A stretch of DNA of 64,000 nt from Haliovirga abyssi (GTDB lineage: Bacteria; Fusobacteriota; Fusobacteriia; Fusobacteriales; Haliovirgaceae). A model generated the notes under the pieces. That model did no database searches and was not told where the DNA came from. It saw nothing but the letters and a program-made list of their open reading frames with translations. A program made the position numbers and the translations under genes. Below are positions 1-64,000 of the stretch, one piece after another. The first letter of the stretch is position 1; each line of letters starts with the position of its first letter. The stretch spans positions 1,670,637 to 1,734,636 of the forward strand of contig NZ_AP027059.1 of assembly GCF_030295325.1 (NCBI RefSeq), given 5' to 3'.

Positions 1-558
1 TAAATTTTTATTTTTATCCAGTTTTATATCTGCTGTTTCTTCATTATAATACCATATTGTTAAATTTTCTCTACTTTTTTTATTATTTATTATAACTACG
101 CCACTACTATCAATAGGAGCTTTTTTCATAACTATTTTTTCAAAGTCATCATATATGAACTTTTTTTCCATTGGCAATATTAATTCAAATTCTTCATTAA
201 ATTTTATCCCAGACAAACAAACATTAAATTCTTTTAAAACCCCTTCAAATCTTGGCTTTATAATAAAATATCTTTCTAATGTTGTTCTGCTTATATATCT
301 AATAATTTCTTTTAATAACATTTGTCTATCATCTGTTTCATATTCTATTTGTAACATTAATCCTTGTGGATTATATTTTACTTTTGTTACTTTTAAATTA
401 CTTTTATTATATTTTTTATTTTTAAATATAAAATTATAATCCTCATCTTTTTTATCTATTATAACAGTTTCCACATTTGCATCTTTTAAAAAAGTTATAT
501 ATCCTTTTTCTTTATCAAATCCTAAAATATGATTTTTTAATCTGTATAGTGTTTCCAT
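1..558 (-). CDS. Unknown protein, C-terminus cut by window edge
   Basis: An open frame of 186 codons runs without a stop from an ATG at 558 to the left edge, so the C-terminus is missing. A clear ribosome binding site (GGAGGAAGCG before ATG) supports the start. The visible protein begins METLYRLKNHILGFDKEKGY and is rich in Lys, Ile and Tyr, with no signal peptide or membrane segment. I do not recognise a family. The charged, beta-rich look suggests a soluble cytoplasmic protein. A promoter (667-695) and a short leader hairpin (579-600) lie upstream. Confidence 0.75.
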   Translation of the reverse strand, partial: METLYRLKNHILGFDKEKGYITFLKDANVETVIIDKKDEDYNFIFKNKKYNKSNLKVTKVKYNPQGLMLQIEYETDDRQMLLKEIIRYISRTTLERYFIIKPRFEGVLKEFNVCLSGIKFNEEFELILPMEKKFIYDDFEKIVMKKAPIDSSGVVIINNKKSRENLTIWYYNEETADIKLDKNKNL

Positions 559-578
559 CGCTTCCTCCTAATATCGTT

Positions 579-600
579 AGAGACCTCTTAAAAAGTCTCT
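579..600 (-). promoter_or_regulatory. Short leader hairpin before the left-edge gene
   Basis: AGAGAC (579-584) and GTCTCT (595-600) form a 6-bp stem with a 10-nt loop in the ~100-nt leader between the predicted promoter and the ribosome binding site. No U-run follows, so it is more likely a leader structure than a terminator. Confidence 0.3.
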
Positions 601-666
601 TCTATAATTCATAAATTCACTAATTAATCTGTTTTTTTAGTTAAATAGTCTTTTTTTATATATTTA

Positions 667-695
667 ATTATACCATATGAATTTCTCTTTCTCAA
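667..695 (-). promoter_or_regulatory. Sigma-70-like promoter for the left-edge gene
   Basis: On the minus strand TTGAGA (690-695) and TATAAT (667-672) are separated by exactly 17 bp. The promoter sits about 100 nt upstream of the ATG at 558 and ends 5 bp from an inverted-repeat element at 701-811. Confidence 0.55.
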
Positions 696-700
696 TAAAA

Positions 701-811
701 AAATAAGCTACGCTTCATATGGTAGAGAATAAATATTTTTCTAAATTTTTGGCTTCTGAAAAATTTTGCCTTGAAAAATCGCATATTTCAAAAAAACGGC
801 GTAGCTTATTT
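701..811. repeat. 111-bp inverted-repeat element, copy 1
   Basis: The ends AAATAAGCTACGC (701-713) and GCGTAGCTTATTT (799-811) are perfect 13-bp inverted repeats. A second copy of identical length lies at 14125-14235. Similarity between the copies continues ~35 bp to the right of this element. No coding capacity is seen; a MITE or an extragenic palindrome is the simplest reading. A degenerate fragment of the same terminus recurs at about 841-860. Confidence 0.6.
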
Positions 812-890
812 TCTGAATAAATTTATACTTTCCTATTAAATAAAAAAATAAGCTATACCTCATCTGATGAAGCATAGAACTTTTACTTTA

Positions 891-955
891 ATGGTTTTAA
901 ATTTTTTTCTTTGTGTGACTTTGCGTTCTTCTTTCTTTGTGCTGAAATTATTTTT
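891..955. repeat. Dispersed CACAAAG-type repeat, copy 1
   Basis: This stretch matches, in reverse orientation, the sequence at 59890-59957. Both contain the blocks AAAAATAATTTCAGCACAAA and CACACAAAGAAAAAAATTT (or one-base variants) separated by a variable part. It is non-coding. Confidence 0.5.
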
Positions 956-991
956 CCTATAAAAACTTGACACTATCATTCTATTTATATA

Positions 992-1020
992 TTGACTTTT
1001 TCATATTATTATATTATAAT
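992..1020 (+). promoter_or_regulatory. Promoter of the glutaredoxin gene
   Basis: TTGACT (992-997) and TATAAT (1015-1020) are 17 bp apart. Transcription would begin just before the ribosome binding site AAGGAGGTGAG, giving a very short leader. Confidence 0.6.
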
Positions 1021-1041
1021 ATGAAAAAGGAGGTGAGTTAT

Positions 1042-1266
1042 ATGTCTGTTATAGTTTATTCTACTAATACTTGTCCTTATTGTGATATGACAAAACAATT
1101 TCTTTCTGAAAAAGGAGTTCCTTTTAATGATATTAATGTTGCAGAAGATCCAATCGCAGCAAGAGAAATGGTTTCAAAATCAGGACAAATGGGCGTTCCT
1201 GTTATTGATTTTAATGGAACTATTGTTTTAGGATTTGATAGAGCAAAATTAGAATCTTTAATTTAA
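1042..1266 (+). CDS. Small glutaredoxin-family protein
   Basis: A 74-residue thioredoxin-fold protein with the CPYC redox site near the N-terminus (MSVIVYSTNTCPYC) and the GVPV cis-proline segment typical of glutaredoxins and NrdH/YruB-type redoxins. It likely reduces disulfides in the cytoplasm. The ATG at 1042 follows a strong AAGGAGGTGAG site. A longer in-frame start at 967 has no such site and would precede the promoter, so it was rejected. It is monocistronic, with its own promoter and terminator, and is one of only two complete plus-strand genes in the window. Its electron donor cannot be told from sequence. Confidence 0.9.
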   Translation: MSVIVYSTNTCPYCDMTKQFLSEKGVPFNDINVAEDPIAAREMVSKSGQMGVPVIDFNGTIVLGFDRAKLESLI

Positions 1267-1267
1267 A

Positions 1268-1312
1268 TAAAAAGAACCAGTTTTATAAAAAAATTGGTTC
1301 TTTTTATTTTTT
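1268..1312 (+). terminator. Intrinsic terminator after the glutaredoxin gene
   Basis: AAAAGAACCAGTTTT pairs with AAATTGGTTCTTTTT and is followed by a T-rich run. It could also act on the opposite strand for the cyclo-ligase gene at 1363. Confidence 0.8.
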
Positions 1313-1362
1313 AATTCTTTCATAACTTTTCAATCTAATTATTCTATCTATTTTAATATATA

Positions 1363-1890
1363 TTAAAAATGCAAAATCATATCCATTTTCACATCATATT
1401 CATCTGCATCAATTTTATCTACGATTTGGAAATCATATGCCACTCCTACTTTAATCCCTTTATAATTTTTTAAAAATTTGTCATAATACCCTTTTCCAAA
1501 ACCAATTCTATTATAAGATTTATCAAATCCAACACCTGGAACAATTATTAAATCTATTTTTTGTTTCTCTATAACATCTCCAATAGGCTCAAGAATATTA
1601 TATTTTCCAACTTTCATTTTAGATAATTTTTTTACTAAAATAGGTTGTATTTCATCATTATTATCTATTATTGGCAATACCAACTTTTTTCCATTTTTTA
1701 TTATTGCTTCATTAAACCATTTTGTATCAACTTCATTTTTTATACTCATATATGACATTATAATTTTGCTATTTTTATATTCTTTAGTTTTAATAAAATT
1801 TTCAAATAACTCTTTACTATATTTTGTTACATATTCAAATTTTAAATTTCTTCTGTTTTTTAATAACTCTTTTCTTAATATATTTTTCAT
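1363..1890 (-). CDS. 5-formyltetrahydrofolate cyclo-ligase
   Basis: A 175-residue protein of the MTHFS family, which converts 5-formyl-THF to 5,10-methenyl-THF using ATP. The signature is the glycine-rich loop GFGKGYYDKFL near residue 130, preceded by IIVPGVGFD. The N-terminal KELLKNRRNL helix also fits the family, and the length is typical. It stands alone, separated from nifJ by a hairpin and a small dispersed repeat. Function is inferred from family motifs only. Confidence 0.93.
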   Translation of the reverse strand: MKNILRKELLKNRRNLKFEYVTKYSKELFENFIKTKEYKNSKIIMSYMSIKNEVDTKWFNEAIIKNGKKLVLPIIDNNDEIQPILVKKLSKMKVGKYNILEPIGDVIEKQKIDLIIVPGVGFDKSYNRIGFGKGYYDKFLKNYKGIKVGVAYDFQIVDKIDADEYDVKMDMILHF

Positions 1891-1923
1891 CTTTAACTCC
1901 TCTTCGCACTCATAATCTCATTT

Positions 1924-1967
1924 AGAAACGTTTAAAAAATAAGTTTCTTATATTTTAATCCATTCCT
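1924..1967. repeat. Short copy of the AGGAACG dispersed element
   Basis: AGAAACGTTTAAAAAATAAG at the left and CCATTCCT at the right match the two ends of the element seen complete at 38979-39079. The central part is missing, so this is an internally shortened copy. Confidence 0.45.
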
Positions 1968-1978
1968 TATTAACAAAG

Positions 1979-2006
1979 AACAGCGATAGAATTATCTATC
2001 GCTGTT
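1979..2006 (-). terminator. Hairpin after nifJ
   Basis: AACAGCGATAGA and TCTATCGCTGTT form a perfect 12-bp stem with a 4-nt loop, starting 8 nt past the nifJ stop codon. The following T-run is weak, but the position and stability fit transcript termination or 3' end stabilisation. Confidence 0.65.
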
Positions 2007-2014
2007 CAAGTTAA

Positions 2015-5000
2015 TTATTTTGTATAATCTATTTCTGCAAGTCTTCTATAACTATTATATCTCCATTTTGCATCTTCAAGAGATTGTGCAAATAACACAT
2101 CTACTTTTTCTGGGAATGTTTTCATTAACGATGTAAATCTAACTTCTCCATTTAAGTATTCTAAATATTTATCCCAATTTGGTTCTTTAGAATCTAATTG
2201 GAAAGGATTTTTTCCTGCTGCTTCTAATTCAGGATTAAATCTATATAAATGCCAGTATCCTGATTCTACTGCAAGTTTTTCTTCTAATTGAGATTTACCC
2301 ATACCTTTTCTTATTCCATGATTAATACATGGAGCATAAGCTATTACAATACTTGGCCCTGGATAAGCCTCAGCTTCTCTTATAGCTTTTAAATATTGAG
2401 CTTGATTAGCACCCATTGCTACTTGAGCTACATATACATAACCATAAGACATAGCTATTTTACCTAAATCTTTCTTTCTTATTGGTTTACCAGATGCTGC
2501 AAATTTTGCAACTTGTCCAGTAACTGATGCTTTAGATGCTTGTCCACCTGTATTTGAATAAACTTCTGTATCAACTACTAATACATTTACATCCATTCCA
2601 GAAGCTAGAGCATGATCAACTCCACCAAATCCAATATCATAAGCCCATCCATCTCCACCAAAAATCCATACAGATTTTTTAACAAAATGTTGTTTAGCTT
2701 CTAATAATGTTTTAGCTAATTCAGTTCCATCTTTTTCTAAAACTTCAGTTAATTTTGCTGAAGCTTCTTTTGAAGCATCTGCATCATGCATACCATCAAT
2801 CCATGCTTTAAATGCTTCTTGCATTTCTGCTGATACTGTATCCATATTTGATGTCATTGTTTCTGCAATCATATCTCTTTGTTTTTCTACACCCATTGCC
2901 ATACCTATTCCATATTCAGCATTATCTTCAAACAATGAATTTGCCCATGCTGGACCTTGTCCTTCAGCATTTTTGCAATATGGAGTAGATGGAGCAGAAC
3001 CACCATAAATTGAAGAACATCCAGTAGCATTTGCTACCATCATTCTATCTCCAAATAATTGAGTTATTAATTTTATGTATGGAGTTTCTCCACAACCTGC
3101 ACATGCACCAGAAAATTCAAATAATGGTTGTGCAAATTGACTTGCTTTTACACTACTTTTCTTATCCATAATTTTATCTTTATAAGTTACATTATTAGCT
3201 AAGTAATCCCAATTTTTAGCTTCATCTCTTTGTGTATCTAATGGTTTCATTACAAGTGCTTTGTTTGGAGCTGGACATACATTCGCACAACTTCCACATC
3301 CTGTACAATCCATTACACTAACTTGTATTTTATATTGTAATCCATCAAATCCTTTTCCAAGAGGTTTTTTAGTTTCTAGTCCTTCTGGTGCATTAGCCAT
3401 CTCTTTTTCATCTAATAAGAATGGTCTAATTACTGCATGAGGACATACATAAGCACATTGGTTACATTGAATACAATTATCTACATTCCATTCAGGTACA
3501 CTTACTGCAATTCCTCTTTTTTCAAATGCACATGATCCATTTGGCATAGTTCCATCAGCTGCATCAGCAAATAAGCTTACAGGTAAATCATCCCCTTCAA
3601 GTTTATTAATTGGTTTAGCTATTTTTTCTACAAAGTTTGCTAAAGTAGGATCAGATATATTTGAAGCTACTACCTCTTTTTTATCTACAACTAAATCTTT
3701 CCATTCAGGTTTAACTTCAACTTTTACAAGTTCTTCTCCACCTTTTTCTACTGCTGCATAGTTCATTTTAACTATATCTTCACCTTTTTTACCATAAGAT
3801 TTAACTATTGCTGATTTTAAATATTCTACTGCATCAGCAAAAGGTACAACTTCAGCTAATTTGAAGAATGCTGATTGCATTATTGTATTTGTTCTATGTC
3901 CTAATCCAATCTCTTCTGCTATTTTTGTAGCATTTATAATATAAAAATTAACTTCTTTTTCTGCTAATTCTTTCTTTAAGTTATTTGGTAATCTTTTTAA
4001 TGTTTCTTCAGCATCCCAAATACTATTTAATAAGAATGTTCCACCTTTTTTAATTCCTTTTAATAGATCATATTGACCTAAATATGCAGGAACACTACAT
4101 GATACAAAATCAGGATGATTAACTAAATATATAGAAGTAATTGGTTTTTTACCAAATCTCAAATGAGAAACTGTACTTCCACCTGATTTTTTAGAATCAT
4201 ATGAAAAATACCCTTGAGCATACATATCTGTATTATCCCCAATTATTTTAATTGAGTTTTTATTAGCTCCAACTGTACCATCTGATCCAAGTCCAAAGAA
4301 TTTACATTCTACTGTTCCTTCAGGTACTGTATCAATTTCATCTCCTAATGGTAATGATGTGAATGTAACATCATCTACTATACCTATAGTAAATTGATTT
4401 TTTGGTTCACTTCTATCTAAATTTTTATATACTTCAACTATTTGAGATGGAGTTGTATCTTTTGAAGATAATCCATATCTTCCACCAACTATTGTAGGTT
4501 TTACTTCTTCATCATAAAATAATGCTCTTACATCAAGATATAAAGCTTCTCCTAATGCTCCTGGTTCTTTACTTCTGTCTAAAACTGCAATTGATTTTAC
4601 TGTACTAGGCAATACTTCCATGAAATATTTTTTTGAAAAAGGTCTATACAAATGAACAGATATAACTCCTACTTTTTCACCTTTAGCCATTAAATAATCA
4701 ACTGTTTCTTTTATTGTTTCTGTTACAGAACCCATTGCTATTATTACTCTTTCAGCATCTGCTGCTCCATAATAATTGTATGGTTTGTATTCTCTACCAG
4801 TTAATTTTGATATTTCTTTCATATATTCTGCAACAATATCAGGAACTGCATCATAATATTTATTAGAAGCTTCTCTAGCTTGGAAATAAATATCAGGATT
4901 TTGTGCTGTACCTCTTGTTACTGGATGCTCTGGATTTAATGCTCTTGCTTTAAATTCTTTTATTGCATCATAATCTACTAATTTAGCTAAATCATCATAA

Positions 5001-5560
5001 TCCCACGCTTCAACTTTTTGTATTTCATGAGATGTTCTAAATCCATCAAAGAAATGTAAGAAAGGAACTCTTCCTTTTATTGCAGCTAAATGTGCTACTG
5101 CTCCAAGATCCATAACTTCTTGAACTCCTCCTGATGCTAACATTGCAAATCCTGTTTGTCTTGTTGCATATACATCAGAATGTTCTCCAAATATTGATAA
5201 AGCATGTGTAGCTATATTTCTTGCTGATACATGGAATACTCCAGGTAATAATTCTCCAGCAATTTTATACATATTCGGTACCATTAATAATAATCCTTGT
5301 GAAGCTGTATAAGTTGTAGTTAATGCTCCTGCTTGAAGTGCTCCATGGACTGCTCCAGATGCCCCTGCCTCAGATTGCATTTCTACTAATTTTACAGTTG
5401 TTCCAAAAATATTTTTTCTACCATGTGCTCCCCATTCGTCTGTATACTCAGCCATTGGTGATGATGGTGTTATTGGATATATACCTGCTGTTTCTGTAAA
5501 TGCATACGAAACATGAGCTGCAGCCATATTACCATCCATAGTTTTCATTTGCTTAGCCAT
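2015..5560 (-). CDS. nifJ: Pyruvate:ferredoxin (flavodoxin) oxidoreductase
   Basis: A single-chain 1181-residue PFOR that oxidises pyruvate with CoA to acetyl-CoA, CO2 and reduced ferredoxin in the cytoplasm. Domains in order are the N-terminal pyrimidine-binding half (YPITPSSPMAE near residue 30), the gamma and linker regions, two [4Fe-4S] motifs (CIQCNQCAYVCP near 694 and CTGCGSCANVCP near 750), and the TPP domain with CAGCGETPY near 816 and GGDGWAYDIG. Length is standard. It follows pta and ackA in the same direction, placing acetyl-CoA formation beside its conversion to acetate and ATP. The ATG has a good AAGGAGGTAG site. Fermentative energy metabolism is well supported. Confidence 0.98.
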   Translation of the reverse strand: MAKQMKTMDGNMAAAHVSYAFTETAGIYPITPSSPMAEYTDEWGAHGRKNIFGTTVKLVEMQSEAGASGAVHGALQAGALTTTYTASQGLLLMVPNMYKIAGELLPGVFHVSARNIATHALSIFGEHSDVYATRQTGFAMLASGGVQEVMDLGAVAHLAAIKGRVPFLHFFDGFRTSHEIQKVEAWDYDDLAKLVDYDAIKEFKARALNPEHPVTRGTAQNPDIYFQAREASNKYYDAVPDIVAEYMKEISKLTGREYKPYNYYGAADAERVIIAMGSVTETIKETVDYLMAKGEKVGVISVHLYRPFSKKYFMEVLPSTVKSIAVLDRSKEPGALGEALYLDVRALFYDEEVKPTIVGGRYGLSSKDTTPSQIVEVYKNLDRSEPKNQFTIGIVDDVTFTSLPLGDEIDTVPEGTVECKFFGLGSDGTVGANKNSIKIIGDNTDMYAQGYFSYDSKKSGGSTVSHLRFGKKPITSIYLVNHPDFVSCSVPAYLGQYDLLKGIKKGGTFLLNSIWDAEETLKRLPNNLKKELAEKEVNFYIINATKIAEEIGLGHRTNTIMQSAFFKLAEVVPFADAVEYLKSAIVKSYGKKGEDIVKMNYAAVEKGGEELVKVEVKPEWKDLVVDKKEVVASNISDPTLANFVEKIAKPINKLEGDDLPVSLFADAADGTMPNGSCAFEKRGIAVSVPEWNVDNCIQCNQCAYVCPHAVIRPFLLDEKEMANAPEGLETKKPLGKGFDGLQYKIQVSVMDCTGCGSCANVCPAPNKALVMKPLDTQRDEAKNWDYLANNVTYKDKIMDKKSSVKASQFAQPLFEFSGACAGCGETPYIKLITQLFGDRMMVANATGCSSIYGGSAPSTPYCKNAEGQGPAWANSLFEDNAEYGIGMAMGVEKQRDMIAETMTSNMDTVSAEMQEAFKAWIDGMHDADASKEASAKLTEVLEKDGTELAKTLLEAKQHFVKKSVWIFGGDGWAYDIGFGGVDHALASGMDVNVLVVDTEVYSNTGGQASKASVTGQVAKFAASGKPIRKKDLGKIAMSYGYVYVAQVAMGANQAQYLKAIREAEAYPGPSIVIAYAPCINHGIRKGMGKSQLEEKLAVESGYWHLYRFNPELEAAGKNPFQLDSKEPNWDKYLEYLNGEVRFTSLMKTFPEKVDVLFAQSLEDAKWRYNSYRRLAEIDYTK

Positions 5561-5608
5561 TAATTTCTACCTCCTTAAGATTTTGTTTTTCTTTGTTTGT
5601 TCTATATG

Positions 5609-6814
5609 TTAAATATTGTGTTTCTTAACTATTTCATATGTATCTTTTGCTATCATATATTCTTCATCTGTTGGCATAACTAATACTTTTACTTTTGAAT
5701 CAGTTGTAGAGATTATTTTTTCTTCTCCCATTACTTTGTTAGCTTCTTCATCTAATTGTACACCAAGCCAACCTAATTTTTCAACTATTTTTTTTCTTAC
5801 TGGTACAGAATTTTCTCCAATCCCTGCTGTAAATACTACTGCATCTACTCCATTTAATGCTGCTGTATAAGCACCAATATATTTTAATACTCTATATGTA
5901 TATACATTTAAAGCATTGTTAGCTTTTTCGTCTCCTTCTGCTGCTGCTTTTAATATATCTCTCATATCACTAGATATTCCAGATAATCCAACAAGACCAC
6001 TTTCTTTATTTAAAACTTTGTCCATCTCTTTAGCTGTTAAATCTTCATTATTCATAAGAAACGGCAATATTGCAGGATCTAAATCTCCACAACGAGTTCC
6101 CATAACTAATCCTTCTAATGGCGTAAATCCCATAGAAGTATCTACAACTTTACCACCATCTATTGCTGTAATACTTGCACCATTTCCAATGTGACAAGTT
6201 ATAACTTTTAAATCTTCAGGTTTTTTACCTAAAAATTCTGCTGTTTTGTAAAAAACATATTTATGAGATGTTCCATGGAAACCATATCTTCTTACTCCAT
6301 ATTTTTCATAATATTTATATGGAATTGCATATAAATATGATGTAGCATCCATTGTTTGATGGAATGCTGTATCAAATACTGCAACTTGTGGAGTATTTGG
6401 CATAATTTCACTACAAGCTGAAATTCCCATTTTATTTGCTGGGTTATGTAATGGTGCTAAAACTTCACATTTTTCTATTGCTTTATAAACTTCATCTGTT
6501 ACAAGAGCTGATTCAGAAAACTCTTCTGCTCCATGAACTACCCTATGTCCCACAGCATTAATCTCATCCATAGATGATATTACTCCTGCTTCTTTATCTA
6601 CAAGTAAATTTAAAACTATCTTCAATGCTTCCTTATGATTATTTAAATCTTGTGTTAGCTCTTTTTTAGCTTTTCCTGTAGGTTTATGTGTAATTACACT
6701 TTTATCTAATCCAATTCTTTCTACTAAACCTTTAGCTAAAACATCTTCTGTTTTCATATTAAAAAGTTGATATTTTAACGAAGAACTTCCACTGTTTAAC
6801 ACTAATACATTCAT
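5609..6814 (-). CDS. ackA: Acetate kinase
   Basis: A 401-residue acetate kinase that makes ATP from acetyl phosphate. Family signatures are NSGSSSLKYQ at the N-terminus, HRVVHG, GFHGTSHKYV and HIGNGASITAI. The start is placed at the ATG at 6814 because AAGGAGGATAAATTT precedes it and the protein then begins MNVLVLNSGSSS; an upstream in-frame start adds nine residues unlike the family. It starts 13 nt after the pta stop and precedes nifJ by 48 nt, so the three probably form one operon. Confidence 0.98.
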   Translation of the reverse strand: MNVLVLNSGSSSLKYQLFNMKTEDVLAKGLVERIGLDKSVITHKPTGKAKKELTQDLNNHKEALKIVLNLLVDKEAGVISSMDEINAVGHRVVHGAEEFSESALVTDEVYKAIEKCEVLAPLHNPANKMGISACSEIMPNTPQVAVFDTAFHQTMDATSYLYAIPYKYYEKYGVRRYGFHGTSHKYVFYKTAEFLGKKPEDLKVITCHIGNGASITAIDGGKVVDTSMGFTPLEGLVMGTRCGDLDPAILPFLMNNEDLTAKEMDKVLNKESGLVGLSGISSDMRDILKAAAEGDEKANNALNVYTYRVLKYIGAYTAALNGVDAVVFTAGIGENSVPVRKKIVEKLGWLGVQLDEEANKVMGEEKIISTTDSKVKVLVMPTDEEYMIAKDTYEIVKKHNI

Positions 6815-6827
6815 AAATTTATCCTCC

Positions 6828-7823
6828 TTATTTAGCTTCAACAGCTGTTATTGCTGCAACATTTACAATATCTTCCACACTACATCCTCTTGACAGATCA
6901 TTTACTGGTTTTGCTAACCCTTGTAAAAGTGGTCCATAAGCTCCTGCATTTGCTAATCTTTGTGTTAATTTATAAGCAATATTTCCTGCTCCAAGATCTG
7001 GGAATACTAATACATTGGCATTTCCCGCTACATTACTTCCTGGTGCTTTTTTAGCTCCTATTGCTGGGACTATAGCTGCATCAGCTTGTAGTTCACCATC
7101 AAATTCGAAATCTACATCTCTATTTTTTAATATATTAACTGCTTCTATCACTTTATCTGCATCTGGATGTTTTGCACTTCCTTTTGTAGAAAAAGATAAC
7201 ATTGCAACTTTTGGTTCCATATTAGCTAGTTTTCTGCTTAACCATGCTGCTGATGTAGCAATATCTGCTAGCTGTTCAGAAGTTGGATCTGGAACAACTC
7301 CACAATCTGTATAAAATAAAATTCCATTATCTCCATAAGTAGGTTCTGGCATAACCATCATAAATGAACTTGAAATTGTTTTTATCCCCTTTGCGGCACC
7401 AATTACATGTATGCTTGCTCTTATTACACTTGCAGTAGGTGAATTTGAACCTGCTACCATTCCATCTGCATCCCCCATTCTTATCATCATTGCACCAAAA
7501 TATCTAGGTTCAGTTGTAAGAATTTCTAATGCTTGTTCTTTTGTCATCCCTTTTTTTTCTCTTAATTTTACAAGTTCATTCACATAAACGTCCATTTTTT
7601 CACATTTATTTGAATCAACTATTGTAGCCTCTTCTAAATTTATTCCTAATTTTGTAGCATCAGACTTTACAATATCTTCTTTTCCTATAAGTATCACTTT
7701 TGCAATACCTTGTTTTAAAATTATTTCTGCTGCTTTCAATACTCTCTCATCTTCTGTTTCAGGCAAGACAATTCTTTTTGAAAGTGATTTTGCTTCTTTT
7801 AATATTTTTTCTATTATTCCCAT
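6828..7823 (-). CDS. pta: Phosphate acetyltransferase
   Basis: A 331-residue short-form (PTA_PTB domain only) phosphotransacetylase that converts acetyl-CoA and phosphate to acetyl phosphate. Diagnostic segments are RIVLPETEDERVLKA, GMVAGSNSPTASVIRA and FPDLGAGNIAYKL. The ATG at 7823 follows GAGGAGGTTATTT; a GTG five codons upstream overlaps that site and is rejected. It is the first gene of the pta-ackA-nifJ set. A hairpin at 7845-7868 lies in its leader. Confidence 0.98.
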   Translation of the reverse strand: MGIIEKILKEAKSLSKRIVLPETEDERVLKAAEIILKQGIAKVILIGKEDIVKSDATKLGINLEEATIVDSNKCEKMDVYVNELVKLREKKGMTKEQALEILTTEPRYFGAMMIRMGDADGMVAGSNSPTASVIRASIHVIGAAKGIKTISSSFMMVMPEPTYGDNGILFYTDCGVVPDPTSEQLADIATSAAWLSRKLANMEPKVAMLSFSTKGSAKHPDADKVIEAVNILKNRDVDFEFDGELQADAAIVPAIGAKKAPGSNVAGNANVLVFPDLGAGNIAYKLTQRLANAGAYGPLLQGLAKPVNDLSRGCSVEDIVNVAAITAVEAK

Positions 7824-7844
7824 AAATAACCTCCTCACAAAATT

Positions 7845-7868
7845 ATAGCCGACATTAATGCCGGCTAT
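7845..7868 (-). promoter_or_regulatory. Hairpin between comM and pta
   Basis: ATAGCCGACAT and ATGCCGGCTAT pair with one G-U wobble and a 2-nt loop. It lies 22 nt upstream of the pta ATG. It could end the comM transcript or structure the pta leader; the flanking T-runs are weak on both strands. Confidence 0.45.
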
Positions 7869-8040
7869 TTTGTTAAGTATATTTTAACACATTTTATATT
7901 TTTTTTACAAGTAATTTTTTTTAATTTGTTATATTTTTATCGATTTTAAAAACATCCTAAAAATAAATTATCTTTTTTATAATAAAAAACTCAACGTATT
8001 AGGCAATTTTTCATTATAAAATTTATTTCTAAAATACTAC

Positions 8041-9555
8041 TTATTGATTCCTATAACTAACTGCTTCTAAAATATGCTCTTTTTGTATTTGTTCACTCTC
8101 ATTTAAATCTGCTATTGTTCTTGCAGTTTTTAATATTTTATCAAATCCTCTTCCTGATAATCCAATTCTTCTTGAAGCTAATTTTATAAGTTCTTCACTT
8201 TTTTCATCTAATTTACAATATTTTTTTATATCTCTACTTGTCATATTTGAATTAGTTTTTTTACTTTTAAATCTACGTCTTTGTATATCTCTTGCTTTTT
8301 CCACTCTTAATTTTATTTTTTCCGAAGATTCCCCCTCTTTATAATTTAGTAATTCCTCTTCTGATAATCTTCTTATTTCAACATATAAATCCATTCTATC
8401 TATAATTGGGCCTGATAATTTTTGTTGGTATTTTTTTACTTCTGAAGGTGTACAGGTGCATTGTTTTGGAGAGTCGCTTGTTTCATATAAAAATCCACAT
8501 TTGCACGGATTTGCTGCTGCGATTGTTATGAAATTTGCGGGCAAAGTTACATTAAATGCCGCTCTTGATATGCTGACTATTCTATCTTCTAATGGTTGTC
8601 TTAAAACTTCTAACACTTTTCTTGGAAATTCTGTTAATTCATCTAAAAATAGAACTCCATTATGTGCAAGAGATATTTCACCAGGTCTCGGAACTCTTCC
8701 ACCTCCAATTAATGCAACATCAGAAGCAGTATGATGAGGCGACCTAAAAGGTCTTTTTCTTATAATTGGATTTTTTTCAGTTAATAATCCTGCTATGCTA
8801 TATATTTTTGTTGCTTCTATAATATCTTCATCTGTCATTTCAGGTAAAATTCCAGGTACTCTTTTGGCAATCATACTTTTTCCAGAACCAGGGCTTCCTA
8901 TCATTAATAAATTATGTCCTCCTGCTGCTGATATTTCTACTGCTCGTTTTGCTTTTTCCTGCCCTTTTACATCTTTAAAATCATATTCAATTACATTGTT
9001 TTCAATATGATTTTCTATCTTTATATTATCTAAATTTATCTCAATATCATCATTTAAAAAATCAATAGCTTCATTTAAATTTTTTACTGGAACTATTTTT
9101 ATTCCTTTAATCATTTTAGCTTCTTCATAATTTCCAAATGGTAAAATTACACCTTCTAATCCATTCTCTTTTGCTGTTATTACACTATTTATTATCCCTT
9201 TCACTCTTCTTATTTCTCCACTAAGCGATAATTCTCCTACAATTAAATATCTATCTAATTTATCAAATTTTATCTGTTCTAAAGATGCTAAAATCCCTAT
9301 AGATATTGGCAAATCAAAATAACTACCCTCTTTTTTCATATCTGCCGGAGATAAATTTACTATAATTTTTTTAGGGGTTAAACTAATGTCAGAATTTTTT
9401 ATAGCTGCTCTAACTCTTTCTTTACTCTCTGAAATTGCAGCATCTCCAAGTCCAACTATTGTAAAGCTAGGAAGTCCTCTTGCTACATCAACTTCTACTC
9501 CAACTATAAATCCTTTTACCCCTATAAAGCTACTGCTTATTATCTTTGATAACAT
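8041..9555 (-). CDS. comM: ComM/YifB-family AAA+ ATPase
   Basis: A 504-residue Mg-chelatase-like protein. The N-terminal half is the Lon-protease-like ChlI domain (VGLGDAAISESKERVRAA, NLSPADMKKEGS). A Mg-chelatase ATPase core follows, with Walker A GSPGSGKS near residue 220, Walker B VLFLDELTEF and the cysteine pattern CKCGF...CTC. A Mg_chelatase_C helical domain ends the protein. ComM is a branch-migration helicase used during natural transformation in other bacteria. No other competence gene is visible here. It lies directly downstream of the Crp/Fnr gene, with a 48-nt gap. Confidence 0.95.
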   Translation of the reverse strand: MLSKIISSSFIGVKGFIVGVEVDVARGLPSFTIVGLGDAAISESKERVRAAIKNSDISLTPKKIIVNLSPADMKKEGSYFDLPISIGILASLEQIKFDKLDRYLIVGELSLSGEIRRVKGIINSVITAKENGLEGVILPFGNYEEAKMIKGIKIVPVKNLNEAIDFLNDDIEINLDNIKIENHIENNVIEYDFKDVKGQEKAKRAVEISAAGGHNLLMIGSPGSGKSMIAKRVPGILPEMTDEDIIEATKIYSIAGLLTEKNPIIRKRPFRSPHHTASDVALIGGGRVPRPGEISLAHNGVLFLDELTEFPRKVLEVLRQPLEDRIVSISRAAFNVTLPANFITIAAANPCKCGFLYETSDSPKQCTCTPSEVKKYQQKLSGPIIDRMDLYVEIRRLSEEELLNYKEGESSEKIKLRVEKARDIQRRRFKSKKTNSNMTSRDIKKYCKLDEKSEELIKLASRRIGLSGRGFDKILKTARTIADLNESEQIQKEHILEAVSYRNQ

Positions 9556-9603
9556 AATATATTTAGCCTCCTCAGCCTTTTTATTTGTTAATTTTTAAAA
9601 TTA

Positions 9604-10281
9604 TTATATTTTCATATTTTCCAATTTTTCAATATCTAAAATTATTATTTTTTTATCTTGTATATCTAATATACCTTCTCTTTTTAATTTACCTATCATT
9701 CTTGTAACTGTCTCTCTTGTTACACCTAGCATATTTGCCAAATCTTTATGAGTCAAATTTATATTTAATTTTATAGTTCCTTTATGTACTACTCCATATT
9801 TTTCGCTTAATTCCTTTAAAGTTTCATTGAATCTAGCATATACATCTTTAAAAGTTAAAACTTCTACTTTTTTATTTAATATTCTTACTCTATCTGATAA
9901 CGTTCTTATAATATGCATTGTTACTGAAAAATTCTTTTTCAAAAAATCTAAAAATTCAGTTTTATAAATTGCATATAGTTCTATTTCTTCCATTGCTTCT
10001 ACTGTAGCAGATCTCATTTCACTATCTAAAAGAGCCATTTCTCCAAGAAAATCTCCTTCTGATAATATTGATAATATTTTTTCTCTACCGTCTTCGGATA
10101 ATTTTAATATTTTAACTTTTCCACTTTTAATAATATACATAGAGTCACCTTTATCACCTTCAAAAAATAAAATTTCACCTTTTTTTAAGGTTTTTGTATA
10201 TACAATTTTAGATAATCCAAGTAAATCCTCTTCTGACAAATCTTCTAATATTACCATATCTCTCAAAAATTCTAAATCCAC
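9604..10281 (-). CDS. Crp/Fnr-family transcription regulator
   Basis: A cyclic-nucleotide-binding-type beta barrel (residues ~10-125) is joined by a long helix to a C-terminal winged helix with HKDLANMLGVTRETVTRMI as recognition region. The phosphate-binding cassette reads GEMALLDSEMRSATV and keeps the Arg, so a nucleotide ligand is possible. There is no N-terminal cysteine set, so an FNR-type iron-sulfur cluster is unlikely. The GTG at 10281 is preferred, with GGGGGA seven bases upstream, giving 225 residues; a TTG at 10299 is the longer alternative. Its targets are unknown. Confidence 0.9.
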   Translation of the reverse strand: MDLEFLRDMVILEDLSEEDLLGLSKIVYTKTLKKGEILFFEGDKGDSMYIIKSGKVKILKLSEDGREKILSILSEGDFLGEMALLDSEMRSATVEAMEEIELYAIYKTEFLDFLKKNFSVTMHIIRTLSDRVRILNKKVEVLTFKDVYARFNETLKELSEKYGVVHKGTIKLNINLTHKDLANMLGVTRETVTRMIGKLKREGILDIQDKKIIILDIEKLENMKI

Positions 10282-10319
10282 TTTAAATTCCCCCACCAAT
10301 ATGTCTTCTTTTATCTAAA

Positions 10320-10385
10320 TTCAAAAAATCAGGCTTTATAACTCAACCACAAAAGGTAATTCCCTAAATATCTGTGAGTTAAACA
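10320..10385. other. Inverted repeat between bioF and the Crp/Fnr gene
   Basis: TAACTC-aa-CCACA and TGTGAGTTA can pair across about 21 nt in the short gap. It may end the bioF transcript, but a T-run is lacking. Confidence 0.3.
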
Positions 10386-10387
10386 TT

Positions 10388-11539
10388 TTATAAAATATTT
10401 TTCAAAATCGAAATAAGTTTATCTATATCATCTTTATCTATATTATAATTAATTGAAATTCTTAATCTAGCTGTCCCGCTTGGAACTGTTGGTTTTCTTA
10501 TAGCTGAAACAAATAAATTTTCTTCAAATAATTTCTGTGAAATCTCTAATGCTTTTTTTTCTTCTCCTATAATTATTGGAATTATTTGAGAACTACTATT
10601 TTGAGTATCCAATCCCAATTTTAATAATTCTTTCCTTAAATAGTCTGAATTTCTCAAAATTTTCTCTCTTCTTTTAGCCTCTTTTTTAATTATTTCCAAA
10701 GATTTTAATGCAGCTCCTATTGCAGAAGGTGCTATTGCAGTAGTAAATATAAAGCTACGACATCTATTCACCAAATATTCTATAATATCTTTTTTCCCAG
10801 TAATATATGCTCCTTGAGTTCCAAATGATTTCCCTAATGTTCCCATTGTTATATCTACTTTTCCCAAAACATTTTGTTCTTCCGCTAATCCAATCCCATT
10901 TTTACCAAATATTCCTGTACCGTGTGCTTCATCTATCATAAATAAAAAATCATATTTTTCTTTTAATTTTGCAATATCTTGTAAATTTGCTTTATCTCCA
11001 TCCATACTAAATATAGAATCTGTTATTACTAATGCCTTTTTATAGTTTTTCCTGTTTTTTATCAATTTATCTTCTAAATCATTTATATCATTATGCTTAT
11101 ATCTAATTAATTTAGATTTACTCAAAAAAATACCATCTATTATACTTGCGTGATTTAATTTATCTGAAAATATCACATCATTTTTATCCATTATAGTAGA
11201 TATAGAGCCTAAATTTGCATCATATCCACTATTAAATAAAAGTGTAGCTTCTGTATTTTTAAAATTCGATATTTCATTTTCTAATCTATTATACAGTTCA
11301 TTTGTTCCTGTTACAAGTCTTGATGCTCCGCTTCCAACACCATATTTTTTTATAGCTTCTATTGCGGCATCTTTTACTCTCTCATCATCTTTTAATCCTA
11401 AATAATTATTAGATGAAAAATCAATATATTTTTTGCCATTTATATAAATATATTTCCCATTACTATTACTTATCTTTTTTATCTCACGAAACAGATTCAA
11501 ATCTTTTATTTTCCTTAACTCTTCTTTGAAAAAATCCAT
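10388..11539 (-). CDS. bioF: 8-amino-7-oxononanoate synthase
   Basis: A 383-residue PLP-dependent alpha-oxoamine synthase. Seen motifs are SNNYLGL, GSGASRLVTGT, DEAHGTG near residue 203 and the PLP lysine region TLGKSFG near 236. This family also contains glycine C-acetyltransferase. Position one base after bioB makes BioF by far the better choice: it condenses pimeloyl thioester with alanine in biotin synthesis. No bioA, bioD or pimelate genes are seen in this window. Confidence 0.93.
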   Translation of the reverse strand: MDFFKEELRKIKDLNLFREIKKISNSNGKYIYINGKKYIDFSSNNYLGLKDDERVKDAAIEAIKKYGVGSGASRLVTGTNELYNRLENEISNFKNTEATLLFNSGYDANLGSISTIMDKNDVIFSDKLNHASIIDGIFLSKSKLIRYKHNDINDLEDKLIKNRKNYKKALVITDSIFSMDGDKANLQDIAKLKEKYDFLFMIDEAHGTGIFGKNGIGLAEEQNVLGKVDITMGTLGKSFGTQGAYITGKKDIIEYLVNRCRSFIFTTAIAPSAIGAALKSLEIIKKEAKRREKILRNSDYLRKELLKLGLDTQNSSSQIIPIIIGEEKKALEISQKLFEENLFVSAIRKPTVPSGTARLRISINYNIDKDDIDKLISILKNIL

Positions 11540-11540
11540 T

Positions 11541-12491
11541 TTAACTCCACATTTTTTTTAAATTTTTAATAAAATTTTCATCTTCTTCTACGCTTCTGCC
11601 TTTTAATGTTAAATATCCGCCTACTAAAAGACCATTTGCCCCACTCATAAATGCAAGTCCCATAAAATCTTTTAATATTGTTTCTCTTCCTGCAGCTATT
11701 TTTATTGTTTTATCTTTTAATATTATTCTGAAAATTGCTACTGTCTTTAATATTTCATCTACTGATAAAATCTCTCTATCTCCCATTGGAGTCCCTTTTA
11801 TTGGATTCAAAATATTTAATGGAATAGAATCAACCTCTAATTCTTTTAAAGTAAATGCCATATTTACTCTATCTTCATAACTTTCTCCCATTCCTATTAT
11901 TCCACCACTACAAACTTTTAATCCAGCTTTTTTAGCTGCTTTTATTGACTTTATTCTGTCCTCTACTGAATGTGTAGTTGCCACAATTTCTCCATATTTA
12001 TCTATTGAAGTTTGAATATTATTATGATATCTTGTAAGTCCTGCTTCTTTTAATTCTACAAACTCTTCATAATCTAATAACCCTATTGATGCACAAGGCT
12101 TTGTTTTATCTCTATTTTTTAATAAAAATTCTTTTATTTTTTCAAATTCTTTACTACCTTTTTTTATAGATTTTCCACTTGTAACTATTCCAAAATTTTC
12201 AGAATTTAGTTCATTTGCTCTTTTATATTCCACTTCTAATGTTTCTTCATCTTTAAATTCATAAGTTTTTAAATTGGTATTATAACGAGCTGATTGAGCA
12301 CAAAATTTACAATCTTCGCTACATTTCCCTGATTTAGCATTTGTAATTGTACAATGATGAATTTCATTCCCACAATATTTTTCTCTTATTTTATTAGAAA
12401 CTGTAAATAGTTCCATTAATTTTGAACCTTTTAAACTAAATAATTTTACTGCTTCTTCTTTTGTTATTTCATTATTAATATATTTATTCAT
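11541..12491 (-). CDS. bioB: Biotin synthase
   Basis: A 316-residue radical SAM enzyme that inserts sulfur into dethiobiotin. The CxxxCxxC motif appears in GKCSEDCKFCAQSARY; later family segments include CSGGIIGMGE, NILNPIKGTPM and AAGRETI. The ATG at 12491 follows GGAGTGTGAAA; an upstream GTG is rejected. It forms a two-gene operon with bioF and has a good promoter at 12523-12551. Confidence 0.97.
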   Translation of the reverse strand: MNKYINNEITKEEAVKLFSLKGSKLMELFTVSNKIREKYCGNEIHHCTITNAKSGKCSEDCKFCAQSARYNTNLKTYEFKDEETLEVEYKRANELNSENFGIVTSGKSIKKGSKEFEKIKEFLLKNRDKTKPCASIGLLDYEEFVELKEAGLTRYHNNIQTSIDKYGEIVATTHSVEDRIKSIKAAKKAGLKVCSGGIIGMGESYEDRVNMAFTLKELEVDSIPLNILNPIKGTPMGDREILSVDEILKTVAIFRIILKDKTIKIAAGRETILKDFMGLAFMSGANGLLVGGYLTLKGRSVEEDENFIKNLKKMWS

Positions 12492-12522
12492 TTTCACACT
12501 CCAAACTTTATCTTTTTACTTT

Positions 12523-12551
12523 ATTATGCAATATTTTATAAAAAAACTCAA
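12523..12551 (-). promoter_or_regulatory. Promoter of bioBF
   Basis: TTGAGT (12546-12551) and CATAAT (12523-12528) on the minus strand are 17 bp apart, ~32 nt upstream of the bioB ATG. Confidence 0.55.
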
Positions 12552-12565
12552 GTAATTTTTTTAAT

Positions 12566-12584
12566 TGGCATATAATGTATACCA
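12566..12584. promoter_or_regulatory. Palindrome just upstream of the bioBF promoter
   Basis: TGGCATA (12566-12572) and TATACCA (12578-12584) form an almost perfect 7-5-7 inverted repeat, 14 bp upstream of the -35 box. It could be an operator for a biotin-responsive regulator, but it does not look like the classical BirA box. Confidence 0.3.
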
Positions 12585-12714
12585 TAACAATATGATGCGG
12601 TACATTCAAACTAAAAAACTACTCATATGGTTTTCAATTATTGTAATTCAAAAACAAAATTTATGTTATAAAAGAATTTGAATTTAAATCAGGATTGAAA
12701 TTTTATTATTATTT

Positions 12715-13116
12715 CTAAACTGTAATTTTATTAAAAATTTCATCATTTAACAAAAATTCTTTCAGCTTATCTCTATTTTCAATTTCAGATAATATAGTAT
12801 AAAAATTTTCTTTAATATTAATAGATTCATCAATTGCTTTTCCTCCGCCAACTGCCACAATAGCTTGTGTTCCAGTTGGAATTTTTGAAACTAATTCAAA
12901 AATATCATCTATATTATTATTTTCTATTATTTTTTCATAAGTAACATTTATTTCCGAAGAGTCAAAAGAGATTGAAATTTTATCATATGTAAATTCTTTA
13001 ATCCCCTCTCCAAAAAATAGTGCTACTTTATAAAATCCTTCCTTTCTTAAATACTTTCCTATTTTATATAATGCATTTGGTTTTATTCTTAATATTCTTG
13101 GTATTGATATTCTCAT
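12715..13116 (-). pseudogene. Internally deleted iron-ADH / glycerol-1-phosphate dehydrogenase-like remnant
   Basis: The frame encodes 133 residues. The first ~95 look like the N-terminal nucleotide-binding part of an iron-containing alcohol dehydrogenase or glycerol-1-phosphate dehydrogenase (AraM/EgsA-like): RIKPNALYKIGKYLRK, ALFFGEG and AIVAVGGGKAID. Family members are about 350 residues, with metal ligands in the C-terminal half. Here the text jumps after GGGKAID to a tail (ENFYTILSEI...) that looks like the end of the protein, so ~220 residues containing the metal site are missing in frame. It is coupled to the HAD gene upstream. It is probably inactive, though the frame is intact and it may be made. 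Confidence 0.65.
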
Positions 13117-13134
13117 TTTTACACCTCTTATTTT

Positions 13135-13935
13135 TTATTTTTCTAATATTTCTAATTCCTTGTTTATCTTTTCTAAATTAACTTCACTTATGTTATTAAA
13201 AATATAGTTTGGTCTGTATGGAAATTTATTTAACATCTCTTTTGTGCTAACTCCTGATAACACAAGACAAGTTTTCATTCCAGCTTCTAATCCTCCTATT
13301 ATATCAGTATCCATTCTATCTCCTATCATTAATGTTTCTTCTGAATGCACCCCTAATTTCCTTTTAGCTAAAGTCATCATTATAGCATTTGGTTTCCCTA
13401 CTACAAATGGAGATTTCCCCGTAGCTCTTTCAATTGGGGCAAGTAATGCTCCACAAGCTGGTTCTATTCCATTTTCTATTGGGTCTATTACATCTGGATT
13501 AGTGGCTATAAATTTAGCTCCTTTATTTATTAACTCTACTGCTTTTTTTATCATTTCAAAATTATAACTTTTAGTTTTTCCTACTACTACATAATCAGGA
13601 TTATTTTCTGAAATAGAGAATCCAACTTTATATAATTCATTAATTAATCCTCCACCACCAATTACATAAGCTGTTCCGCCAGGTTTTTGTTCTGATAAAA
13701 ACATAGCTGTTGCCATTGCAGAAGTTATAAAATTCTTTTCTGTTAATCCTTTTATTCCTAATAGCTCTAATTTTCTAATCAAATCAATAGCAGTTTGTTC
13801 TGAATTATTAGTTAAAAATAAAAATTTTATATTATTTTTCAATAAATTTTCTACGCACTCTTTTGCACCTGGAATTAAATTTTTCCCTCTGTATATTACT
13901 CCATCCATATCTGATATTATATTTTTTATAGCCAT
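13135..13935 (-). CDS. NagD-type HAD-IIA phosphatase
   Basis: A 266-residue HAD hydrolase. Motif I is SDMDGVIYRG, motif II FLTNNSEQ, the cap carries GGGGLINEL, and motif IV is MIGDRMDTDI. This matches the NagD / 4-nitrophenylphosphatase-like HAD-IIA group, which dephosphorylates sugar or nucleotide phosphates. The substrate cannot be told from sequence. The downstream neighbour is a broken dehydrogenase of the glycerol-1-phosphate type, so the pair may once have worked on a glycerol or polyol phosphate. A promoter lies at 13974-14002. Confidence 0.88.
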   Translation of the reverse strand: MAIKNIISDMDGVIYRGKNLIPGAKECVENLLKNNIKFLFLTNNSEQTAIDLIRKLELLGIKGLTEKNFITSAMATAMFLSEQKPGGTAYVIGGGGLINELYKVGFSISENNPDYVVVGKTKSYNFEMIKKAVELINKGAKFIATNPDVIDPIENGIEPACGALLAPIERATGKSPFVVGKPNAIMMTLAKRKLGVHSEETLMIGDRMDTDIIGGLEAGMKTCLVLSGVSTKEMLNKFPYRPNYIFNNISEVNLEKINKELEILEK

Positions 13936-13973
13936 AAATATCTCCTCCGAATTTTTTTAGTTGTTTTAATTTA

Positions 13974-14002
13974 ATTATACATTGTTTTTTAATATTAAGC
14001 AA
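13974..14002 (-). promoter_or_regulatory. Promoter of the HAD phosphatase gene
   Basis: TTGCTT (13997-14002) and TATAAT (13974-13979) on the minus strand are 17 bp apart, ~39 nt upstream of the start codon. Confidence 0.55.
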
Positions 14003-14124
14003 TAATCGATTTTTTGTATAAAAAATTTTAGAAATTTCAATTGAATATTAAGCCTGCATTGCTTAATCCAAGTTTCACATTTACCACTAAAAAACTTTTG
14101 ATATAACTAAATATTTAAATAAAA

Positions 14125-14235
14125 AAATAAGCTACGCTTCATAATGTAAAGTATAAATGTTTTTCAAAATTTTTGGTTTCTGAAAAATTTCGCTTTGAAA
14201 AATTGCATATTTCAAAAAAACGGCGTAGCTTATTT
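14125..14235. repeat. 111-bp inverted-repeat element, copy 2
   Basis: It has the same 13-bp terminal inverted repeats as the copy at 701-811 (14125-14137 and 14223-14235), the same length, and a closely similar interior. Similarity between the copies continues to about 14270, where the IS3-type remnant begins. Confidence 0.6.
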
Positions 14236-14265
14236 TCTGAATAAATTTATAATTTCCTATTAAAT

Positions 14266-14406
14266 AAAAAAGGCTGCCCATATGATAATGCAGTTGTAGA
14301 AGTAACATTTAAAATTGTAAAAACAGAACTTACATTTAATAGAGTATTAAACTATAAAACACCAGCAGAATATAAAGAAAATATGTCCAAGAAAAAATTG
14401 TGTTGA
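14266..14406 (+). pseudogene. IS3-family transposase remnant
   Basis: A 47-codon plus-strand frame without a start reads KKGCPYDNAVVEVTFKIVKTE, the C-terminal catalytic segment (PYDNA...E...K.E) of IS3/IS150-type OrfB transposases. It then jumps to a NYKTPAEYKENM-like tail and a TGA. The N-terminal part and an internal piece are lost, and no IS ends are visible. It lies between the 111-bp element and the distal end of CRISPR array 1. Confidence 0.75.
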
Positions 14407-14438
14407 CAATCCAAACATAAGAAGCAATACGATTATTG

Positions 14439-16718
14439 ACTAAATTTCCAATATGGATGGATTAAAATTCATTGTATATAAATACTCCTGCTTGCCCATT
14501 TTCATTTACATTCCAATATGGCTAGATTAAAATTCTGCAAAATGCTTTAACTCCAACTCATTAGTAGTATTTACATTCCAATATGGCTAGATTAAAATAT
14601 GTCAGTAGATGAAACTTTTGTAAGTCCAGTTCCTTTATTTACATTCCAATATGGCTAGATTAAAATGTCTATAGTTGCAATTGTTGTATTTGTTTCTGTT
14701 ATTATTTACATTCCAATATGGCTAGATTAAAATTTGATTTATTTGTAAAATTAGGTTTAATGCAGAAGAATTTACATTCCAATATGGCTAGATTAAAATC
14801 AAGCTTATTATGTATATTATCTATTTCAGATATAACATTTACATTCCAATATGGCTAGATTAAAATTGCACTAAAATAATACTTGACTTACCCAATGTAA
14901 CTAATTTACATTCCAATATGGCTAGATTAAAATAAAACTTTAATCATTTAAAACACCCCCAAAAAATTTTATTTACATTCCAATATGGCTAGATTAAAAT
15001 AGAATTATCATCATCTACATCTGCTATACTAACATAATTTACATTCCAATATGGCTAGATTAAAATAAAAAGGTATTTAAAAATAAAAAAGAATTTGATA
15101 ATATTTACATTCCAATATGGCTAGATTAAAATAGCAACTCTTATATTAGAAGATAAAATTGTTAATTTATTTACATTCCAATATGGCTAGATTAAAATTT
15201 TTGTAGTTATTATATATAAAGCAATTGATTTATATTTACATTCCAATATGGCTAGATTAAAATTTTGTCTCTAAATTAATTGTGAAATCATCTAATGTAA
15301 TTTACATTCCAATATGGCTAGATTAAAATAGCTTTAATAATTCCATTTTCTTTTGATTCAATAAAATTTACATTCCAATATGGCTAGATTAAAATGATGT
15401 ATTAGTAAATGATATAGATTGGTCTGTGAGAGATTTACATTCCAATATGGCTAGATTAAAATGCTTGTTTTGTGCTCCCCATTCCTGTAGTATGTGCATA
15501 TTTACATTCCAATATGGCTAGATTAAAATATAAGTCCGAGAACTTGCCTCTAATTGATTTTTGATATTTACATTCCAATATGGCTAGATTAAAATTAAAA
15601 TTTTAGTCATCAACTCATAATCCGCATAAAGATTTACATTCCAATATGGCTAGATTAAAATTTAAATGACAGTGAAAATAACTAACTGGAAAGACCAGAT
15701 TTACATTCCAATATGGCTAGATTAAAATATTAATAAAAGAAACTAAAAAAAAAAATGAAAATATTTACATTCCAATATGGCTAGATTAAAATCCAGCTTT
15801 CATCTTTCCATCTGTATAATGTTGTCAAATTTACATTCCAATATGGCTAGATTAAAATTGTGTATGAGTATTTTTTTTATATTATGTTAAAAGATTTACA
15901 TTCCAATATGGCTAGATTAAAATGGCGACGTCATTAATGTTGGCTCAAATGCATTCATTATTTACATTCCAATATGGCTAGATTAAAATTCCTCAAGGAA
16001 AAAAAGCCACAGCTGAATATTAACATTTACATTCCAATATGGCTAGATTAAAATTGTAAATGGAAATTATACCCCACAAAATTGTAGAATTTACATTCCA
16101 ATATGGCTAGATTAAAATTTATTCCTTCCATTTTTATCACTCCTTTTGTTTGATTATTTACATTCCAATATGGCTAGATTAAAATTCAGCAAGAACCACT
16201 ACAATAGATGAGGTATTTTTAATTTACATTCCAATATGGCTAGATTAAAATCCCAACAACTCTTTTCATATAGCTTTTTACTCCCGCATTTACATTCCAA
16301 TATGGCTAGATTAAAATTTAACACCATTAATATATTCTGTTAAAGATTGCTCAATTTACATTCCAATATGGCTAGATTAAAATTTTTTTATATTTTATAA
16401 AAAGAGTAAAAACTCATAGATTTACATTCCAATATGGCTAGATTAAAATTTAAAGATGTGTATGATAAATATATTATATCTGAGTTATTTACATTCCAAT
16501 ATGGCTAGATTAAAATAGTTGCCAAACTTTTTTTCTCACTTTTTTTCATTGATGTTCCATTTACATTCCAATATGGCTAGATTAAAATTCTTAGAGGAGA
16601 ACCATTTAAAAAACAAATCCAAAATTTACATTCCAATATGGCTAGATTAAAATTTAGAATTAACAGGCGAGGAAAAAGAGTATGAAAAATTTACATTCCA
16701 ATATGGCTAGATTAAAAT
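14439..16718 (-). CRISPR. CRISPR array 1: 35 repeats, 34 spacers
   Basis: The 30-bp repeat on the plus strand starts ATTTACATTCC and ends GGCTAGATTAAAAT. 34 copies are essentially perfect and one degenerate copy is at the left end (14439-14468). Spacers are about 34-38 bp. Repeat decay on the left, the conserved leader and promoter on the right, and the GGAATGTAAAT 3' end on the minus strand (as in clostridial I-B repeats) all show transcription from right to left. No cas genes adjoin the leader; the III-B module ends next to it. The spacer at 15530-15565 is identical to one in array 2. Confidence 0.99.
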
Positions 16719-16905
16719 ACGTGCTCTTATTTTACCACTCAACCCCTTTAAAATCAAGCATAAAATTCTTATTTCTGTCGACCTCAACACTTTCACACCT
16801 TTTTACAACAAAAAATTTATTTATTTTCCAATGTACCAACAAAATCAATGTCTTGCAAAACTGTCGATGCCCAAGTTTTTTTCCTCTACTACAGGTCGAC
16901 AGTTT
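16719..16905 (-). promoter_or_regulatory. Leader of CRISPR array 1
   Basis: The ~190 bp next to the last repeat are highly similar to the leader of array 2 (29043-29229). Shared elements are ACGTGC at the repeat border, a promoter, a perfect inverted repeat CTGTCGACCT (16775-16784) / AGGTCGACAG (16893-16902), and a third CTGTCGAT block (16861-16868). Cas1-Cas2 integration and crRNA transcription would start here. Confidence 0.85.
16729..16757 (-). promoter_or_regulatory. Promoter of CRISPR array 1
   Basis: On the minus strand TTGATT (16752-16757) and TAAAAT (16729-16734) are 17 bp apart. The -10 box is only 10 bp from the first repeat, and box spacing is identical in the array 2 leader. Confidence 0.7.
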
Positions 16906-17062
16906 TTTTATTTAAAATTCAATTCTTAATAATATTATAGCATATGCCAATTTAATATTCAATGCTGTCAACATTAAATTAAGTGATTTTTATTTTATCT
17001 TCTTAATTTATGGCATTCCACAAAATTATAATATTATCATCTCTCTTAAACTAACAAATAAT
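16906..17062. other. AT-rich gap between leader 1 and the four-TM gene
   Basis: No coding frame, strong hairpin or repeat is visible apart from AT-rich text. Confidence 0.4.
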
Positions 17063-17815
17063 TTATTTTATTTTATATTTTTCTTTCATTATATTCCATT
17101 TTTCAATTAAAATAGGGTTTAATTCATTATAAATTTTACTATCTAAAAATAATTTATAATTTGAAATACTACATTCATATTCTATCCATAAATTTAAAAT
17201 TTGAGGTTCATATTTCCCTATTTCTTCTATTTTTAATTCATTAAATAACATTATAATTCTATTAAAAATATCTTCTGTATTTTTATTATAATTCCAAACA
17301 TTAATTGTTTTCATTATAAATATCTTCGACAAAAACAGCTGCAAGATTGGTAAAGCTATCTGTGAATTTGCGAACCCTAAAACAGAAAATCCTATTATTA
17401 TAATTCCAGGAATTATAGAATTATATAAAACTTTCTGCTTCATTTTTTCAGATATTTCTTTAGAAAAAAAAGTATTTTCAAATAAATTAACTATGGTTTT
17501 ATAAAGTCCTTCTTCTATTTCTTCATTATCATAATATCCTTCTGAATTTTCATAGTGAAGTTTACTTCCAAAAGAGTTATCTATAAAGTCTCTCCTTCTT
17601 ATTATTTCTCCTTTTTCTCTATAAAAATCAATTAAATACTTTAAAACTCCTAAAACAATTATAAACAAAATACTTAATATATTAACCAATATATCTAGTT
17701 TAAGAAATATAAAAATTATCGATAAAAAAATTATTAATATAAATATTTTATTATACCATCTATCTAAATATAAAGATTTCATAAAAAAATTTGTTTGTGG
17801 CGATGATTTTGCCAT
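17063..17815 (-). CDS. Four-TM membrane protein at the end of the Cmr operon; candidate effector
   Basis: A 250-residue protein with two hydrophobic hairpins: TM1-TM2 at about residues 23-64 and TM3-TM4 at about 130-168. They are separated by a charged cytoplasmic stretch with RRRDFIDNSFG; a soluble, acidic ~80-residue C-terminal part follows. I do not recognise it securely. The layout resembles S-4TM/SLATT-type pore-forming effectors linked to nucleotide-signalling defence systems; that is an analogy from topology. The ATG at 17815 follows AAGGAGGTAAAAAA, 20 nt after the cmr6 stop, so it is clearly the last gene of the III-B operon. It may be a second membrane effector or a partner of the CorA-like protein. 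Confidence 0.75.
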   Translation of the reverse strand: MAKSSPQTNFFMKSLYLDRWYNKIFILIIFLSIIFIFLKLDILVNILSILFIIVLGVLKYLIDFYREKGEIIRRRDFIDNSFGSKLHYENSEGYYDNEEIEEGLYKTIVNLFENTFFSKEISEKMKQKVLYNSIIPGIIIIGFSVLGFANSQIALPILQLFLSKIFIMKTINVWNYNKNTEDIFNRIIMLFNELKIEEIGKYEPQILNLWIEYECSISNYKLFLDSKIYNELNPILIEKWNIMKEKYKIK

Positions 17816-17835
17816 TTTTTTACCTCCTTGTTTCA

Positions 17836-18618
17836 TCATTCAAATTGCCCATATCCTACATTTGTTTTTGCTCCAATACCTAAGTCTAATAATATTTCTT
17901 CGAATAAAGATTTTTTTTCCTCTTCTCCCAAGATACCTTCTTTTAAATCAAATTTAAATTCAAAAACAGCTCCTGGAGCAACTTTTAAAAATCGCAAAGG
18001 TTTTGGAGCTTTTAATGGGTTATCTCCATGTGGACATAAATAATCATCTTCAAATATTTTATCTTTTACTTCTACTATTTCTGCATCATAAAAGATATCT
18101 CGATCTTTCATTGGTATTTTTTCTCCACCTTTTATACCTTCAAATATTTCTAATTCAATCTCTTTTAATTCTTCAAAAGAAAAATCCTTACTTAAAATCT
18201 CATTAATATACTCTCTTTTTCCCTCTCTTTTTTCCTCATCATCTTTTTCAGAAGGAAATACACTCCTTAATACACCTTTTATAGATGAACCTGGAATCAC
18301 AGGTAATCCTGTAGTATAATCAAAGAAAAAACCAAGTTTAAAATCTTCTTCCAATCCACTATCATGATTATATCCACTTCCAATTAAAAGACCTGGATAA
18401 GTTATTTTTAATTTAAAAGTTTCTAAGTCTTTAACTTCTTCTTTATTCGTTTCTGTATTTAATTTATGGCTTAAAATATTTTCAATAACTTTATCTTCTC
18501 CTTCTTTACCATCGTTTAACTTTTTAGCATTTCCTTTACAAATCTCTAATAATAATTTTTCCTTATTTTCATATAGCTTTTTATAAAATAGATATCCTAC
18601 ATTTCCCATTTCACTCAT
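17836..18618 (-). CDS. cmr6: Cmr6, type III-B RAMP subunit
   Basis: A 260-residue RAMP-fold protein of the Cmr complex backbone end. Family marks are the LLIGSGYNHD segment, the conserved TGLPVIPGSSIKGVLRS near residue 100, and the C-terminal glycine loop GIGAKTNVGYGQF. Start choice is ATG 18618, which overlaps the cmr5 stop as ATGAGTGA, with GGTGATAAAG just upstream. It is expected to cap the Cmr4/Cmr5 filament near Cmr1 and contact target RNA. Confidence 0.92.
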   Translation of the reverse strand: MSEMGNVGYLFYKKLYENKEKLLLEICKGNAKKLNDGKEGEDKVIENILSHKLNTETNKEEVKDLETFKLKITYPGLLIGSGYNHDSGLEEDFKLGFFFDYTTGLPVIPGSSIKGVLRSVFPSEKDDEEKREGKREYINEILSKDFSFEELKEIELEIFEGIKGGEKIPMKDRDIFYDAEIVEVKDKIFEDDYLCPHGDNPLKAPKPLRFLKVAPGAVFEFKFDLKEGILGEEEKKSLFEEILLDLGIGAKTNVGYGQFE

Positions 18619-19063
18619 CTTTATCACCTATTTTCTCATTTTCATCAATCTGCTTATAAACTCTTATTGCAAGTTTTACCGCAATAGAGGCATTTATTAT
18701 ATCTTTTTTCTTTATTTTTGCATCAGTTCCATTGTTTTTTATTAGTTCCTCTAATAAAATATCATCTTTTGAATTTTTTTCTGTTTTTATTTCCTTAGAT
18801 TTTAAGTCATATCCTATTAAATTTCCTATTATTCTCATCAGTTTTTTTCTATTTATTGCAACATTATCAGTTTTGCTAGTTTCCTTTCTCTCATAAAAGG
18901 CAACTGCTGGAATAAGTCCGCTTTGGATTATTGAAGCTCCAAAATTTGAAATATAACCTTTTAATTCTTTAGGAACACCACCTTTATTTTTTATATCAAA
19001 CTCTTTTTCTAATAATTCCATAGCTTTGGATATTAAATTTTCTATAACTTTTTTATCACTCAC
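18611..19063 (-). CDS. cmr5: Cmr5, type III-B small subunit
   Basis: A 150-residue, mostly helical, lysine-rich protein placed between cmr4 and cmr6 in the usual order. The segment YISNFGASIIQSGLIPAVAFYE is typical of Cmr5. It forms the inner filament of the effector along the crRNA-target duplex. The start is a GTG at 19063 that overlaps the cmr4 stop as GTGAGTGA with GGTGATAAAA upstream; a GTG three codons earlier is less likely. Its C-terminal GDKDE residues encode the ribosome binding site of cmr6. Confidence 0.9.
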   Translation of the reverse strand: MSDKKVIENLISKAMELLEKEFDIKNKGGVPKELKGYISNFGASIIQSGLIPAVAFYERKETSKTDNVAINRKKLMRIIGNLIGYDLKSKEIKTEKNSKDDILLEELIKNNGTDAKIKKKDIINASIAVKLAIRVYKQIDENEKIGDKDE

Positions 19064-19847
19064 TTTTATCACCTTCTTTCGTTTTTAACTTTTTAATTTT
19101 ACAAGCTCCATATCCAATAGTTACATTCCCACCAATATGGATTAATTCACCTCCATTTTCATCAAAAAGTATTTTTTCTTCGAATTTTTCCTCTAAAGTT
19201 TTACCTTCAACTTTTTCTTCAATTCCTTTATCTATTCCAAAATAAAATAGAGATTTTCTTGGAACAATTTCTTCATACCATAAATTTTGGCTTTCACCAT
19301 TTTCAAGGTGATTTCTTGCAATCACCGGAAGTTCTGACACTAATTCTTTAAAATCCTTATATTCTAGTATTAATATTTCTTCCTCTCCTTTTTCTTTATC
19401 TATATCTTTAATGAGTTTTTTATATTTAATATACTTTTTAGTTTTATATCCTTCTACTTCTTTCTCTTCTTGAAATTCTTCATTTTTAAAATCTTCAGTC
19501 TCTTTGTAAAACAATTCCATCATCTCTTTAAAGTCATCTAATATTTCTTGACAAGTTACTAAATAATAAGGTCTATCTAATGCTCTTGCTGGAATAGCCA
19601 ATAGTTTTGCTGGAAAAAATTTATATTTTCCTTTTTGAGTTTCATTTCCAAAACCCTCTATTAAATCATCACCACAATGTTCTTTTAATGCTCCTTTTAA
19701 ACTTGATGAATTTATTGTAGGAAATCCCGTAATTACATCTCTTTGTACTCTAGTATCTATTAAACCAAAATCATTATCTCCACTTCCTACATGTAAATTT
19801 GTAAAACACTCTATTAAATATATATCTTTCTTGATTTTTATACACAT
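19056..19847 (-). CDS. cmr4: Cmr4, type III-B backbone RNase subunit
   Basis: A 263-residue RAMP protein. The N-terminus CFTNLHVGSGDNDFG runs into LIDTRVQRDVITGFPTI and SSSLKGALKEH, the Cmr4 signature. The Asp of the IDTRVQRD loop (D31, or D26 just before it) is the expected catalytic residue for cutting target RNA every 6 nt. The glycine-rich end GGNVTIGYGACKI closes the RAMP fold. The start overlaps the cmr3 stop by one base (TAATG). Confidence 0.93.
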   Translation of the reverse strand: MCIKIKKDIYLIECFTNLHVGSGDNDFGLIDTRVQRDVITGFPTINSSSLKGALKEHCGDDLIEGFGNETQKGKYKFFPAKLLAIPARALDRPYYLVTCQEILDDFKEMMELFYKETEDFKNEEFQEEKEVEGYKTKKYIKYKKLIKDIDKEKGEEEILILEYKDFKELVSELPVIARNHLENGESQNLWYEEIVPRKSLFYFGIDKGIEEKVEGKTLEEKFEEKILFDENGGELIHIGGNVTIGYGACKIKKLKTKEGDKSE

Positions 19848-20983
19848 TACTTTATCCCTCCCGTAATATAATTATATCCTATCACTTTTATATGTTTTTT
19901 ATTAATAATTTCTTCTATTTTTTGTGATCCTTTACTAACATAAATTACACTTCCCCTTTTAAGAAGAAAATAAGGTTTAACTTTTTTCCCATCATTTGTC
20001 TTATAGTCATAAACGAAATTTTTAAAAAATTGTTTTTCGCCTAAAATAAAATCTACCTCTGTTTTTAATTTATAAAATTCATCTTCATTTAATATAATGT
20101 CACTTATGCAAACTATTCTTTCTTTAGATGTTTTATAATTTTCAACTAATCCTTCAAAATCTAAACTACTTTTAGTAATTTCAAGTTTAAATGGTTTCCC
20201 TTCTGCTCCAATATAAACTGTAGTTTTATATGATTCTTTCTCACTAATTTCAAATATATCTTCTTCCAATTTTACAAAAAAACAAAATTCAAAATTATTT
20301 TTTAATTTATAATACAGTTGCCTATAATATCCATTTTCTGTTACTTTAGTATCAATACCTATTCTTTCATCTTCCTCAAAAATATCATCAAACAAATATT
20401 TTTTCTTAAATGAGTTAAAACTTATTATTTTTCTATTTAAACCATTTTTAACTTCATAATTTTTTAAATTTGGAATAAAATTTTTATAATCTTTATCTGC
20501 TTTACTATCTTTATTTTCTGAATTAAAATAACAATTTCCTTCTGATTTTTCAAACTTTAATCCATAATCTAAAGGAGCTGGAGTAAAGATATTTCCATCT
20601 TTGTATAAAAATATAGGAGATATATTTTTTATTTTACCAAATCCATCTTCATTTTTATGCCCTTCTGCATTAAAACTCCCATTCCCTATTAACTTAACAA
20701 TCTCTTGAGAATTCTTTGAATACTCTCGTCTATCTTCTTTATAATATCCAGTTACAATTAATATTTCTCTTCTCAACATCCCTAATATTGTAGTTTGTTG
20801 AGGAAAATATTCAGATTTTACATAATAATTTTTTATTGATTCTCTACCACTTGAATAATTAAAAGTTTCTCTTCCGGAAAAAAAATAGGAGTCTAATGGT
20901 TTTAATCTAACAAAATATATTTTTTTAGAAATAGTTTTGGTCCTCTTTTTTTTTGATTTATTTTTTTTCCTATTTCTCCCCAT
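19847..20983 (-). CDS. cmr3: Cmr3, type III-B Cas5-like subunit
   Basis: A 378-residue protein. After a ~20-residue Lys/Arg-rich tail it carries FVRLKPLDSYFFSGRETFN, the hallmark start of Cmr3, and TILGMLRREIL. It holds the crRNA 5' handle and binds Cmr2. The ATG overlaps the cmr2 stop by one base. The basic N-terminal extension is longer than usual and may contact RNA. Confidence 0.92.
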   Translation of the reverse strand: MGRNRKKNKSKKKRTKTISKKIYFVRLKPLDSYFFSGRETFNYSSGRESIKNYYVKSEYFPQQTTILGMLRREILIVTGYYKEDRREYSKNSQEIVKLIGNGSFNAEGHKNEDGFGKIKNISPIFLYKDGNIFTPAPLDYGLKFEKSEGNCYFNSENKDSKADKDYKNFIPNLKNYEVKNGLNRKIISFNSFKKKYLFDDIFEEDERIGIDTKVTENGYYRQLYYKLKNNFEFCFFVKLEEDIFEISEKESYKTTVYIGAEGKPFKLEITKSSLDFEGLVENYKTSKERIVCISDIILNEDEFYKLKTEVDFILGEKQFFKNFVYDYKTNDGKKVKPYFLLKRGSVIYVSKGSQKIEEIINKKHIKVIGYNYITGGIK

Positions 20984-22530
20984 TATTCATCACCTCTTTC
21001 CGTTAAAAACATTAAAAATCTTAATAATTTTAATAAATTTTCTGTTTCTTCTTTTTTCCCATAATTAATAACAAGTTGTAAAATTTTATTAATTTCTCTA
21101 ACTAATCCATTTATTTGCGTTTTATCTGTATGAATCTCTTTTTTAAAATTATTAATAAAAAAATTAGTTAATTTCTCTTCATCATTTTGTATTAATTTTA
21201 ATAATTCAATTTGATTTTCAAGAGTATAAATAACTCCCTTTATTAATTTTTTATCTTTATTATCATAGTTAAATATTTTTAAAAACTCTTGAAACTTCTC
21301 TTTTTCAGCTTTGCTTAAAATAAATTCAATTGGTTTATTTCCACCTTTTAAAAGTTTTACTGCTGTAGCATTTTTACCTTTATATTTTTTCGCTTTTTCA
21401 AATAAAAGCGTTGCTGAATTATTGTATGCTTCATATAATGGATATTTATAATAATTTATAGTAATACCAAATGACAAAGTTCCTTTTTTGTTTGTTTTAC
21501 CTTTTAAATTTTTTAATTTTTCTTCAAATATGTTAGACAAAGCAGTTGTTAATTCAAAAATATTTTTATATTCATTACAACTACTATTTATAATTGGAGC
21601 AAAAAAGAGTAAATCATCTCCACCTGCAAATATAGGCAAGCCCCCATAAATCTCAATTTCTTCTACTGATTCTTTTGCAAATTCAAATAAAATATTAGAA
21701 AAATTTTGATAATCTTCTTTAACTTTAAGTTCCTTAATTATAGCACCTATTCCATCTCCATCTGCTCTTACTACTGCATAATACTTATGGTGTTTTTTAA
21801 ATTCAGCTGACATACTTTCTTTAAATATTTCATAACACTTCTCATCATCAGGATATTTATCATCCTCTTTGCCTTTATTAATTTCTTTATCTATTTCTTC
21901 AACTTTTTCCAAAGACTTTTTATAAATATCAGTAAAAGCAATTTCAGGAAGTGATTTTATTTCATACCCTTCTTCAAAAGCATCTTTTTCTAAAAAATCA
22001 TTACTAACATCATTAATAAAATCAAATAAATAATCTTTATTTTCTTCAAATTGCATAAAACATATTTGTGGTTGTAATTCCATTACATCTAAATATTTAG
22101 ATATCTCAAGAATTATATTATCTTTTGAATCAAGTTCTTTTTCCAGTGCATAAAAATTAATATATGTATCTAAATATTTTATAAATTCTTCTTTTGTTTT
22201 TTTATCTAAATTATCTTTAAACGCATTCTTTGCAAACTCTTCAAAAACACTATCTTTAATTTCTACTAAATCTTTTAATTTAAAATCTTTTTTTACTTCA
22301 ATAATTAATCTATCATGAAATAAACCTGCTTTTTTAGGTTTTGTATAAATAGAATCATCTTTTGAATACGGCAAAATTAATTCTATTCTATTGTCTTGTT
22401 TTAATTTCCAAATAATTTTTTTCATAATATATGAAAACATATAACTAGTACGCCATGCACTACGTGTTTTTTTTGCTCTTGATATTGTATCTACTATTGG
22501 TCCTATCGTTACTCCTATATATTTAGTCAT
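20983..22530 (-). CDS. cmr2: Cmr2/Cas10 without HD domain, GGDD cyclase intact
   Basis: A 515-residue Cas10. It starts directly with the first Palm-like region (MTKYIGVTIGPIVDTISRAK); no N-terminal HD nuclease domain is present and length is well below HD-containing Cas10. The second Palm domain has RADGDGIG near 256 and the catalytic FAGGDDLLFF with GGDD at 303-306. The protein is therefore expected to make a nucleotide messenger when target RNA is bound, but not to cut ssDNA. This N-terminus and the CorA partner resemble the Bacteroides fragilis Cmr2 group that joins ATP and SAM into SAM-AMP. The product here is inferred. Confidence 0.93.
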   Translation of the reverse strand: MTKYIGVTIGPIVDTISRAKKTRSAWRTSYMFSYIMKKIIWKLKQDNRIELILPYSKDDSIYTKPKKAGLFHDRLIIEVKKDFKLKDLVEIKDSVFEEFAKNAFKDNLDKKTKEEFIKYLDTYINFYALEKELDSKDNIILEISKYLDVMELQPQICFMQFEENKDYLFDFINDVSNDFLEKDAFEEGYEIKSLPEIAFTDIYKKSLEKVEEIDKEINKGKEDDKYPDDEKCYEIFKESMSAEFKKHHKYYAVVRADGDGIGAIIKELKVKEDYQNFSNILFEFAKESVEEIEIYGGLPIFAGGDDLLFFAPIINSSCNEYKNIFELTTALSNIFEEKLKNLKGKTNKKGTLSFGITINYYKYPLYEAYNNSATLLFEKAKKYKGKNATAVKLLKGGNKPIEFILSKAEKEKFQEFLKIFNYDNKDKKLIKGVIYTLENQIELLKLIQNDEEKLTNFFINNFKKEIHTDKTQINGLVREINKILQLVINYGKKEETENLLKLLRFLMFLTERGDE

Positions 22531-23971
22531 CTTTATCACCTACTTTTATAAATTCACCATTAATACTATTAATTAAAAAATCATATAAGTTAAACTCACT
22601 CTGTTTAGGGGTTCTACATTTCAAAAAATCTTTATCTTCATAAATAACTTCCCATTCTTTCCCTTTTTTCTCTTTATACTGTAAAATAAAGTTAAAGAGA
22701 ACATCATATAAATATGATGGAATTTCATTTGGAAGCAAATATATTTTATTATCTATAATTTTAAACTTAATTGGTGATTGAAATCTTTCAATTGAGTCAT
22801 TCGAAATCTTAAAAGCTATTTTTTTATTGTTTTCTTTTAATCCAAATTCTATATGTTCTGCTAATCCTAATAAAGCTCTTACATATCTGTACTCCTTAAT
22901 TTCAGAATGAAAACTCCTATCATTATCTCCTTTCAATTGTTCATAATATAATGGATATTTTTCTTTCAATTTCTGTTTAAGAATCGCCTTTTCCCAACGA
23001 TAATTTTCTCCAATATATTCTACTATCTTAGATTTTTTATATCCTCTAAAATTTTTGCCTGATTTTAAAATATTATAGAAATTATTTACATATTTAAGAG
23101 GCTCATTATCTTCTTTAGTAAAATATAAATTGTAATTTTTTCTAATAATTTCATCTACTTCATATTTATATTCAAAATATTTATCTTCTATTGAAAATTT
23201 ATACTCTTCTGGGGTAAAAGAACCAAACCCTTTACTTTGTCTTGTTCCAAAATTTTCATAAACAAAAACATAAGGTAACACATTTTTTATTAGCTCCAAT
23301 ACTTTTTTATCAAAACTAAAGAACTCTATTTCAATTTCTCTATCTGAATAAAAAAAAGCAATACTTTCTCCAAAATAAGAAGTATTTTTTATATCATAAA
23401 CTTCATATGAATTTTTTTTAATAACTTTAAGTTTATATTTTCCTATTTCAGTTTTATTATTAACAGGAAAATTTTTCTCAACAATCTCTTTTGTATCATA
23501 AAATAATTCTTTAAATTCATCCTTTAAATACGATTCTTTGATAAATTTATCAATTTTAGATTTTATTTCTGTTCCCCTTATTTGAAGTTGTTTTTGAGAT
23601 ATAGGTATATAGTCTTTTAAAACTTTTGATTCTTTGATAAATTTAGTTATCCTGTTTTGAATAATTTCAATTAACTCTTCATGTTTTGAAAAAATTTTAA
23701 AATCTAAAAAATTAATTTCTTTATTTTTTAATTCTCCAGAAATATCTTCTGGAATCTTTTTTTTATATGACAATGAAAAATCTAATTTTTTTGTTATCCT
23801 TTTAGTTTTCTTATTTATTTTAGAAAATTTTTTATATTCAACTTCCTGATTTCTAAATTCTTCTTTTAGAATATATTCCATTATTTCTTTATCTAAATTG
23901 AATACTATATTTTCGCTTTGAAAATGTATCAGCGGTGTATGTTGTTTTAGTTTAACAATTAACTTTGCCAT
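22523..23971 (-). CDS. cmr1: Cmr1-like RAMP subunit
   Basis: A 482-residue protein beginning LIVKLKQHTPLIHFQSE, with LQIRGTEIKSKIDKFI near residue 130 and the glycine loop FGTRQSKGFGSF near 250. These are Cmr1 features: the HTPLxHFQ and RGTEIK patterns are typical of the long Cmr1 variants. It is nearly 500 residues, with a large C-terminal extension that I cannot assign. It should bind the 3' end of the crRNA in the complex. Its C-terminal GDKDD encodes the ribosome binding site for cmr2, with an 8-nt overlap. Confidence 0.87.
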   Translation of the reverse strand: MAKLIVKLKQHTPLIHFQSENIVFNLDKEIMEYILKEEFRNQEVEYKKFSKINKKTKRITKKLDFSLSYKKKIPEDISGELKNKEINFLDFKIFSKHEELIEIIQNRITKFIKESKVLKDYIPISQKQLQIRGTEIKSKIDKFIKESYLKDEFKELFYDTKEIVEKNFPVNNKTEIGKYKLKVIKKNSYEVYDIKNTSYFGESIAFFYSDREIEIEFFSFDKKVLELIKNVLPYVFVYENFGTRQSKGFGSFTPEEYKFSIEDKYFEYKYEVDEIIRKNYNLYFTKEDNEPLKYVNNFYNILKSGKNFRGYKKSKIVEYIGENYRWEKAILKQKLKEKYPLYYEQLKGDNDRSFHSEIKEYRYVRALLGLAEHIEFGLKENNKKIAFKISNDSIERFQSPIKFKIIDNKIYLLPNEIPSYLYDVLFNFILQYKEKKGKEWEVIYEDKDFLKCRTPKQSEFNLYDFLINSINGEFIKVGDKDD

Positions 23972-23989
23972 AATATCCCCCTTTCTTTT

Positions 23990-25573
23990 TTATGCTATTA
24001 TAAATATATAATATAATATAAACAATATTATTATAGATGTTAAACTCCACTTTTCATTTTGAAATTTTTTTGCTATTTTATTAATTATATTTTCTTTATT
24101 TTTTTTTGATTCATATACCAAATTATACAAAATTAAAATAGTTATTATAAAAGGAATAATTACAAAAAATCCCCCTTTTATAAATAGTTCATACTTATTA
24201 TTAATATCTAATATATCTTTGAATCTATCCATTCCAATAATAGAATTAATTAAAGATGCTATTCCTATAGCTCCTCCTAATATTGTTATAATATTTAATC
24301 TTAATTGGAGCTTTCTGTCTTGCTTTAATCTTTTTTCACTCTCAAGCATAGAATAATAATTATATAATTCATAAATTTCTTTCTCTAATTCTCTTACAGC
24401 ATCATTAATTCCCATAATATCTCGGACCATATTGTAAATTTCTATTCCTTGTTCTTGTGCTGTCACTTCCCTAAAATTCATTAAATTAAGAAATTCTAAA
24501 TACTCTTTTTGTAATCTTCTAATGCTCTCAATATTCTCTTCCTTCATAACTTTTGATATTTTATTTTTAAATTTTAAAATAGTTGCTCTTTGCATTAAAA
24601 CAATTATCATTATTTGATAATACATTGTTTTTATATGAGATAATAATATATTTTTAGGGAACCATCTTTCATTCGTAGCTACAACAAATGAATATCTGCT
24701 TATTCCAAATAAAGTTCCTTCTTCTATCCACCTATCATAACTATATTTTTTTAAATACTCTTTTATCATATTTTTACTCTTCAAAGAATTAAAGTTCCCA
24801 TCTATAAATAAAAATTTTGCCCAATCTTCATTTGAAAAATAATTATATTCTTTACTGCTATTATTATACTTTTTTAATACCTCTGAAAATTCATCATTCC
24901 CATACCAACAAATAGTAAACATTCTATCATCAATTAAGGGTTTAATTTTATTACTTAATTCATCTCCTATTAGTTTTCTTATTGTTTTAGAAATTCTTAT
25001 ATTTTTACCATTTAAATAATTATAAAAATCTTCAGAAATTATATTTTCAATTTCCAATTCTTTTGCTAAAAAATTAGCTTTAGCTGATTCTACAGGAATA
25101 AATTGTGGATAAATTCTTCTCCCAAAATCATTTATTTTTAAAATATCTGTTCTCTCTTCATACTTATAATTTTCTAAATGAAATAAAAGTATTCCTACTC
25201 CTGTTTTAAATATTCTTATAGCAACACCTGAAATTTCAAGCTCATATTCCTTTTCATTTAAAATTTTTATTATATATTTAGCATTTTCCTTTATTTGTTT
25301 ATTTATTAAATAAACACTTAAATCCAATTTATCAATTTTATCTTTTTGATTATATAAAAGTTTTTGAACAGCGGGATAAAAATATACAAATTCATTATAG
25401 TTAAAAATTTTATTTTTATCTTTTTGTTCTCCTTCTACATCAAAAGGGATATATTCCCATTTATTTTTTTCTAAAATTTTTACTGTCTTTTTTAAATCAA
25501 ATTCATCTTCTTCAATAGTAAAGGGAAACATAAAAGTATGATGGCTAATTATATCTTTATCATTTTTTGCCAT
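23990..25573 (-). CDS. CorA-like membrane effector of type III-B CRISPR
   Basis: A 527-residue protein with a large soluble N-terminal part (~1-420, including a helical coiled stretch from ~330 to 420) and a membrane part at the C-terminus: TM at ~428-447, ~463-487 and ~509-526. This is CorA-like topology. Canonical CorA has GMN after TM1; here GMD (447-449) occurs. Such proteins are fixed partners of HD-less Cmr systems and act as the membrane effector activated by SAM-AMP in B. fragilis. It is the first intact gene of the III-B operon, 18 nt before cmr1, with a strong AAGGAGGTGATCG site. Ligand and pore activity here are inference. Confidence 0.85.
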   Translation of the reverse strand: MAKNDKDIISHHTFMFPFTIEEDEFDLKKTVKILEKNKWEYIPFDVEGEQKDKNKIFNYNEFVYFYPAVQKLLYNQKDKIDKLDLSVYLINKQIKENAKYIIKILNEKEYELEISGVAIRIFKTGVGILLFHLENYKYEERTDILKINDFGRRIYPQFIPVESAKANFLAKELEIENIISEDFYNYLNGKNIRISKTIRKLIGDELSNKIKPLIDDRMFTICWYGNDEFSEVLKKYNNSSKEYNYFSNEDWAKFLFIDGNFNSLKSKNMIKEYLKKYSYDRWIEEGTLFGISRYSFVVATNERWFPKNILLSHIKTMYYQIMIIVLMQRATILKFKNKISKVMKEENIESIRRLQKEYLEFLNLMNFREVTAQEQGIEIYNMVRDIMGINDAVRELEKEIYELYNYYSMLESEKRLKQDRKLQLRLNIITILGGAIGIASLINSIIGMDRFKDILDINNKYELFIKGGFFVIIPFIITILILYNLVYESKKNKENIINKIAKKFQNEKWSLTSIIILFILYYIFIIA

Positions 25574-25999
25574 ATTCGATCACCTCCTTTAAAATTTTTT
25601 CTATTTCTAAATTAAATTGATTTTCTCCTACTTCAAAATATCCATTTTCAGTCCCACCAAAATATATTTTATTTCTATATTTTTTATAATATCTTCCTCC
25701 AATCCCTCTTGCTTTTATTCCATAATATATAAACTCTCTGTCAGTACATATATAAATCTTATTATTTTATCTGTAATTGTAGAAAATTTATTAGTTAATA
25801 ATGATTTTTATTAACATTTTCATTATAATGGTCTATTCACATATATTCAAAATTACAGTTGATATCTTCTTTTAATTCTATGCCAATAATTAATTTATCT
25901 TTATTTTTTTATTATTTCTTTATAGTCACTTAATTTTACTTTACAACTTAAATTGTTATAATAAAAAATTTCATTTTTATTAGTTAATATTTTTTTCAT
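25560..25999 (-). pseudogene. Decayed ORF upstream of the CorA-like gene
   Basis: Protein-like text runs from an ATG at 25999 (MKKILTNKNEIFYYNNL...) but breaks at several stops and frame changes. It resumes as DKLIIGIELKEDINCNFEYM and ends in an open stretch (IYICTDREFIYYGIKARG... FGGTENGYFEVG) with a TGA that overlaps the CorA-like start. Joined, it would be a protein of about 140 residues. I do not recognise it. Position as the first gene of the operon suggests it once belonged to the III-B system; the last ~63 codons remain open and provide the ribosome binding site of the next gene. Confidence 0.5.
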
Positions 26000-26116
26000 G
26001 GTATAAGTATTCTTTTGGTTGTATAGATAATTTATCATTTGATTATATTATATTTTATTATATATATCAATTAAAATTAATAATAATAATTTAATATATT
26101 AGATTAGTTAAAAAAT
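26000..26116. other. AT-rich gap at the distal end of array 2
   Basis: It is very AT-rich, with a TATAAT-like element on the minus strand that could serve the III-B operon; a -35 box is not clear. Confidence 0.3.
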
Positions 26117-29042
26117 TTATATTATCCAGTATGGCTAGATTAAAATAAAATCTTATAGTTGCTATATCTTGATTCCATTGATTTACATTCCAATATGGTA
26201 AGATTAAAATAGAAAAAACTACAAAATTCAAATGGATTTATTATATTTACATTCCAATATAGCTAGATTAAAATAAAAACAAATTTCAAAATGCCAGACA
26301 GAATATTAATATTTACATTCCAATATGGCTAGATTAAAATTTACGATGATAGTGTCATAATCCCTAACGATACAGTATTTACATTCCAATATGGCTAGAT
26401 TAAAATAAATGTATTGTTTATTGATGGAGAAATTCAAACAGAATTTACATTCCAATATGGCTAGATTAAAATTTACCTCTTTATTCATGATTTTATAAAA
26501 TAAAGTTTTATTTACATTCCAATATGGCTAGATTAAAATTCAGATAAAAAATCTTGATATTTTCCTTTAAAAATATTTACATTCCAATATGGCTAGATTA
26601 AAATCATTCTATCAACTCCAATTCTAAGTATATAAATATAATTTACATTCCAATATGGCTAGATTAAAATGCTGTGATATTTGTATTTATATTTAAATTG
26701 AAATAATTTACATTCCAATATGGCTAGATTAAAATTAAAGATTTTAAAATATCTAAATCATTGCTGCTATAATTTACATTCCAATATGGCTAGATTAAAA
26801 TGATACAATAGCTTCTTTTAATACTCTTCATTTAGGTTAATTTACATTCCAATATGGCTAGATTAAAATTTACACTTAATTGTATCACTTCCTGATACTA
26901 TTGTATTTACATTCCAATATGGCTAGATTAAAATTACAATTAGTGTTCCATTTAATTCTCCTATTTCTATATTTACATTCCAATATGGCTAGATTAAAAT
27001 GTTTTGAAATTTTCAAAGATAGTAGCTATTATATAATTTACATTCCAATATGGCTAGATTAAAATTTCAATTCTATAATAAATACAATCAGATGCCCCTT
27101 CATTTACATTCCAATATGGCTAGATTAAAATATATTAAATCTCTGAAAAAATTCCCTGATTCTACATTTACATTCCAATATGGCTAGATTAAAATAAAAA
27201 ATAAAAGGAGAGTGATAAAAAATGATAATTAGATTTACATTCCAATATGGCTAGATTAAAATTATCTAAAAATTCAACAACAGCCCCACCATTAAAAATT
27301 TACATTCCAATATGGCTAGATTAAAATCTTATTGTATCTACAATGTCATCGTGCTCTGCGTTATTTACATTCCAATATGGCTAGATTAAAATTGATAGAA
27401 ACACCTTTGTCACCATTAGGTAAAATGGATTTACATTCCAATATGGCTAGATTAAAATAAAGTTAACCGAAGACATACTGGATCTATTATAATATATTTA
27501 CATTCCAATATGGCTAGATTAAAATTAAAGTTATGCAACAAGTATTCGGGCCTGGAGCTGAATTTACATTCCAATATGGCTAGATTAAAATCAAAACGAA
27601 AAAGAGGTCAAAATATTTAAAATTAATAATTTACATTCCAATATGGCTAGATTAAAATAATGGTATTTCAAAAGATGAAGCTATGTACTTGCTAATTTAC
27701 ATTCCAATATGGCTAGATTAAAATACCTTCTGTTGATGAGTTACAGATTCCTTTTGAATATTTACATTCCAATATGGCTAGATTAAAATTAGAAAAACTA
27801 TATTAGAATATGCACCAAATTCAAGATTTACATTCCAATATGGCTAGATTAAAATCTACAATAGCAAAAGCTAGTTTGCCTTTAGACTATGATTTACATT
27901 CCAATATGGCTAGATTAAAATTTTGTTGCAGCTCCAAGGTTAATTATTGCATTATTTATTTACATTCCAATATGGCTAGATTAAAATATATTTAGAGATA
28001 TTGTTATAGTTGCATTAATATGAATTTACATTCCAATATGGCTAGATTAAAATAGAAACAGAAGATGACTCTGGAATACTATTTGATATATTTACATTCC
28101 AATATGGCTAGATTAAAATGGAACAAGAACAGCTGTAGGGGTAGAAAATAATGTATTTACATTCCAATATGGCTAGATTAAAATTAAAAATAGAAAAGTT
28201 GAAGTAATAGACATAAAAATTTACATTCCAATATGGCTAGATTAAAATTAAAAATAGAAAAGTTGAAGTAATAGACATAAAAATTTACATTCCAATATGG
28301 CTAGATTAAAATAAAGATACAGATTATTTGTAGAAAATATAAATTTGAGATTTACATTCCAATATGGCTAGATTAAAATGTGGACGATTAATGATATGAC
28401 AGCCCAAGAAAATGTATTTACATTCCAATATGGCTAGATTAAAATAAAAAAGAGAAAAGCGGTAAGGCAGAGATAGCAGAAAATAATTTACATTCCAATA
28501 TGGCTAGATTAAAATCATTTTTTTAAATTCTTCTTCATCCCCTCCTCTATCATTTACATTCCAATATGGCTAGATTAAAATTAAATGTAGAAGAAACACC
28601 ATATAGGATAAAATAATTTACATTCCAATATGGCTAGATTAAAATAAATGCAAAAAGGTTTTAAAAATGCATTGCAAAGCTTATTTACATTCCAATATGG
28701 CTAGATTAAAATTTACATCTTTCAGTTATAGCGACACAACAGAATACAATTTACATTCCAATATGGCTAGATTAAAATATAAGTCCGAGAACTTGCCTCT
28801 AATTGATTTTTGATATTTACATTCCAATATGGCTAGATTAAAATAACGGCTTATAAAGGCTATGTTGTTTATTTTGCTTTATTTACATTCCAATATGGCT
28901 AGATTAAAATTTATTAATAATTTTGATAGTATTTAAACATTTCATTATTTACATTCCAATATGGCTAGATTAAAATGCCATCTCAATTTCTGTAGTATGC
29001 TTAAATCCCTCAATTTACATTCCAATATGGCTAGATTAAAAT
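26117..29042 (-). CRISPR. CRISPR array 2: 45 repeats, 44 spacers
   Basis: It uses the same 30-bp repeat as array 1. The three leftmost copies (26117, 26181, 26245) carry substitutions and mark the old, distal end; the remaining 42 are uniform. Spacers are about 33-38 bp. Transcription is right to left from a leader next to cas2. One repeat-spacer unit is tandemly duplicated (spacers 28185-28218 and 28249-28282 are identical), and the spacer at 28779-28814, fourth from the leader, also occurs in array 1. Confidence 0.99.
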
Positions 29043-29229
29043 ACGTGCCCTTATTTTACCACTCAATCCTTTTAAAATCAAGTATAAAATTCTTCATTCT
29101 GTCGACCTCGACACTTTTACTCATTTTTATAAGAAAAAATCTATTCATTTTCCAAAGTCCTAACAAAATCAAGCTATTCCCACGCTGTCGATCCCAAATA
29201 GTTTTTGCTCTATTACAGGTCGACAGTTT
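29043..29229 (-). promoter_or_regulatory. Leader of CRISPR array 2
   Basis: It is closely similar to leader 1 over its full length. The inverted repeat CTGTCGACCT (29099-29108) / AGGTCGACAG (29217-29226) and the middle CTGTCGAT block (29185-29192) are conserved. It lies directly downstream of the cas2 stop, linking this array to the adaptation genes. Confidence 0.87.
29053..29081 (-). promoter_or_regulatory. Promoter of CRISPR array 2
   Basis: TTGATT (29076-29081) and TAAAAT (29053-29058) on the minus strand are 17 bp apart; transcription would start about 4 bp before the first repeat. Confidence 0.7.
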
Positions 29230-29242
29230 TTATAAAATCATT

Positions 29243-29527
29243 CTATAAAAAATTAGTTGTTTTATCATCTTCTATTCCTAAAAAATCTTTTCTTAACCAT
29301 TTCCCTGAATCCTGTTTAAAAACAATAACAGAATCCATATCTTTTCTTATATATTTTGCTAATTCGTAACTCATTTCAATATACTTTGCATTTGATATCT
29401 CACCTTCAAAAACAGAATTTTGTATGTGATGAAGATACCTTTTGCAAGTTTTAAATATCCTCCTTAAAGCTTTAGAACCCTCTTTTGTGTCTGTAAATAT
29501 TATATCATATACAAGTATAATATACAA
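29243..29527 (-). CDS. cas2: Cas2 adaptation nuclease-fold protein
   Basis: A 94-residue Cas2 of the I-B type. The core LVYDI beta strand, KALRRIFKTCKRYLHHIQNSVFEGE and the DSVIVFK segment are family hallmarks. The chosen start is a TTG at 29527 giving MYIILVYDI, five bases after the cas1 stop and preceded by GGTGGTGATA; a longer frame from a TTG at 29542 overlaps cas1. It forms the Cas1-Cas2 integrase and is the last gene before leader 2. Confidence 0.95.
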   Translation of the reverse strand: MYIILVYDIIFTDTKEGSKALRRIFKTCKRYLHHIQNSVFEGEISNAKYIEMSYELAKYIRKDMDSVIVFKQDSGKWLRKDFLGIEDDKTTNFL

Positions 29528-29532
29528 TAATA

Positions 29533-30531
29533 TCACCACCAAATTTTAAATCCATCATATTCCTCCTCCCCGCTTAAGTGCTTAACTAATTTATATAATT
29601 CCAATCTTATTAAATGTTTATATGTAACATCTCTTTTTAATTTTTTATGTCTTATTGTTTTATTTAATCTCTCATCATACTCTTTTAAAATCTTTTTTCT
29701 TGCACCGTCTTTCATATACATATAATTAATTTCCTCAACAAAATCTTTTTCTGTAATAATATTTTTATTTAATAAATAAAATATCATTCTATCTCCAATT
29801 AATGGTTTAAAAACTTCTGCAATATCAAGGCTTAAAGAAAATCTTCTTTCTCCAGGCTCATGTAAAAAACTTACAACTGGAGAAAGTTGAGTATGATATA
29901 TTTCTCCTAATACTGTTGTATATATTAATGTATTTACAAAAGACATAAGAGTATTTATCATATTATCAGGTGGTCTTCTTACTCTTTTGGTAAAATTTAT
30001 ATCCTGATTAATAATTGTATTAAAAGTTTTATAATAGGTTTTTCTAATATTACCCTCTTCTCCCATTATTTCTGTTATAGTTTTACATTGTTCTATCTTA
30101 TTTCTGATTTTTGATATTTCATCTATATATATTTCCAAATCTTTATCTCTTTCATTATAATACCTTATATTTCTATGAATATTAAAAGAAGCTGTATTTA
30201 TTATCTCTTTTGCAATCTCAACTCTTTTTTCATTATCAATATAGTGTTTAACTTGTTCTACAAATAAATATCCAGAATTAAGTTTTTCTCTTGGATAAAA
30301 ACTACCTGTATAAAATCCATAATAATTAAAAAAATGTAGTATCACTCCATTTTGTGATAGAAAATTAATAAGTTTACTGTTTAAGTTTAGCTCTCCCAAA
30401 ATATAAATTACATCCACATCTTCTATAGGTATATAATGATTTTCTCCATTAATTATAAAATTCAAACTATTGTCTTTTCTTTTTAAAGTTCCACTTTTTG
30501 AAAGGTAATAATTTCTTTTTATTTTAAACAC
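29533..30531 (-). CDS. cas1: Cas1 integrase, type I-B
   Basis: A 332-residue Cas1. The N-terminal beta domain reads YYLSKSGTLKRKDNSLNF; metal ligands are expected at E159 (MGEEGN), H224 (FLHEPGERRF) and D236 (SLDIAEVFKP). It catalyses spacer insertion at the leader-repeat border. The frame begins with a GTG that directly abuts its AAGGGG sequence; the better-spaced codon after this site is ATA, so the true start is uncertain by three codons. Confidence 0.96.
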   Translation of the reverse strand: MFKIKRNYYLSKSGTLKRKDNSLNFIINGENHYIPIEDVDVIYILGELNLNSKLINFLSQNGVILHFFNYYGFYTGSFYPREKLNSGYLFVEQVKHYIDNEKRVEIAKEIINTASFNIHRNIRYYNERDKDLEIYIDEISKIRNKIEQCKTITEIMGEEGNIRKTYYKTFNTIINQDINFTKRVRRPPDNMINTLMSFVNTLIYTTVLGEIYHTQLSPVVSFLHEPGERRFSLSLDIAEVFKPLIGDRMIFYLLNKNIITEKDFVEEINYMYMKDGARKKILKEYDERLNKTIRHKKLKRDVTYKHLIRLELYKLVKHLSGEEEYDGFKIWW

Positions 30532-30553
30532 CCCCTTAGAAATAGCTTAAAAT

Positions 30554-31057
30554 TTAAATATAACACAATTCGTAATATGCACATTTTTTACAAATTTTAC
30601 TATCTATTTTTTTAGGTATCTCTTTTCTTTTTATTATATCTTTTATTTCAATCAGAATGTTTTCAATTTTTTCTTCATCTTTTTCAGTTAAAACTATTTT
30701 TTCTCTCTTTCTTAATAATGGATAATCAATTATTCCATCCATATTATCCACTCCATTTTTCTTTAAATAATATTGATAATATCTTATTTGCCAATGCCCT
30801 GCTTCTTCTATAGCTTTAGATTTTTTTATCTCGTGAATTACTTTATATCCCTCAATAAAATCAATATTTATTGTGTTGTCTATCATTATATGTTTTTTCT
30901 CTTTTTTATAGCTGTTTTCATCTATTGATTTTCCAATGGATACATTTTCACTATTATTTTCCATAGATATATTTTTTGAAAAATACCAAAGTTTCCTTTT
31001 GCATACAAAATAATAGTAAAACATTACACCTGTTATTTTTATGTTTTCTTGTTGCAT
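30554..31057 (-). CDS. cas4: Cas4 adaptation exonuclease
   Basis: A 167-residue RecB-like Cas4 (Dna2-type). An N-terminal Cys (FVCKRKLWYF) and a C-terminal CKKCAYYELC cluster form the iron-sulfur site. The nuclease core has IDFIEGYKVIHEIKKSK with the motif III E-x-K. It trims prespacers and helps set PAM choice in I-B adaptation. The ATG at 31057 follows AAGGTGAC. A 180-bp gap with a dispersed element separates it from cas3. Confidence 0.94.
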   Translation of the reverse strand: MQQENIKITGVMFYYYFVCKRKLWYFSKNISMENNSENVSIGKSIDENSYKKEKKHIMIDNTINIDFIEGYKVIHEIKKSKAIEEAGHWQIRYYQYYLKKNGVDNMDGIIDYPLLRKREKIVLTEKDEEKIENILIEIKDIIKRKEIPKKIDSKICKKCAYYELCYI

Positions 31058-31076
31058 TGGAGTCACCTTCTTTTTA

Positions 31077-31224
31077 GTAATGGCTTAAAAATAACAATCC
31101 AATTTTGTTTTAAAAGGCTCAAGGTTCTTTTATGAAAAGCACATAAAAAACTACGCCTAACATATGCAGTGCTTCAACCATTTTTATAACAAAATATAAG
31201 AAATTTATTTTTTAAATGTTCCTT
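31077..31224. repeat. AGGAACG dispersed element, long copy
   Basis: It starts with AGTAATGGCTTAAAAATAAC and ends with TTATTTTTTAAATGTTCCT; the two ends are imperfect inverted repeats of each other and match the 101-bp copy at 38979-39079. The 148-bp length comes from extra central sequence. It lies between cas3 and cas4. Confidence 0.55.
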
Positions 31225-31236
31225 AGCAAATTAATT

Positions 31237-33447
31237 TTAAAAACTCCTTGAATCAAAATCAATATTTCTATCAACTTTTTTCTCAATTGTTACTCCCTCT
31301 TTTTCTGAATATTTACAATCTAAAATTGGAATTTCCATATATTTTCCTATTTTCAATTTTTCATTTAATTGTATTCCATATATTTCATTTCTTCTTATAT
31401 CAACTGTATAATCTTTCAGCTCATATATTTTTTTTATCCTATTTTCTGTAAATTCTTTCCTATTTTCATTATTATAGATTGCTCGGTTTATATCTAAAAT
31501 TAATTCATCAATCGCATCTTTTCTTTCTTCGTAAATAGTTTTTGGAATAATAGTAATATTTTCTATATCTCTAAATCTCTTTCTAACTTCTTTTTTTGAT
31601 AATTCATATTCAGGTATAGTTTTTATATAATCTATATTGGCTAAAACTTTTTTATAATATTCCGTATTTTTCAACTTTTCAGTTGTATATATTTCTCCAA
31701 TAATATCTAATTTATCCTGCTCTGTTATTTTCCCATCTAAATTTTTCAAAGCTTCTTTTGAAAATTCAAAGATATCTTTATCAATAACATAATTTACTCC
31801 ACTACATTTATTCTCACCACCATCAAATACATAACAATTATAACCATTTTTATCAAAAGCTCTTTTTCTATAGCATCTTCCAAATCTTTGAAATAATCCA
31901 TTAATATCAGAAAGTTCTGTAAATAACAAATCGAAATCAATATCAAGAGATGCTTCTACTACTTGAGTTGCAACCCATATTCCAATTTCATTTGAATTTT
32001 TATCTCCCATACGCATAATATTTTTTTCTTTATTCTTTCTATCTCTTTTTATAAATTTTGAATGTAATAAATTAATTTTTACTTTCTTGTCAATTAATTC
32101 TTTATTATTAGATAATTCTTCAAATATTTCTTGAGCTTTTCTAACTGTATTACAAATTACCAAAACTTTATTTTTATTATACTTTTCTATTATTTCTCTG
32201 CTATCAATTTCACTATTTCTAACTTTAATACTATGCCTTATCAAAGAATTAATATAGGGCTTTTCTCCAGTAATAAAATTTATTCCTTCTTTCTTCATTA
32301 AATCAATAATTATTTGTGGAAGTGTTGCTGTTAATATTGCAAATTTTCCACCTATTTTATCAATATAGTATAATCCTAATATAAGATAAGCTAATAAATC
32401 TGGTGAATACATTTGAATTTCATCAATAACCACTTTAGAGTATGATAAAGTAGCAAGTTTGGATTCAAAATCTCTATATCTAAATACAAAATCAAATATT
32501 TGATCAAGTGTACATATTGTTAAAGGTAGCGATAATTGTTTTGTTTTATTATAATATTCTTCTATATTATCACCATTATTTTTATTTTCAAGATATTTAC
32601 TATATGTATCAGAATGAAGTAGCCCTATTCTCTCTTTATTTTTAACAATTTCGTTGACTACTCTTTTATAAATCTCATTTATAGCCGTTTTTAAAGGTAA
32701 TGTAAAAAAGCCTTTATTATTACCAATCCATAATAATCCTGCTTCTGTCTTTCCCATCCCTGTTTGGGCTACTGCTATTATATTTTTATCTAAATTATTT
32801 TTCATAAAATTTTGTAAATCATTCCAATTAAAATTGTTTTCTTTTTTGAATTTATCTAAACTATCATTTAAAAAATCATTTTTCACTTCAACGTCAATAC
32901 CACCACTTGCTGCATAATCAAGACGATTTAATAGCCCTTTTATTTTTACATATTCAAGAAAATAATCAGAATCTCCATATGTTCTTTCATTTGCAAAATA
33001 TTTTGCACTAATTTTTTTTATTTTTTTTATTTCTAATTTATCATATTTAAAATTAACCGCTTCTTTTTTTAGTAATTCTACTTCTTCATTATAATTTTCT
33101 GCATTATAATCTCCTCTTTCATGATGCCTTGCCACTGCTTGAGATATAATTTTAATCTCATTATTTGTAAAATTATATTCCTCTTTTAATTCTTTTGCAT
33201 TTATAAAAGCCAAGCTTAATAAATTATGTGCTATTTCATCTTTATGTTTCTTTATTTTTTCAATTTTATCTTGAAATTTTCTATTTATTTTCCCTAGATC
33301 ATGATAAATACAAGAAATTTTTAAGGCATTCCAATTTATATCTAAATCAGAATAAACGCTTTTTATAATTTCAAAATTTCTAAGTAAATTATCTGTATGT
33401 TCTTGTATTGTTTCTCTTGGATTGGATTTTGCAAGATAATTATTCAT
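31237..33447 (-). CDS. cas3: Cas3 HD nuclease-helicase
   Basis: A 736-residue Cas3. The N-terminal HD domain shows EHTDNL and IYHDLGKINRKF (H49, D50). The SF2 helicase has Walker A VAQTGMGKTEAG, the DEIQ box VVIDEIQMYSPD, a TATLP motif and LFQRFGRCYRK as motif VI. It is recruited by Cascade to unwind and degrade target DNA. The ATG at 33447 follows TGGGGGAATAT; an upstream in-frame start adds 29 residues encoded across a strong palindrome and was rejected. Confidence 0.95.
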   Translation of the reverse strand: MNNYLAKSNPRETIQEHTDNLLRNFEIIKSVYSDLDINWNALKISCIYHDLGKINRKFQDKIEKIKKHKDEIAHNLLSLAFINAKELKEEYNFTNNEIKIISQAVARHHERGDYNAENYNEEVELLKKEAVNFKYDKLEIKKIKKISAKYFANERTYGDSDYFLEYVKIKGLLNRLDYAASGGIDVEVKNDFLNDSLDKFKKENNFNWNDLQNFMKNNLDKNIIAVAQTGMGKTEAGLLWIGNNKGFFTLPLKTAINEIYKRVVNEIVKNKERIGLLHSDTYSKYLENKNNGDNIEEYYNKTKQLSLPLTICTLDQIFDFVFRYRDFESKLATLSYSKVVIDEIQMYSPDLLAYLILGLYYIDKIGGKFAILTATLPQIIIDLMKKEGINFITGEKPYINSLIRHSIKVRNSEIDSREIIEKYNKNKVLVICNTVRKAQEIFEELSNNKELIDKKVKINLLHSKFIKRDRKNKEKNIMRMGDKNSNEIGIWVATQVVEASLDIDFDLLFTELSDINGLFQRFGRCYRKRAFDKNGYNCYVFDGGENKCSGVNYVIDKDIFEFSKEALKNLDGKITEQDKLDIIGEIYTTEKLKNTEYYKKVLANIDYIKTIPEYELSKKEVRKRFRDIENITIIPKTIYEERKDAIDELILDINRAIYNNENRKEFTENRIKKIYELKDYTVDIRRNEIYGIQLNEKLKIGKYMEIPILDCKYSEKEGVTIEKKVDRNIDFDSRSF

Positions 33448-33460
33448 ATATTCCCCCAAT

Positions 33461-33500
33461 ATATTATTGTGAAACGACTTATGTCGTCCCACAATAATAT
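33461..33500. promoter_or_regulatory. 40-bp near-perfect palindrome before cas3
   Basis: ATATTATTGTG...ACGAC and GTCGT...CACAATAATAT pair over 18 bp with two central mismatches and a 4-nt loop, ending 13 bp upstream of the cas3 ATG. It may be an operator or an mRNA hairpin that controls cas3 separately from the genes upstream. Confidence 0.55.
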
Positions 33501-33625
33501 TAGATACATTAAAAAAATCTATAGATACATTCATATTTTTAAAACAAATGACTCCTTAATTTTTTTAAGAACCTTATTAAATTATTTCTAACGCTATGTG
33601 TTTCTAATGCCTTTATTTCCACATA

Positions 33626-33668
33626 TCTCTTAGATAAGAGAATCCTCCAACAAGGGAGGTTCTTGAGA
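33626..33668. terminator. Double hairpin between cas5 and cas3
   Basis: TCTCTTA-ga-TAAGAGA (33626-33641) is followed at once by GAATCCTCC/GGAGGTTC (33640-33662). It lies ~35 nt after the cas5 stop and may partly terminate the cas6-cas8-cas7-cas5 transcript. No long T-run follows. Confidence 0.4.
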
Positions 33669-33700
33669 TTTTAGTTTTTTAGCATTTAACACGCCTATTA

Positions 33701-35320
<1,620 letters not shown>

Positions 35321-35321
<1 letters not shown>

Positions 35322-36991
35322 TATCTATCGCCCCCATCTAAATTATTATTTTTATCATCAATTAAACCACTTACAAAAGCATACCCTATTGTTTTAAATG
35401 TTTCTATATCTTGCAAACAATCAATAAAAAACTTTGGAACCTTCTTTCCTGTATAAAGATAACAATTTAAAATAGTATCCATAAACATCCCATTATTATT
35501 AGTCTTTAGTGCATTTAATAATCTATAGGAAATTCCATTAAGTTTGTTTTCAGAATTTTTGTCTTTATATGCTTGTTTCAAATAATACCCTGCTCCATTA
35601 TAAGATTTTAAAGCATCTTTTTCTATCTTCTTCATCTCTCCAACCCCTTTCAAATATTCAAAGTTTATATTTATTACTGCTAATAAATGCCTTCCATTAA
35701 ACAAAGCATTATTTGATTTTGTTAACTTTAAAATCAACATCTTGTGTATAAGTAAAAACATATTTTCATTATTTAAAATATTTCTCATTACTTCTTCATA
35801 AACTCTAAAATATTTATCAATCTCTTTATATCCTGCTTTTATTAAAATATCTAATTCATGCTTAGAATTATTAATAAGATTTAATATCTTTTTAGATAAA
35901 ATATTAAATCTATATTTTTCATTTTCATATCTAACAACTTGAATATCTGACAATTCATATTTAGAACTATTATTTATACTTTCACTCATTGCAGTTATCA
36001 TTGCTCTATATGTTGTATTAGAATTCATCTCTTCATCATTTAATATTGTCATCCTTACTCTATTATTTATTTTTATTGCTTCTGCAATACTTCGATTTGC
36101 ATTTACATATATTCCTTTATCATATACATAAGTAAAACCTGCAGGAACACAAGAATAAATGAGCTTACAAACAGGACAAATAGCAATATCATTCACAAAA
36201 TTCCAAACATGAGATGTTTTTCTGCTAGTATCAAACCCAGTTGCATTTAAAAATCCTAAATCATTATCCATTTTTTTTATTTTATTATCACAAGTAAAAC
36301 AGTCATACTTATATTTTTCTTTAGACTCATTTAAGTATTTAAAAGTTGATAAAGGAAAATAATTTTTATAATCACTATAAATATTTTTTTCTTTAGTTTG
36401 CGGATTTAAAAAAGATATACCATTCCAAGCATTTTTAATTATAGTATAAATAACGTTTTTAGCTGCTATATATTTTTTTACTTCATCTAATGAATAAAAA
36501 TCTATTACTTCTTTTATTTTTTCAATTATTCTTTTTACATCTTCTAACCTATCTTCAATACTTTCATTCTTTTTAAGTTTTATTTTCTGTATATTTTTTT
36601 CTTTTTCTAATATTGGAAAATCAGAACTAATTAATTCATATGCTGCTTTATGGCTATTACTTTTTAAATATTTTTTTAAGTTTTCTATATACTTATTAAA
36701 ATTTTCAAAAGCTTTTTTATCAAAGTTACTATAATTTTCTTTTTCAAAATACTCTATTTTATTTCTATAAGAAACTACTTTTGACCAAGCTAATTTTTTT
36801 TCATAAGTATTAATAAAATAATTAAAATATTTTTCTTCAAAATTCTCTAACACTTTAGAATCAATTATTACTTCCTGTCCATTAAATTCAATTTCTTCCT
36901 CATGACCAGCATATTTTAAGATATTTATAAAACCTACTACTCCTACATTATAAAGCCAATCCTTTAACGATAAATGTATCTTCTCTTCCAT
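35321..36991 (-). CDS. cas8b: Cas8b (Cst1, CXXC-CXXC type) large subunit
   Basis: A 556-residue large subunit. Two zinc-finger halves, CFTC at 231-234 and CPVC at 272-275, match the CXXC_CXXC Cst1 family of the Tneap I-B subtype. The N-terminal SLKDWLYNVGVVGFINIL also fits. It recognises the PAM and holds Cascade to DNA. It follows cas6 and precedes cas7 with a one-base overlap. Confidence 0.92.
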
Positions 36992-37010
36992 ATTACCTCA
37001 CCTCCTTCCA

Positions 37011-37769
37011 TCACACCATATCTACCATTCCAAACCCTTGCGATCTCCTGCTTCCAATTCCTGCTTTATATAAATAATCCAACAAATATCCATCTCCACT
37101 AATTTTTACTATTCCAATATTACCAGTAATTCTTCTATGAATCCTTTCTTCAAAATGAGAAATTGGTACAGATTTCATTTTCCCAATCTCTATTTTTAAA
37201 TTTTCAACATCTTTTTTTATATCAAAATCAAAGAAACTCTTTCCACTCTCATAAATATTTATTTTCATTTGATCTAAAAAATTTTCATCATTATAAACCA
37301 AATGGTTATCCTTACTATTATCTCTATTTTTATTATCATGATACCTTATAACTACTGGTGATAACGTTTTAAATATAGCTTCATTGCTTTTTATTACTTT
37401 TTCTTTTGCCATTTTTACATTTATTAATGTAAATTCAAAACTATTTTTAAAATTATAAACTTTGTGTAATTTCCCAAGTATAGAATTATAAAAATACAAT
37501 CCATATTCTTGCGAAAATGTAGAATAATTCAAATATATCTCATTCCCCTCAATCTCTATCTTATCAGATAAAAATTTGGGATTTTTCATATATACTGAAA
37601 ATGTAAATGGTTTAACTATTGGATCTCGTCCCATCTTCCCAATGTAATTTTTTTCATAAAATTTTTCGCTATAATCTTCAAATGATGACTTCAGAAAAGA
37701 AATAAATGCCCTCCTATAATCCAAAGGAATTTCTTTCTTTTTCAATTCAAATTTCAAATTAAATCTCAT
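37011..37769 (-). CDS. cas6: Cas6 crRNA-processing endoribonuclease
   Basis: A 252-residue Cas6 with tandem ferredoxin-like folds. The C-terminal glycine-rich loop GIGSRRSQGFGMV is diagnostic; YRRAFISFLK near the N-terminus includes the usual basic region. It cuts pre-crRNA in the repeat. It is the only Cas6 in the window, so it must process the transcripts of both arrays and supply the III-B complex too. It is the first gene of the I-B operon. Confidence 0.94.
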   Translation of the reverse strand: MRFNLKFELKKKEIPLDYRRAFISFLKSSFEDYSEKFYEKNYIGKMGRDPIVKPFTFSVYMKNPKFLSDKIEIEGNEIYLNYSTFSQEYGLYFYNSILGKLHKVYNFKNSFEFTLINVKMAKEKVIKSNEAIFKTLSPVVIRYHDNKNRDNSKDNHLVYNDENFLDQMKINIYESGKSFFDFDIKKDVENLKIEIGKMKSVPISHFEERIHRRITGNIGIVKISGDGYLLDYLYKAGIGSRRSQGFGMVDMV

Positions 37770-37833
37770 AATTCAACCTCTCCTCCTTAAATTAGTTTGT
37801 AAACAGATAAGAACCTGCTAAACAATTAATTCC

Positions 37834-37862
37834 TATATATAATAAATTTATCCACTAACCAA
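37834..37862 (-). promoter_or_regulatory. Candidate promoter of the type I-B cas operon
   Basis: TTGGTT (37857-37862) and TATATA (37834-37839) on the minus strand are 17 bp apart, ~65 nt upstream of the cas6 start. The -35 region contains TTAGTGG, which recurs upstream. Confidence 0.4.
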
Positions 37863-37880
37863 ACCTCATCTATTTTATTT

Positions 37881-37910
37881 TATTAGTGAATATTAGTGGC
37901 AATTGGTGAC
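37881..37910. promoter_or_regulatory. Three 10-bp phased repeats upstream of the cas promoter
   Basis: TATTAGTGAA, TATTAGTGGC and AATTGGTGAC follow each other without gaps, i.e. at helical-turn spacing, starting 19 bp upstream of the predicted -35 box. The same core occurs inverted (CCACTAA, 37852-37858) at the -35 box. A regulator-binding array is plausible. Confidence 0.4.
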
Positions 37911-38157
37911 AAAAAGATTTTTTTATTAGTTCTTCTGTTTTTATTTTATTCTCACTCATCTCCCTATTCTCCAATCTAATTACATAAAATTCCAAAAAAC
38001 AAAAAAATTGAAAAATACCTAAACAAATAACTTGCTTAGATTTCCTCCAATTTTTTTAATTTCCCCATTTAAAACTTCCCCAACAACATATTACTATTTT
38101 TTTTACAAAAATTCAAGTTTTATTTTATTATATCTATTTAATATAATATCAAAATTC

Positions 38158-38186
38158 TTGAACTATTATACCTGTTATGATATAAT
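38158..38186 (+). promoter_or_regulatory. Promoter of the LytTR response regulator
   Basis: TTGAAC (38158-38163) and TATAAT (38181-38186) are 17 bp apart, 34 bp before the TTG start. Confidence 0.6.
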
Positions 38187-38220
38187 AATTTGTGGGGAAA
38201 AAAATAAGGAGGTGCGCAAT

Positions 38221-38913
38221 TTGAAATTTGCAATAATTGATGATTCAGGGGATATTTTACTCTTATTAAAAGAGATTCTTAAAAAACATTTTAATGATTC
38301 CATTATAAAAACTTATGATTCAGGAGAAGATTTCTTTGATAATCCAAATCACAAAGATTTTGATATTATTATTACTGATATGAATTTACCTGGTATTTCA
38401 GGAATAGATATTGCAAAACTATCAAAATCAAAATCAAATACGCCTGTAATTCTTATTACAGCAAATGGGTCTAGTGAATTAGTAAGACAGCTTTTTATTG
38501 AAAAAATAGTTGATGACTACCTTGATAAACCTATTTTGGAATCTAATCTAATAGAAAGAATTAACAATGTAATAAAAGCAAATAATAAATATGAATCATT
38601 TATTTGGGTGAAAATTTCTAGAGATAAGAGTATTCAAGTAGATATAGATAACATTGACTATATTTCTACTTCCGAAAGAGCTAAATTTTTAACTGTTTCA
38701 ACTTCTACAAATGAAAAATATGAAACAAGAGCCCTTTTAAAAGAGATTGCTGCTAAATTACCAGAAAATTTTATTAAACTAACTAAAGGATTAATTATTA
38801 ATAAAAATAATATTAAGTTTATATCTTCAGAAGAGTTGATTATTAGTTTTAACTCTAATAGTAAAGTTAAAATTAGTAGGAATAAACTTTTTGAATTAAA
38901 ACAAAAATTATGA
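38221..38913 (+). CDS. LytTR-family response regulator
   Basis: A 230-residue two-domain regulator. The receiver domain has the acidic pair in AIIDDSGD, phosphoacceptor Asp in IIITDMNLPG and the switch Lys in LDKPI. From ~residue 128 a LytTR DNA-binding domain follows (VDIDNIDYISTSERAKFLTV, LPENFIKLTKGLIINKNNI). The TTG at 38221 has AAGGAGGTGCG before it; upstream in-frame ATG codons lie before the promoter. No histidine kinase is adjacent, so it is an orphan here. It diverges from the cas operon and could regulate it, but nothing shows that directly. Confidence 0.9.
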   Translation: MKFAIIDDSGDILLLLKEILKKHFNDSIIKTYDSGEDFFDNPNHKDFDIIITDMNLPGISGIDIAKLSKSKSNTPVILITANGSSELVRQLFIEKIVDDYLDKPILESNLIERINNVIKANNKYESFIWVKISRDKSIQVDIDNIDYISTSERAKFLTVSTSTNEKYETRALLKEIAAKLPENFIKLTKGLIINKNNIKFISSEELIISFNSNSKVKISRNKLFELKQKL

Positions 38914-38916
38914 TAT

Positions 38917-38952
38917 AAAAAAACAGCTCAAAACTTCTGAGCTGTTTTTTTT
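38917..38952 (+). terminator. Intrinsic terminator of the LytTR gene
   Basis: AAAAAACAGCTCA and TGAGCTGTTTTTTTT form a strong stem followed by eight T residues, starting 4 nt past the stop codon. Confidence 0.9.
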
Positions 38953-38978
38953 ATGCCGTTTTTTATTACATACTACTT

Positions 38979-39079
38979 AGGAATGGCTTAAAAATAACAT
39001 TCCCATTTTGTTTTAAAATACGCAATGGTTCAAGCGTTTTTATAACAAAATATGAGAACATTATTTTTTAAACGTTCCT
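38979..39079. repeat. AGGAACG dispersed element, 101-bp copy
   Basis: The left end AGGAATGGCTTAAAAATAAC and, read on the other strand, the right end AGGAACGTTTAAAAAATAAT are imperfect inverted repeats extending ~34 bp inward. Related copies lie at 31077-31224, and partial ones at 1924, 45498 and 62084. Its right end forms the last codons and stop of gatB. Confidence 0.6.
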
Positions 39080-40510
39080 TAATTTTTCATTTAATAGTTT
39101 ATTTACAATTTGAGGACTTGCTTTTCCTTTTGATTCTTTCATAACTTGCCCTACAAGATATCCCATTGCTTTTTTCTTTCCATTTTTAAAATCATCTATT
39201 GATTGTTGATTATTATCTAAAACTTTTTGCACTATTTCTTCAATAGCTCCTGTATCTGTAATTTGTATCATACCTTTTTCTTTTACAATTACTTCTGGAG
39301 TTCTGCCATCCTCTAACATAATTTCAAACAGATCTTTTGCAATTTTTCCACTAATAGTTTTTTCACCAATTAATTTTATTATTCCACCTAAATTTTCAGG
39401 CGATATACTAAACTCTTCTATTGAAATCCCTTTATCTTTTAAAACTCTTAATACTTCTGTCATTATCCAGTTACTTGTAGTTTTTGCATTTCCTGAATTT
39501 TTTACAGCTATTTCAAAATAATCAGCTAACTCTTTTTCAGTACATAATACATCTGCATCATATTCTGGTATTTTATATTCTTTTACAAATCTAGCTGCTT
39601 TTTCTTCTGGGAATTCTGGCATTTCATTTTTTATCTCTTCTATTAATTCATCAGATATTTCTATTGAAACCAAATCAGGTTCAGGAAAATATCTATAATC
39701 ATTAGCTTCCTCTTTTGATCTCATTGATTTTGTTATACCTAAATTATCATCCCATAATCTAGTCTCTTGTGTAATTGTCCCACCATTTTCTATCACTTCT
39801 ATTTGTCTTTCTATTTCATAATCTATTGATCTTGCTACTGCTTTAAAAGAGTTCAAATTTTTAGTTTCTGTTCTTGTTCCAAATTCTTTTTGACCTTTTG
39901 GTCTTACTGATACGTTAGAATCACATCTAAGAGATCCTAATTCCATACTAACATCACTTACTTCAGAATATTTTATTAATGTTCTTAATTTAGTTAAATA
40001 TTCATATGCTTCTTGAGAAGTTCTCATATCAGGCTCTGATACTATTTCTATTAATGGTATCGAAGCTCTATTTAAATTCACATAACTTTCATCAGCAAAA
40101 TCACTATGTACAAGTTTTCCTGCATCTTCTTCCATATGAATTCTTGTAACTCCTATTCTTTTTTCTTTTTTATTTACATTAATATCTATATGCCCAAATT
40201 CTGCAAATGGTTTATCAAATTGAGATATTTGATATCCTTTTGGTAAATCTGGATAATAATAGTTTTTTCTATCAAATTTTGTATCTTGATTAATTTTACA
40301 ATCTAATGTTAATCCTGCTTTTATTGCATATCTCAATACCTTTTCATTTAATTTTGGTAAAACTCCTGGATGCCCAAGACATATTGGACATACATGAGTA
40401 TTTGCTTCATCCCCATCATAATCTGTACTACAACTACAAAATATTTTAGTATTCGTTTTCAATTGTATATGAACCTCTAGCCCTATTACTGCCTCATACT
40501 CTACAGCCAT
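39068..40510 (-). CDS. gatB: Asp-tRNA(Asn)/Glu-tRNA(Gln) amidotransferase subunit B
   Basis: A 480-residue GatB. Family segments are EAVIGLEVHIQLKT, CSCSTDYDGDEANTHVCPICLGHPG with zinc cysteines, FDRKNYYYPDLPKGYQISQ, and the GatB/Yqey domain ending NKLLNEKL. It activates the mischarged tRNA for amidation, using ammonia from GatA. The last codons (RNV-stop) and the TAA lie inside a dispersed inverted-repeat element, so the natural C-terminus was probably replaced by a few residues. An ECF-type gene sits between it and gatA. Confidence 0.97.
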   Translation of the reverse strand: MAVEYEAVIGLEVHIQLKTNTKIFCSCSTDYDGDEANTHVCPICLGHPGVLPKLNEKVLRYAIKAGLTLDCKINQDTKFDRKNYYYPDLPKGYQISQFDKPFAEFGHIDINVNKKEKRIGVTRIHMEEDAGKLVHSDFADESYVNLNRASIPLIEIVSEPDMRTSQEAYEYLTKLRTLIKYSEVSDVSMELGSLRCDSNVSVRPKGQKEFGTRTETKNLNSFKAVARSIDYEIERQIEVIENGGTITQETRLWDDNLGITKSMRSKEEANDYRYFPEPDLVSIEISDELIEEIKNEMPEFPEEKAARFVKEYKIPEYDADVLCTEKELADYFEIAVKNSGNAKTTSNWIMTEVLRVLKDKGISIEEFSISPENLGGIIKLIGEKTISGKIAKDLFEIMLEDGRTPEVIVKEKGMIQITDTGAIEEIVQKVLDNNQQSIDDFKNGKKKAMGYLVGQVMKESKGKASPQIVNKLLNEKLRNV

Positions 40511-40523
40511 TTATATAAACCTC

Positions 40524-41069
40524 CTATTTTTTTAATTTTTTTACTATCATTGGTATAATAGCAAGTTGAATTACTATTCCCACTAATCCTGCCATAATTC
40601 CTCCAACTATAAATGAAGTTGGTAAAAATTTAGGATTTTTTATCATTATAAAATTCATACTAAGTGCAATAAACACTACAACCCTTCCTAATAACATTCC
40701 GCTAATTAATGAAATATATTCATTTTTAGTTTTATTATAAATAGCTCCTGTTATAAATCCATATGCTGTTAATTCTATTGTCATTATTTGTGCCATAGGA
40801 AATGGTGCTGCAATTGGCATACCTGTTACCATAAAGCTAACAATAGGTGCTAATGCTCCAACTAACACACCTTCAAATGGACCATATATCATTGCTGCTA
40901 AAAAAACTCCTATATGCATAGGTAAAAATGTTTTCCCTAAAAATGATGGATCTTTCAAATTTAATCCTAATCCAATATAATGTACTACCCAAGGTATAAT
41001 CAATGTAATTCCAAAAGCAAGTAAAAATGAAACTGATTTTTCCTTTATTTTTTTTACACTAATTTCCAT
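40524..41069 (-). CDS. ECF transporter S-component-like membrane protein
   Basis: A 181-residue protein with about five to six membrane segments. LPMHIGVFLAAMIYGPFEGVLVGALAPIVSFMVTGMPI is the typical core of ECF vitamin transporter substrate-binding subunits. The ligand cannot be told from sequence; biotin is not supported because BioY signatures are not evident. The ATG at 41069 follows GAGGAGATATA, and an upstream GTG inside that site is rejected. It precedes gatB by 13 nt. Confidence 0.8.
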   Translation of the reverse strand: MEISVKKIKEKSVSFLLAFGITLIIPWVVHYIGLGLNLKDPSFLGKTFLPMHIGVFLAAMIYGPFEGVLVGALAPIVSFMVTGMPIAAPFPMAQIMTIELTAYGFITGAIYNKTKNEYISLISGMLLGRVVVFIALSMNFIMIKNPKFLPTSFIVGGIMAGLVGIVIQLAIIPMIVKKLKK

Positions 41070-41090
41070 ATTATATCTCCTCACTTACAT

Positions 41091-41103
41091 ATTGTGTCAC
41101 AAT
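41091..41103. promoter_or_regulatory. Perfect 13-bp palindrome before the ECF gene
   Basis: ATTGTGTCACAAT is a perfect odd palindrome 21 nt upstream of the ECF start codon, suggestive of a repressor or Crp/Fnr-like half-site pair. The regulator is unknown. Confidence 0.35.
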
Positions 41104-41220
41104 GTCTAACTTTGTTATAATCATCTAATTTTTGATTTTTGCAGTTGCAACGCCTTGTTCTGTCCTTGATTTTATTGAGTACCCACAAGGACAATGTCAT
41201 TAAATTAAGAAAAACTTAAA

Positions 41221-41323
41221 ACCCTACCTCTCCGTCAGCTTCGCTGCCACCTCTCCTAAAAGGAGAGGCTTTTTGGCTCTCCCTCTGGGAGAGCTGTCAC
41301 GCTAGTGACTGAGAGGGTGATTT
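41221..41323. repeat. GC-richer structured repeat between gatA and the ECF gene
   Basis: This ~100-bp block is much richer in G and C than its surroundings. It contains CTCTCC-taaa-AGGAGAG, GGCTCTCCC-tct-GGGAGAGC, and outer blocks CCTCTCCGTCAGC and GACTGAGAGGG that pair loosely with each other. It resembles a mobile extragenic palindrome that I recall from many Firmicutes genomes. It is non-coding. Confidence 0.6.
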
Positions 41324-41390
41324 CCCTTAGCTTGACAGCATTACCAACAAGGCTCACTCCTACAAATTATTGCTATTTTTAATATTTTTA

Positions 41391-42848
41391 TTATTTTAAT
41401 TTAGGAAGCTCAACTTTACCTCTTACTTTTTCAAATGCATATCCTGCTTTCAAAATATCTCCTTCTCCAAAAGCTTTTCCTAAAAGTTGTATACCAACAG
41501 GAAGTCCTTCTGATAACCCTGCAGGAACTGACATACCAGGAATACCTGCTAAATTTGCTGATATTGTAAATATATCAGATAAATACATTTTTAAAGGATC
41601 ATCTGTTTTTTCTCCAATTTTAAATGCTACAGATGGAGAAGTTGGTGTTAATATTACATCTACATTATTAAAAGCATTATCGAAATCTTGTTTTATAAGT
41701 CTTCTAACTTTTTGAGCTTTTTTATAATAAGCATCATAATATCCTGCACTTAATACATAAGTTCCTATCATAATTCTTCTTTTTACTTCATCTCCAAAAC
41801 CTTCACTTCTGCTTTTAGTATATAATTCTGTTAAATCTTTATATTCTTTTGTTCTATATCCATATCTAACACCATCAAATCTTGATAAATTCGAACTTGC
41901 TTCTGCAGGTGCTACAATGTAATAAGCTGGTCCAGCATATTCTGTATGTGGCAATGAAACCTCTACTATTTCAGCTCCAAGGTCTCTATATCTTTCAATT
42001 GATTCATTTACAATTTTTTTTACTCCTGCTTCCATTCCATCTACAAAATACTCTTTTGGTATCCCTATTTTCATTCCTTTTATATCTTCTGTTAAAAATT
42101 TTGTATAATCTGGGACTTCCATATTTACAGAAGTTGAATCATTACTATCATATCCCGAAATAGCATTTAACGCTAATGCTGCATCTTCTACATCTTTTGT
42201 TATTGGTCCAATTTGGTCAAGAGATGATGCAAAAGCTATTAATCCAAATCTTGATACTCTTCCATAAGTAGGTTTTAACCCCACAACTCCACATAATGAA
42301 GCTGGTTGTCTAATACTTCCACCTGTATCTGAACCTAAAGAAATTATAGATTCCCCAGCAGCTACACTTGCTGCAGATCCTCCACTACTTCCTCCAGGAA
42401 TTCTATTTAAATCCCAAGGATTTTTAGTCTTTTTCACAAATGAATTTTCTGTAGATGACCCCATTGCAAATTCATCCATATTAGTTTTTCCGATAATAGG
42501 AATACCATTTCCTTTTAATTTTTTTACTACTGAACCATCATAAATCCCTTCATAATTAGATAACATTTTTGAGCTTGCAGTAGTCAAATCTCCCATTGAT
42601 ACCATATTATCTTTTAATGCAATTGGAATTCCTTCTAACCCATTTAATGTTTCTCCTCTTGCTAATTTTTCATCTGCTTTTTTAGCTGCTTCAATAGCTT
42701 TTTCTTTAGTTAAAGTTACAAAACTATCTACTTTATTTTCCACATTTTCTATTCTATTAAAAACACTTTCTACTATTTCTGTTGATTTAATCTCTTTTTT
42801 ACTTAAAAGCTCTTTTAATTCATGTGCCGTTAAACTATATAATTCCAT
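41391..42848 (-). CDS. gatA: Asp/Glu-tRNA amidotransferase subunit A
   Basis: A 485-residue amidase-signature enzyme that releases ammonia from glutamine for GatB. The catalytic Lys-Ser-Ser triad lies in [11 protein letters not shown] (Lys), [14 protein letters not shown] (cis-Ser) and [14 protein letters not shown] (nucleophile Ser). Length is standard. It follows gatC by 65 nt with a TAGGAGGTTAAGA site. Confidence 0.98.
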
Positions 42849-42913
42849 TCTTAACCTCCTATTAAATTATTTTTCTAATTCTTTCTTTTTTTCATTTTTA
42901 ATTTTCTTCTATT

Positions 42914-43201
42914 CTATCCTACAACTTTTGGAACAATAAAAGTTCCTTCTTCTTCTTGAGGTGCATTTTTCATTGCTAATTCATTTGATACCGATTTTTT
43001 TACTACATCTTCTCTCAATGCATTTTTCAAATCAATTGCATGAGATAATGGTTCTACATTCTCAGTATCAACTTCACTTAATTTGTCAACATATTTTAAT
43101 ATATCATTTAATTGTGACTGAAATTTTTGAACCTCTTCCTCTTTAAATTCAAGTCTTGAAAGACCTGCAATTTTTAGTACATCCTCTTTTGTTAATGCCA
43201 T
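42914..43201 (-). CDS. gatC: Asp/Glu-tRNA amidotransferase subunit C
   Basis: A 95-residue GatC, the linker between GatA and GatB. Conserved parts are VLKIAGLSRLEFKEEE, LNDILKYVDKLSEVDTENVEPL and the C-terminal EEGTFIVPKVV. It begins just 2 nt after the PAP2 stop, and its ribosome binding site lies in the PAP2 3' end. Confidence 0.97.
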   Translation of the reverse strand: MALTKEDVLKIAGLSRLEFKEEEVQKFQSQLNDILKYVDKLSEVDTENVEPLSHAIDLKNALREDVVKKSVSNELAMKNAPQEEEGTFIVPKVVG

Positions 43202-43203
43202 CT

Positions 43204-43953
43204 TTATACCTCCTCTATTATTTTATTTTTATTATTTTCATAAACTGAATATGCAACTAAACTCCCCAAAACTGCTCCTACAATTACATCACTTAACCAA
43301 TGCCTATATGTATAAACTCTTGAAAACAATACTATTGATGGAATAAATAGAAATAATGCTTTTAAATATTTATTCTTAACATATAAAAAAAATGGAATAA
43401 ATGTTGCAAATGCTGTTATTGTATGACCTGATGGCATACTTAGGTAATCAAATTTAAATAATTCACCTGCATTATATGCTTTTATATAATTAAAAAATTG
43501 TAATGGATTGTTTGCAACAAAAGGTCTTTCTCTGGATATAACTCCTTTTATTAATAAAACCATTAACCCTGCATAACTTGTTGACATTAGTGAAATAGAA
43601 AATATTTTTTCTATTTTTTTTAGATTTAAAATTATCCCTACAATTATACCTGTTAATAAAAATGGGAAAATAAATTTTCCATTTCCAATGTAAACATTTC
43701 CTAATTCAGAAATTACACTAAAGATATTTTTTTTACTGTTTATTTTACTAAAAAATCTTGATAAATCTGAATCTACAAAGAATATTATGAATATCACACC
43801 TATTAAAATAACTGTTAATATTTTATAATTTTTCTTTATCTCTTCTATTGTTTTTTTAAGAATGTTTTTCCAATATCCCTCTTTTATTAATTTATAAATC
43901 ATTATAATAAAAAGTATATATAAAAAAATTGATGGTTTTAATAATTTTGACAT
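43204..43953 (-). CDS. PAP2-family membrane phosphatase
   Basis: A 249-residue protein with about six membrane segments and the three acid-phosphatase motifs: KGVISRERPF, PSGH (LSMPSGHTITAF) and SRVYTYRHWLSDV. Such proteins dephosphorylate undecaprenyl pyrophosphate or lipid phosphates at the outer face of the inner membrane. It is coupled to gatC, but probably functions with the envelope genes upstream. Confidence 0.9.
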   Translation of the reverse strand: MSKLLKPSIFLYILFIIMIYKLIKEGYWKNILKKTIEEIKKNYKILTVILIGVIFIIFFVDSDLSRFFSKINSKKNIFSVISELGNVYIGNGKFIFPFLLTGIIVGIILNLKKIEKIFSISLMSTSYAGLMVLLIKGVISRERPFVANNPLQFFNYIKAYNAGELFKFDYLSMPSGHTITAFATFIPFFLYVKNKYLKALFLFIPSIVLFSRVYTYRHWLSDVIVGAVLGSLVAYSVYENNKNKIIEEV

Positions 43954-44062
43954 TTTTTTCTCCCTTTATTAATTATTTCTTAGTTGATTACTAAAAATTT
44001 TTATTGTATATTTTATATTATACAATAAATTCTACATAATGTGAATATATTAAATCAAAATA

Positions 44063-45484
44063 TTATTTTATAGTTTCTTTTTTTTCTGAATAATATTTCC
44101 CCTCATAAACATAATATCTTCTATTTACATATTTATCTTTATAATTTATCTCTTCTAATAATTTCAAATTATTAAAATATTTTTTCAGCCTTTTTAAGTC
44201 ATTATTTTCAATAATAATAATCGATTTTTTATTATCTAATTTACCATTCTTTTTATCATTCTTTAGCCATATATTATACATTGAATATCTAGAATCTGGT
44301 AAACTATATAATCCATCAACTTTATCCAAATAATATCCAGCCTCAGAACTATTTTGATATGAATCTCCAAATAGTAACATATCTTTATTCAAATATTTTT
44401 TTACAGGCTTAAACAGTTTGTTATATCCATAAAATTTATTTTTCAAAACTGCTCGTTTAGGCAATGGTAATATTTCTGGAAATCTTAATATTACAATAAA
44501 TATAAATGATAAAATAATTCCAGATATATATAATTTTCTTTTATTATTAATTTCAATAAAATATGCAATTAAAATTGTTCCTGCTATATATGCAGGTGCT
44601 GCCCAATTTGCTTCAGCTTTTTTAAATAATGAATTATATAAGAAAAACAGAAGAGTGAATACAAATGTTATAAATAAATATTTAAATTTATTGTCTTTTA
44701 TATTTTTCATATAATCTTTTGTTAAATAGTAGATTAACCCAATAAAAAATATCGGATTAAAAATTCCAATTTGACCACCTAAAAATTCAAAAAAACTATT
44801 TAATTTCAAAACTTTCTTTTCAGAAACTCCATGTGAAAATTGAAATTTAAAAGATACCCAGTCATTAATATAATTCCAATATATTACTCCAGAAAAAACT
44901 AAAATCGCAATTAAAATTGCAATATAAATCTCTTTTTTTAAAAATAATTTTTTATATTTAGAAAAAATAAGAAATAAAAATATCGAAACTAATAATAATA
45001 CTCCAGTATATTTAGAAACTAATAATAATCCACCAAATAGACCTGTCAAATAAGCATATTTTGATTTTTCTTCAAAAATATATATGTATGCACTATATAA
45101 AGTAACTCCCCAAAATAGTATTAAAGGCGAATCAGGTGTCATAACTATAAAACCTGCTTGTGTTAAAGGTAACAATAAAAATATAATTAATGCTTTTTCT
45201 GCAACTTTTCCTGAAAATATTTTTTTAGAAAGCTTAAATATAATAATTCCTGTTACTCCCATTGAAATTACTGTCCCAAGTCTCACAAAAAATTCATTAT
45301 TTGAAAAAAATGTGAAAATTGAAATAAGATACGCTACCATTGGTGGGTGATCAAAATATGACAGCTGAAGATGTTTACTCCAAACCCAATAATAAGCTTC
45401 ATCTGGATGTAATGGTAAAAATATATTATAAACTGAACACAATATTAGAACTATCCAAAAAAAATATTTAATTTTTTTGCTCAT
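44063..45484 (-). CDS. GT39/ArnT-like polyprenol-dependent glycosyltransferase
   Basis: A 473-residue integral membrane protein with ~11 TM helices and a short soluble C-terminal domain. The first outer loop has HPDEAYYWVWSKHLQLSYFDHPPMVAYLI, the DE and aromatic pattern of the PMT/ArnT clan. It likely transfers a sugar from a polyprenyl phosphate donor to lipid or protein outside the cytoplasm. The GT2 and GtrA genes downstream would make and flip the donor. Confidence 0.88.
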   Translation of the reverse strand: MSKKIKYFFWIVLILCSVYNIFLPLHPDEAYYWVWSKHLQLSYFDHPPMVAYLISIFTFFSNNEFFVRLGTVISMGVTGIIIFKLSKKIFSGKVAEKALIIFLLLPLTQAGFIVMTPDSPLILFWGVTLYSAYIYIFEEKSKYAYLTGLFGGLLLVSKYTGVLLLVSIFLFLIFSKYKKLFLKKEIYIAILIAILVFSGVIYWNYINDWVSFKFQFSHGVSEKKVLKLNSFFEFLGGQIGIFNPIFFIGLIYYLTKDYMKNIKDNKFKYLFITFVFTLLFFLYNSLFKKAEANWAAPAYIAGTILIAYFIEINNKRKLYISGIILSFIFIVILRFPEILPLPKRAVLKNKFYGYNKLFKPVKKYLNKDMLLFGDSYQNSSEAGYYLDKVDGLYSLPDSRYSMYNIWLKNDKKNGKLDNKKSIIIIENNDLKRLKKYFNNLKLLEEINYKDKYVNRRYYVYEGKYYSEKKETIK

Positions 45485-45497
45485 ATAAATCCTCCTT

Positions 45498-45517
45498 ATG
45501 AATGGCTTAAAAACAAC
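45498..45517. repeat. Half copy of the AGGAACG dispersed element
   Basis: ATGAATGGCTTAAAAACAAC matches one terminus of the 101-bp element; the opposite end is not seen. Confidence 0.35.
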
Positions 45518-45528
45518 CTTATCTTTTC

Positions 45529-46266
45529 TTAAATATTTTTTAGAAATCTTCTATTAAATCTCATCCACCATACCATTAATATTGCTTCTAAAAATATCTT
45601 TTTAGACATTTTAGATTTTCCTAATGTTCTGTCTTCAAATATTATAGGAACTTCTTTTATTTTATATCCTTTTAAATATGTTATATAATTAAGCTCAACT
45701 TGAAAAGAATATCCATTTGATTTAATTCTATCTAAATCCATATTTTCTAATACTTCTTTTTTGAAACATTTAAATCCACCTGTTATATCATTTAACGGTA
45801 ATCCTAATATTATTTTTGCATATAAGCTCCCGCCTCTACTAACTATTTTTCGAATTATTCCCCAATTTTTTACTCCGCCATCATTTACATATCTACTTCC
45901 AATGATTAAATCATTATTTTCTATCTCTTCTAAAAATTTAGGGATATAAATAGGATTATGTGAAAAATCAGCATCCATTTCAAATATATAATCATATTCA
46001 TTTTTTAAAGCCCATCTAAATCCTTCTATATAAGCTGTTCCTAGTCCTAACTTCCCTGCTCTTTTTAATAAAAATAATTTTTTATTATATTTATCTTTCA
46101 TTAAATTTTCTATTATTTCATATGTTTTATCTGGCGAATTATCATCTACTATTAATATATTTATATCATTTTTTTGATTGTAAATTTCTTCTAATAATTT
46201 TTCTATATTTTGACTTTCATTATACGTTGGTATTATTATTAATGCCTTTTTTTTTGATATACTCAT
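45529..46266 (-). CDS. Polyprenol-phosphate glycosyltransferase (GT2, DPM1-like)
   Basis: A 245-residue GT-A enzyme. IIIPTYNESQNI, ILIVDDNSPDKT, EMDADFSHNP (DxD) and DITGGFKCFKKEVL match dolichyl/undecaprenyl-phosphate mannose or glucose synthases. No C-terminal TM pair is present, so it is the short form. It would load a sugar onto the lipid carrier used by the GT39 protein next to it. Confidence 0.92.
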   Translation of the reverse strand: MSISKKKALIIIPTYNESQNIEKLLEEIYNQKNDINILIVDDNSPDKTYEIIENLMKDKYNKKLFLLKRAGKLGLGTAYIEGFRWALKNEYDYIFEMDADFSHNPIYIPKFLEEIENNDLIIGSRYVNDGGVKNWGIIRKIVSRGGSLYAKIILGLPLNDITGGFKCFKKEVLENMDLDRIKSNGYSFQVELNYITYLKGYKIKEVPIIFEDRTLGKSKMSKKIFLEAILMVWWMRFNRRFLKNI

Positions 46267-46272
46267 TACTTT

Positions 46273-46683
46273 TCACTCTCCATAATCTTGATTCTTTTCC
46301 TTAAATACTATAAAATAATTCCCTAAAAAATTTAATGTACTTGCCACACCAATTCCAATTAATTGAGATAAAATTTTATTTATACTAAAATTTTCAACTA
46401 ATAACCTAAGAACTAATATATTTACAATAAAATTTATTCCACTTATTAATAAAAAACTAAAATATTTCCTCTTAAAGCTCTTATGTTCTGCTTTTCCTTT
46501 AAAAGTCCATATATTATTCCATATAAAATTATTTGTAACAGCAATAAAAAATGAAATTGTAGCAGCTATTAAATAATTTATATTCATAAATATTAATATT
46601 GAATAAACTATCATATTTACAATTACTCCACTTATTCCAACTATTCCAAATTTTATAAATAGTTTCATAATTTTTTTTAACAT
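46273..46683 (-). CDS. GtrA-family membrane protein
   Basis: A 136-residue protein with four TM helices. FGIVGISGVIVNMIVYSIL, ISFFIAVTNNFIWNNIWTFKG and QLIGIGVASTLNFLGNYFIVFK are typical of GtrA. It is proposed to flip polyprenyl-phosphate sugars across the membrane. It sits 6 nt upstream of the GT2 gene. Confidence 0.93.
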   Translation of the reverse strand: MLKKIMKLFIKFGIVGISGVIVNMIVYSILIFMNINYLIAATISFFIAVTNNFIWNNIWTFKGKAEHKSFKRKYFSFLLISGINFIVNILVLRLLVENFSINKILSQLIGIGVASTLNFLGNYFIVFKEKNQDYGE

Positions 46684-46699
46684 TCAGCCTCCAATAAAT

Positions 46700-46726
46700 A
46701 GGGCAGACACATAGGTATGCCCCTAC
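46700..46726. repeat. Small GC-rich palindromic repeat
   Basis: TAGGGCAGACACATAGGTAT followed by GCCCCTAC is an imperfect palindrome, GC-rich for this genome, of a kind common as a dispersed extragenic repeat. It could also act as a terminator for the HAD-IB gene. Confidence 0.45.
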
Positions 46727-46754
46727 ATAAATTTTTCTTTATTATATTTTTTAA

Positions 46755-47450
46755 TTAAATTATGCTCTCTTCTAACTTTTCTATTATATTTCTAAAATTT
46801 TTATATCCATAATAATCTATATTTTCAGCTATACAATATTTTTCTAACCCATATCCTTTTTTTGCAAATAAAATATCTGCATATCCACTAGCACATATAT
46901 CAGAACTTCCATCTCCAATATATATAATTTTATATTTCATATCTTTATATTTTCCCAATATACTTTTTTTACAAATACCACAAAATCCACAATTTTTTTC
47001 ATATGGAAATTCAACTTTCAATTTATTATCTTCAAAAATTAAATTGTTGCTATAAATTTTATTTTTATCTATAAAAATATTGTTATACTCTAATACTGCA
47101 TCTATATTTTCACAAGTTGCAGCACTAACTATTCTATATTCATATTTTTTTAATTTTACAAAATTTAAAAATTCAACAAAATATCTATCAACTTCTACAT
47201 TTTTCACAATATCTATTTTAAATTCTTCTTCTGATAATTCTAATAAACCTAATAATTTTGACAAATATTCTTTTATATTTATCTCTTTATTTTGAAAACT
47301 CTTTTGAGTATTTAAAACTTCATCTTCATTATATATTCTTACTAATTCATCTGTTGAATCTTTATTAGTAATTGTTTTATCAAAATCTATTAAAATCATT
47401 ATTTTATCTTCTTTATTTTTTTTATTAATCATATCTTTTCTATTTTTCAT
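46755..47450 (-). CDS. HAD-IB (MtnX-like) phosphatase
   Basis: A HAD hydrolase of up to 231 residues. Motif I is LIDFDKTITNKDST, motif II VSAATCEN, and motif III/IV IYIGDGSSDICAS; the cysteine pair FCGICK and the ending LEKYC match the MtnX-like group. Substrates in that group include methylthio-ribulose intermediates and phosphoserine, and the real one is open. The first ATG overlaps the hisD end, but ATGs at 47432 and 47399 (giving MILIDFDKTI) are also possible. Confidence 0.8.
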   Translation of the reverse strand: MKNRKDMINKKNKEDKIMILIDFDKTITNKDSTDELVRIYNEDEVLNTQKSFQNKEINIKEYLSKLLGLLELSEEEFKIDIVKNVEVDRYFVEFLNFVKLKKYEYRIVSAATCENIDAVLEYNNIFIDKNKIYSNNLIFEDNKLKVEFPYEKNCGFCGICKKSILGKYKDMKYKIIYIGDGSSDICASGYADILFAKKGYGLEKYCIAENIDYYGYKNFRNIIEKLEESII

Positions 47451-48741
47451 CTGTTCTAACTTTTATAGAATTTGCATGTGCTGTAAGTCCTTCTACTTCT
47501 GCAATTCTTATTATTTTATCAGCTTTTGCCATTAAAAGCTCTTTCGGATAATATAAAATTGATGTTTTCTTTATAAAATCATCTACATTTAACGGCGAAT
47601 AAAATTTTGCAGTCATATTTGTAGGTAATACGTGATTTGGACCTGCAAAATAATCTCCTACTGGTTCAGGTGTATATTTTCCTAAAAATATTGCTCCTGC
47701 ATTTTCTACTTTTGAAATATATTCAAATGGATTTTCTATCTCTAATTCTAAATGTTCTGGTGCAATAGCATTTGATAATTCAAAAGCTTCATTTAAATTA
47801 TCAACTACAATTATATGTCCATTATTTTTAATACTTTCTCCTGCAATCTCTTTTCTTTCTAATTTATCTAATTGATTTTGAACCTCTTTTTCTACTTTTT
47901 TTGCTAACTCTTCAGATGTAGTTATTAAAATAGAAGCTGCCATTTTATCATGTTCTGCTTGTGATAAAAAATCTGCTGCTAAAAATTTTTCGTTACCATT
48001 TTCATCTGCAATAATTAATATCTCGCTAGGCCCTGCGATCATATCTATATCAACTGTTCCATATAATATTTTTTTTGCAACTGTAACATAAATATTACCA
48101 GGACCTACTATTTTATTTACTGGTTCTAATACTCCTTCTAATCCATATGCCAAAGCTCCGATACCCCAAGCACTTCCCATTTTGAATATATCTTTTATTC
48201 CTATAATATCTGCTGTAACTAATAAATATGGATTAATTTTATTTTCATTATTTACAGGAGTTGCTATTACAAGCTCTTTTACTCCTGCCACTATTGCAGG
48301 AACTCCATTCATTAATACTGATGATACTAATGGTGTATTTCCACCTTGTCCACCTGGTACATATAATCCAACTCTTTTTAATGGAGTTATTTTCATTCCC
48401 AAAGCTTCTCCATTATCTCCATAATCCAGCCAAGAATTTCTTAATTGTTTTTTATGAAATTTTTCTATATTTGCTTTTGCCTCTTTTATAGCTTCCAAAA
48501 ATTCGCCATCAATTTCTTTATAAGCTTCTTCAATCTCTTTTTCAGTAACTTTTAAGTCTTCTTTTTTAAAACTAGCAGAATCAAATTTTTGAGTGTATTT
48601 TACAATAGTATCTACTCCATTTTTTTTTACATCACTTAAAATATCTTTCACAATAATTTCATATTTTTCATCAATTGTAAATCTACCTTCCAGTAATTGC
48701 AAAACATCTTTTAGATTTTTATTATATCTTCTAATCTCCAT
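47440..48741 (-). CDS. hisD: Histidinol dehydrogenase
   Basis: A 433-residue HisD, oxidising histidinol to histidine with NAD. Diagnostic stretches are GLYVPGGQGGNTPLVSS, VGPGNIYVTVAKK, IDMIAGPSEILIIAD, DFLSQAEHD and APEHLEL. Zinc ligands in the AEHD and PVGDYFAGPNH regions are intact. No other his gene is visible, which is unusual for an enzyme of a long pathway; the rest may be elsewhere. It overlaps the HAD-IB gene by 11 nt. Confidence 0.96.
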   Translation of the reverse strand: MEIRRYNKNLKDVLQLLEGRFTIDEKYEIIVKDILSDVKKNGVDTIVKYTQKFDSASFKKEDLKVTEKEIEEAYKEIDGEFLEAIKEAKANIEKFHKKQLRNSWLDYGDNGEALGMKITPLKRVGLYVPGGQGGNTPLVSSVLMNGVPAIVAGVKELVIATPVNNENKINPYLLVTADIIGIKDIFKMGSAWGIGALAYGLEGVLEPVNKIVGPGNIYVTVAKKILYGTVDIDMIAGPSEILIIADENGNEKFLAADFLSQAEHDKMAASILITTSEELAKKVEKEVQNQLDKLERKEIAGESIKNNGHIIVVDNLNEAFELSNAIAPEHLELEIENPFEYISKVENAGAIFLGKYTPEPVGDYFAGPNHVLPTNMTAKFYSPLNVDDFIKKTSILYYPKELLMAKADKIIRIAEVEGLTAHANSIKVRTDEK

Positions 48742-48820
48742 TTCTGCCTCCTATATAAATTTTTAATTCTTATTTATATTTTAAAATTATCACATATTAT
48801 TAATTTGCAACTATTAACTC

Positions 48821-49534
48821 TCATTCTCCCATTATCTTCCCAATCTCTTTTTTACTAAGTTTCCTATATTCCCCTATTTTTAAATTTTTAATTTTTAATT
48901 CTCCTATTGCTACTCTTTTTAAATGTAAGACTTTGTGTCCTATTTTATCAAACATTCTTCTTACTTGTCTATTTTTACCTTCTCTTATGCTTATTTTTAC
49001 TTCTGATATATTTTTCTTTATTGATAAAAGTTCAACTTTTGCTGGTAATGTCTTTCCATCGTCTAAATACACTCCATTTGTCAACAAACTAATATCTTTA
49101 TTTTTAATTTCTCCTTTTACTCTAGCTATATACGTTTTATATACTTTTTCTCTTGGATGTATCACTTTGTTAAATATTTCTCCATTATTAGTAATTAAAA
49201 TAAGTCCTTCTGTTTCATAATCTAATCTCCCTATTGGAAATAATTTTTGCTTATCATCTATTAAATTAACTACCACTTTTCTACCTCTATCATCCTTTGC
49301 TGCAGATAATACTTTTGCTGGTTTATTTAGCATATAACATACTAAATCTTTTTTTTCTTCTTTTACTATTTTTCCATTTACCTCAATTTTATCTTCTTTA
49401 GGATTAACTCTATCTCCTAATTCTGCTATTTTTCCATTTATTCTTACTTTTTTATTTTTTATCAATTCATCTATCTTTCTACGTGCATCTACTCCAATAG
49501 ATGATAAATATTTATTTATTCTTATTTTTTCCAT
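48821..49534 (-). CDS. RluB/RsuA-family pseudouridine synthase
   Basis: A 237-residue protein. An N-terminal S4 RNA-binding domain (IRINKYLSSIGVDARRKIDELI) is followed by the catalytic domain with PIGRLDYETEGLILITNNG, where the Asp of GRLDYET is catalytic, and EGKNRQVRRMFDKIGH. It modifies 23S or 16S rRNA. It overlaps scpB by 13 nt, a common pairing. Confidence 0.94.
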   Translation of the reverse strand: MEKIRINKYLSSIGVDARRKIDELIKNKKVRINGKIAELGDRVNPKEDKIEVNGKIVKEEKKDLVCYMLNKPAKVLSAAKDDRGRKVVVNLIDDKQKLFPIGRLDYETEGLILITNNGEIFNKVIHPREKVYKTYIARVKGEIKNKDISLLTNGVYLDDGKTLPAKVELLSIKKNISEVKISIREGKNRQVRRMFDKIGHKVLHLKRVAIGELKIKNLKIGEYRKLSKKEIGKIMGE

Positions 49535-50046
49535 TTTTTTACCTCTCCATATTTTGGTAGTTCTTCTATTTTATCAATTCCAACATATCCAAAAAAATCT
49601 TCTGTAATTTCATATAAATTTGGATTTCCTATTGCCTCTTTCTTACCACAAATTCTTACTAAATTCTTTTCTTCTAAAGTTCTTAAAACTTTTTCTACAT
49701 TTACTCCCCTAATATTTTCTATCTCCGTTTTAGTAATTGGACAATTATATGCAATTATTGCCAATGTTTCCATAGCAGCATTAGTAAGCTTTTTAGGAGC
49801 TTGAGCTGGATTAAAAAAATTATTTATTGTTTCTCCATATTTAAAATTTGTAGTTAATTGAACTATAGTATCTCCATAAAATTTAACCTCTAAACCACTA
49901 CTTTTTTTCTCCTCTTTTATTTCATTTAATATTTTTTTTATAGCTATCTTTGAAATCCCAAAAAATTTTGCTAAATCGCCTATTTCTAACCCTTCTCCTG
50001 ATAAAAACAAAATAGCTTCTAATTTATTTTTTAATTCTTGCTTCAT
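49522..50046 (-). CDS. scpB: Segregation and condensation protein B
   Basis: A 174-residue kleisin-associated protein with two winged helices. The start LEAILFLSGEGLEIGDLAKFFG, the middle AMETLAIIAYNCPITKTEIENIRGVN and the end LYEITEDFFGYVGI are typical. It works with Smc and ScpA in chromosome segregation; scpA is not next to it. Confidence 0.95.
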   Translation of the reverse strand: MKQELKNKLEAILFLSGEGLEIGDLAKFFGISKIAIKKILNEIKEEKKSSGLEVKFYGDTIVQLTTNFKYGETINNFFNPAQAPKKLTNAAMETLAIIAYNCPITKTEIENIRGVNVEKVLRTLEEKNLVRICGKKEAIGNPNLYEITEDFFGYVGIDKIEELPKYGEVKKWKK

Positions 50047-50054
50047 TTAATTAA

Positions 50055-51779
50055 TCACCTTCCATAATTTACTACAATATATTTTGCAATAACTCCATAA
50101 TCTATTCCTTTATCACCATATTTTTTTATTCCACCATGTAAAATATATTCTGGCAATATATTAGAATTAGACTTACTAAAGTTATCTATTCTATTTTTTA
50201 AATTTTCTGCCATTTCAAGTAATCCTAATTCATAATATACATCTAATACATCTAATTCTATCCAAAAGTCTTCAAGGCTTCCACCAAGTATTTTTGAAAA
50301 CCCATTTTCATCTTTAATTTTAAAATTTTTAGTATAAAAATTTAATAACTCTTTAGTTACATCATTTGAATTAAAAAAATTATTTTTTATACATATTATA
50401 TCTCTCAAATTAAAGCTTTTAGATTTTAATTTATCTAAAATATAGTTTCTATTAAAAAAGGTTTTATTAAATGTAGTTTTAATCAATTTCATCTCTGTTT
50501 CATATTTTGTTATTAGTCCTTTTGGAGCAAAGAATTTTATTGTGTTTCTAAATTTTTCTAACCCATCATAAATTAACCATTGTGATATTGCATAAAATCC
50601 ATAATTTTCATTTGAATAACTATCTTTTAATAATCCATCTTTTATTTCTGGAAATAACCTGTTTTCTATTAAACCTATTATTGTCCTAAAATATTTTTTC
50701 AAAAAATTTATATCTCCGCTCTTATCTATATATTCTGAATATACTCTTAAAAACACCCCAAAGTTATGATAACTTTTTCTATTTTCTAATTTTTTTGTTA
50801 TAATATTATAACTATATGAATAAATCATACCTAAATTTTTATCTAATATATATTTTAAAGATTTTTTTGCTTCTGCATAATGTCCTGTAACAATAAAAGC
50901 CTCTATTTCATACAAATATTTTTCTATTACAATATTGTCATCTTTGCTATTAGATAAAATTAAACCATTTTTATCTTGAGCTGCTTTTAATAATATTATA
51001 TCTTGCAGTATCATTTTATCTTTTATTTCACTATTTTCGTTCCAATAACTCCAATCATCTACTTCATTGTCTATAATGTAATCAATATTTAAATTGTCCA
51101 TTTCATCTTTTATCTTACCAAACTTTATAGCTATTCCATCATTTTTTTTATCATAACTTTCTAATTTACCTACACTATTTATTATAATCATATTTTCTAT
51201 ATCTTTCTTTTCTTTTTGGTCATATATCTTTTTTAATTTAAAATTTTCAAAATCTTTTTCAGTAGCTAAATATAAATTGCTATTATCTAATAAAGATTTA
51301 TAATAAATTTTATTATAAATATATTCTTTATTTAAATTATCATTTATTACAGCTCCATCTTCTCTTTTTTTTATTGAATAAAAGCTTTGTATATTAACCT
51401 TTTTATTCATTTCATCTGAAATAAATTCGTTATATATATATATATATCTTATATTTTCAAATTTTGGCGTATATATATAAGTATATATTTTTATTCCCTT
51501 GACCATTGAGAATAATTTTATAATATTTGTATTTTGCAAATACCCAGTTGATTTCAAAATATCCCTTAGATAATATATTTTATTGTTTAAAATATATCCT
51601 ATCTCAATCTCTCCAATATTTTTTTCTATAATTTCACTTCTATTTTCTGCTGAAACTATCTTTTTATATCTAGTATCAAATTTTATAGTTGTTTCTCCAT
51701 TTGTAGATACTAAAATTGGCTCTGCAAAACTAATAACTGTTATAAAAAATAATCCAATATAAATAAAAAGTTTTTTCAT
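50055..51779 (-). CDS. Secreted six-hairpin (GH15-like) helical barrel protein
   Basis: A 574-residue protein with a signal peptide (MKKLFIYIGLFFITVISFAEP). The N-terminal ~220 residues are beta-rich; the rest has repeated helical pairs and WSYWNENSE, SYHNFGVFLRVYSEY, ENYGFYAISQWLIYDGL, which resemble the (alpha/alpha)6 barrel of glucoamylase-like proteins. No catalytic residues can be named with confidence. The ATG at 51779 follows GGTGGGGGAA. It is the third gene of a set with the MscS-cNMP channel and the GGDEF protein. Confidence 0.6.
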   Translation of the reverse strand: MKKLFIYIGLFFITVISFAEPILVSTNGETTIKFDTRYKKIVSAENRSEIIEKNIGEIEIGYILNNKIYYLRDILKSTGYLQNTNIIKLFSMVKGIKIYTYIYTPKFENIRYIYIYNEFISDEMNKKVNIQSFYSIKKREDGAVINDNLNKEYIYNKIYYKSLLDNSNLYLATEKDFENFKLKKIYDQKEKKDIENMIIINSVGKLESYDKKNDGIAIKFGKIKDEMDNLNIDYIIDNEVDDWSYWNENSEIKDKMILQDIILLKAAQDKNGLILSNSKDDNIVIEKYLYEIEAFIVTGHYAEAKKSLKYILDKNLGMIYSYSYNIITKKLENRKSYHNFGVFLRVYSEYIDKSGDINFLKKYFRTIIGLIENRLFPEIKDGLLKDSYSNENYGFYAISQWLIYDGLEKFRNTIKFFAPKGLITKYETEMKLIKTTFNKTFFNRNYILDKLKSKSFNLRDIICIKNNFFNSNDVTKELLNFYTKNFKIKDENGFSKILGGSLEDFWIELDVLDVYYELGLLEMAENLKNRIDNFSKSNSNILPEYILHGGIKKYGDKGIDYGVIAKYIVVNYGR

Positions 51780-51794
51780 TTCCCCCACCCCTTT

Positions 51795-53291
51795 TTATAA
51801 ATTAAAAAATTTAACTATATTATCAAATATTCCCTTTTTCTTTTTATCTGCAATCCTTTTTTTCTCTCTTTCAGTTTTTTTACCTAATTTTAAATTTCCA
51901 ATCTTTTTCTCTTCATTTTCTAATTCTCTTTTTGTAATTATATCACTTAACATCTCTGCTAACTCTTTATTTTCTTTTATTATTTCAGAAAAACTTTCTT
52001 TATTTAGTTTTAAAAGTTCTACATCTTCTAAGGCTACAACTGTTGCTGTAATCTCTTTTCCGGTAAAAAGTGACATTTCTCCAAAAAAATCACCTTTTTT
52101 TAATTCTGCAACTTTTTCTGTATCAATTAAAACTGAAACTTCTCCTGAATATATTATGTAAAAAGAATCTCCCTTATTTCCCTGCTTTACAATTGTTTCA
52201 TTTTTTCCATAAACTATCTTTTCCAGTTTATTTGATATTTTTTCTAATATTTCATCATTCATTCTGTTAAAAAATTCTATCTCTTTTAATATATCATGTT
52301 TTTTTATTTCAACTTCATATTTTATATTATCTTGTGCTCTGTGTATATATGATTCTCTAATTGGATAAGGTATCTTTATCCCTTCTCTTCTAAAAGCATA
52401 CCATATATGTGTCATTAATGAATTTTCTATTGTTTTTTTATTTCCATAATCACTTATCCATATTCTAACTTCATAATCAACTGAAAAATCATTATATTTT
52501 ATCAATCTAATTTGAGGTAATGGAACTAATAATATTCCTTTTATATCTTTTATTACATCTAATATTACTTTTTTTACTTTATTTGGTGGGTCATTATATG
52601 ATGTCCCCAAATATAAATTTAAAATGTGGCTTGTTGTTGGATAATAAAAATTAATTATTGAATTTTTAACAATATTTCCATTTGGAATAATTAAAAAATC
52701 ATTATCAAATGTTAAAATTTTAGTTGTTCTCCAATTGGTTTCAACTACTTTTCCCTCTACTTCATTAACTAATACCCAATCTCCTATTTTAAATGGTTTT
52801 TCTAAATTTATAACTATCCCTGATATAAAATTAGTAAGTGTATCTTGCAGTGCTAAACCTATAACCATTGAAAGAACTGCCGAAGTAGTTAATAATGGTG
52901 TCAAATCTATTCCTAATTCTATTTTTAAAATCATAAAAAATGTTACAAAATATATTATACCAGTTGCTATATCATTCATTAACTTAGGTACTTTGTTGTT
53001 TAATTTTACAAAATAGATCTCTTTAAACATATAATCCAATATTTTTATAGTTGAAAATAGTATCAAACTATATATTATTGAATTTATAACTTTCATATTT
53101 ACATTTAAAATATTAAATGTAAAAAAAATTTTTGTTGAAACTCCTATTAATATTAATATTAATGGATTTCTTAATCTATTTGTTTTTAATTTTGATTTTA
53201 TAAAAATATTTATAATAATAAATGTAAAATATATCAAAACTATTATTAAAAGTGATATTAAAAACATATTTATATCTATTTTAGTTGCCAT
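51795..53291 (-). CDS. MscS-family channel with cNMP-binding domain
   Basis: A 498-residue protein. About four to five N-terminal TM helices lead to the MscS core (TTSAVLSMVIGLALQDTLTNFISGIVINLEKPFKIGDWV) and its beta domain. From ~340 to 450 follows a cyclic-nucleotide-binding-type domain (FYIIYSGEVSVLI, GDFFGEMSLFTGKEITATVV). The cassette lacks the Arg seen in cAMP binders (it has GKEITATV), so the ligand is uncertain. A lysine-rich tail ends the protein. Its start overlaps the end of the GGDEF gene by 11 nt. Confidence 0.92.
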   Translation of the reverse strand: MATKIDINMFLISLLIIVLIYFTFIIINIFIKSKLKTNRLRNPLILILIGVSTKIFFTFNILNVNMKVINSIIYSLILFSTIKILDYMFKEIYFVKLNNKVPKLMNDIATGIIYFVTFFMILKIELGIDLTPLLTTSAVLSMVIGLALQDTLTNFISGIVINLEKPFKIGDWVLVNEVEGKVVETNWRTTKILTFDNDFLIIPNGNIVKNSIINFYYPTTSHILNLYLGTSYNDPPNKVKKVILDVIKDIKGILLVPLPQIRLIKYNDFSVDYEVRIWISDYGNKKTIENSLMTHIWYAFRREGIKIPYPIRESYIHRAQDNIKYEVEIKKHDILKEIEFFNRMNDEILEKISNKLEKIVYGKNETIVKQGNKGDSFYIIYSGEVSVLIDTEKVAELKKGDFFGEMSLFTGKEITATVVALEDVELLKLNKESFSEIIKENKELAEMLSDIITKRELENEEKKIGNLKLGKKTEREKKRIADKKKKGIFDNIVKFFNL

Positions 53292-55539
53292 AAACTATCA
53301 CCCTATTTCTTCCACTCTCTTTAGCTTTATATAATGCTAAATCTGTTGTTTTAATCAAACTCTCACTATCTAAAGCATTTGTAGGATATATTGAAACTCC
53401 AACGCTTACAGTTACATTTAAAATTAAATTTTTATGTTTTAATTTCATATTTTCAATATTATATCTTATTCTTTCTGCTGTTTTATATGCACCTTGCATA
53501 TTTGTATTTGGTAGTATTACAAACAGTTCTTCTCCACCATATCTACAAGGTATATCTATTACTCTCAAACTTTTCTTTATTTGAATTCCTACATGTTTTA
53601 ACACTAAATCGCCAATTTGATGTCCATAAGTGTCATTAAATTTTTTAAAAAAATCTATATCTATTCCTATTAATGAAACTGCCACATTTTCTCTTTTTCC
53701 TCTTGCTATCTCTTCTCCTAATCTTCTCATCATATATCTTCTATTATACAATTGAGTTAATGGATCTGTAATAGACTCATTTGTAACTTTAGCTAAAAGT
53801 TTTTCTATTTTTCTATCTTTTTTTATTTTTTCTATTGTTGATGCTGCTTGATTTGCAAATAATTTAAGTATCATTTTATCTTCTTCTCTAAATTTATTTG
53901 CTTGATCGTGAGTTAAATTTATAACTCCAACTAATCTATTTTCTATTAACATTGGCACAGATGCAAAAGAAGCTATATGCTCATTACTCGCTTTAAACAT
54001 CTCTTGTAACCCTTTTGTACTTTTACTTACATCTCTTATTATTATTGTGTCTTTTCTTTGGGCAACTACTGCTTTCATCCCTTTCCCTAATTTAAATTCT
54101 ATACTTTCTAAAAGCTCATCTTTTTCTCCTTCTCTATATTCAGGTACCTCTTCTAATTCGTTTTTAGAATTTATTAAATAAATCGCTGCAGAGCTATAAT
54201 CTACAACTCTTTTTATAGATTGTATTATCATTTTAAATATTTCGTATAGATCTTCATTAGTTTCTACAAGTGTAGTTATTTTGTATAAAATAGATGCCAT
54301 ATTTAATCCAACATTCATCTCTTTATATTTTAAAGCTTTTTTTATTGCTCTTGCTGTTATCTCTCCTATTGAATTTAATGTTGTAACCTCTTCAATATTT
54401 TTCAATTTTTTATTAAATATTTTATCCACAATCAAAAATCCTATTACTTCTCCATTTGTAGATAATGGTGTTATTGTAAATTCCTGTAATTTTTCCTGAT
54501 CTTGTTTTACCATTTTAGAAAAATCAACTCTCTTATCATTATAAGCATCTTTTACTCTTATAGTTTTTCCATATTTTTCTGCTATTTTTTCAATACTATT
54601 TTTATCTATTTTATTCTCATATTTGCTTACACCATATAAATATTCTACATTTAACTCTTGTTTTTCATCTTTTAATAATATTATTACAACTCCACTATTC
54701 ATTATGCCTGTCATTATTTCCTTGATTTTTACATATATCTTTTCTAATTCAATATCAAATGACAAATCATTTGCAAATTCATAAAGAGATAATAATTGCG
54801 TGTTTTTTAATTTCATTAATTCATATGTTCTTCTCATAGCTTTTCTATCTGCTTCAATCATATCAATTTTACTATATATTTTATTTAAAAATGTATTAAA
54901 TAACGATGTTACTTCATTAAAATCGCCATTAAATTTATCAGGGAACTTTTTATCAAAAGCTCCATTTTCTAAAGGATTTCTAAATCTATAAATAAATTTT
55001 TTCAATTCATTCATTGGATGATAAAAATTATATAAATAGTATAAAAAGACTAACATAAATACTATTATCAAACTGTATATTAACATTTCTAATATATAGT
55101 TTTCTATTTTTTTATATCTTTGATATTCATTTTTCAAATTAATATTTATCACTAAAAATCCATATGATTCTATTGGAATATAATATAATAATTTATCTTT
55201 ATCTTTTAGCCAACTTCCCTTTTTTAAAAATTCTTCTCTTGATATTTCAGGTATTTTTTTTAATTTATACTTTTTACCAATTTCTGTTATTAAAGAAGAA
55301 TATTTTATTTTTCCATTTTCCATATAAAACACTTTGCTAAGATTATAATTTTCTTTAAATTCCAAAATAGATCTATTATTTATATTTTTTATTAATGTAG
55401 GAGTTTTTGCTTCTACAAACATTTTTGTTTGAGATAATAATAAATTTGTTATATTTTTTTTTATACTTTTTTCAAAAAATAGTGCAAAACTTAAAATTAT
55501 AACTATTGAAAATATAATATATTTAATTACTTTTTTCAT
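53281..55539 (-). CDS. Membrane GAF-GAF-GGDEF diguanylate cyclase
   Basis: A 752-residue sensor. TM1 (~5-22) and TM2 (~150-172) enclose a periplasmic region of ~125 residues; two GAF-like domains follow (~240-400 and ~420-580), and a GGDEF domain at the C-terminus. The active loop is RYGGEELFVILP (GGEEL at 668-672), compatible with cyclase activity. An RVID I-site (659-662) lies five residues upstream, so product inhibition by c-di-GMP is expected. The downstream gene is an MscS-type channel with a nucleotide-binding-like domain, coupled by overlap. Confidence 0.92.
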   Translation of the reverse strand: MKKVIKYIIFSIVIILSFALFFEKSIKKNITNLLLSQTKMFVEAKTPTLIKNINNRSILEFKENYNLSKVFYMENGKIKYSSLITEIGKKYKLKKIPEISREEFLKKGSWLKDKDKLLYYIPIESYGFLVININLKNEYQRYKKIENYILEMLIYSLIIVFMLVFLYYLYNFYHPMNELKKFIYRFRNPLENGAFDKKFPDKFNGDFNEVTSLFNTFLNKIYSKIDMIEADRKAMRRTYELMKLKNTQLLSLYEFANDLSFDIELEKIYVKIKEIMTGIMNSGVVIILLKDEKQELNVEYLYGVSKYENKIDKNSIEKIAEKYGKTIRVKDAYNDKRVDFSKMVKQDQEKLQEFTITPLSTNGEVIGFLIVDKIFNKKLKNIEEVTTLNSIGEITARAIKKALKYKEMNVGLNMASILYKITTLVETNEDLYEIFKMIIQSIKRVVDYSSAAIYLINSKNELEEVPEYREGEKDELLESIEFKLGKGMKAVVAQRKDTIIIRDVSKSTKGLQEMFKASNEHIASFASVPMLIENRLVGVINLTHDQANKFREEDKMILKLFANQAASTIEKIKKDRKIEKLLAKVTNESITDPLTQLYNRRYMMRRLGEEIARGKRENVAVSLIGIDIDFFKKFNDTYGHQIGDLVLKHVGIQIKKSLRVIDIPCRYGGEELFVILPNTNMQGAYKTAERIRYNIENMKLKHKNLILNVTVSVGVSIYPTNALDSESLIKTTDLALYKAKESGRNRVIVYGN

Positions 55540-55577
55540 GTTTTCCCCCTTAGAACTAATTAGTTTTTTTAATTCCC

Positions 55578-56624
55578 TTAATAATCAGTTTCTGGTGAAA
55601 TTAATACACCTTTATAATATTCAAAATCTTCTAATAATTTCCCAATTCCAGTAACTACACATTCTAATGGATTTTCAGCTACCAAAACTGGAATTTCTAT
55701 TTCTTGTGATATCTTTTTATCCAAATTTTTAATTAGAGCTCCACCACCAGCTAAAACCAATCCTTTTTGATATATATCCGCTGATAGTTCTGGAGGTGTT
55801 TTTTCTAATATAACATGAACTTCTTCTACAATTCTATATACTAAATCTGAAATTGCTTCTCCAATCTCTTTAGATGAAACTTTTATATTTCTAGGTAATC
55901 CACTTAATATATTTCTTCCTCTTACTTCATAAAAAATCTCTTTATCATCTTTTTCAGCTGTAGCTACATTCACTTTTATATCTTCTGCTGTTTTATTTCC
56001 AATTAATAAATTATGCTTCTTTTTTACATATTCAACTATTGCATCATCAAGCTTATCTCCTGCCACTCTTAATGAATGAGTTTGTACCACTCCACCTAAT
56101 GATATTACAGCTATTTCTGTTGTTCCTCCACCTATATCTACAATCATATTCCCATGTGGTTCAAAAATATCTAATCCTGCTCCAATTGCTGCTGCCATTG
56201 GTTCCTCTATTAAATAAACTTCTCTTGACCCAGCCTCTTTAGCCACATCCATTACTGCTCTTTTCTCAACTTGTGTTACCCCTGCAGGAACACATATTAC
56301 AACTCTCGGATTAGTAAACAGTTTTTTCTTACTTACAATTTTAAAAAATTCTTTCAACATTTTTTCTGTAACTTCATAATCTGCTATTACTCCATCTTTT
56401 AATGGTCTTAACGCATCTATATTTTTAGGAGTTTTCCCAATCATTTTTTTCGCATTATTTCCTACAGCACACACACTTTTATTTTTGTTATTTATAGCTA
56501 TTACTGTAGGTTCATTTAATACAATTCCTTTATGTTTTACATAAAAAAGTGTATTTGCAGTTCCTAAATCCACTCCTATATCTTCAGAAAAAAATCCTAA
56601 CAATCTATTTATACTTATTTTCAT
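55578..56624 (-). CDS. mreB: MreB rod-shape actin homologue
   Basis: A 348-residue bacterial actin. DIGVDLGTANTLFYVKHKG (phosphate 1), MIVDIGGGTTEIAVISLGG (phosphate 2) and LVLAGGGALIKNLD (adenosine) are present. It directs cell-wall synthesis along the cylinder, so the host probably forms rods. It lies 16 nt downstream of maf; no mreC/D is seen in the window. Confidence 0.96.
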   Translation of the reverse strand: MKISINRLLGFFSEDIGVDLGTANTLFYVKHKGIVLNEPTVIAINNKNKSVCAVGNNAKKMIGKTPKNIDALRPLKDGVIADYEVTEKMLKEFFKIVSKKKLFTNPRVVICVPAGVTQVEKRAVMDVAKEAGSREVYLIEEPMAAAIGAGLDIFEPHGNMIVDIGGGTTEIAVISLGGVVQTHSLRVAGDKLDDAIVEYVKKKHNLLIGNKTAEDIKVNVATAEKDDKEIFYEVRGRNILSGLPRNIKVSSKEIGEAISDLVYRIVEEVHVILEKTPPELSADIYQKGLVLAGGGALIKNLDKKISQEIEIPVLVAENPLECVVTGIGKLLEDFEYYKGVLISPETDY

Positions 56625-56640
56625 TCTTTAATCTTCCCCT

Positions 56641-57219
56641 CTATAATTTTTTTATTTCTTCTAAGCTTATTCCATTAATTTCTAAATCGTTTATAAATTT
56701 TGATAATGGAAATCCCATAACATTAAAAAAATCTCCATCTATTTTATCTATAAGAATATTCCCTTTTCCCTGAATTCCATATGCTCCTGCTTTATCCATA
56801 GGTTCTTTAGTCGCTATATACCAATTTATTTTTTCTTCATCAAAATCTCTCATATACACTTTTGTTCTATTATGACTTATTATCTCTATTTTTTTTTCTA
56901 AATTTAAAAATACATATCCAGTTATAACTTCGTGTACCTTCCCTGACATTTTTTTTAACATATCATATGCATCTTTTTCATCTTTTGGCTTTCCTAAAAT
57001 ATTATTCTCAAAAACTACTACTGTATCTGCTGCTAAAACATAGCTTTTTTTATTTTCATTAGCAATTTTAATAGCTTTTTTATATGCAATCTCTTCTACC
57101 TGTTTTGAAGGCTTTATTTCATTGCTACTTTCATCTATATCTGCTGTTTTTATTTCTAATTTCATATCAAAACTCTCTAATATCTCTTTTCTTCTTGGTG
57201 ATTTTGATGCTAATATCAT
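56641..57219 (-). CDS. maf: Maf-family nucleotide pyrophosphatase
   Basis: A 192-residue Maf protein. ILASKSPRRKEILESF at the N-terminus, AADTVVVFENNILGKPKD and DKAGAYGIQGKG are conserved. It hydrolyses non-canonical dNTPs or dTTP/UTP. It is located between a small membrane protein and mreB, a common arrangement. Confidence 0.95.
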   Translation of the reverse strand: MILASKSPRRKEILESFDMKLEIKTADIDESSNEIKPSKQVEEIAYKKAIKIANENKKSYVLAADTVVVFENNILGKPKDEKDAYDMLKKMSGKVHEVITGYVFLNLEKKIEIISHNRTKVYMRDFDEEKINWYIATKEPMDKAGAYGIQGKGNILIDKIDGDFFNVMGFPLSKFINDLEINGISLEEIKKL

Positions 57220-57237
57220 ATTTCCTCCTTAAATTTC

Positions 57238-57609
57238 TTACACAATTAATAACATATCATCTATATTCTTATTATCCGCACTAAGTTTTGCCATTTTCAA
57301 AACTTTTTTTCCTTTATATTCAACCATAATCCAATAACTTTTTAATTCCAAATTATTAAATTCAAATTCTCCTTTTTCATTTGTAAAATAAACATTTGAT
57401 TCTTCTTCTGTTTTAAATATATGTCCCTTTTCTTTTCCTTCAATATTTCCAATTCTTACTTTGGCTCCCTCTACCTCTTTATTTGTTAATTTACTATATA
57501 CTACTCCTAATATTTTGCCTTTTTCATCTATATTATTTTTTTTATTTCTATTTTGAAATATTGCTATAATTATAAAAAAAATAAATATCCCAATTATATA
57601 ACTATACAT
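57238..57609 (-). CDS. Small membrane-anchored protein with a carboxypeptidase-regulatory-like domain
   Basis: A 123-residue protein. An N-terminal TM anchor (IGIFIFFIIIAIF) is followed by a beta-sandwich of the CarboxypepD_reg kind: KILGVVYSKLTNKEVEGAKVRI and FTNEKGEFEFNNLELKSYWIMVEYKGK. It probably lies outside the membrane and binds protein or sugar. It overlaps the ftsK end by 8 nt. Confidence 0.65.
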   Translation of the reverse strand: MYSYIIGIFIFFIIIAIFQNRNKKNNIDEKGKILGVVYSKLTNKEVEGAKVRIGNIEGKEKGHIFKTEEESNVYFTNEKGEFEFNNLELKSYWIMVEYKGKKVLKMAKLSADNKNIDDMLLIV

Positions 57610-59803
57610 CTATCAAAATCTCTCGTTTATCATTTATGATTCCATTATCTTCTAATTGATCAACTATTCTTGCCGCTCTTGCATATCCTACTTTTAGTTT
57701 TCTTTGAATTAAAGATATAGAAACTTTTCCTTCATTTTTTATTATTTCAATTGCCTTTGTAAAAAGTTCATCTGTATCATCAGTAGATTCTGTTATTATC
57801 TCTTCTAAATACTCTGGTGAATTTTTACTTTTTAAATAATCTGTTAATTTATTTACTTCTTCATCTGTAATAAAAGCTCCTTGAATTCTAACTAAATTAG
57901 GGCTGCCTGATTCTAAAAATAGCATATCACCTTTTCCAAGTAATTTTTCTGCTCCTGGTGTATCTAAAATAGTTCTTGAATCTATTTGAGATGCCACTGA
58001 AAAAGATATTCTCGATGGTAAATTTGCTTTTATTGTTCCTGTTATTACATCTGTTGTAGGCCTTTGAGTTGCTACCACTAAATGTATTCCTATAGCTCTT
58101 GCCTTTTGTGCAATTCTAGCAATTGATTCCTCTATACTTGCTGGTGCTACCATCATTAAATCAGCCAATTCATCAATAACTATTACAATATATGGTAATT
58201 TTTCCACTCCTTTTAATTTATTATACCCTTCTAAATTTCTAACACCTGTTTTAGATAATAATCTATATCTCTCTTCCATATTATTAACAGCCCATTTTAA
58301 TGCTAATGCTGCTAATTTAGGTTCTATTATTACAGGAACTAAAAGATGTGGTATCCCATTATATGGCATCAATTCTACCATTTTAGGATCTACCATTATA
58401 AATTTAACCTCTTCATGTGAAGATTTTGATATTATACTTGATATCAAACTGTTTATACACACACTTTTTCCCGAACCTGTTCTTCCCGCTATTAATAAAT
58501 GTGGCATTTTTCTAAGATCTACTATAACATTTTCCCCTACTATATTTTCTCCTAATATAACGCTCACTGGTGATTTACTTTTTTTAAATTCTTTGCTTTT
58601 TAAAGTTTTAGAAAAATATACTGCTTCTGCTGTATCATTCGGTATCTCTATTCCAACTGCATTTTTTCCTGGAATAGGGGCTTCTATTCTTATACTTTTA
58701 GCTTCTAAATTCATAGCTAAATCATCTGATAAAGCAACTATTTTTTTTACTCTTATTCCTCTTGGAATTGAAAGCTCATATCTAGTTATAACTGGACCTC
58801 TCTCATAATTAATTACTTTTGCTTCTATTCCATATTCCGTTAAAACTTGTTCTAAAATATCTGTTTTTAGTTTTACTTGTTCTTCTATTTCACTTTTAGT
58901 CAATTTGCTTTTTTTTTCTGTATTAAAAATTAATTCCCAATTATCATCTTTTAATTCATTTTTTTTTATTTTATCTTCTTTTTCAATCTCTTTTTCTTCA
59001 AATTTATTAATATTTTCTTCTTCTTTTAATTCAAATTGTTTTTTATTCTCAATATTTTCACTTAATATTTCTTCTTCTTCATATTTTATAGATATATTGC
59101 CATCTTTATCTATTTTTTTTCTTTTATTTTCTCTTTTTAATAATTTCTCTGCTATTTTTTTCTCTTTTTCTCTCGATAATTTTATATTCTTTTCTTCTTT
59201 TTCTCTTAATTTTTTTTCTTTTATTTTCTCTAAATTTGCTATTTTTTCTTCTTTTTTTCTTTTTAATATCATCTTAATTTTTATAAAAGGATAAAGAAAA
59301 GAAAATAATATTGATTTTATCATCTTATTCGCAAATATAAAAACATCTATAACTGTAAATGTTATCAAAAAAATTATTGCTCCTGTTTTCCCAAAAAGTG
59401 TAAATAGAAATATTGATATAAATGCACCAAATAATCCACCAGAATGAGAATTCCCGCCAACTCTTAATAGTTCCTTTATAATATCCTTTTTTGTACCATC
59501 TACGCTTACACCTTTTAATACAAGTATTGCAGACAATAAAACAAAAAATATCAAAAATGAATAAAATTTAACTTTATTCATCTTTAAATTTCTATTTAAT
59601 AAAAATACAATTCCATATAGAAAAAATATAAACGGAACCGCATAAGTCATTACTCCTAACAGTAAAAAAAACACATTATAAAAATTTTTACCAACAAATC
59701 CAATTTCATTTGAATTATTCCCCATTGATAAAACATAACCAATATATCCACCAATTCCTAGAAAAAATATTCCTAAAAGTTCGTTCCTTAAATTTTTTGA
59801 CAT
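57602..59803 (-). CDS. ftsK: FtsK/SpoIIIE DNA translocase
   Basis: A 733-residue translocase. Four TM helices occupy residues ~8-170; a highly charged Lys/Glu linker (~175-310) follows, then the alpha/beta motor with Walker A IAGRTGSGKSVCINS near 441 and Walker B VIVIDELADLMM; a winged-helix gamma domain closes the protein (LIQRKLKVGYARAARIVDQLE). It moves chromosomes through the septum. The ATG at 59803 follows AAGGAGAATTAAA; an upstream start adding 51 odd residues is rejected. Confidence 0.97.
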   Translation of the reverse strand: MSKNLRNELLGIFFLGIGGYIGYVLSMGNNSNEIGFVGKNFYNVFFLLLGVMTYAVPFIFFLYGIVFLLNRNLKMNKVKFYSFLIFFVLLSAILVLKGVSVDGTKKDIIKELLRVGGNSHSGGLFGAFISIFLFTLFGKTGAIIFLITFTVIDVFIFANKMIKSILFSFLYPFIKIKMILKRKKEEKIANLEKIKEKKLREKEEKNIKLSREKEKKIAEKLLKRENKRKKIDKDGNISIKYEEEEILSENIENKKQFELKEEENINKFEEKEIEKEDKIKKNELKDDNWELIFNTEKKSKLTKSEIEEQVKLKTDILEQVLTEYGIEAKVINYERGPVITRYELSIPRGIRVKKIVALSDDLAMNLEAKSIRIEAPIPGKNAVGIEIPNDTAEAVYFSKTLKSKEFKKSKSPVSVILGENIVGENVIVDLRKMPHLLIAGRTGSGKSVCINSLISSIISKSSHEEVKFIMVDPKMVELMPYNGIPHLLVPVIIEPKLAALALKWAVNNMEERYRLLSKTGVRNLEGYNKLKGVEKLPYIVIVIDELADLMMVAPASIEESIARIAQKARAIGIHLVVATQRPTTDVITGTIKANLPSRISFSVASQIDSRTILDTPGAEKLLGKGDMLFLESGSPNLVRIQGAFITDEEVNKLTDYLKSKNSPEYLEEIITESTDDTDELFTKAIEIIKNEGKVSISLIQRKLKVGYARAARIVDQLEDNGIINDKREILIDV

Positions 59804-60112
59804 TTTAATTCTCCTTATATGAGATTTTACTTGAATTTTAACATAATATAGTACAATTTTCAAGCTAAAATAGCAGAGAGGAGAGTGTAAAAAAATAATT
59901 TCAGCACAAAGACACAAAGAACAGTAAGTTACACAAAGAAAAAAATTTGAAACCACTGGATAAACACAGATTAACTGATAAATAAAAATAGGTGGATAAT
60001 TATTTGCGTTTATTTGTAGCTAAAATCTTAAAATTATTTTAAATTATATAGCAAAGATTTTTTCATTTTAAATTAATAAGACTATAATTTTAAAAATATA
60101 TTATAAAAACAA
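59804..60112. other. Intergenic region between ftsK and the MEMO gene
   Basis: It holds the second copy of the CACAAAG-type repeat and otherwise AT-rich sequence without a gene. Confidence 0.5.
59890..59957. repeat. Dispersed CACAAAG-type repeat, copy 2
   Basis: It matches the reverse complement of 891-955. The block CACAAAGACACAAAGAACAG shows a short internal direct repeat of CACAAAG. Confidence 0.5.
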
Positions 60113-60940
60113 TCACATATAAAATAACATAGAAACATAATCTACAACCTCATCAGATTCTATAACCTCTCCAGAATGACCTCTTTTTAATAATTCTATC
60201 TTAATTTCATCTCCTATTAGCTTACTATATTCAATCAAAGTCATTATCAATCCAAAACCACATACAGATATGTCTCTATTTCTTACTTCTCTTTCTATCT
60301 TCAAGCTATCCATTTCAAAAATAGCATCTATTACATATTGATCCATCTCTCTACCTTTTTTAGGTGTCATAAAATGGGTAAAATCTGATGATGCTATTAT
60401 AAGAATTTCTCTTCCTAACTCTTTTTTTACCTTATATAATTCATTAGCTAAATAACTACTATTTCTAAAATTTTGAATTCCCATACAAATAGGAACTATT
60501 TTAAAATCATAATCTAAATATTTTTGCAAGTATGGAACCATAACTTCTCCAGAATGCTCATACCTCTCTCCCAAATCAGAGATATTTATATTTAATTTAT
60601 CTCTAAATTCAATATCCACATCTACTTCTCCAAAAGGTGTTTTCCATTTATCGTTACTATCTGCTTCAAGCTCACTTCCATATCCTGTATGGTTTGGATT
60701 TATTATTACTATTGTATCATATCTTTTACTTTTCCCAACTATATCAAAAAAATGAACAGCTTCGTACCCTGAATATATATATCCTGCATGAGGAACAACT
60801 CCACCGATTATATCTTTTTTAGATAAATCTATTTTTATATTTTTCATCTCTTTTTTATGAATTTCATCCAACAACATATCAATATCCACTTTATTATCTG
60901 GATAAAATTTTCCTGCAAATACTGATTCCCTTATTTTCAT
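60113..60940 (-). CDS. amrB: MEMO1-family protein (AmmeMemoRadiSam system protein B)
   Basis: A 275-residue MEMO-fold protein related to class III dioxygenases. IRESVFAGKFYP, GGVVPHAGYIYSG, INPNHTGYG and ASSDFTHFMTPKKGREMD carry the His residues typical of the family. Its biochemical role is not settled. It is the last of three genes in the order AMMECR1, radical SAM, MEMO. The ATG at 60940 follows AAAGGGGTGC. Confidence 0.92.
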   Translation of the reverse strand: MKIRESVFAGKFYPDNKVDIDMLLDEIHKKEMKNIKIDLSKKDIIGGVVPHAGYIYSGYEAVHFFDIVGKSKRYDTIVIINPNHTGYGSELEADSNDKWKTPFGEVDVDIEFRDKLNINISDLGERYEHSGEVMVPYLQKYLDYDFKIVPICMGIQNFRNSSYLANELYKVKKELGREILIIASSDFTHFMTPKKGREMDQYVIDAIFEMDSLKIEREVRNRDISVCGFGLIMTLIEYSKLIGDEIKIELLKRGHSGEVIESDEVVDYVSMLFYM

Positions 60941-61203
60941 AAAAAGCACCCCTTTTTTTTAATGTGCAATGGACAATTATAGAATCTTTTATCTTTGCAT
61001 TGTCCATTATTCCTTATATATTTTGGAATATATGGACCCTGATCCTACAAAACATTAACATATTTTCATATTAAATATATATTTAAATGATTATTTTATC
61101 TCCCATCCGTTCCCATCCGTCTTTATCCCGTGGTTAAAATTTTCTTTTTCTCTTTTTTCATTGTCAATTATCAATTATCTTCTCCCCATTCTCAATTATC
61201 CCC
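60941..61203. other. Intergenic region with degenerate repeats
   Basis: It contains TGCAATGGACAAT and a facing copy near 60996, ATTGTCAATTATCAATTATC-type short repeats near 61160, and a doubled CCCATCCGT near 61100. Together they look like repeat debris. No gene is seen. Confidence 0.4.
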
Positions 61204-62067
61204 TCAAACATTCCCCAAATAAACAAAATCCAAATATTTAATCGCTATATCATAACATTTCCTCATTAATTCTATTCCAGTAGGTTCTATTATCATTTTA
61301 TAGTTTGAAAAATATCTTGTAATGTGTAAAACTGTGTCTCTTCCAAGTTCTTCCGATATCCACTTACACATATTTTCAAATTCTCCCAAATTATCATTTA
61401 AAGTAGGAATCAATAAATTTGTAATTTCTAAATGTTTTCCTGATTTTTTTATTAATTTTAAACTCTCTTTTATAGGCTCTATATTTGATTTTGTAATTTT
61501 GCTATAAAAATTATTATCAAATGCCTTCAAATCAATATTAAATGCATCTATATATTCTAAAAGGTCACTTAATGGTTTCTTATTAATAAACCCATTGCTT
61601 ACCATTACATTCTTTAGTCCTAATTTCTTTACCTCTTTTGCCAAATCTAACATAAATTCAAAATATATAGTTGGTTCATTATAGGTATATGCAAGTCCAA
61701 TACTATTTTTTTCATTTTTAACCATCTCTATTATCTCATTCACACTTACCTTTTTTAAACCTATTTCATCTACACCTACTTGAGATATTTCATGATTTTG
61801 ACAAAATTCACATCTCATATTACATCCCACTGTCCCAATTGAAATAATTTTTGTATCAGGATAAAAACGATAGAGTGGTTTTTTCTCAATTGGATCTAAA
61901 TGAATAGCAGAAATCAAACCATAAGTTTCAGCAATTAAAATTCCATTATAATTTTTTCTAACTCTACATAATCCTCTTTTTCCATTTTCTATTATACAAT
62001 TATGAGGACAAAGCTCACATTGAACTCTATTATCAGAAAGTTTTTTATAATATTTTGCCTCTTTCAT
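61204..62067 (-). CDS. amrS: AmmeMemoRadiSam system radical SAM enzyme
   Basis: A 287-residue radical SAM protein related to pyruvate-formate-lyase activators. CELCPHNCIIENGKRGLCRVR is an N-terminal cysteine-rich part; SIGTVGCNMRCEFCQNHEIS holds CxxxCxxC; AYTYNEPTIYFE follows. The target is unknown. The ATG at 62067 follows AAAGGAGGTGTTC; a frame extension upstream would read through a repeat element and is rejected. Confidence 0.93.
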   Translation of the reverse strand: MKEAKYYKKLSDNRVQCELCPHNCIIENGKRGLCRVRKNYNGILIAETYGLISAIHLDPIEKKPLYRFYPDTKIISIGTVGCNMRCEFCQNHEISQVGVDEIGLKKVSVNEIIEMVKNEKNSIGLAYTYNEPTIYFEFMLDLAKEVKKLGLKNVMVSNGFINKKPLSDLLEYIDAFNIDLKAFDNNFYSKITKSNIEPIKESLKLIKKSGKHLEITNLLIPTLNDNLGEFENMCKWISEELGRDTVLHITRYFSNYKMIIEPTGIELMRKCYDIAIKYLDFVYLGNV

Positions 62068-62083
62068 ACAGAACACCTCCTTT

Positions 62084-62119
62084 AGGAACGTTTGAAAAAT
62101 AAATTTCTTATATTTTGTC
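62084..62119. repeat. Half copy of the AGGAACG dispersed element
   Basis: AGGAACGTTTGAAAAATAAA and the next ~15 bp match one end of the 101-bp element. It fills the short gap between amrS and amrA. Confidence 0.45.
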
Positions 62120-62647
62120 TCAAAAAAATCTTTTAGCCTCAAATTTATATATCGTCAAATCTTCTATTTTAGTGCCAAATGGCATTCCTGCTTTCTGCTT
62201 AACTATTGAAATTTGTTCATCTATAGTATCAACTCCATCTAAATCAGGCAATAAAACTCCTTGCCTTCCAAACTGGTCCACTAAAATTATCCCATATATT
62301 TTAGGATTCAGCTCTTCTATATTTTTAACTATTTCAGGTTCTGTTAATACATCAACTGAAACAGTTAAATTTTCAAGTTCATCTTCTGTTACAGCCATAA
62401 ATCTCGGATCACGACTACAAGCTGATATTGCATTTCCCCTTATCTCCTCATATAAATCTTCTCTTACTGGAAGTATTGTACCTATACAACCTCTAAGTTC
62501 TCCATTTTTTTTATGCAAAGTAACAAAACAGCTTCTTTTTACTTTTAATTCTTCACTTTTATCTATTTTTTCTTCTTTTATATTTGCAACATAATTTTTT
62601 ATAGTTTCCCAAGCTAATTTCACATATATTGATTTTGCTTCATACAT
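62120..62647 (-). CDS. amrA: AMMECR1-domain protein (AmmeMemoRadiSam system protein A)
   Basis: A 175-residue AMMECR1 protein. CFVTLHKKNGELRGCIGTI is the invariant signature, with NAISACSRDPRF and VSVDVLTEPE further on. Function is unknown, but the triad with MEMO and the radical SAM enzyme is conserved in many anaerobes. The ATG at 62647 follows TTGGAGGTGTTATTT, and a TTG upstream inside that site is rejected. It is the first of the three genes. Confidence 0.93.
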   Translation of the reverse strand: MYEAKSIYVKLAWETIKNYVANIKEEKIDKSEELKVKRSCFVTLHKKNGELRGCIGTILPVREDLYEEIRGNAISACSRDPRFMAVTEDELENLTVSVDVLTEPEIVKNIEELNPKIYGIILVDQFGRQGVLLPDLDGVDTIDEQISIVKQKAGMPFGTKIEDLTIYKFEAKRFF

Positions 62648-62722
62648 AAATAACACCTCCAAATTAATAAACTTATAACACTTAAATAATAACCTATGCT
62701 TTTCTAAAAATCAAATTATATT

Positions 62723-62755
62723 TAAAAAAAAATAGGAGCGATAGGACATCGCTCC
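62723..62755 (-). terminator. Intrinsic terminator after the PC4-like gene
   Basis: On the minus strand GGAGCGAT and ATCGCTCC form an 8-bp stem with a 5-nt loop followed by TATTTTTTTTT. It ends the rhuM-PC4 transcript. Confidence 0.88.
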
Positions 62756-62777
62756 GGCTATCTTTGCTTATATTTTT

Positions 62778-63017
62778 TTACACCATATCTAAACTATCAA
62801 TATCTATTTCATTAAGCATTTTTTTCAATTCTTTTAATTCAGATTTATTCAAAGTTACACCTTTTCCCATTTTTTCATGTGTTTCATTCCAATCTCTAAT
62901 ATCAGCTTTTGCTTTTCTATCGTTCCAAGATATAAGGTTTAATTCTTTACTCCATCCTTTAGCCCCTTCTCCTATTAAACCTAATTTATCTACAATTTCA
63001 AATTTTATTCCAGCCAT
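62778..63017 (-). CDS. YdbC/PC4-like ssDNA-binding protein
   Basis: A 79-residue protein. MAGIKFEIVDKLGLIGEGAK, WSKELNLISWNDRKAKADIRDW and HEKMGKGVTL match the YdbC-type PC4 family, which forms dimers that bind single-stranded nucleic acid. It lies 17 nt after the rhuM-like gene and may be cotranscribed. Confidence 0.88.
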   Translation of the reverse strand: MAGIKFEIVDKLGLIGEGAKGWSKELNLISWNDRKAKADIRDWNETHEKMGKGVTLNKSELKELKKMLNEIDIDSLDMV

Positions 63018-63034
63018 TTCAAAATCTCCTAAAT

Positions 63035-64000
63035 TTATTTTTTACTCAAATCAAATAACTTCTTAACCTCTTTATCAAAATCAGACTCGATTGGTTGTTT
63101 TTTATTATATTCTTTATATTCTTCAAGTGCTTTTTTATCAGCTTTTTCTTTTGAGATTTTGCCCTTGCCTTCAAGAATTTTATATTCATTAAATTCTAAA
63201 AATTTAATAACACTTTTTGCAAATTCTGACATAGTGAATGCATTTCTTCTTTCAATAATATTTTCAATATAGTCAAAAAATCCTGAGATTGCTCTTTCCA
63301 GTTTTTTTATTTCATCTTCTGTTAGATAGTTCTTTGCAATTGTAACATCACTTGATAATATCCTGCCATCAGGTGCATTTTTCCAAGTTGTTAATCCCAT
63401 ATAAGATTGTTCTTTATCAGCTTTAGTGTAAATGATTTCTCCTGCTGTTTTCCCTGTAATGGCAAAGTGAAATTTATTTTGTACTGTCGCAAAAAAATCT
63501 TTTGTAGTTTGTGATTTTGGGTCGTAGTCAATACTACATTCAGCAAAAATATCTGTTATTTGCTGGTAAATTCTTCTTTCACTTGCTCTTATAGACCTTA
63601 CTTTTTCAAGTAGCTCTCTAAAGTAATCTTTTTCAAAGAATTTTTTACCTTGTTTTAGTCTGTCATCATCAATGGTAAAACCTTTTATGATGAATTCTTT
63701 TAAAACTGATGTTGCCCATATTCTAAATTGAGTTGCTCGTTTTGAGTTTACTCTGTAACCTACAGCTATAATCATATCAAGGTTATAGAATGAAGTATTA
63801 TAGTTTTTCCCATCAGAAGCAGTTATTCGAAATTTTCGAATAACTGAATTTTCATCTAATTCTCCACTTTTAAATATTTCCTTTATATGGTAGTTTATAG
63901 TATTTACTTCTACTTCAAAAAGTTCTGACATCATTTTTTGTGATAGCCATAGGGTTTCTTCTTCTAGAAATATTTCTAGTTTTACTTTTCCATTTTCTGC
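63035..64000 (-). CDS. RhuM-family protein, N-terminus beyond window
   Basis: At least 322 codons are open to the right edge, so the start is outside. The visible text KVKLEIFLEEETLWLSQKMM, ITASDGKNYNTSFYNLDMI, GYRVNSKRATQFRIWA and DYFRELLEKVRSIRASERR is typical of RhuM/virulence-associated proteins with a phage-antirepressor-like N-terminus. A Fic/DOC-like C-terminal part is not evident. Such genes are often in defence islands or near restriction systems; their role is not established. Confidence 0.88.
   Translation of the reverse strand, partial: AENGKVKLEIFLEEETLWLSQKMMSELFEVEVNTINYHIKEIFKSGELDENSVIRKFRITASDGKNYNTSFYNLDMIIAVGYRVNSKRATQFRIWATSVLKEFIIKGFTIDDDRLKQGKKFFEKDYFRELLEKVRSIRASERRIYQQITDIFAECSIDYDPKSQTTKDFFATVQNKFHFAITGKTAGEIIYTKADKEQSYMGLTTWKNAPDGRILSSDVTIAKNYLTEDEIKKLERAISGFFDYIENIIERRNAFTMSEFAKSVIKFLEFNEYKILEGKGKISKEKADKKALEEYKEYNKKQPIESDFDKEVKKLFDLSKK

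What the first reader, a model, noticed from the sequence alone, without database searches (positions are those of the whole stretch)
17063..25573. HD-less type III-B CRISPR with a CorA-like protein: likely SAM-AMP or related messenger signalling
Sequence: Cas10 lacks an HD domain, keeps GGDD at 303-306, and sits two genes from a protein with a large soluble part and CorA-like C-terminal TM helices. Known: in the Bacteroides fragilis Cmr system, HD-less Cas10 joins ATP and SAM to form SAM-AMP, which acts on CorA. Inference: this locus uses the same or a variant messenger, in a host that also carries a type I-B system. Here CorA comes first in the operon, before cmr1.
Basis: partly seen in the sequence, partly recalled or inferred. 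Interest (0 to 1): 0.85.

Follow-up and report, generated by a model that had tools for sequence, protein, structure and literature searches.

The report
SAM-AMP CRISPR operon plus CBASS effector
A bacterial RNA-sensing CRISPR operon that, by its sequence, should signal with SAM-AMP has kept its CorA membrane effector, has lost the enzyme normally needed to destroy the signal, and carries a second membrane effector borrowed from another defence system (CBASS), so it is a natural test of two open questions about how SAM-AMP immunity works.

Summary
In detail: 17063-25573 (-) is a complete III-B operon, corA-cmr1-cas10-cmr3-4-5-6, with an HD-less, GGDD-bearing Cas10. The SAM-AMP reading is also supported by tests. 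Cas10 has the two acidic SAM-pocket residues of B. fragilis Cas10 (D70/E151, here D76/E154), whereas six III-B Cas10s from loci without CorA have N/K. It falls in one clade with B. fragilis and all other CorA-linked Cas10s (support 100/99). The product itself was not shown. (1) The last gene, coupled to cmr6, is a CBASS 4TM effector (PADLOC E=1e-40). All nine relatives examined outside this cassette sit beside CD-NTases, yet the same corA-cmr-4TM cassette, flanked by arrays, recurs in a second fusobacterial family, where 4TM is the operon's best-conserved protein. (2) The NrN phosphodiesterase that degrades SAM-AMP, required for immunity in the reconstituted B. fragilis system, is here a dead relic upstream of corA. 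The second cassette has none. Best explanation: a SAM-AMP-type III-B system that recruited a CBASS 4TM effector and no longer uses NrN. What activates 4TM is unknown; SAM-AMP is most likely. This is a new variant of a known kind.

The parts
23990..25573 (-). corA: CRISPR-associated CorA membrane effector, 527 aa, first gene of the operon; RR at 152-153 and DD at 215-216; three C-terminal hydrophobic helices
   Evidence: PADLOC CorA E=4e-115; invariant motifs; hydropathy
22523..23971 (-). cmr1
   Evidence: PADLOC Cmr1 E=1e-55
20983..22539 (-). cas10/cmr2: HD-less, GGDD, D76/E154 SAM-pocket signature
19847..20983 (-). cmr3
   Evidence: PADLOC Cmr3 E=1e-33; Pfam Cas_Cmr3
19056..19847 (-). cmr4
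   Evidence: TIGR02580 above cut-off
18611..19072 (-). cmr5
   Evidence: TIGR01881 above cut-off; PADLOC E=5e-27
17836..18627 (-). cmr6
   Evidence: TIGR01898 above cut-off
17063..17839 (-). 4TM effector of the CBASS type, 258 aa as listed (probable true start ATG at 17815, by comparison with the G035 copy); overlaps the cmr6 stop by 4 nt
   Evidence: PADLOC 4TM PDLC00726 E=1e-40; 57% identical to the copy in the G035 operon; 44% to a C. difficile 4TM that sits beside a SMODS CD-NTase
25563..25999 (-). relic of the NrN (DHH) SAM-AMP phosphodiesterase: three colinear pieces in different frames, with stops, DHH changed to DHY, about 94 residues of the middle missing
   Evidence: DHH_CorA model E=1.5e-11 and 2.4e-5 in a whole-genome search; translation; tblastn and HMM; 0 of 300 dinucleotide shuffles reach the score
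14504..16718 (-). CRISPR array 1: 34 repeats of 30 nt, downstream of the operon; leader-like duplicate at its right end
26181..29042 (-). CRISPR array 2: 44 repeats, same repeat, upstream of the operon; leader-like duplicate at its right end
29243..37769 (-). type I-B cas operon (cas6-cas8b1-cas7-cas5-cas3-cas4-cas1-cas2), presumably shared crRNA processing and adaptation
   Evidence: NCBIfam matches

Best explanation
This is a type III-B CRISPR system of the CorA/SAM-AMP kind with two membrane effectors and no intact signal-degrading enzyme in the locus. Shown by sequence: all cmr genes, the SAM-type Cas10 pocket, CorA, a coupled CBASS-type 4TM gene, and a dead NrN. Inferred: on recognising foreign RNA, Cas10 joins ATP to SAM to give SAM-AMP; this opens CorA and, most likely, also switches on the 4TM protein, for which Cas10 has taken the place of the CD-NTase that normally partners it in CBASS. 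Both would breach the membrane and stop the infected cell. The loss of NrN would mean that this lineage does not need SAM-AMP breakdown, or that 4TM removed the need.
For: Cas10: best PDB relative is 9lq5_B (E=1e-46), whose residues D70, E151 and D328/D329 match the numbering published for B. fragilis Cas10. D70/E151 are D/E in all six CorA-linked Cas10s and N/K in six III-B Cas10s from plasmid loci without CorA. One clade with B. fragilis, support 100/99. CorA: full-length match, invariant RR/DD. 4TM: E=1e-40 to the CBASS 4TM model. All nine 4TM relatives examined outside the cassette are adjacent to CD-NTases, two of these with an E2-like gene as well. Among 98 fusobacterial genomes CRISPR-type CorA occurs in three and 4TM in three; two genomes share both, in the same operon order and with arrays on both sides. 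4TM is the best-conserved operon protein between the two loci by tblastn, 57% against 39% for Cas10 and 41% for CorA. G035 has no SMODS CD-NTase that could drive its 4TM. NrN relic.
Against: No product or ligand was measured. No known CBASS 4TM protein is reported, in what I could read, to bind SAM-AMP. In the reconstituted B. fragilis system there is no immunity without a SAM-AMP-degrading enzyme (PMC10600005, PMC12255297), so a system without one might not work; SAM-AMP lyase and DEDD enzymes elsewhere in the genome were not tested by profile. Only two copies of the cassette were found. The structure models were too poor to look for a ligand pocket.
Confidence: 0.5

Rival explanations
1. Two messengers: Cas10 makes SAM-AMP for CorA, while 4TM senses another Cas10 product such as linear pppApA or a cyclic oligoadenylate.
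For: 4TM relatives work beside CD-NTases, whose products are cyclic nucleotides (general knowledge of CBASS). B. fragilis Cmr makes some pppApA, and its D70N/E151R variant makes more (PMC10600005). CBASS and type III systems already share NucC, TIR-SAVED and SAVED-CHAT (PMC11229360).
Against: The pocket is of the SAM type. Loci with effectors for different messengers are very rare in the published survey (PMC11229360).
Confidence: 0.2
2. 4TM is a partner or restraint of CorA that replaced NrN, not an independent effector.
For: CorA alone is toxic in E. coli and NrN lowers the toxicity (PMC10600005). Here NrN is dead and 4TM is conserved at the end of the operon in both NrN-less loci.
Against: All other examined 4TM proteins sit beside CD-NTases, and PADLOC models them as effectors. 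In B. fragilis the requirement is for SAM-AMP degradation (PMC12255297), which a four-helix membrane protein is unlikely to provide.
Confidence: 0.15
3. The CorA branch is decaying; 4TM is now the working effector and CorA is on its way out after NrN was lost.
For: NrN next to corA is a relic. The CorA of another fusobacterium, G053, ends after one helix, with in-frame stops beyond.
Against: The corA gene here is intact to three C-terminal helices and keeps the RR/DD pairs. It is also kept in G035, 41% identical.
Confidence: 0.08
4. 4TM belongs to a CBASS whose CD-NTase lies elsewhere in the genome; its place in the operon is hitch-hiking.
For: The window genome has one SMODS CD-NTase about 1.6 Mb away.
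Against: That CD-NTase has its own upstream membrane-protein gene. G035 has no SMODS match but the same operon-borne 4TM. 4TM overlaps cmr6 by 4 nt and is conserved in place.
Confidence: 0.04
5. Cas10 makes only cyclic oligoadenylate and both effectors respond to that.
For: An Actinomyces clade of CorA, associated with Csm6-2, is proposed to use cA6 (PMC11229360).
Against: D76/E154 and the clade with B. fragilis Cas10; no CARF protein or ring nuclease among the operon genes.
Confidence: 0.03

Closest known systems
Bacteroides fragilis Cmr / CorA / NrN SAM-AMP system (CorA-1 cluster; PMC10600005)
   Same: HD-less Cas10 with the same pocket residues and clade; CorA effector with the RR/DD pairs; cmr1-6
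   Different: NrN is a relic instead of an active partner; a CBASS-type 4TM gene is added at the end of the operon; the arrays adjoin a type I-B operon with cas6, cas1 and cas2
Clostridium botulinum CorA / SAM-AMP lyase III-B locus (PMC12255297)
   Same: CorA III-B system in which NrN is not used
   Different: there a lyase replaces NrN; no lyase-like gene was recognised in this locus, but no lyase profile was available to test the whole genome
Two-gene CBASS with a 4TM effector (for example C. difficile pCd18_2, Lactococcus pMRC01)
   Same: the 4TM effector family; up to 44% identity
   Different: the neighbouring nucleotide synthase is Cas10, not a CD-NTase
Arcobacter sp. AZ-2023 and Haliscomenobacter hydrossis plasmid III-B loci
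   Same: CorA first in the operon, followed by cmr1 and a SAM-type Cas10
   Different: NrN intact and fused to the N-terminus of CorA; no 4TM
Type III loci with CBASS-shared effectors (NucC, TIR-SAVED, SAVED-CHAT; PMC11229360)
   Same: principle of a CBASS effector driven by Cas10
   Different: those are cOA-type (cA3); here the Cas10 is of the SAM-AMP type

Membership tests
SAM-AMP (CorA-1 type) III-B CRISPR | Cas10 without HD domain, with intact GGDD | tested here: met
SAM-AMP (CorA-1 type) III-B CRISPR | Acidic acceptor-pocket residues equivalent to D70 and E151 | tested here: met
   D76 and E154; N/K in six III-B Cas10s from loci without CorA
SAM-AMP (CorA-1 type) III-B CRISPR | Cas10 in one clade with B. 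fragilis Cas10 | tested here: met
   support 100/99, 26 sequences
SAM-AMP (CorA-1 type) III-B CRISPR | CorA effector with the conserved RR and DD pairs | tested here: met
   PADLOC CorA E=4e-115; RR 152-153 and DD 215-216 invariant in five CorAs; equivalence to B. fragilis R152/R153 and D219/D220 inferred from motif and spacing only
SAM-AMP (CorA-1 type) III-B CRISPR | SAM-AMP-degrading enzyme in the locus (typical, not defining) | tested here: not met
   NrN only as a relic; no lyase or DEDD gene recognised among the ORFs around the operon; lyase and DEDD not tested by profile
SAM-AMP (CorA-1 type) III-B CRISPR | Product is SAM-AMP | not testable with these tools
   needs LC-MS of the activated complex
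CBASS 4TM effector family | Sequence match to the 4TM effector model | tested here: met
   PDLC00726 E=1e-40, PDLC00719 E=1e-30
CBASS (as a system) | CD-NTase beside the effector | tested here: not met
   neighbours are cmr6 and a CRISPR array; the only SMODS match of the genome is about 1.6 Mb away
Panoptes | Stand-alone mCpol synthase with a 2TM-beta effector | tested here: not met
   the mCpol match (E=5e-5) is the palm domain of a full Cas10 in a Cmr operon; the effector is 4TM

The most novel reading that the evidence does not exclude
A CBASS 4TM membrane effector has been recruited into a SAM-AMP III-B CRISPR operon as a second receptor for SAM-AMP (or for another product of a SAM-type Cas10), in a lineage that dispensed with the SAM-AMP-degrading enzyme. 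This would be, as far as the held literature shows, the first SAM-AMP-system effector other than CorA and the first CBASS effector tied to a SAM-type Cas10.
Probability: 0.5. Interest if true: 0.75.

Novelty: new variant of a known kind. Interest (0 to 1): 0.6.

Why it matters
CorA is the only effector known for SAM-AMP, and the published reconstituted system gives no immunity without a SAM-AMP-degrading enzyme, a requirement its discoverers call hard to explain (PMC12255297). A natural locus whose NrN has decayed while cas10, corA and all cmr genes stay intact, next to a conserved CBASS effector, lets both questions be tested directly: can SAM-AMP immunity work without degradation, and does SAM-AMP have other receptors? 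The 2025 CRISPR classification names such exceptions as the place to look for new messengers and sensors (PMC12669027). The published effector survey left out candidates in loci that already had a known effector (PMC11229360), so a CorA-linked 4TM would have escaped it.

Tried and rejected
The genome-contig scan with the CorA alignment returned one locus only, probably because its patterns were too specific; the genome search was used instead. Plasmid and phage searches found no further CRISPR-linked 4TM among the places inspected. 4TM searches in two further phyla (395 and 245 genomes) gave only one CBASS copy; the phylum of the second is unknown to me and nothing rang there, so it says little. 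Viral-contig scans gave only copies of the C. difficile 4TM. AlphaFold2 models from two-sequence alignments were poor (4TM pLDDT 55, CorA 35), so no fold search was run. No solved structure resembles 4TM or the CorA soluble domain by sequence; the CorA profile matches Mg2+ CorA only in the helical end, E about 0.002. The D at the B. fragilis-70 column in one distant fusobacterial Cas10 (L063) lies in a gapped, unreliable stretch and was not counted. The 4TM tree is weakly resolved: CRISPR pair 79/93. An NrN relic was looked for upstream of corA in G035 and G053 and not found. Paper searches for 4TM with CBASS or type III found nothing in the held library.

Full report
Observation. The region holds a complete III-B operon on the - strand: corA, cmr1, cas10, cmr3, cmr4, cmr5, cmr6 and a last gene of 258 codons. 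Cas10 has no HD domain and keeps GGDD. The operon lies between two arrays of one 30-nt repeat (34 and 44 repeats, 76 of them perfect), next to a complete I-B operon. The genome has 2.73 Mb in two contigs and is the only member of its family among 98 genomes of its phylum. The phylum is Fusobacteriota: a second genome of it holding the CRISPR-type CorA is named as a Fusobacteriaceae MAG. Haliovirga abyssi is a plausible identity, but this is inference only.

Which messenger. In B. fragilis Cas10, D70 and E151 line the acceptor site and favour SAM over ATP; the cOA-making P. furiosus enzyme has N300 and R436 there (PMC10600005). The best solved relative of the window's Cas10 is 9lq5_B (E=1e-46). 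Residues 70, 151, 328 and 329 of that chain are D, E, D, D, the published B. fragilis numbering, so it is taken as the B. fragilis protein. In a 26-sequence alignment the two pocket positions are D and E in the window (D76, E154), G035, G053, Arcobacter, Haliscomenobacter and B. fragilis. They are N and K in six Cmr2 proteins from plasmid III-B loci without CorA: Aureispira, Runella, Allomeiothermus, Aeromonas, Thermus HB8 and Allochromatium. The two groups are separate and strongly supported in the tree: the CorA group at 100/99, the other six at 98/95. The pocket and the tree therefore agree on a SAM-AMP-type Cas10. The chemical product was not measured.

CorA. The protein matches the CRISPR CorA models over nearly its whole length (E=4e-115). 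It keeps R152-R153 and D215-D216, invariant in five CorAs. These correspond by motif and spacing to R152-R153 and D219-D220, whose mutation abolished immunity in B. fragilis. It has three hydrophobic helices at the C-terminus.

The missing degrader. NrN, DEDD or a lyase normally accompanies CorA in III-B, either as a neighbour or, in Arcobacter, Haliscomenobacter and G192, as a domain fused in front of CorA. No intact one was recognised here. A whole-genome search with the CorA-linked DHH model instead hits the stretch immediately upstream of corA, E=1.5e-11. Three colinear pieces survive in different frames: 25999-25904 (NrN residues 20-51), 25905-25819 (residues 53-81, DHH now DHY and an in-frame stop) and 25775-25563 (residues 180-248). 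About 94 residues of the middle are gone. None of 300 dinucleotide shuffles reached the score (best shuffle 6.8 bits, real 18.3). The ancestor thus had an NrN in front of CorA, and this lineage lost it. No relic was found in G035.

The second effector. The last gene matches the PADLOC 4TM effector of CBASS (E=1e-40). Its ATG overlaps the cmr6 stop. Nine 4TM relatives from plasmids and genomes were inspected: C. difficile, Ligilactobacillus salivarius, Staphylococcus hominis, Hymenobacter, Priestia, Lactococcus pMRC01, Rhizobium, G119 and G083. Every one has a CD-NTase as a close neighbour, and two also an E2-like gene. The family is thus a CBASS effector by context. In the window and in G035 its partner synthase is Cas10. 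G035, of another family in the order, has the same gene order and arrays on both sides (L032 7950-8579 and 17713-18286), and the two 4TM proteins are 57% identical, more than any other protein of the operon. In the phylum, CRISPR-type CorA is in 3 of 98 genomes and 4TM in 3 of 98, with two genomes shared. By the hypergeometric distribution chance gives two or more shared with p about 0.002 (own arithmetic), before counting that they lie in one operon. G035 lacks any SMODS CD-NTase match. The window genome has one, about 1.6 Mb away, with its own membrane-protein gene upstream.

How it probably works. Foreign RNA bound by the Cmr complex activates Cas10 (established for the family). Cas10 makes SAM-AMP (supported by pocket and clade; inferred). 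SAM-AMP opens CorA (inferred from B. fragilis). 4TM is a second membrane effector driven by a Cas10 product, most simply the same SAM-AMP (inferred, weakest step). Because NrN is dead, either degradation is dispensable here, or an unlinked enzyme does it, or 4TM removed the need. The main rivals are two messengers from one Cas10, and 4TM as a partner that restrains CorA.

What is new. The SAM-AMP part is a new member of a known kind. A CBASS 4TM effector in a CorA III-B operon, together with loss of NrN, was not found in the held literature, but the library is incomplete. The published survey excluded candidates in loci with known effectors, and the type III accessory families held in PADLOC did not match this protein.

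Noticed in passing
25563-25999 (-): Relic of an NrN phosphodiesterase immediately upstream of corA, with the DHH motif degraded to DHY, stops and a large internal deletion.
   Followed up: yes
   Followed up: yes
L097 7930-10159 (about G000:C1:65929-68158): A separate CBASS-like pair in the same genome: a 244-aa protein with one N-terminal membrane helix followed by a 492-aa SMODS CD-NTase.
   Followed up: partly
16688-16910 and 29012-29234: A 223-nt duplicate (86% identical) at the right end of both arrays, probably the CRISPR leaders, which would put transcription of both arrays leftwards.
   Followed up: no
L033 3174-4616 (G053): CorA of another fusobacterial III-B locus ends after one predicted membrane helix, with in-frame stops beyond; possibly decaying. 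No NrN or 4TM was found in that genome.
   Followed up: partly
L042 12016-13595 (C. difficile plasmid pCd18_2): The closest CBASS relative of the 4TM (44%) is paired with a small SMODS CD-NTase on a large plasmid that also carries phage-type genes.
   Followed up: partly
694-847 and 14118-14271: A 154-nt direct repeat, 93% identical, 13.4 kb apart, outside the CRISPR arrays; not identified.
   Followed up: no
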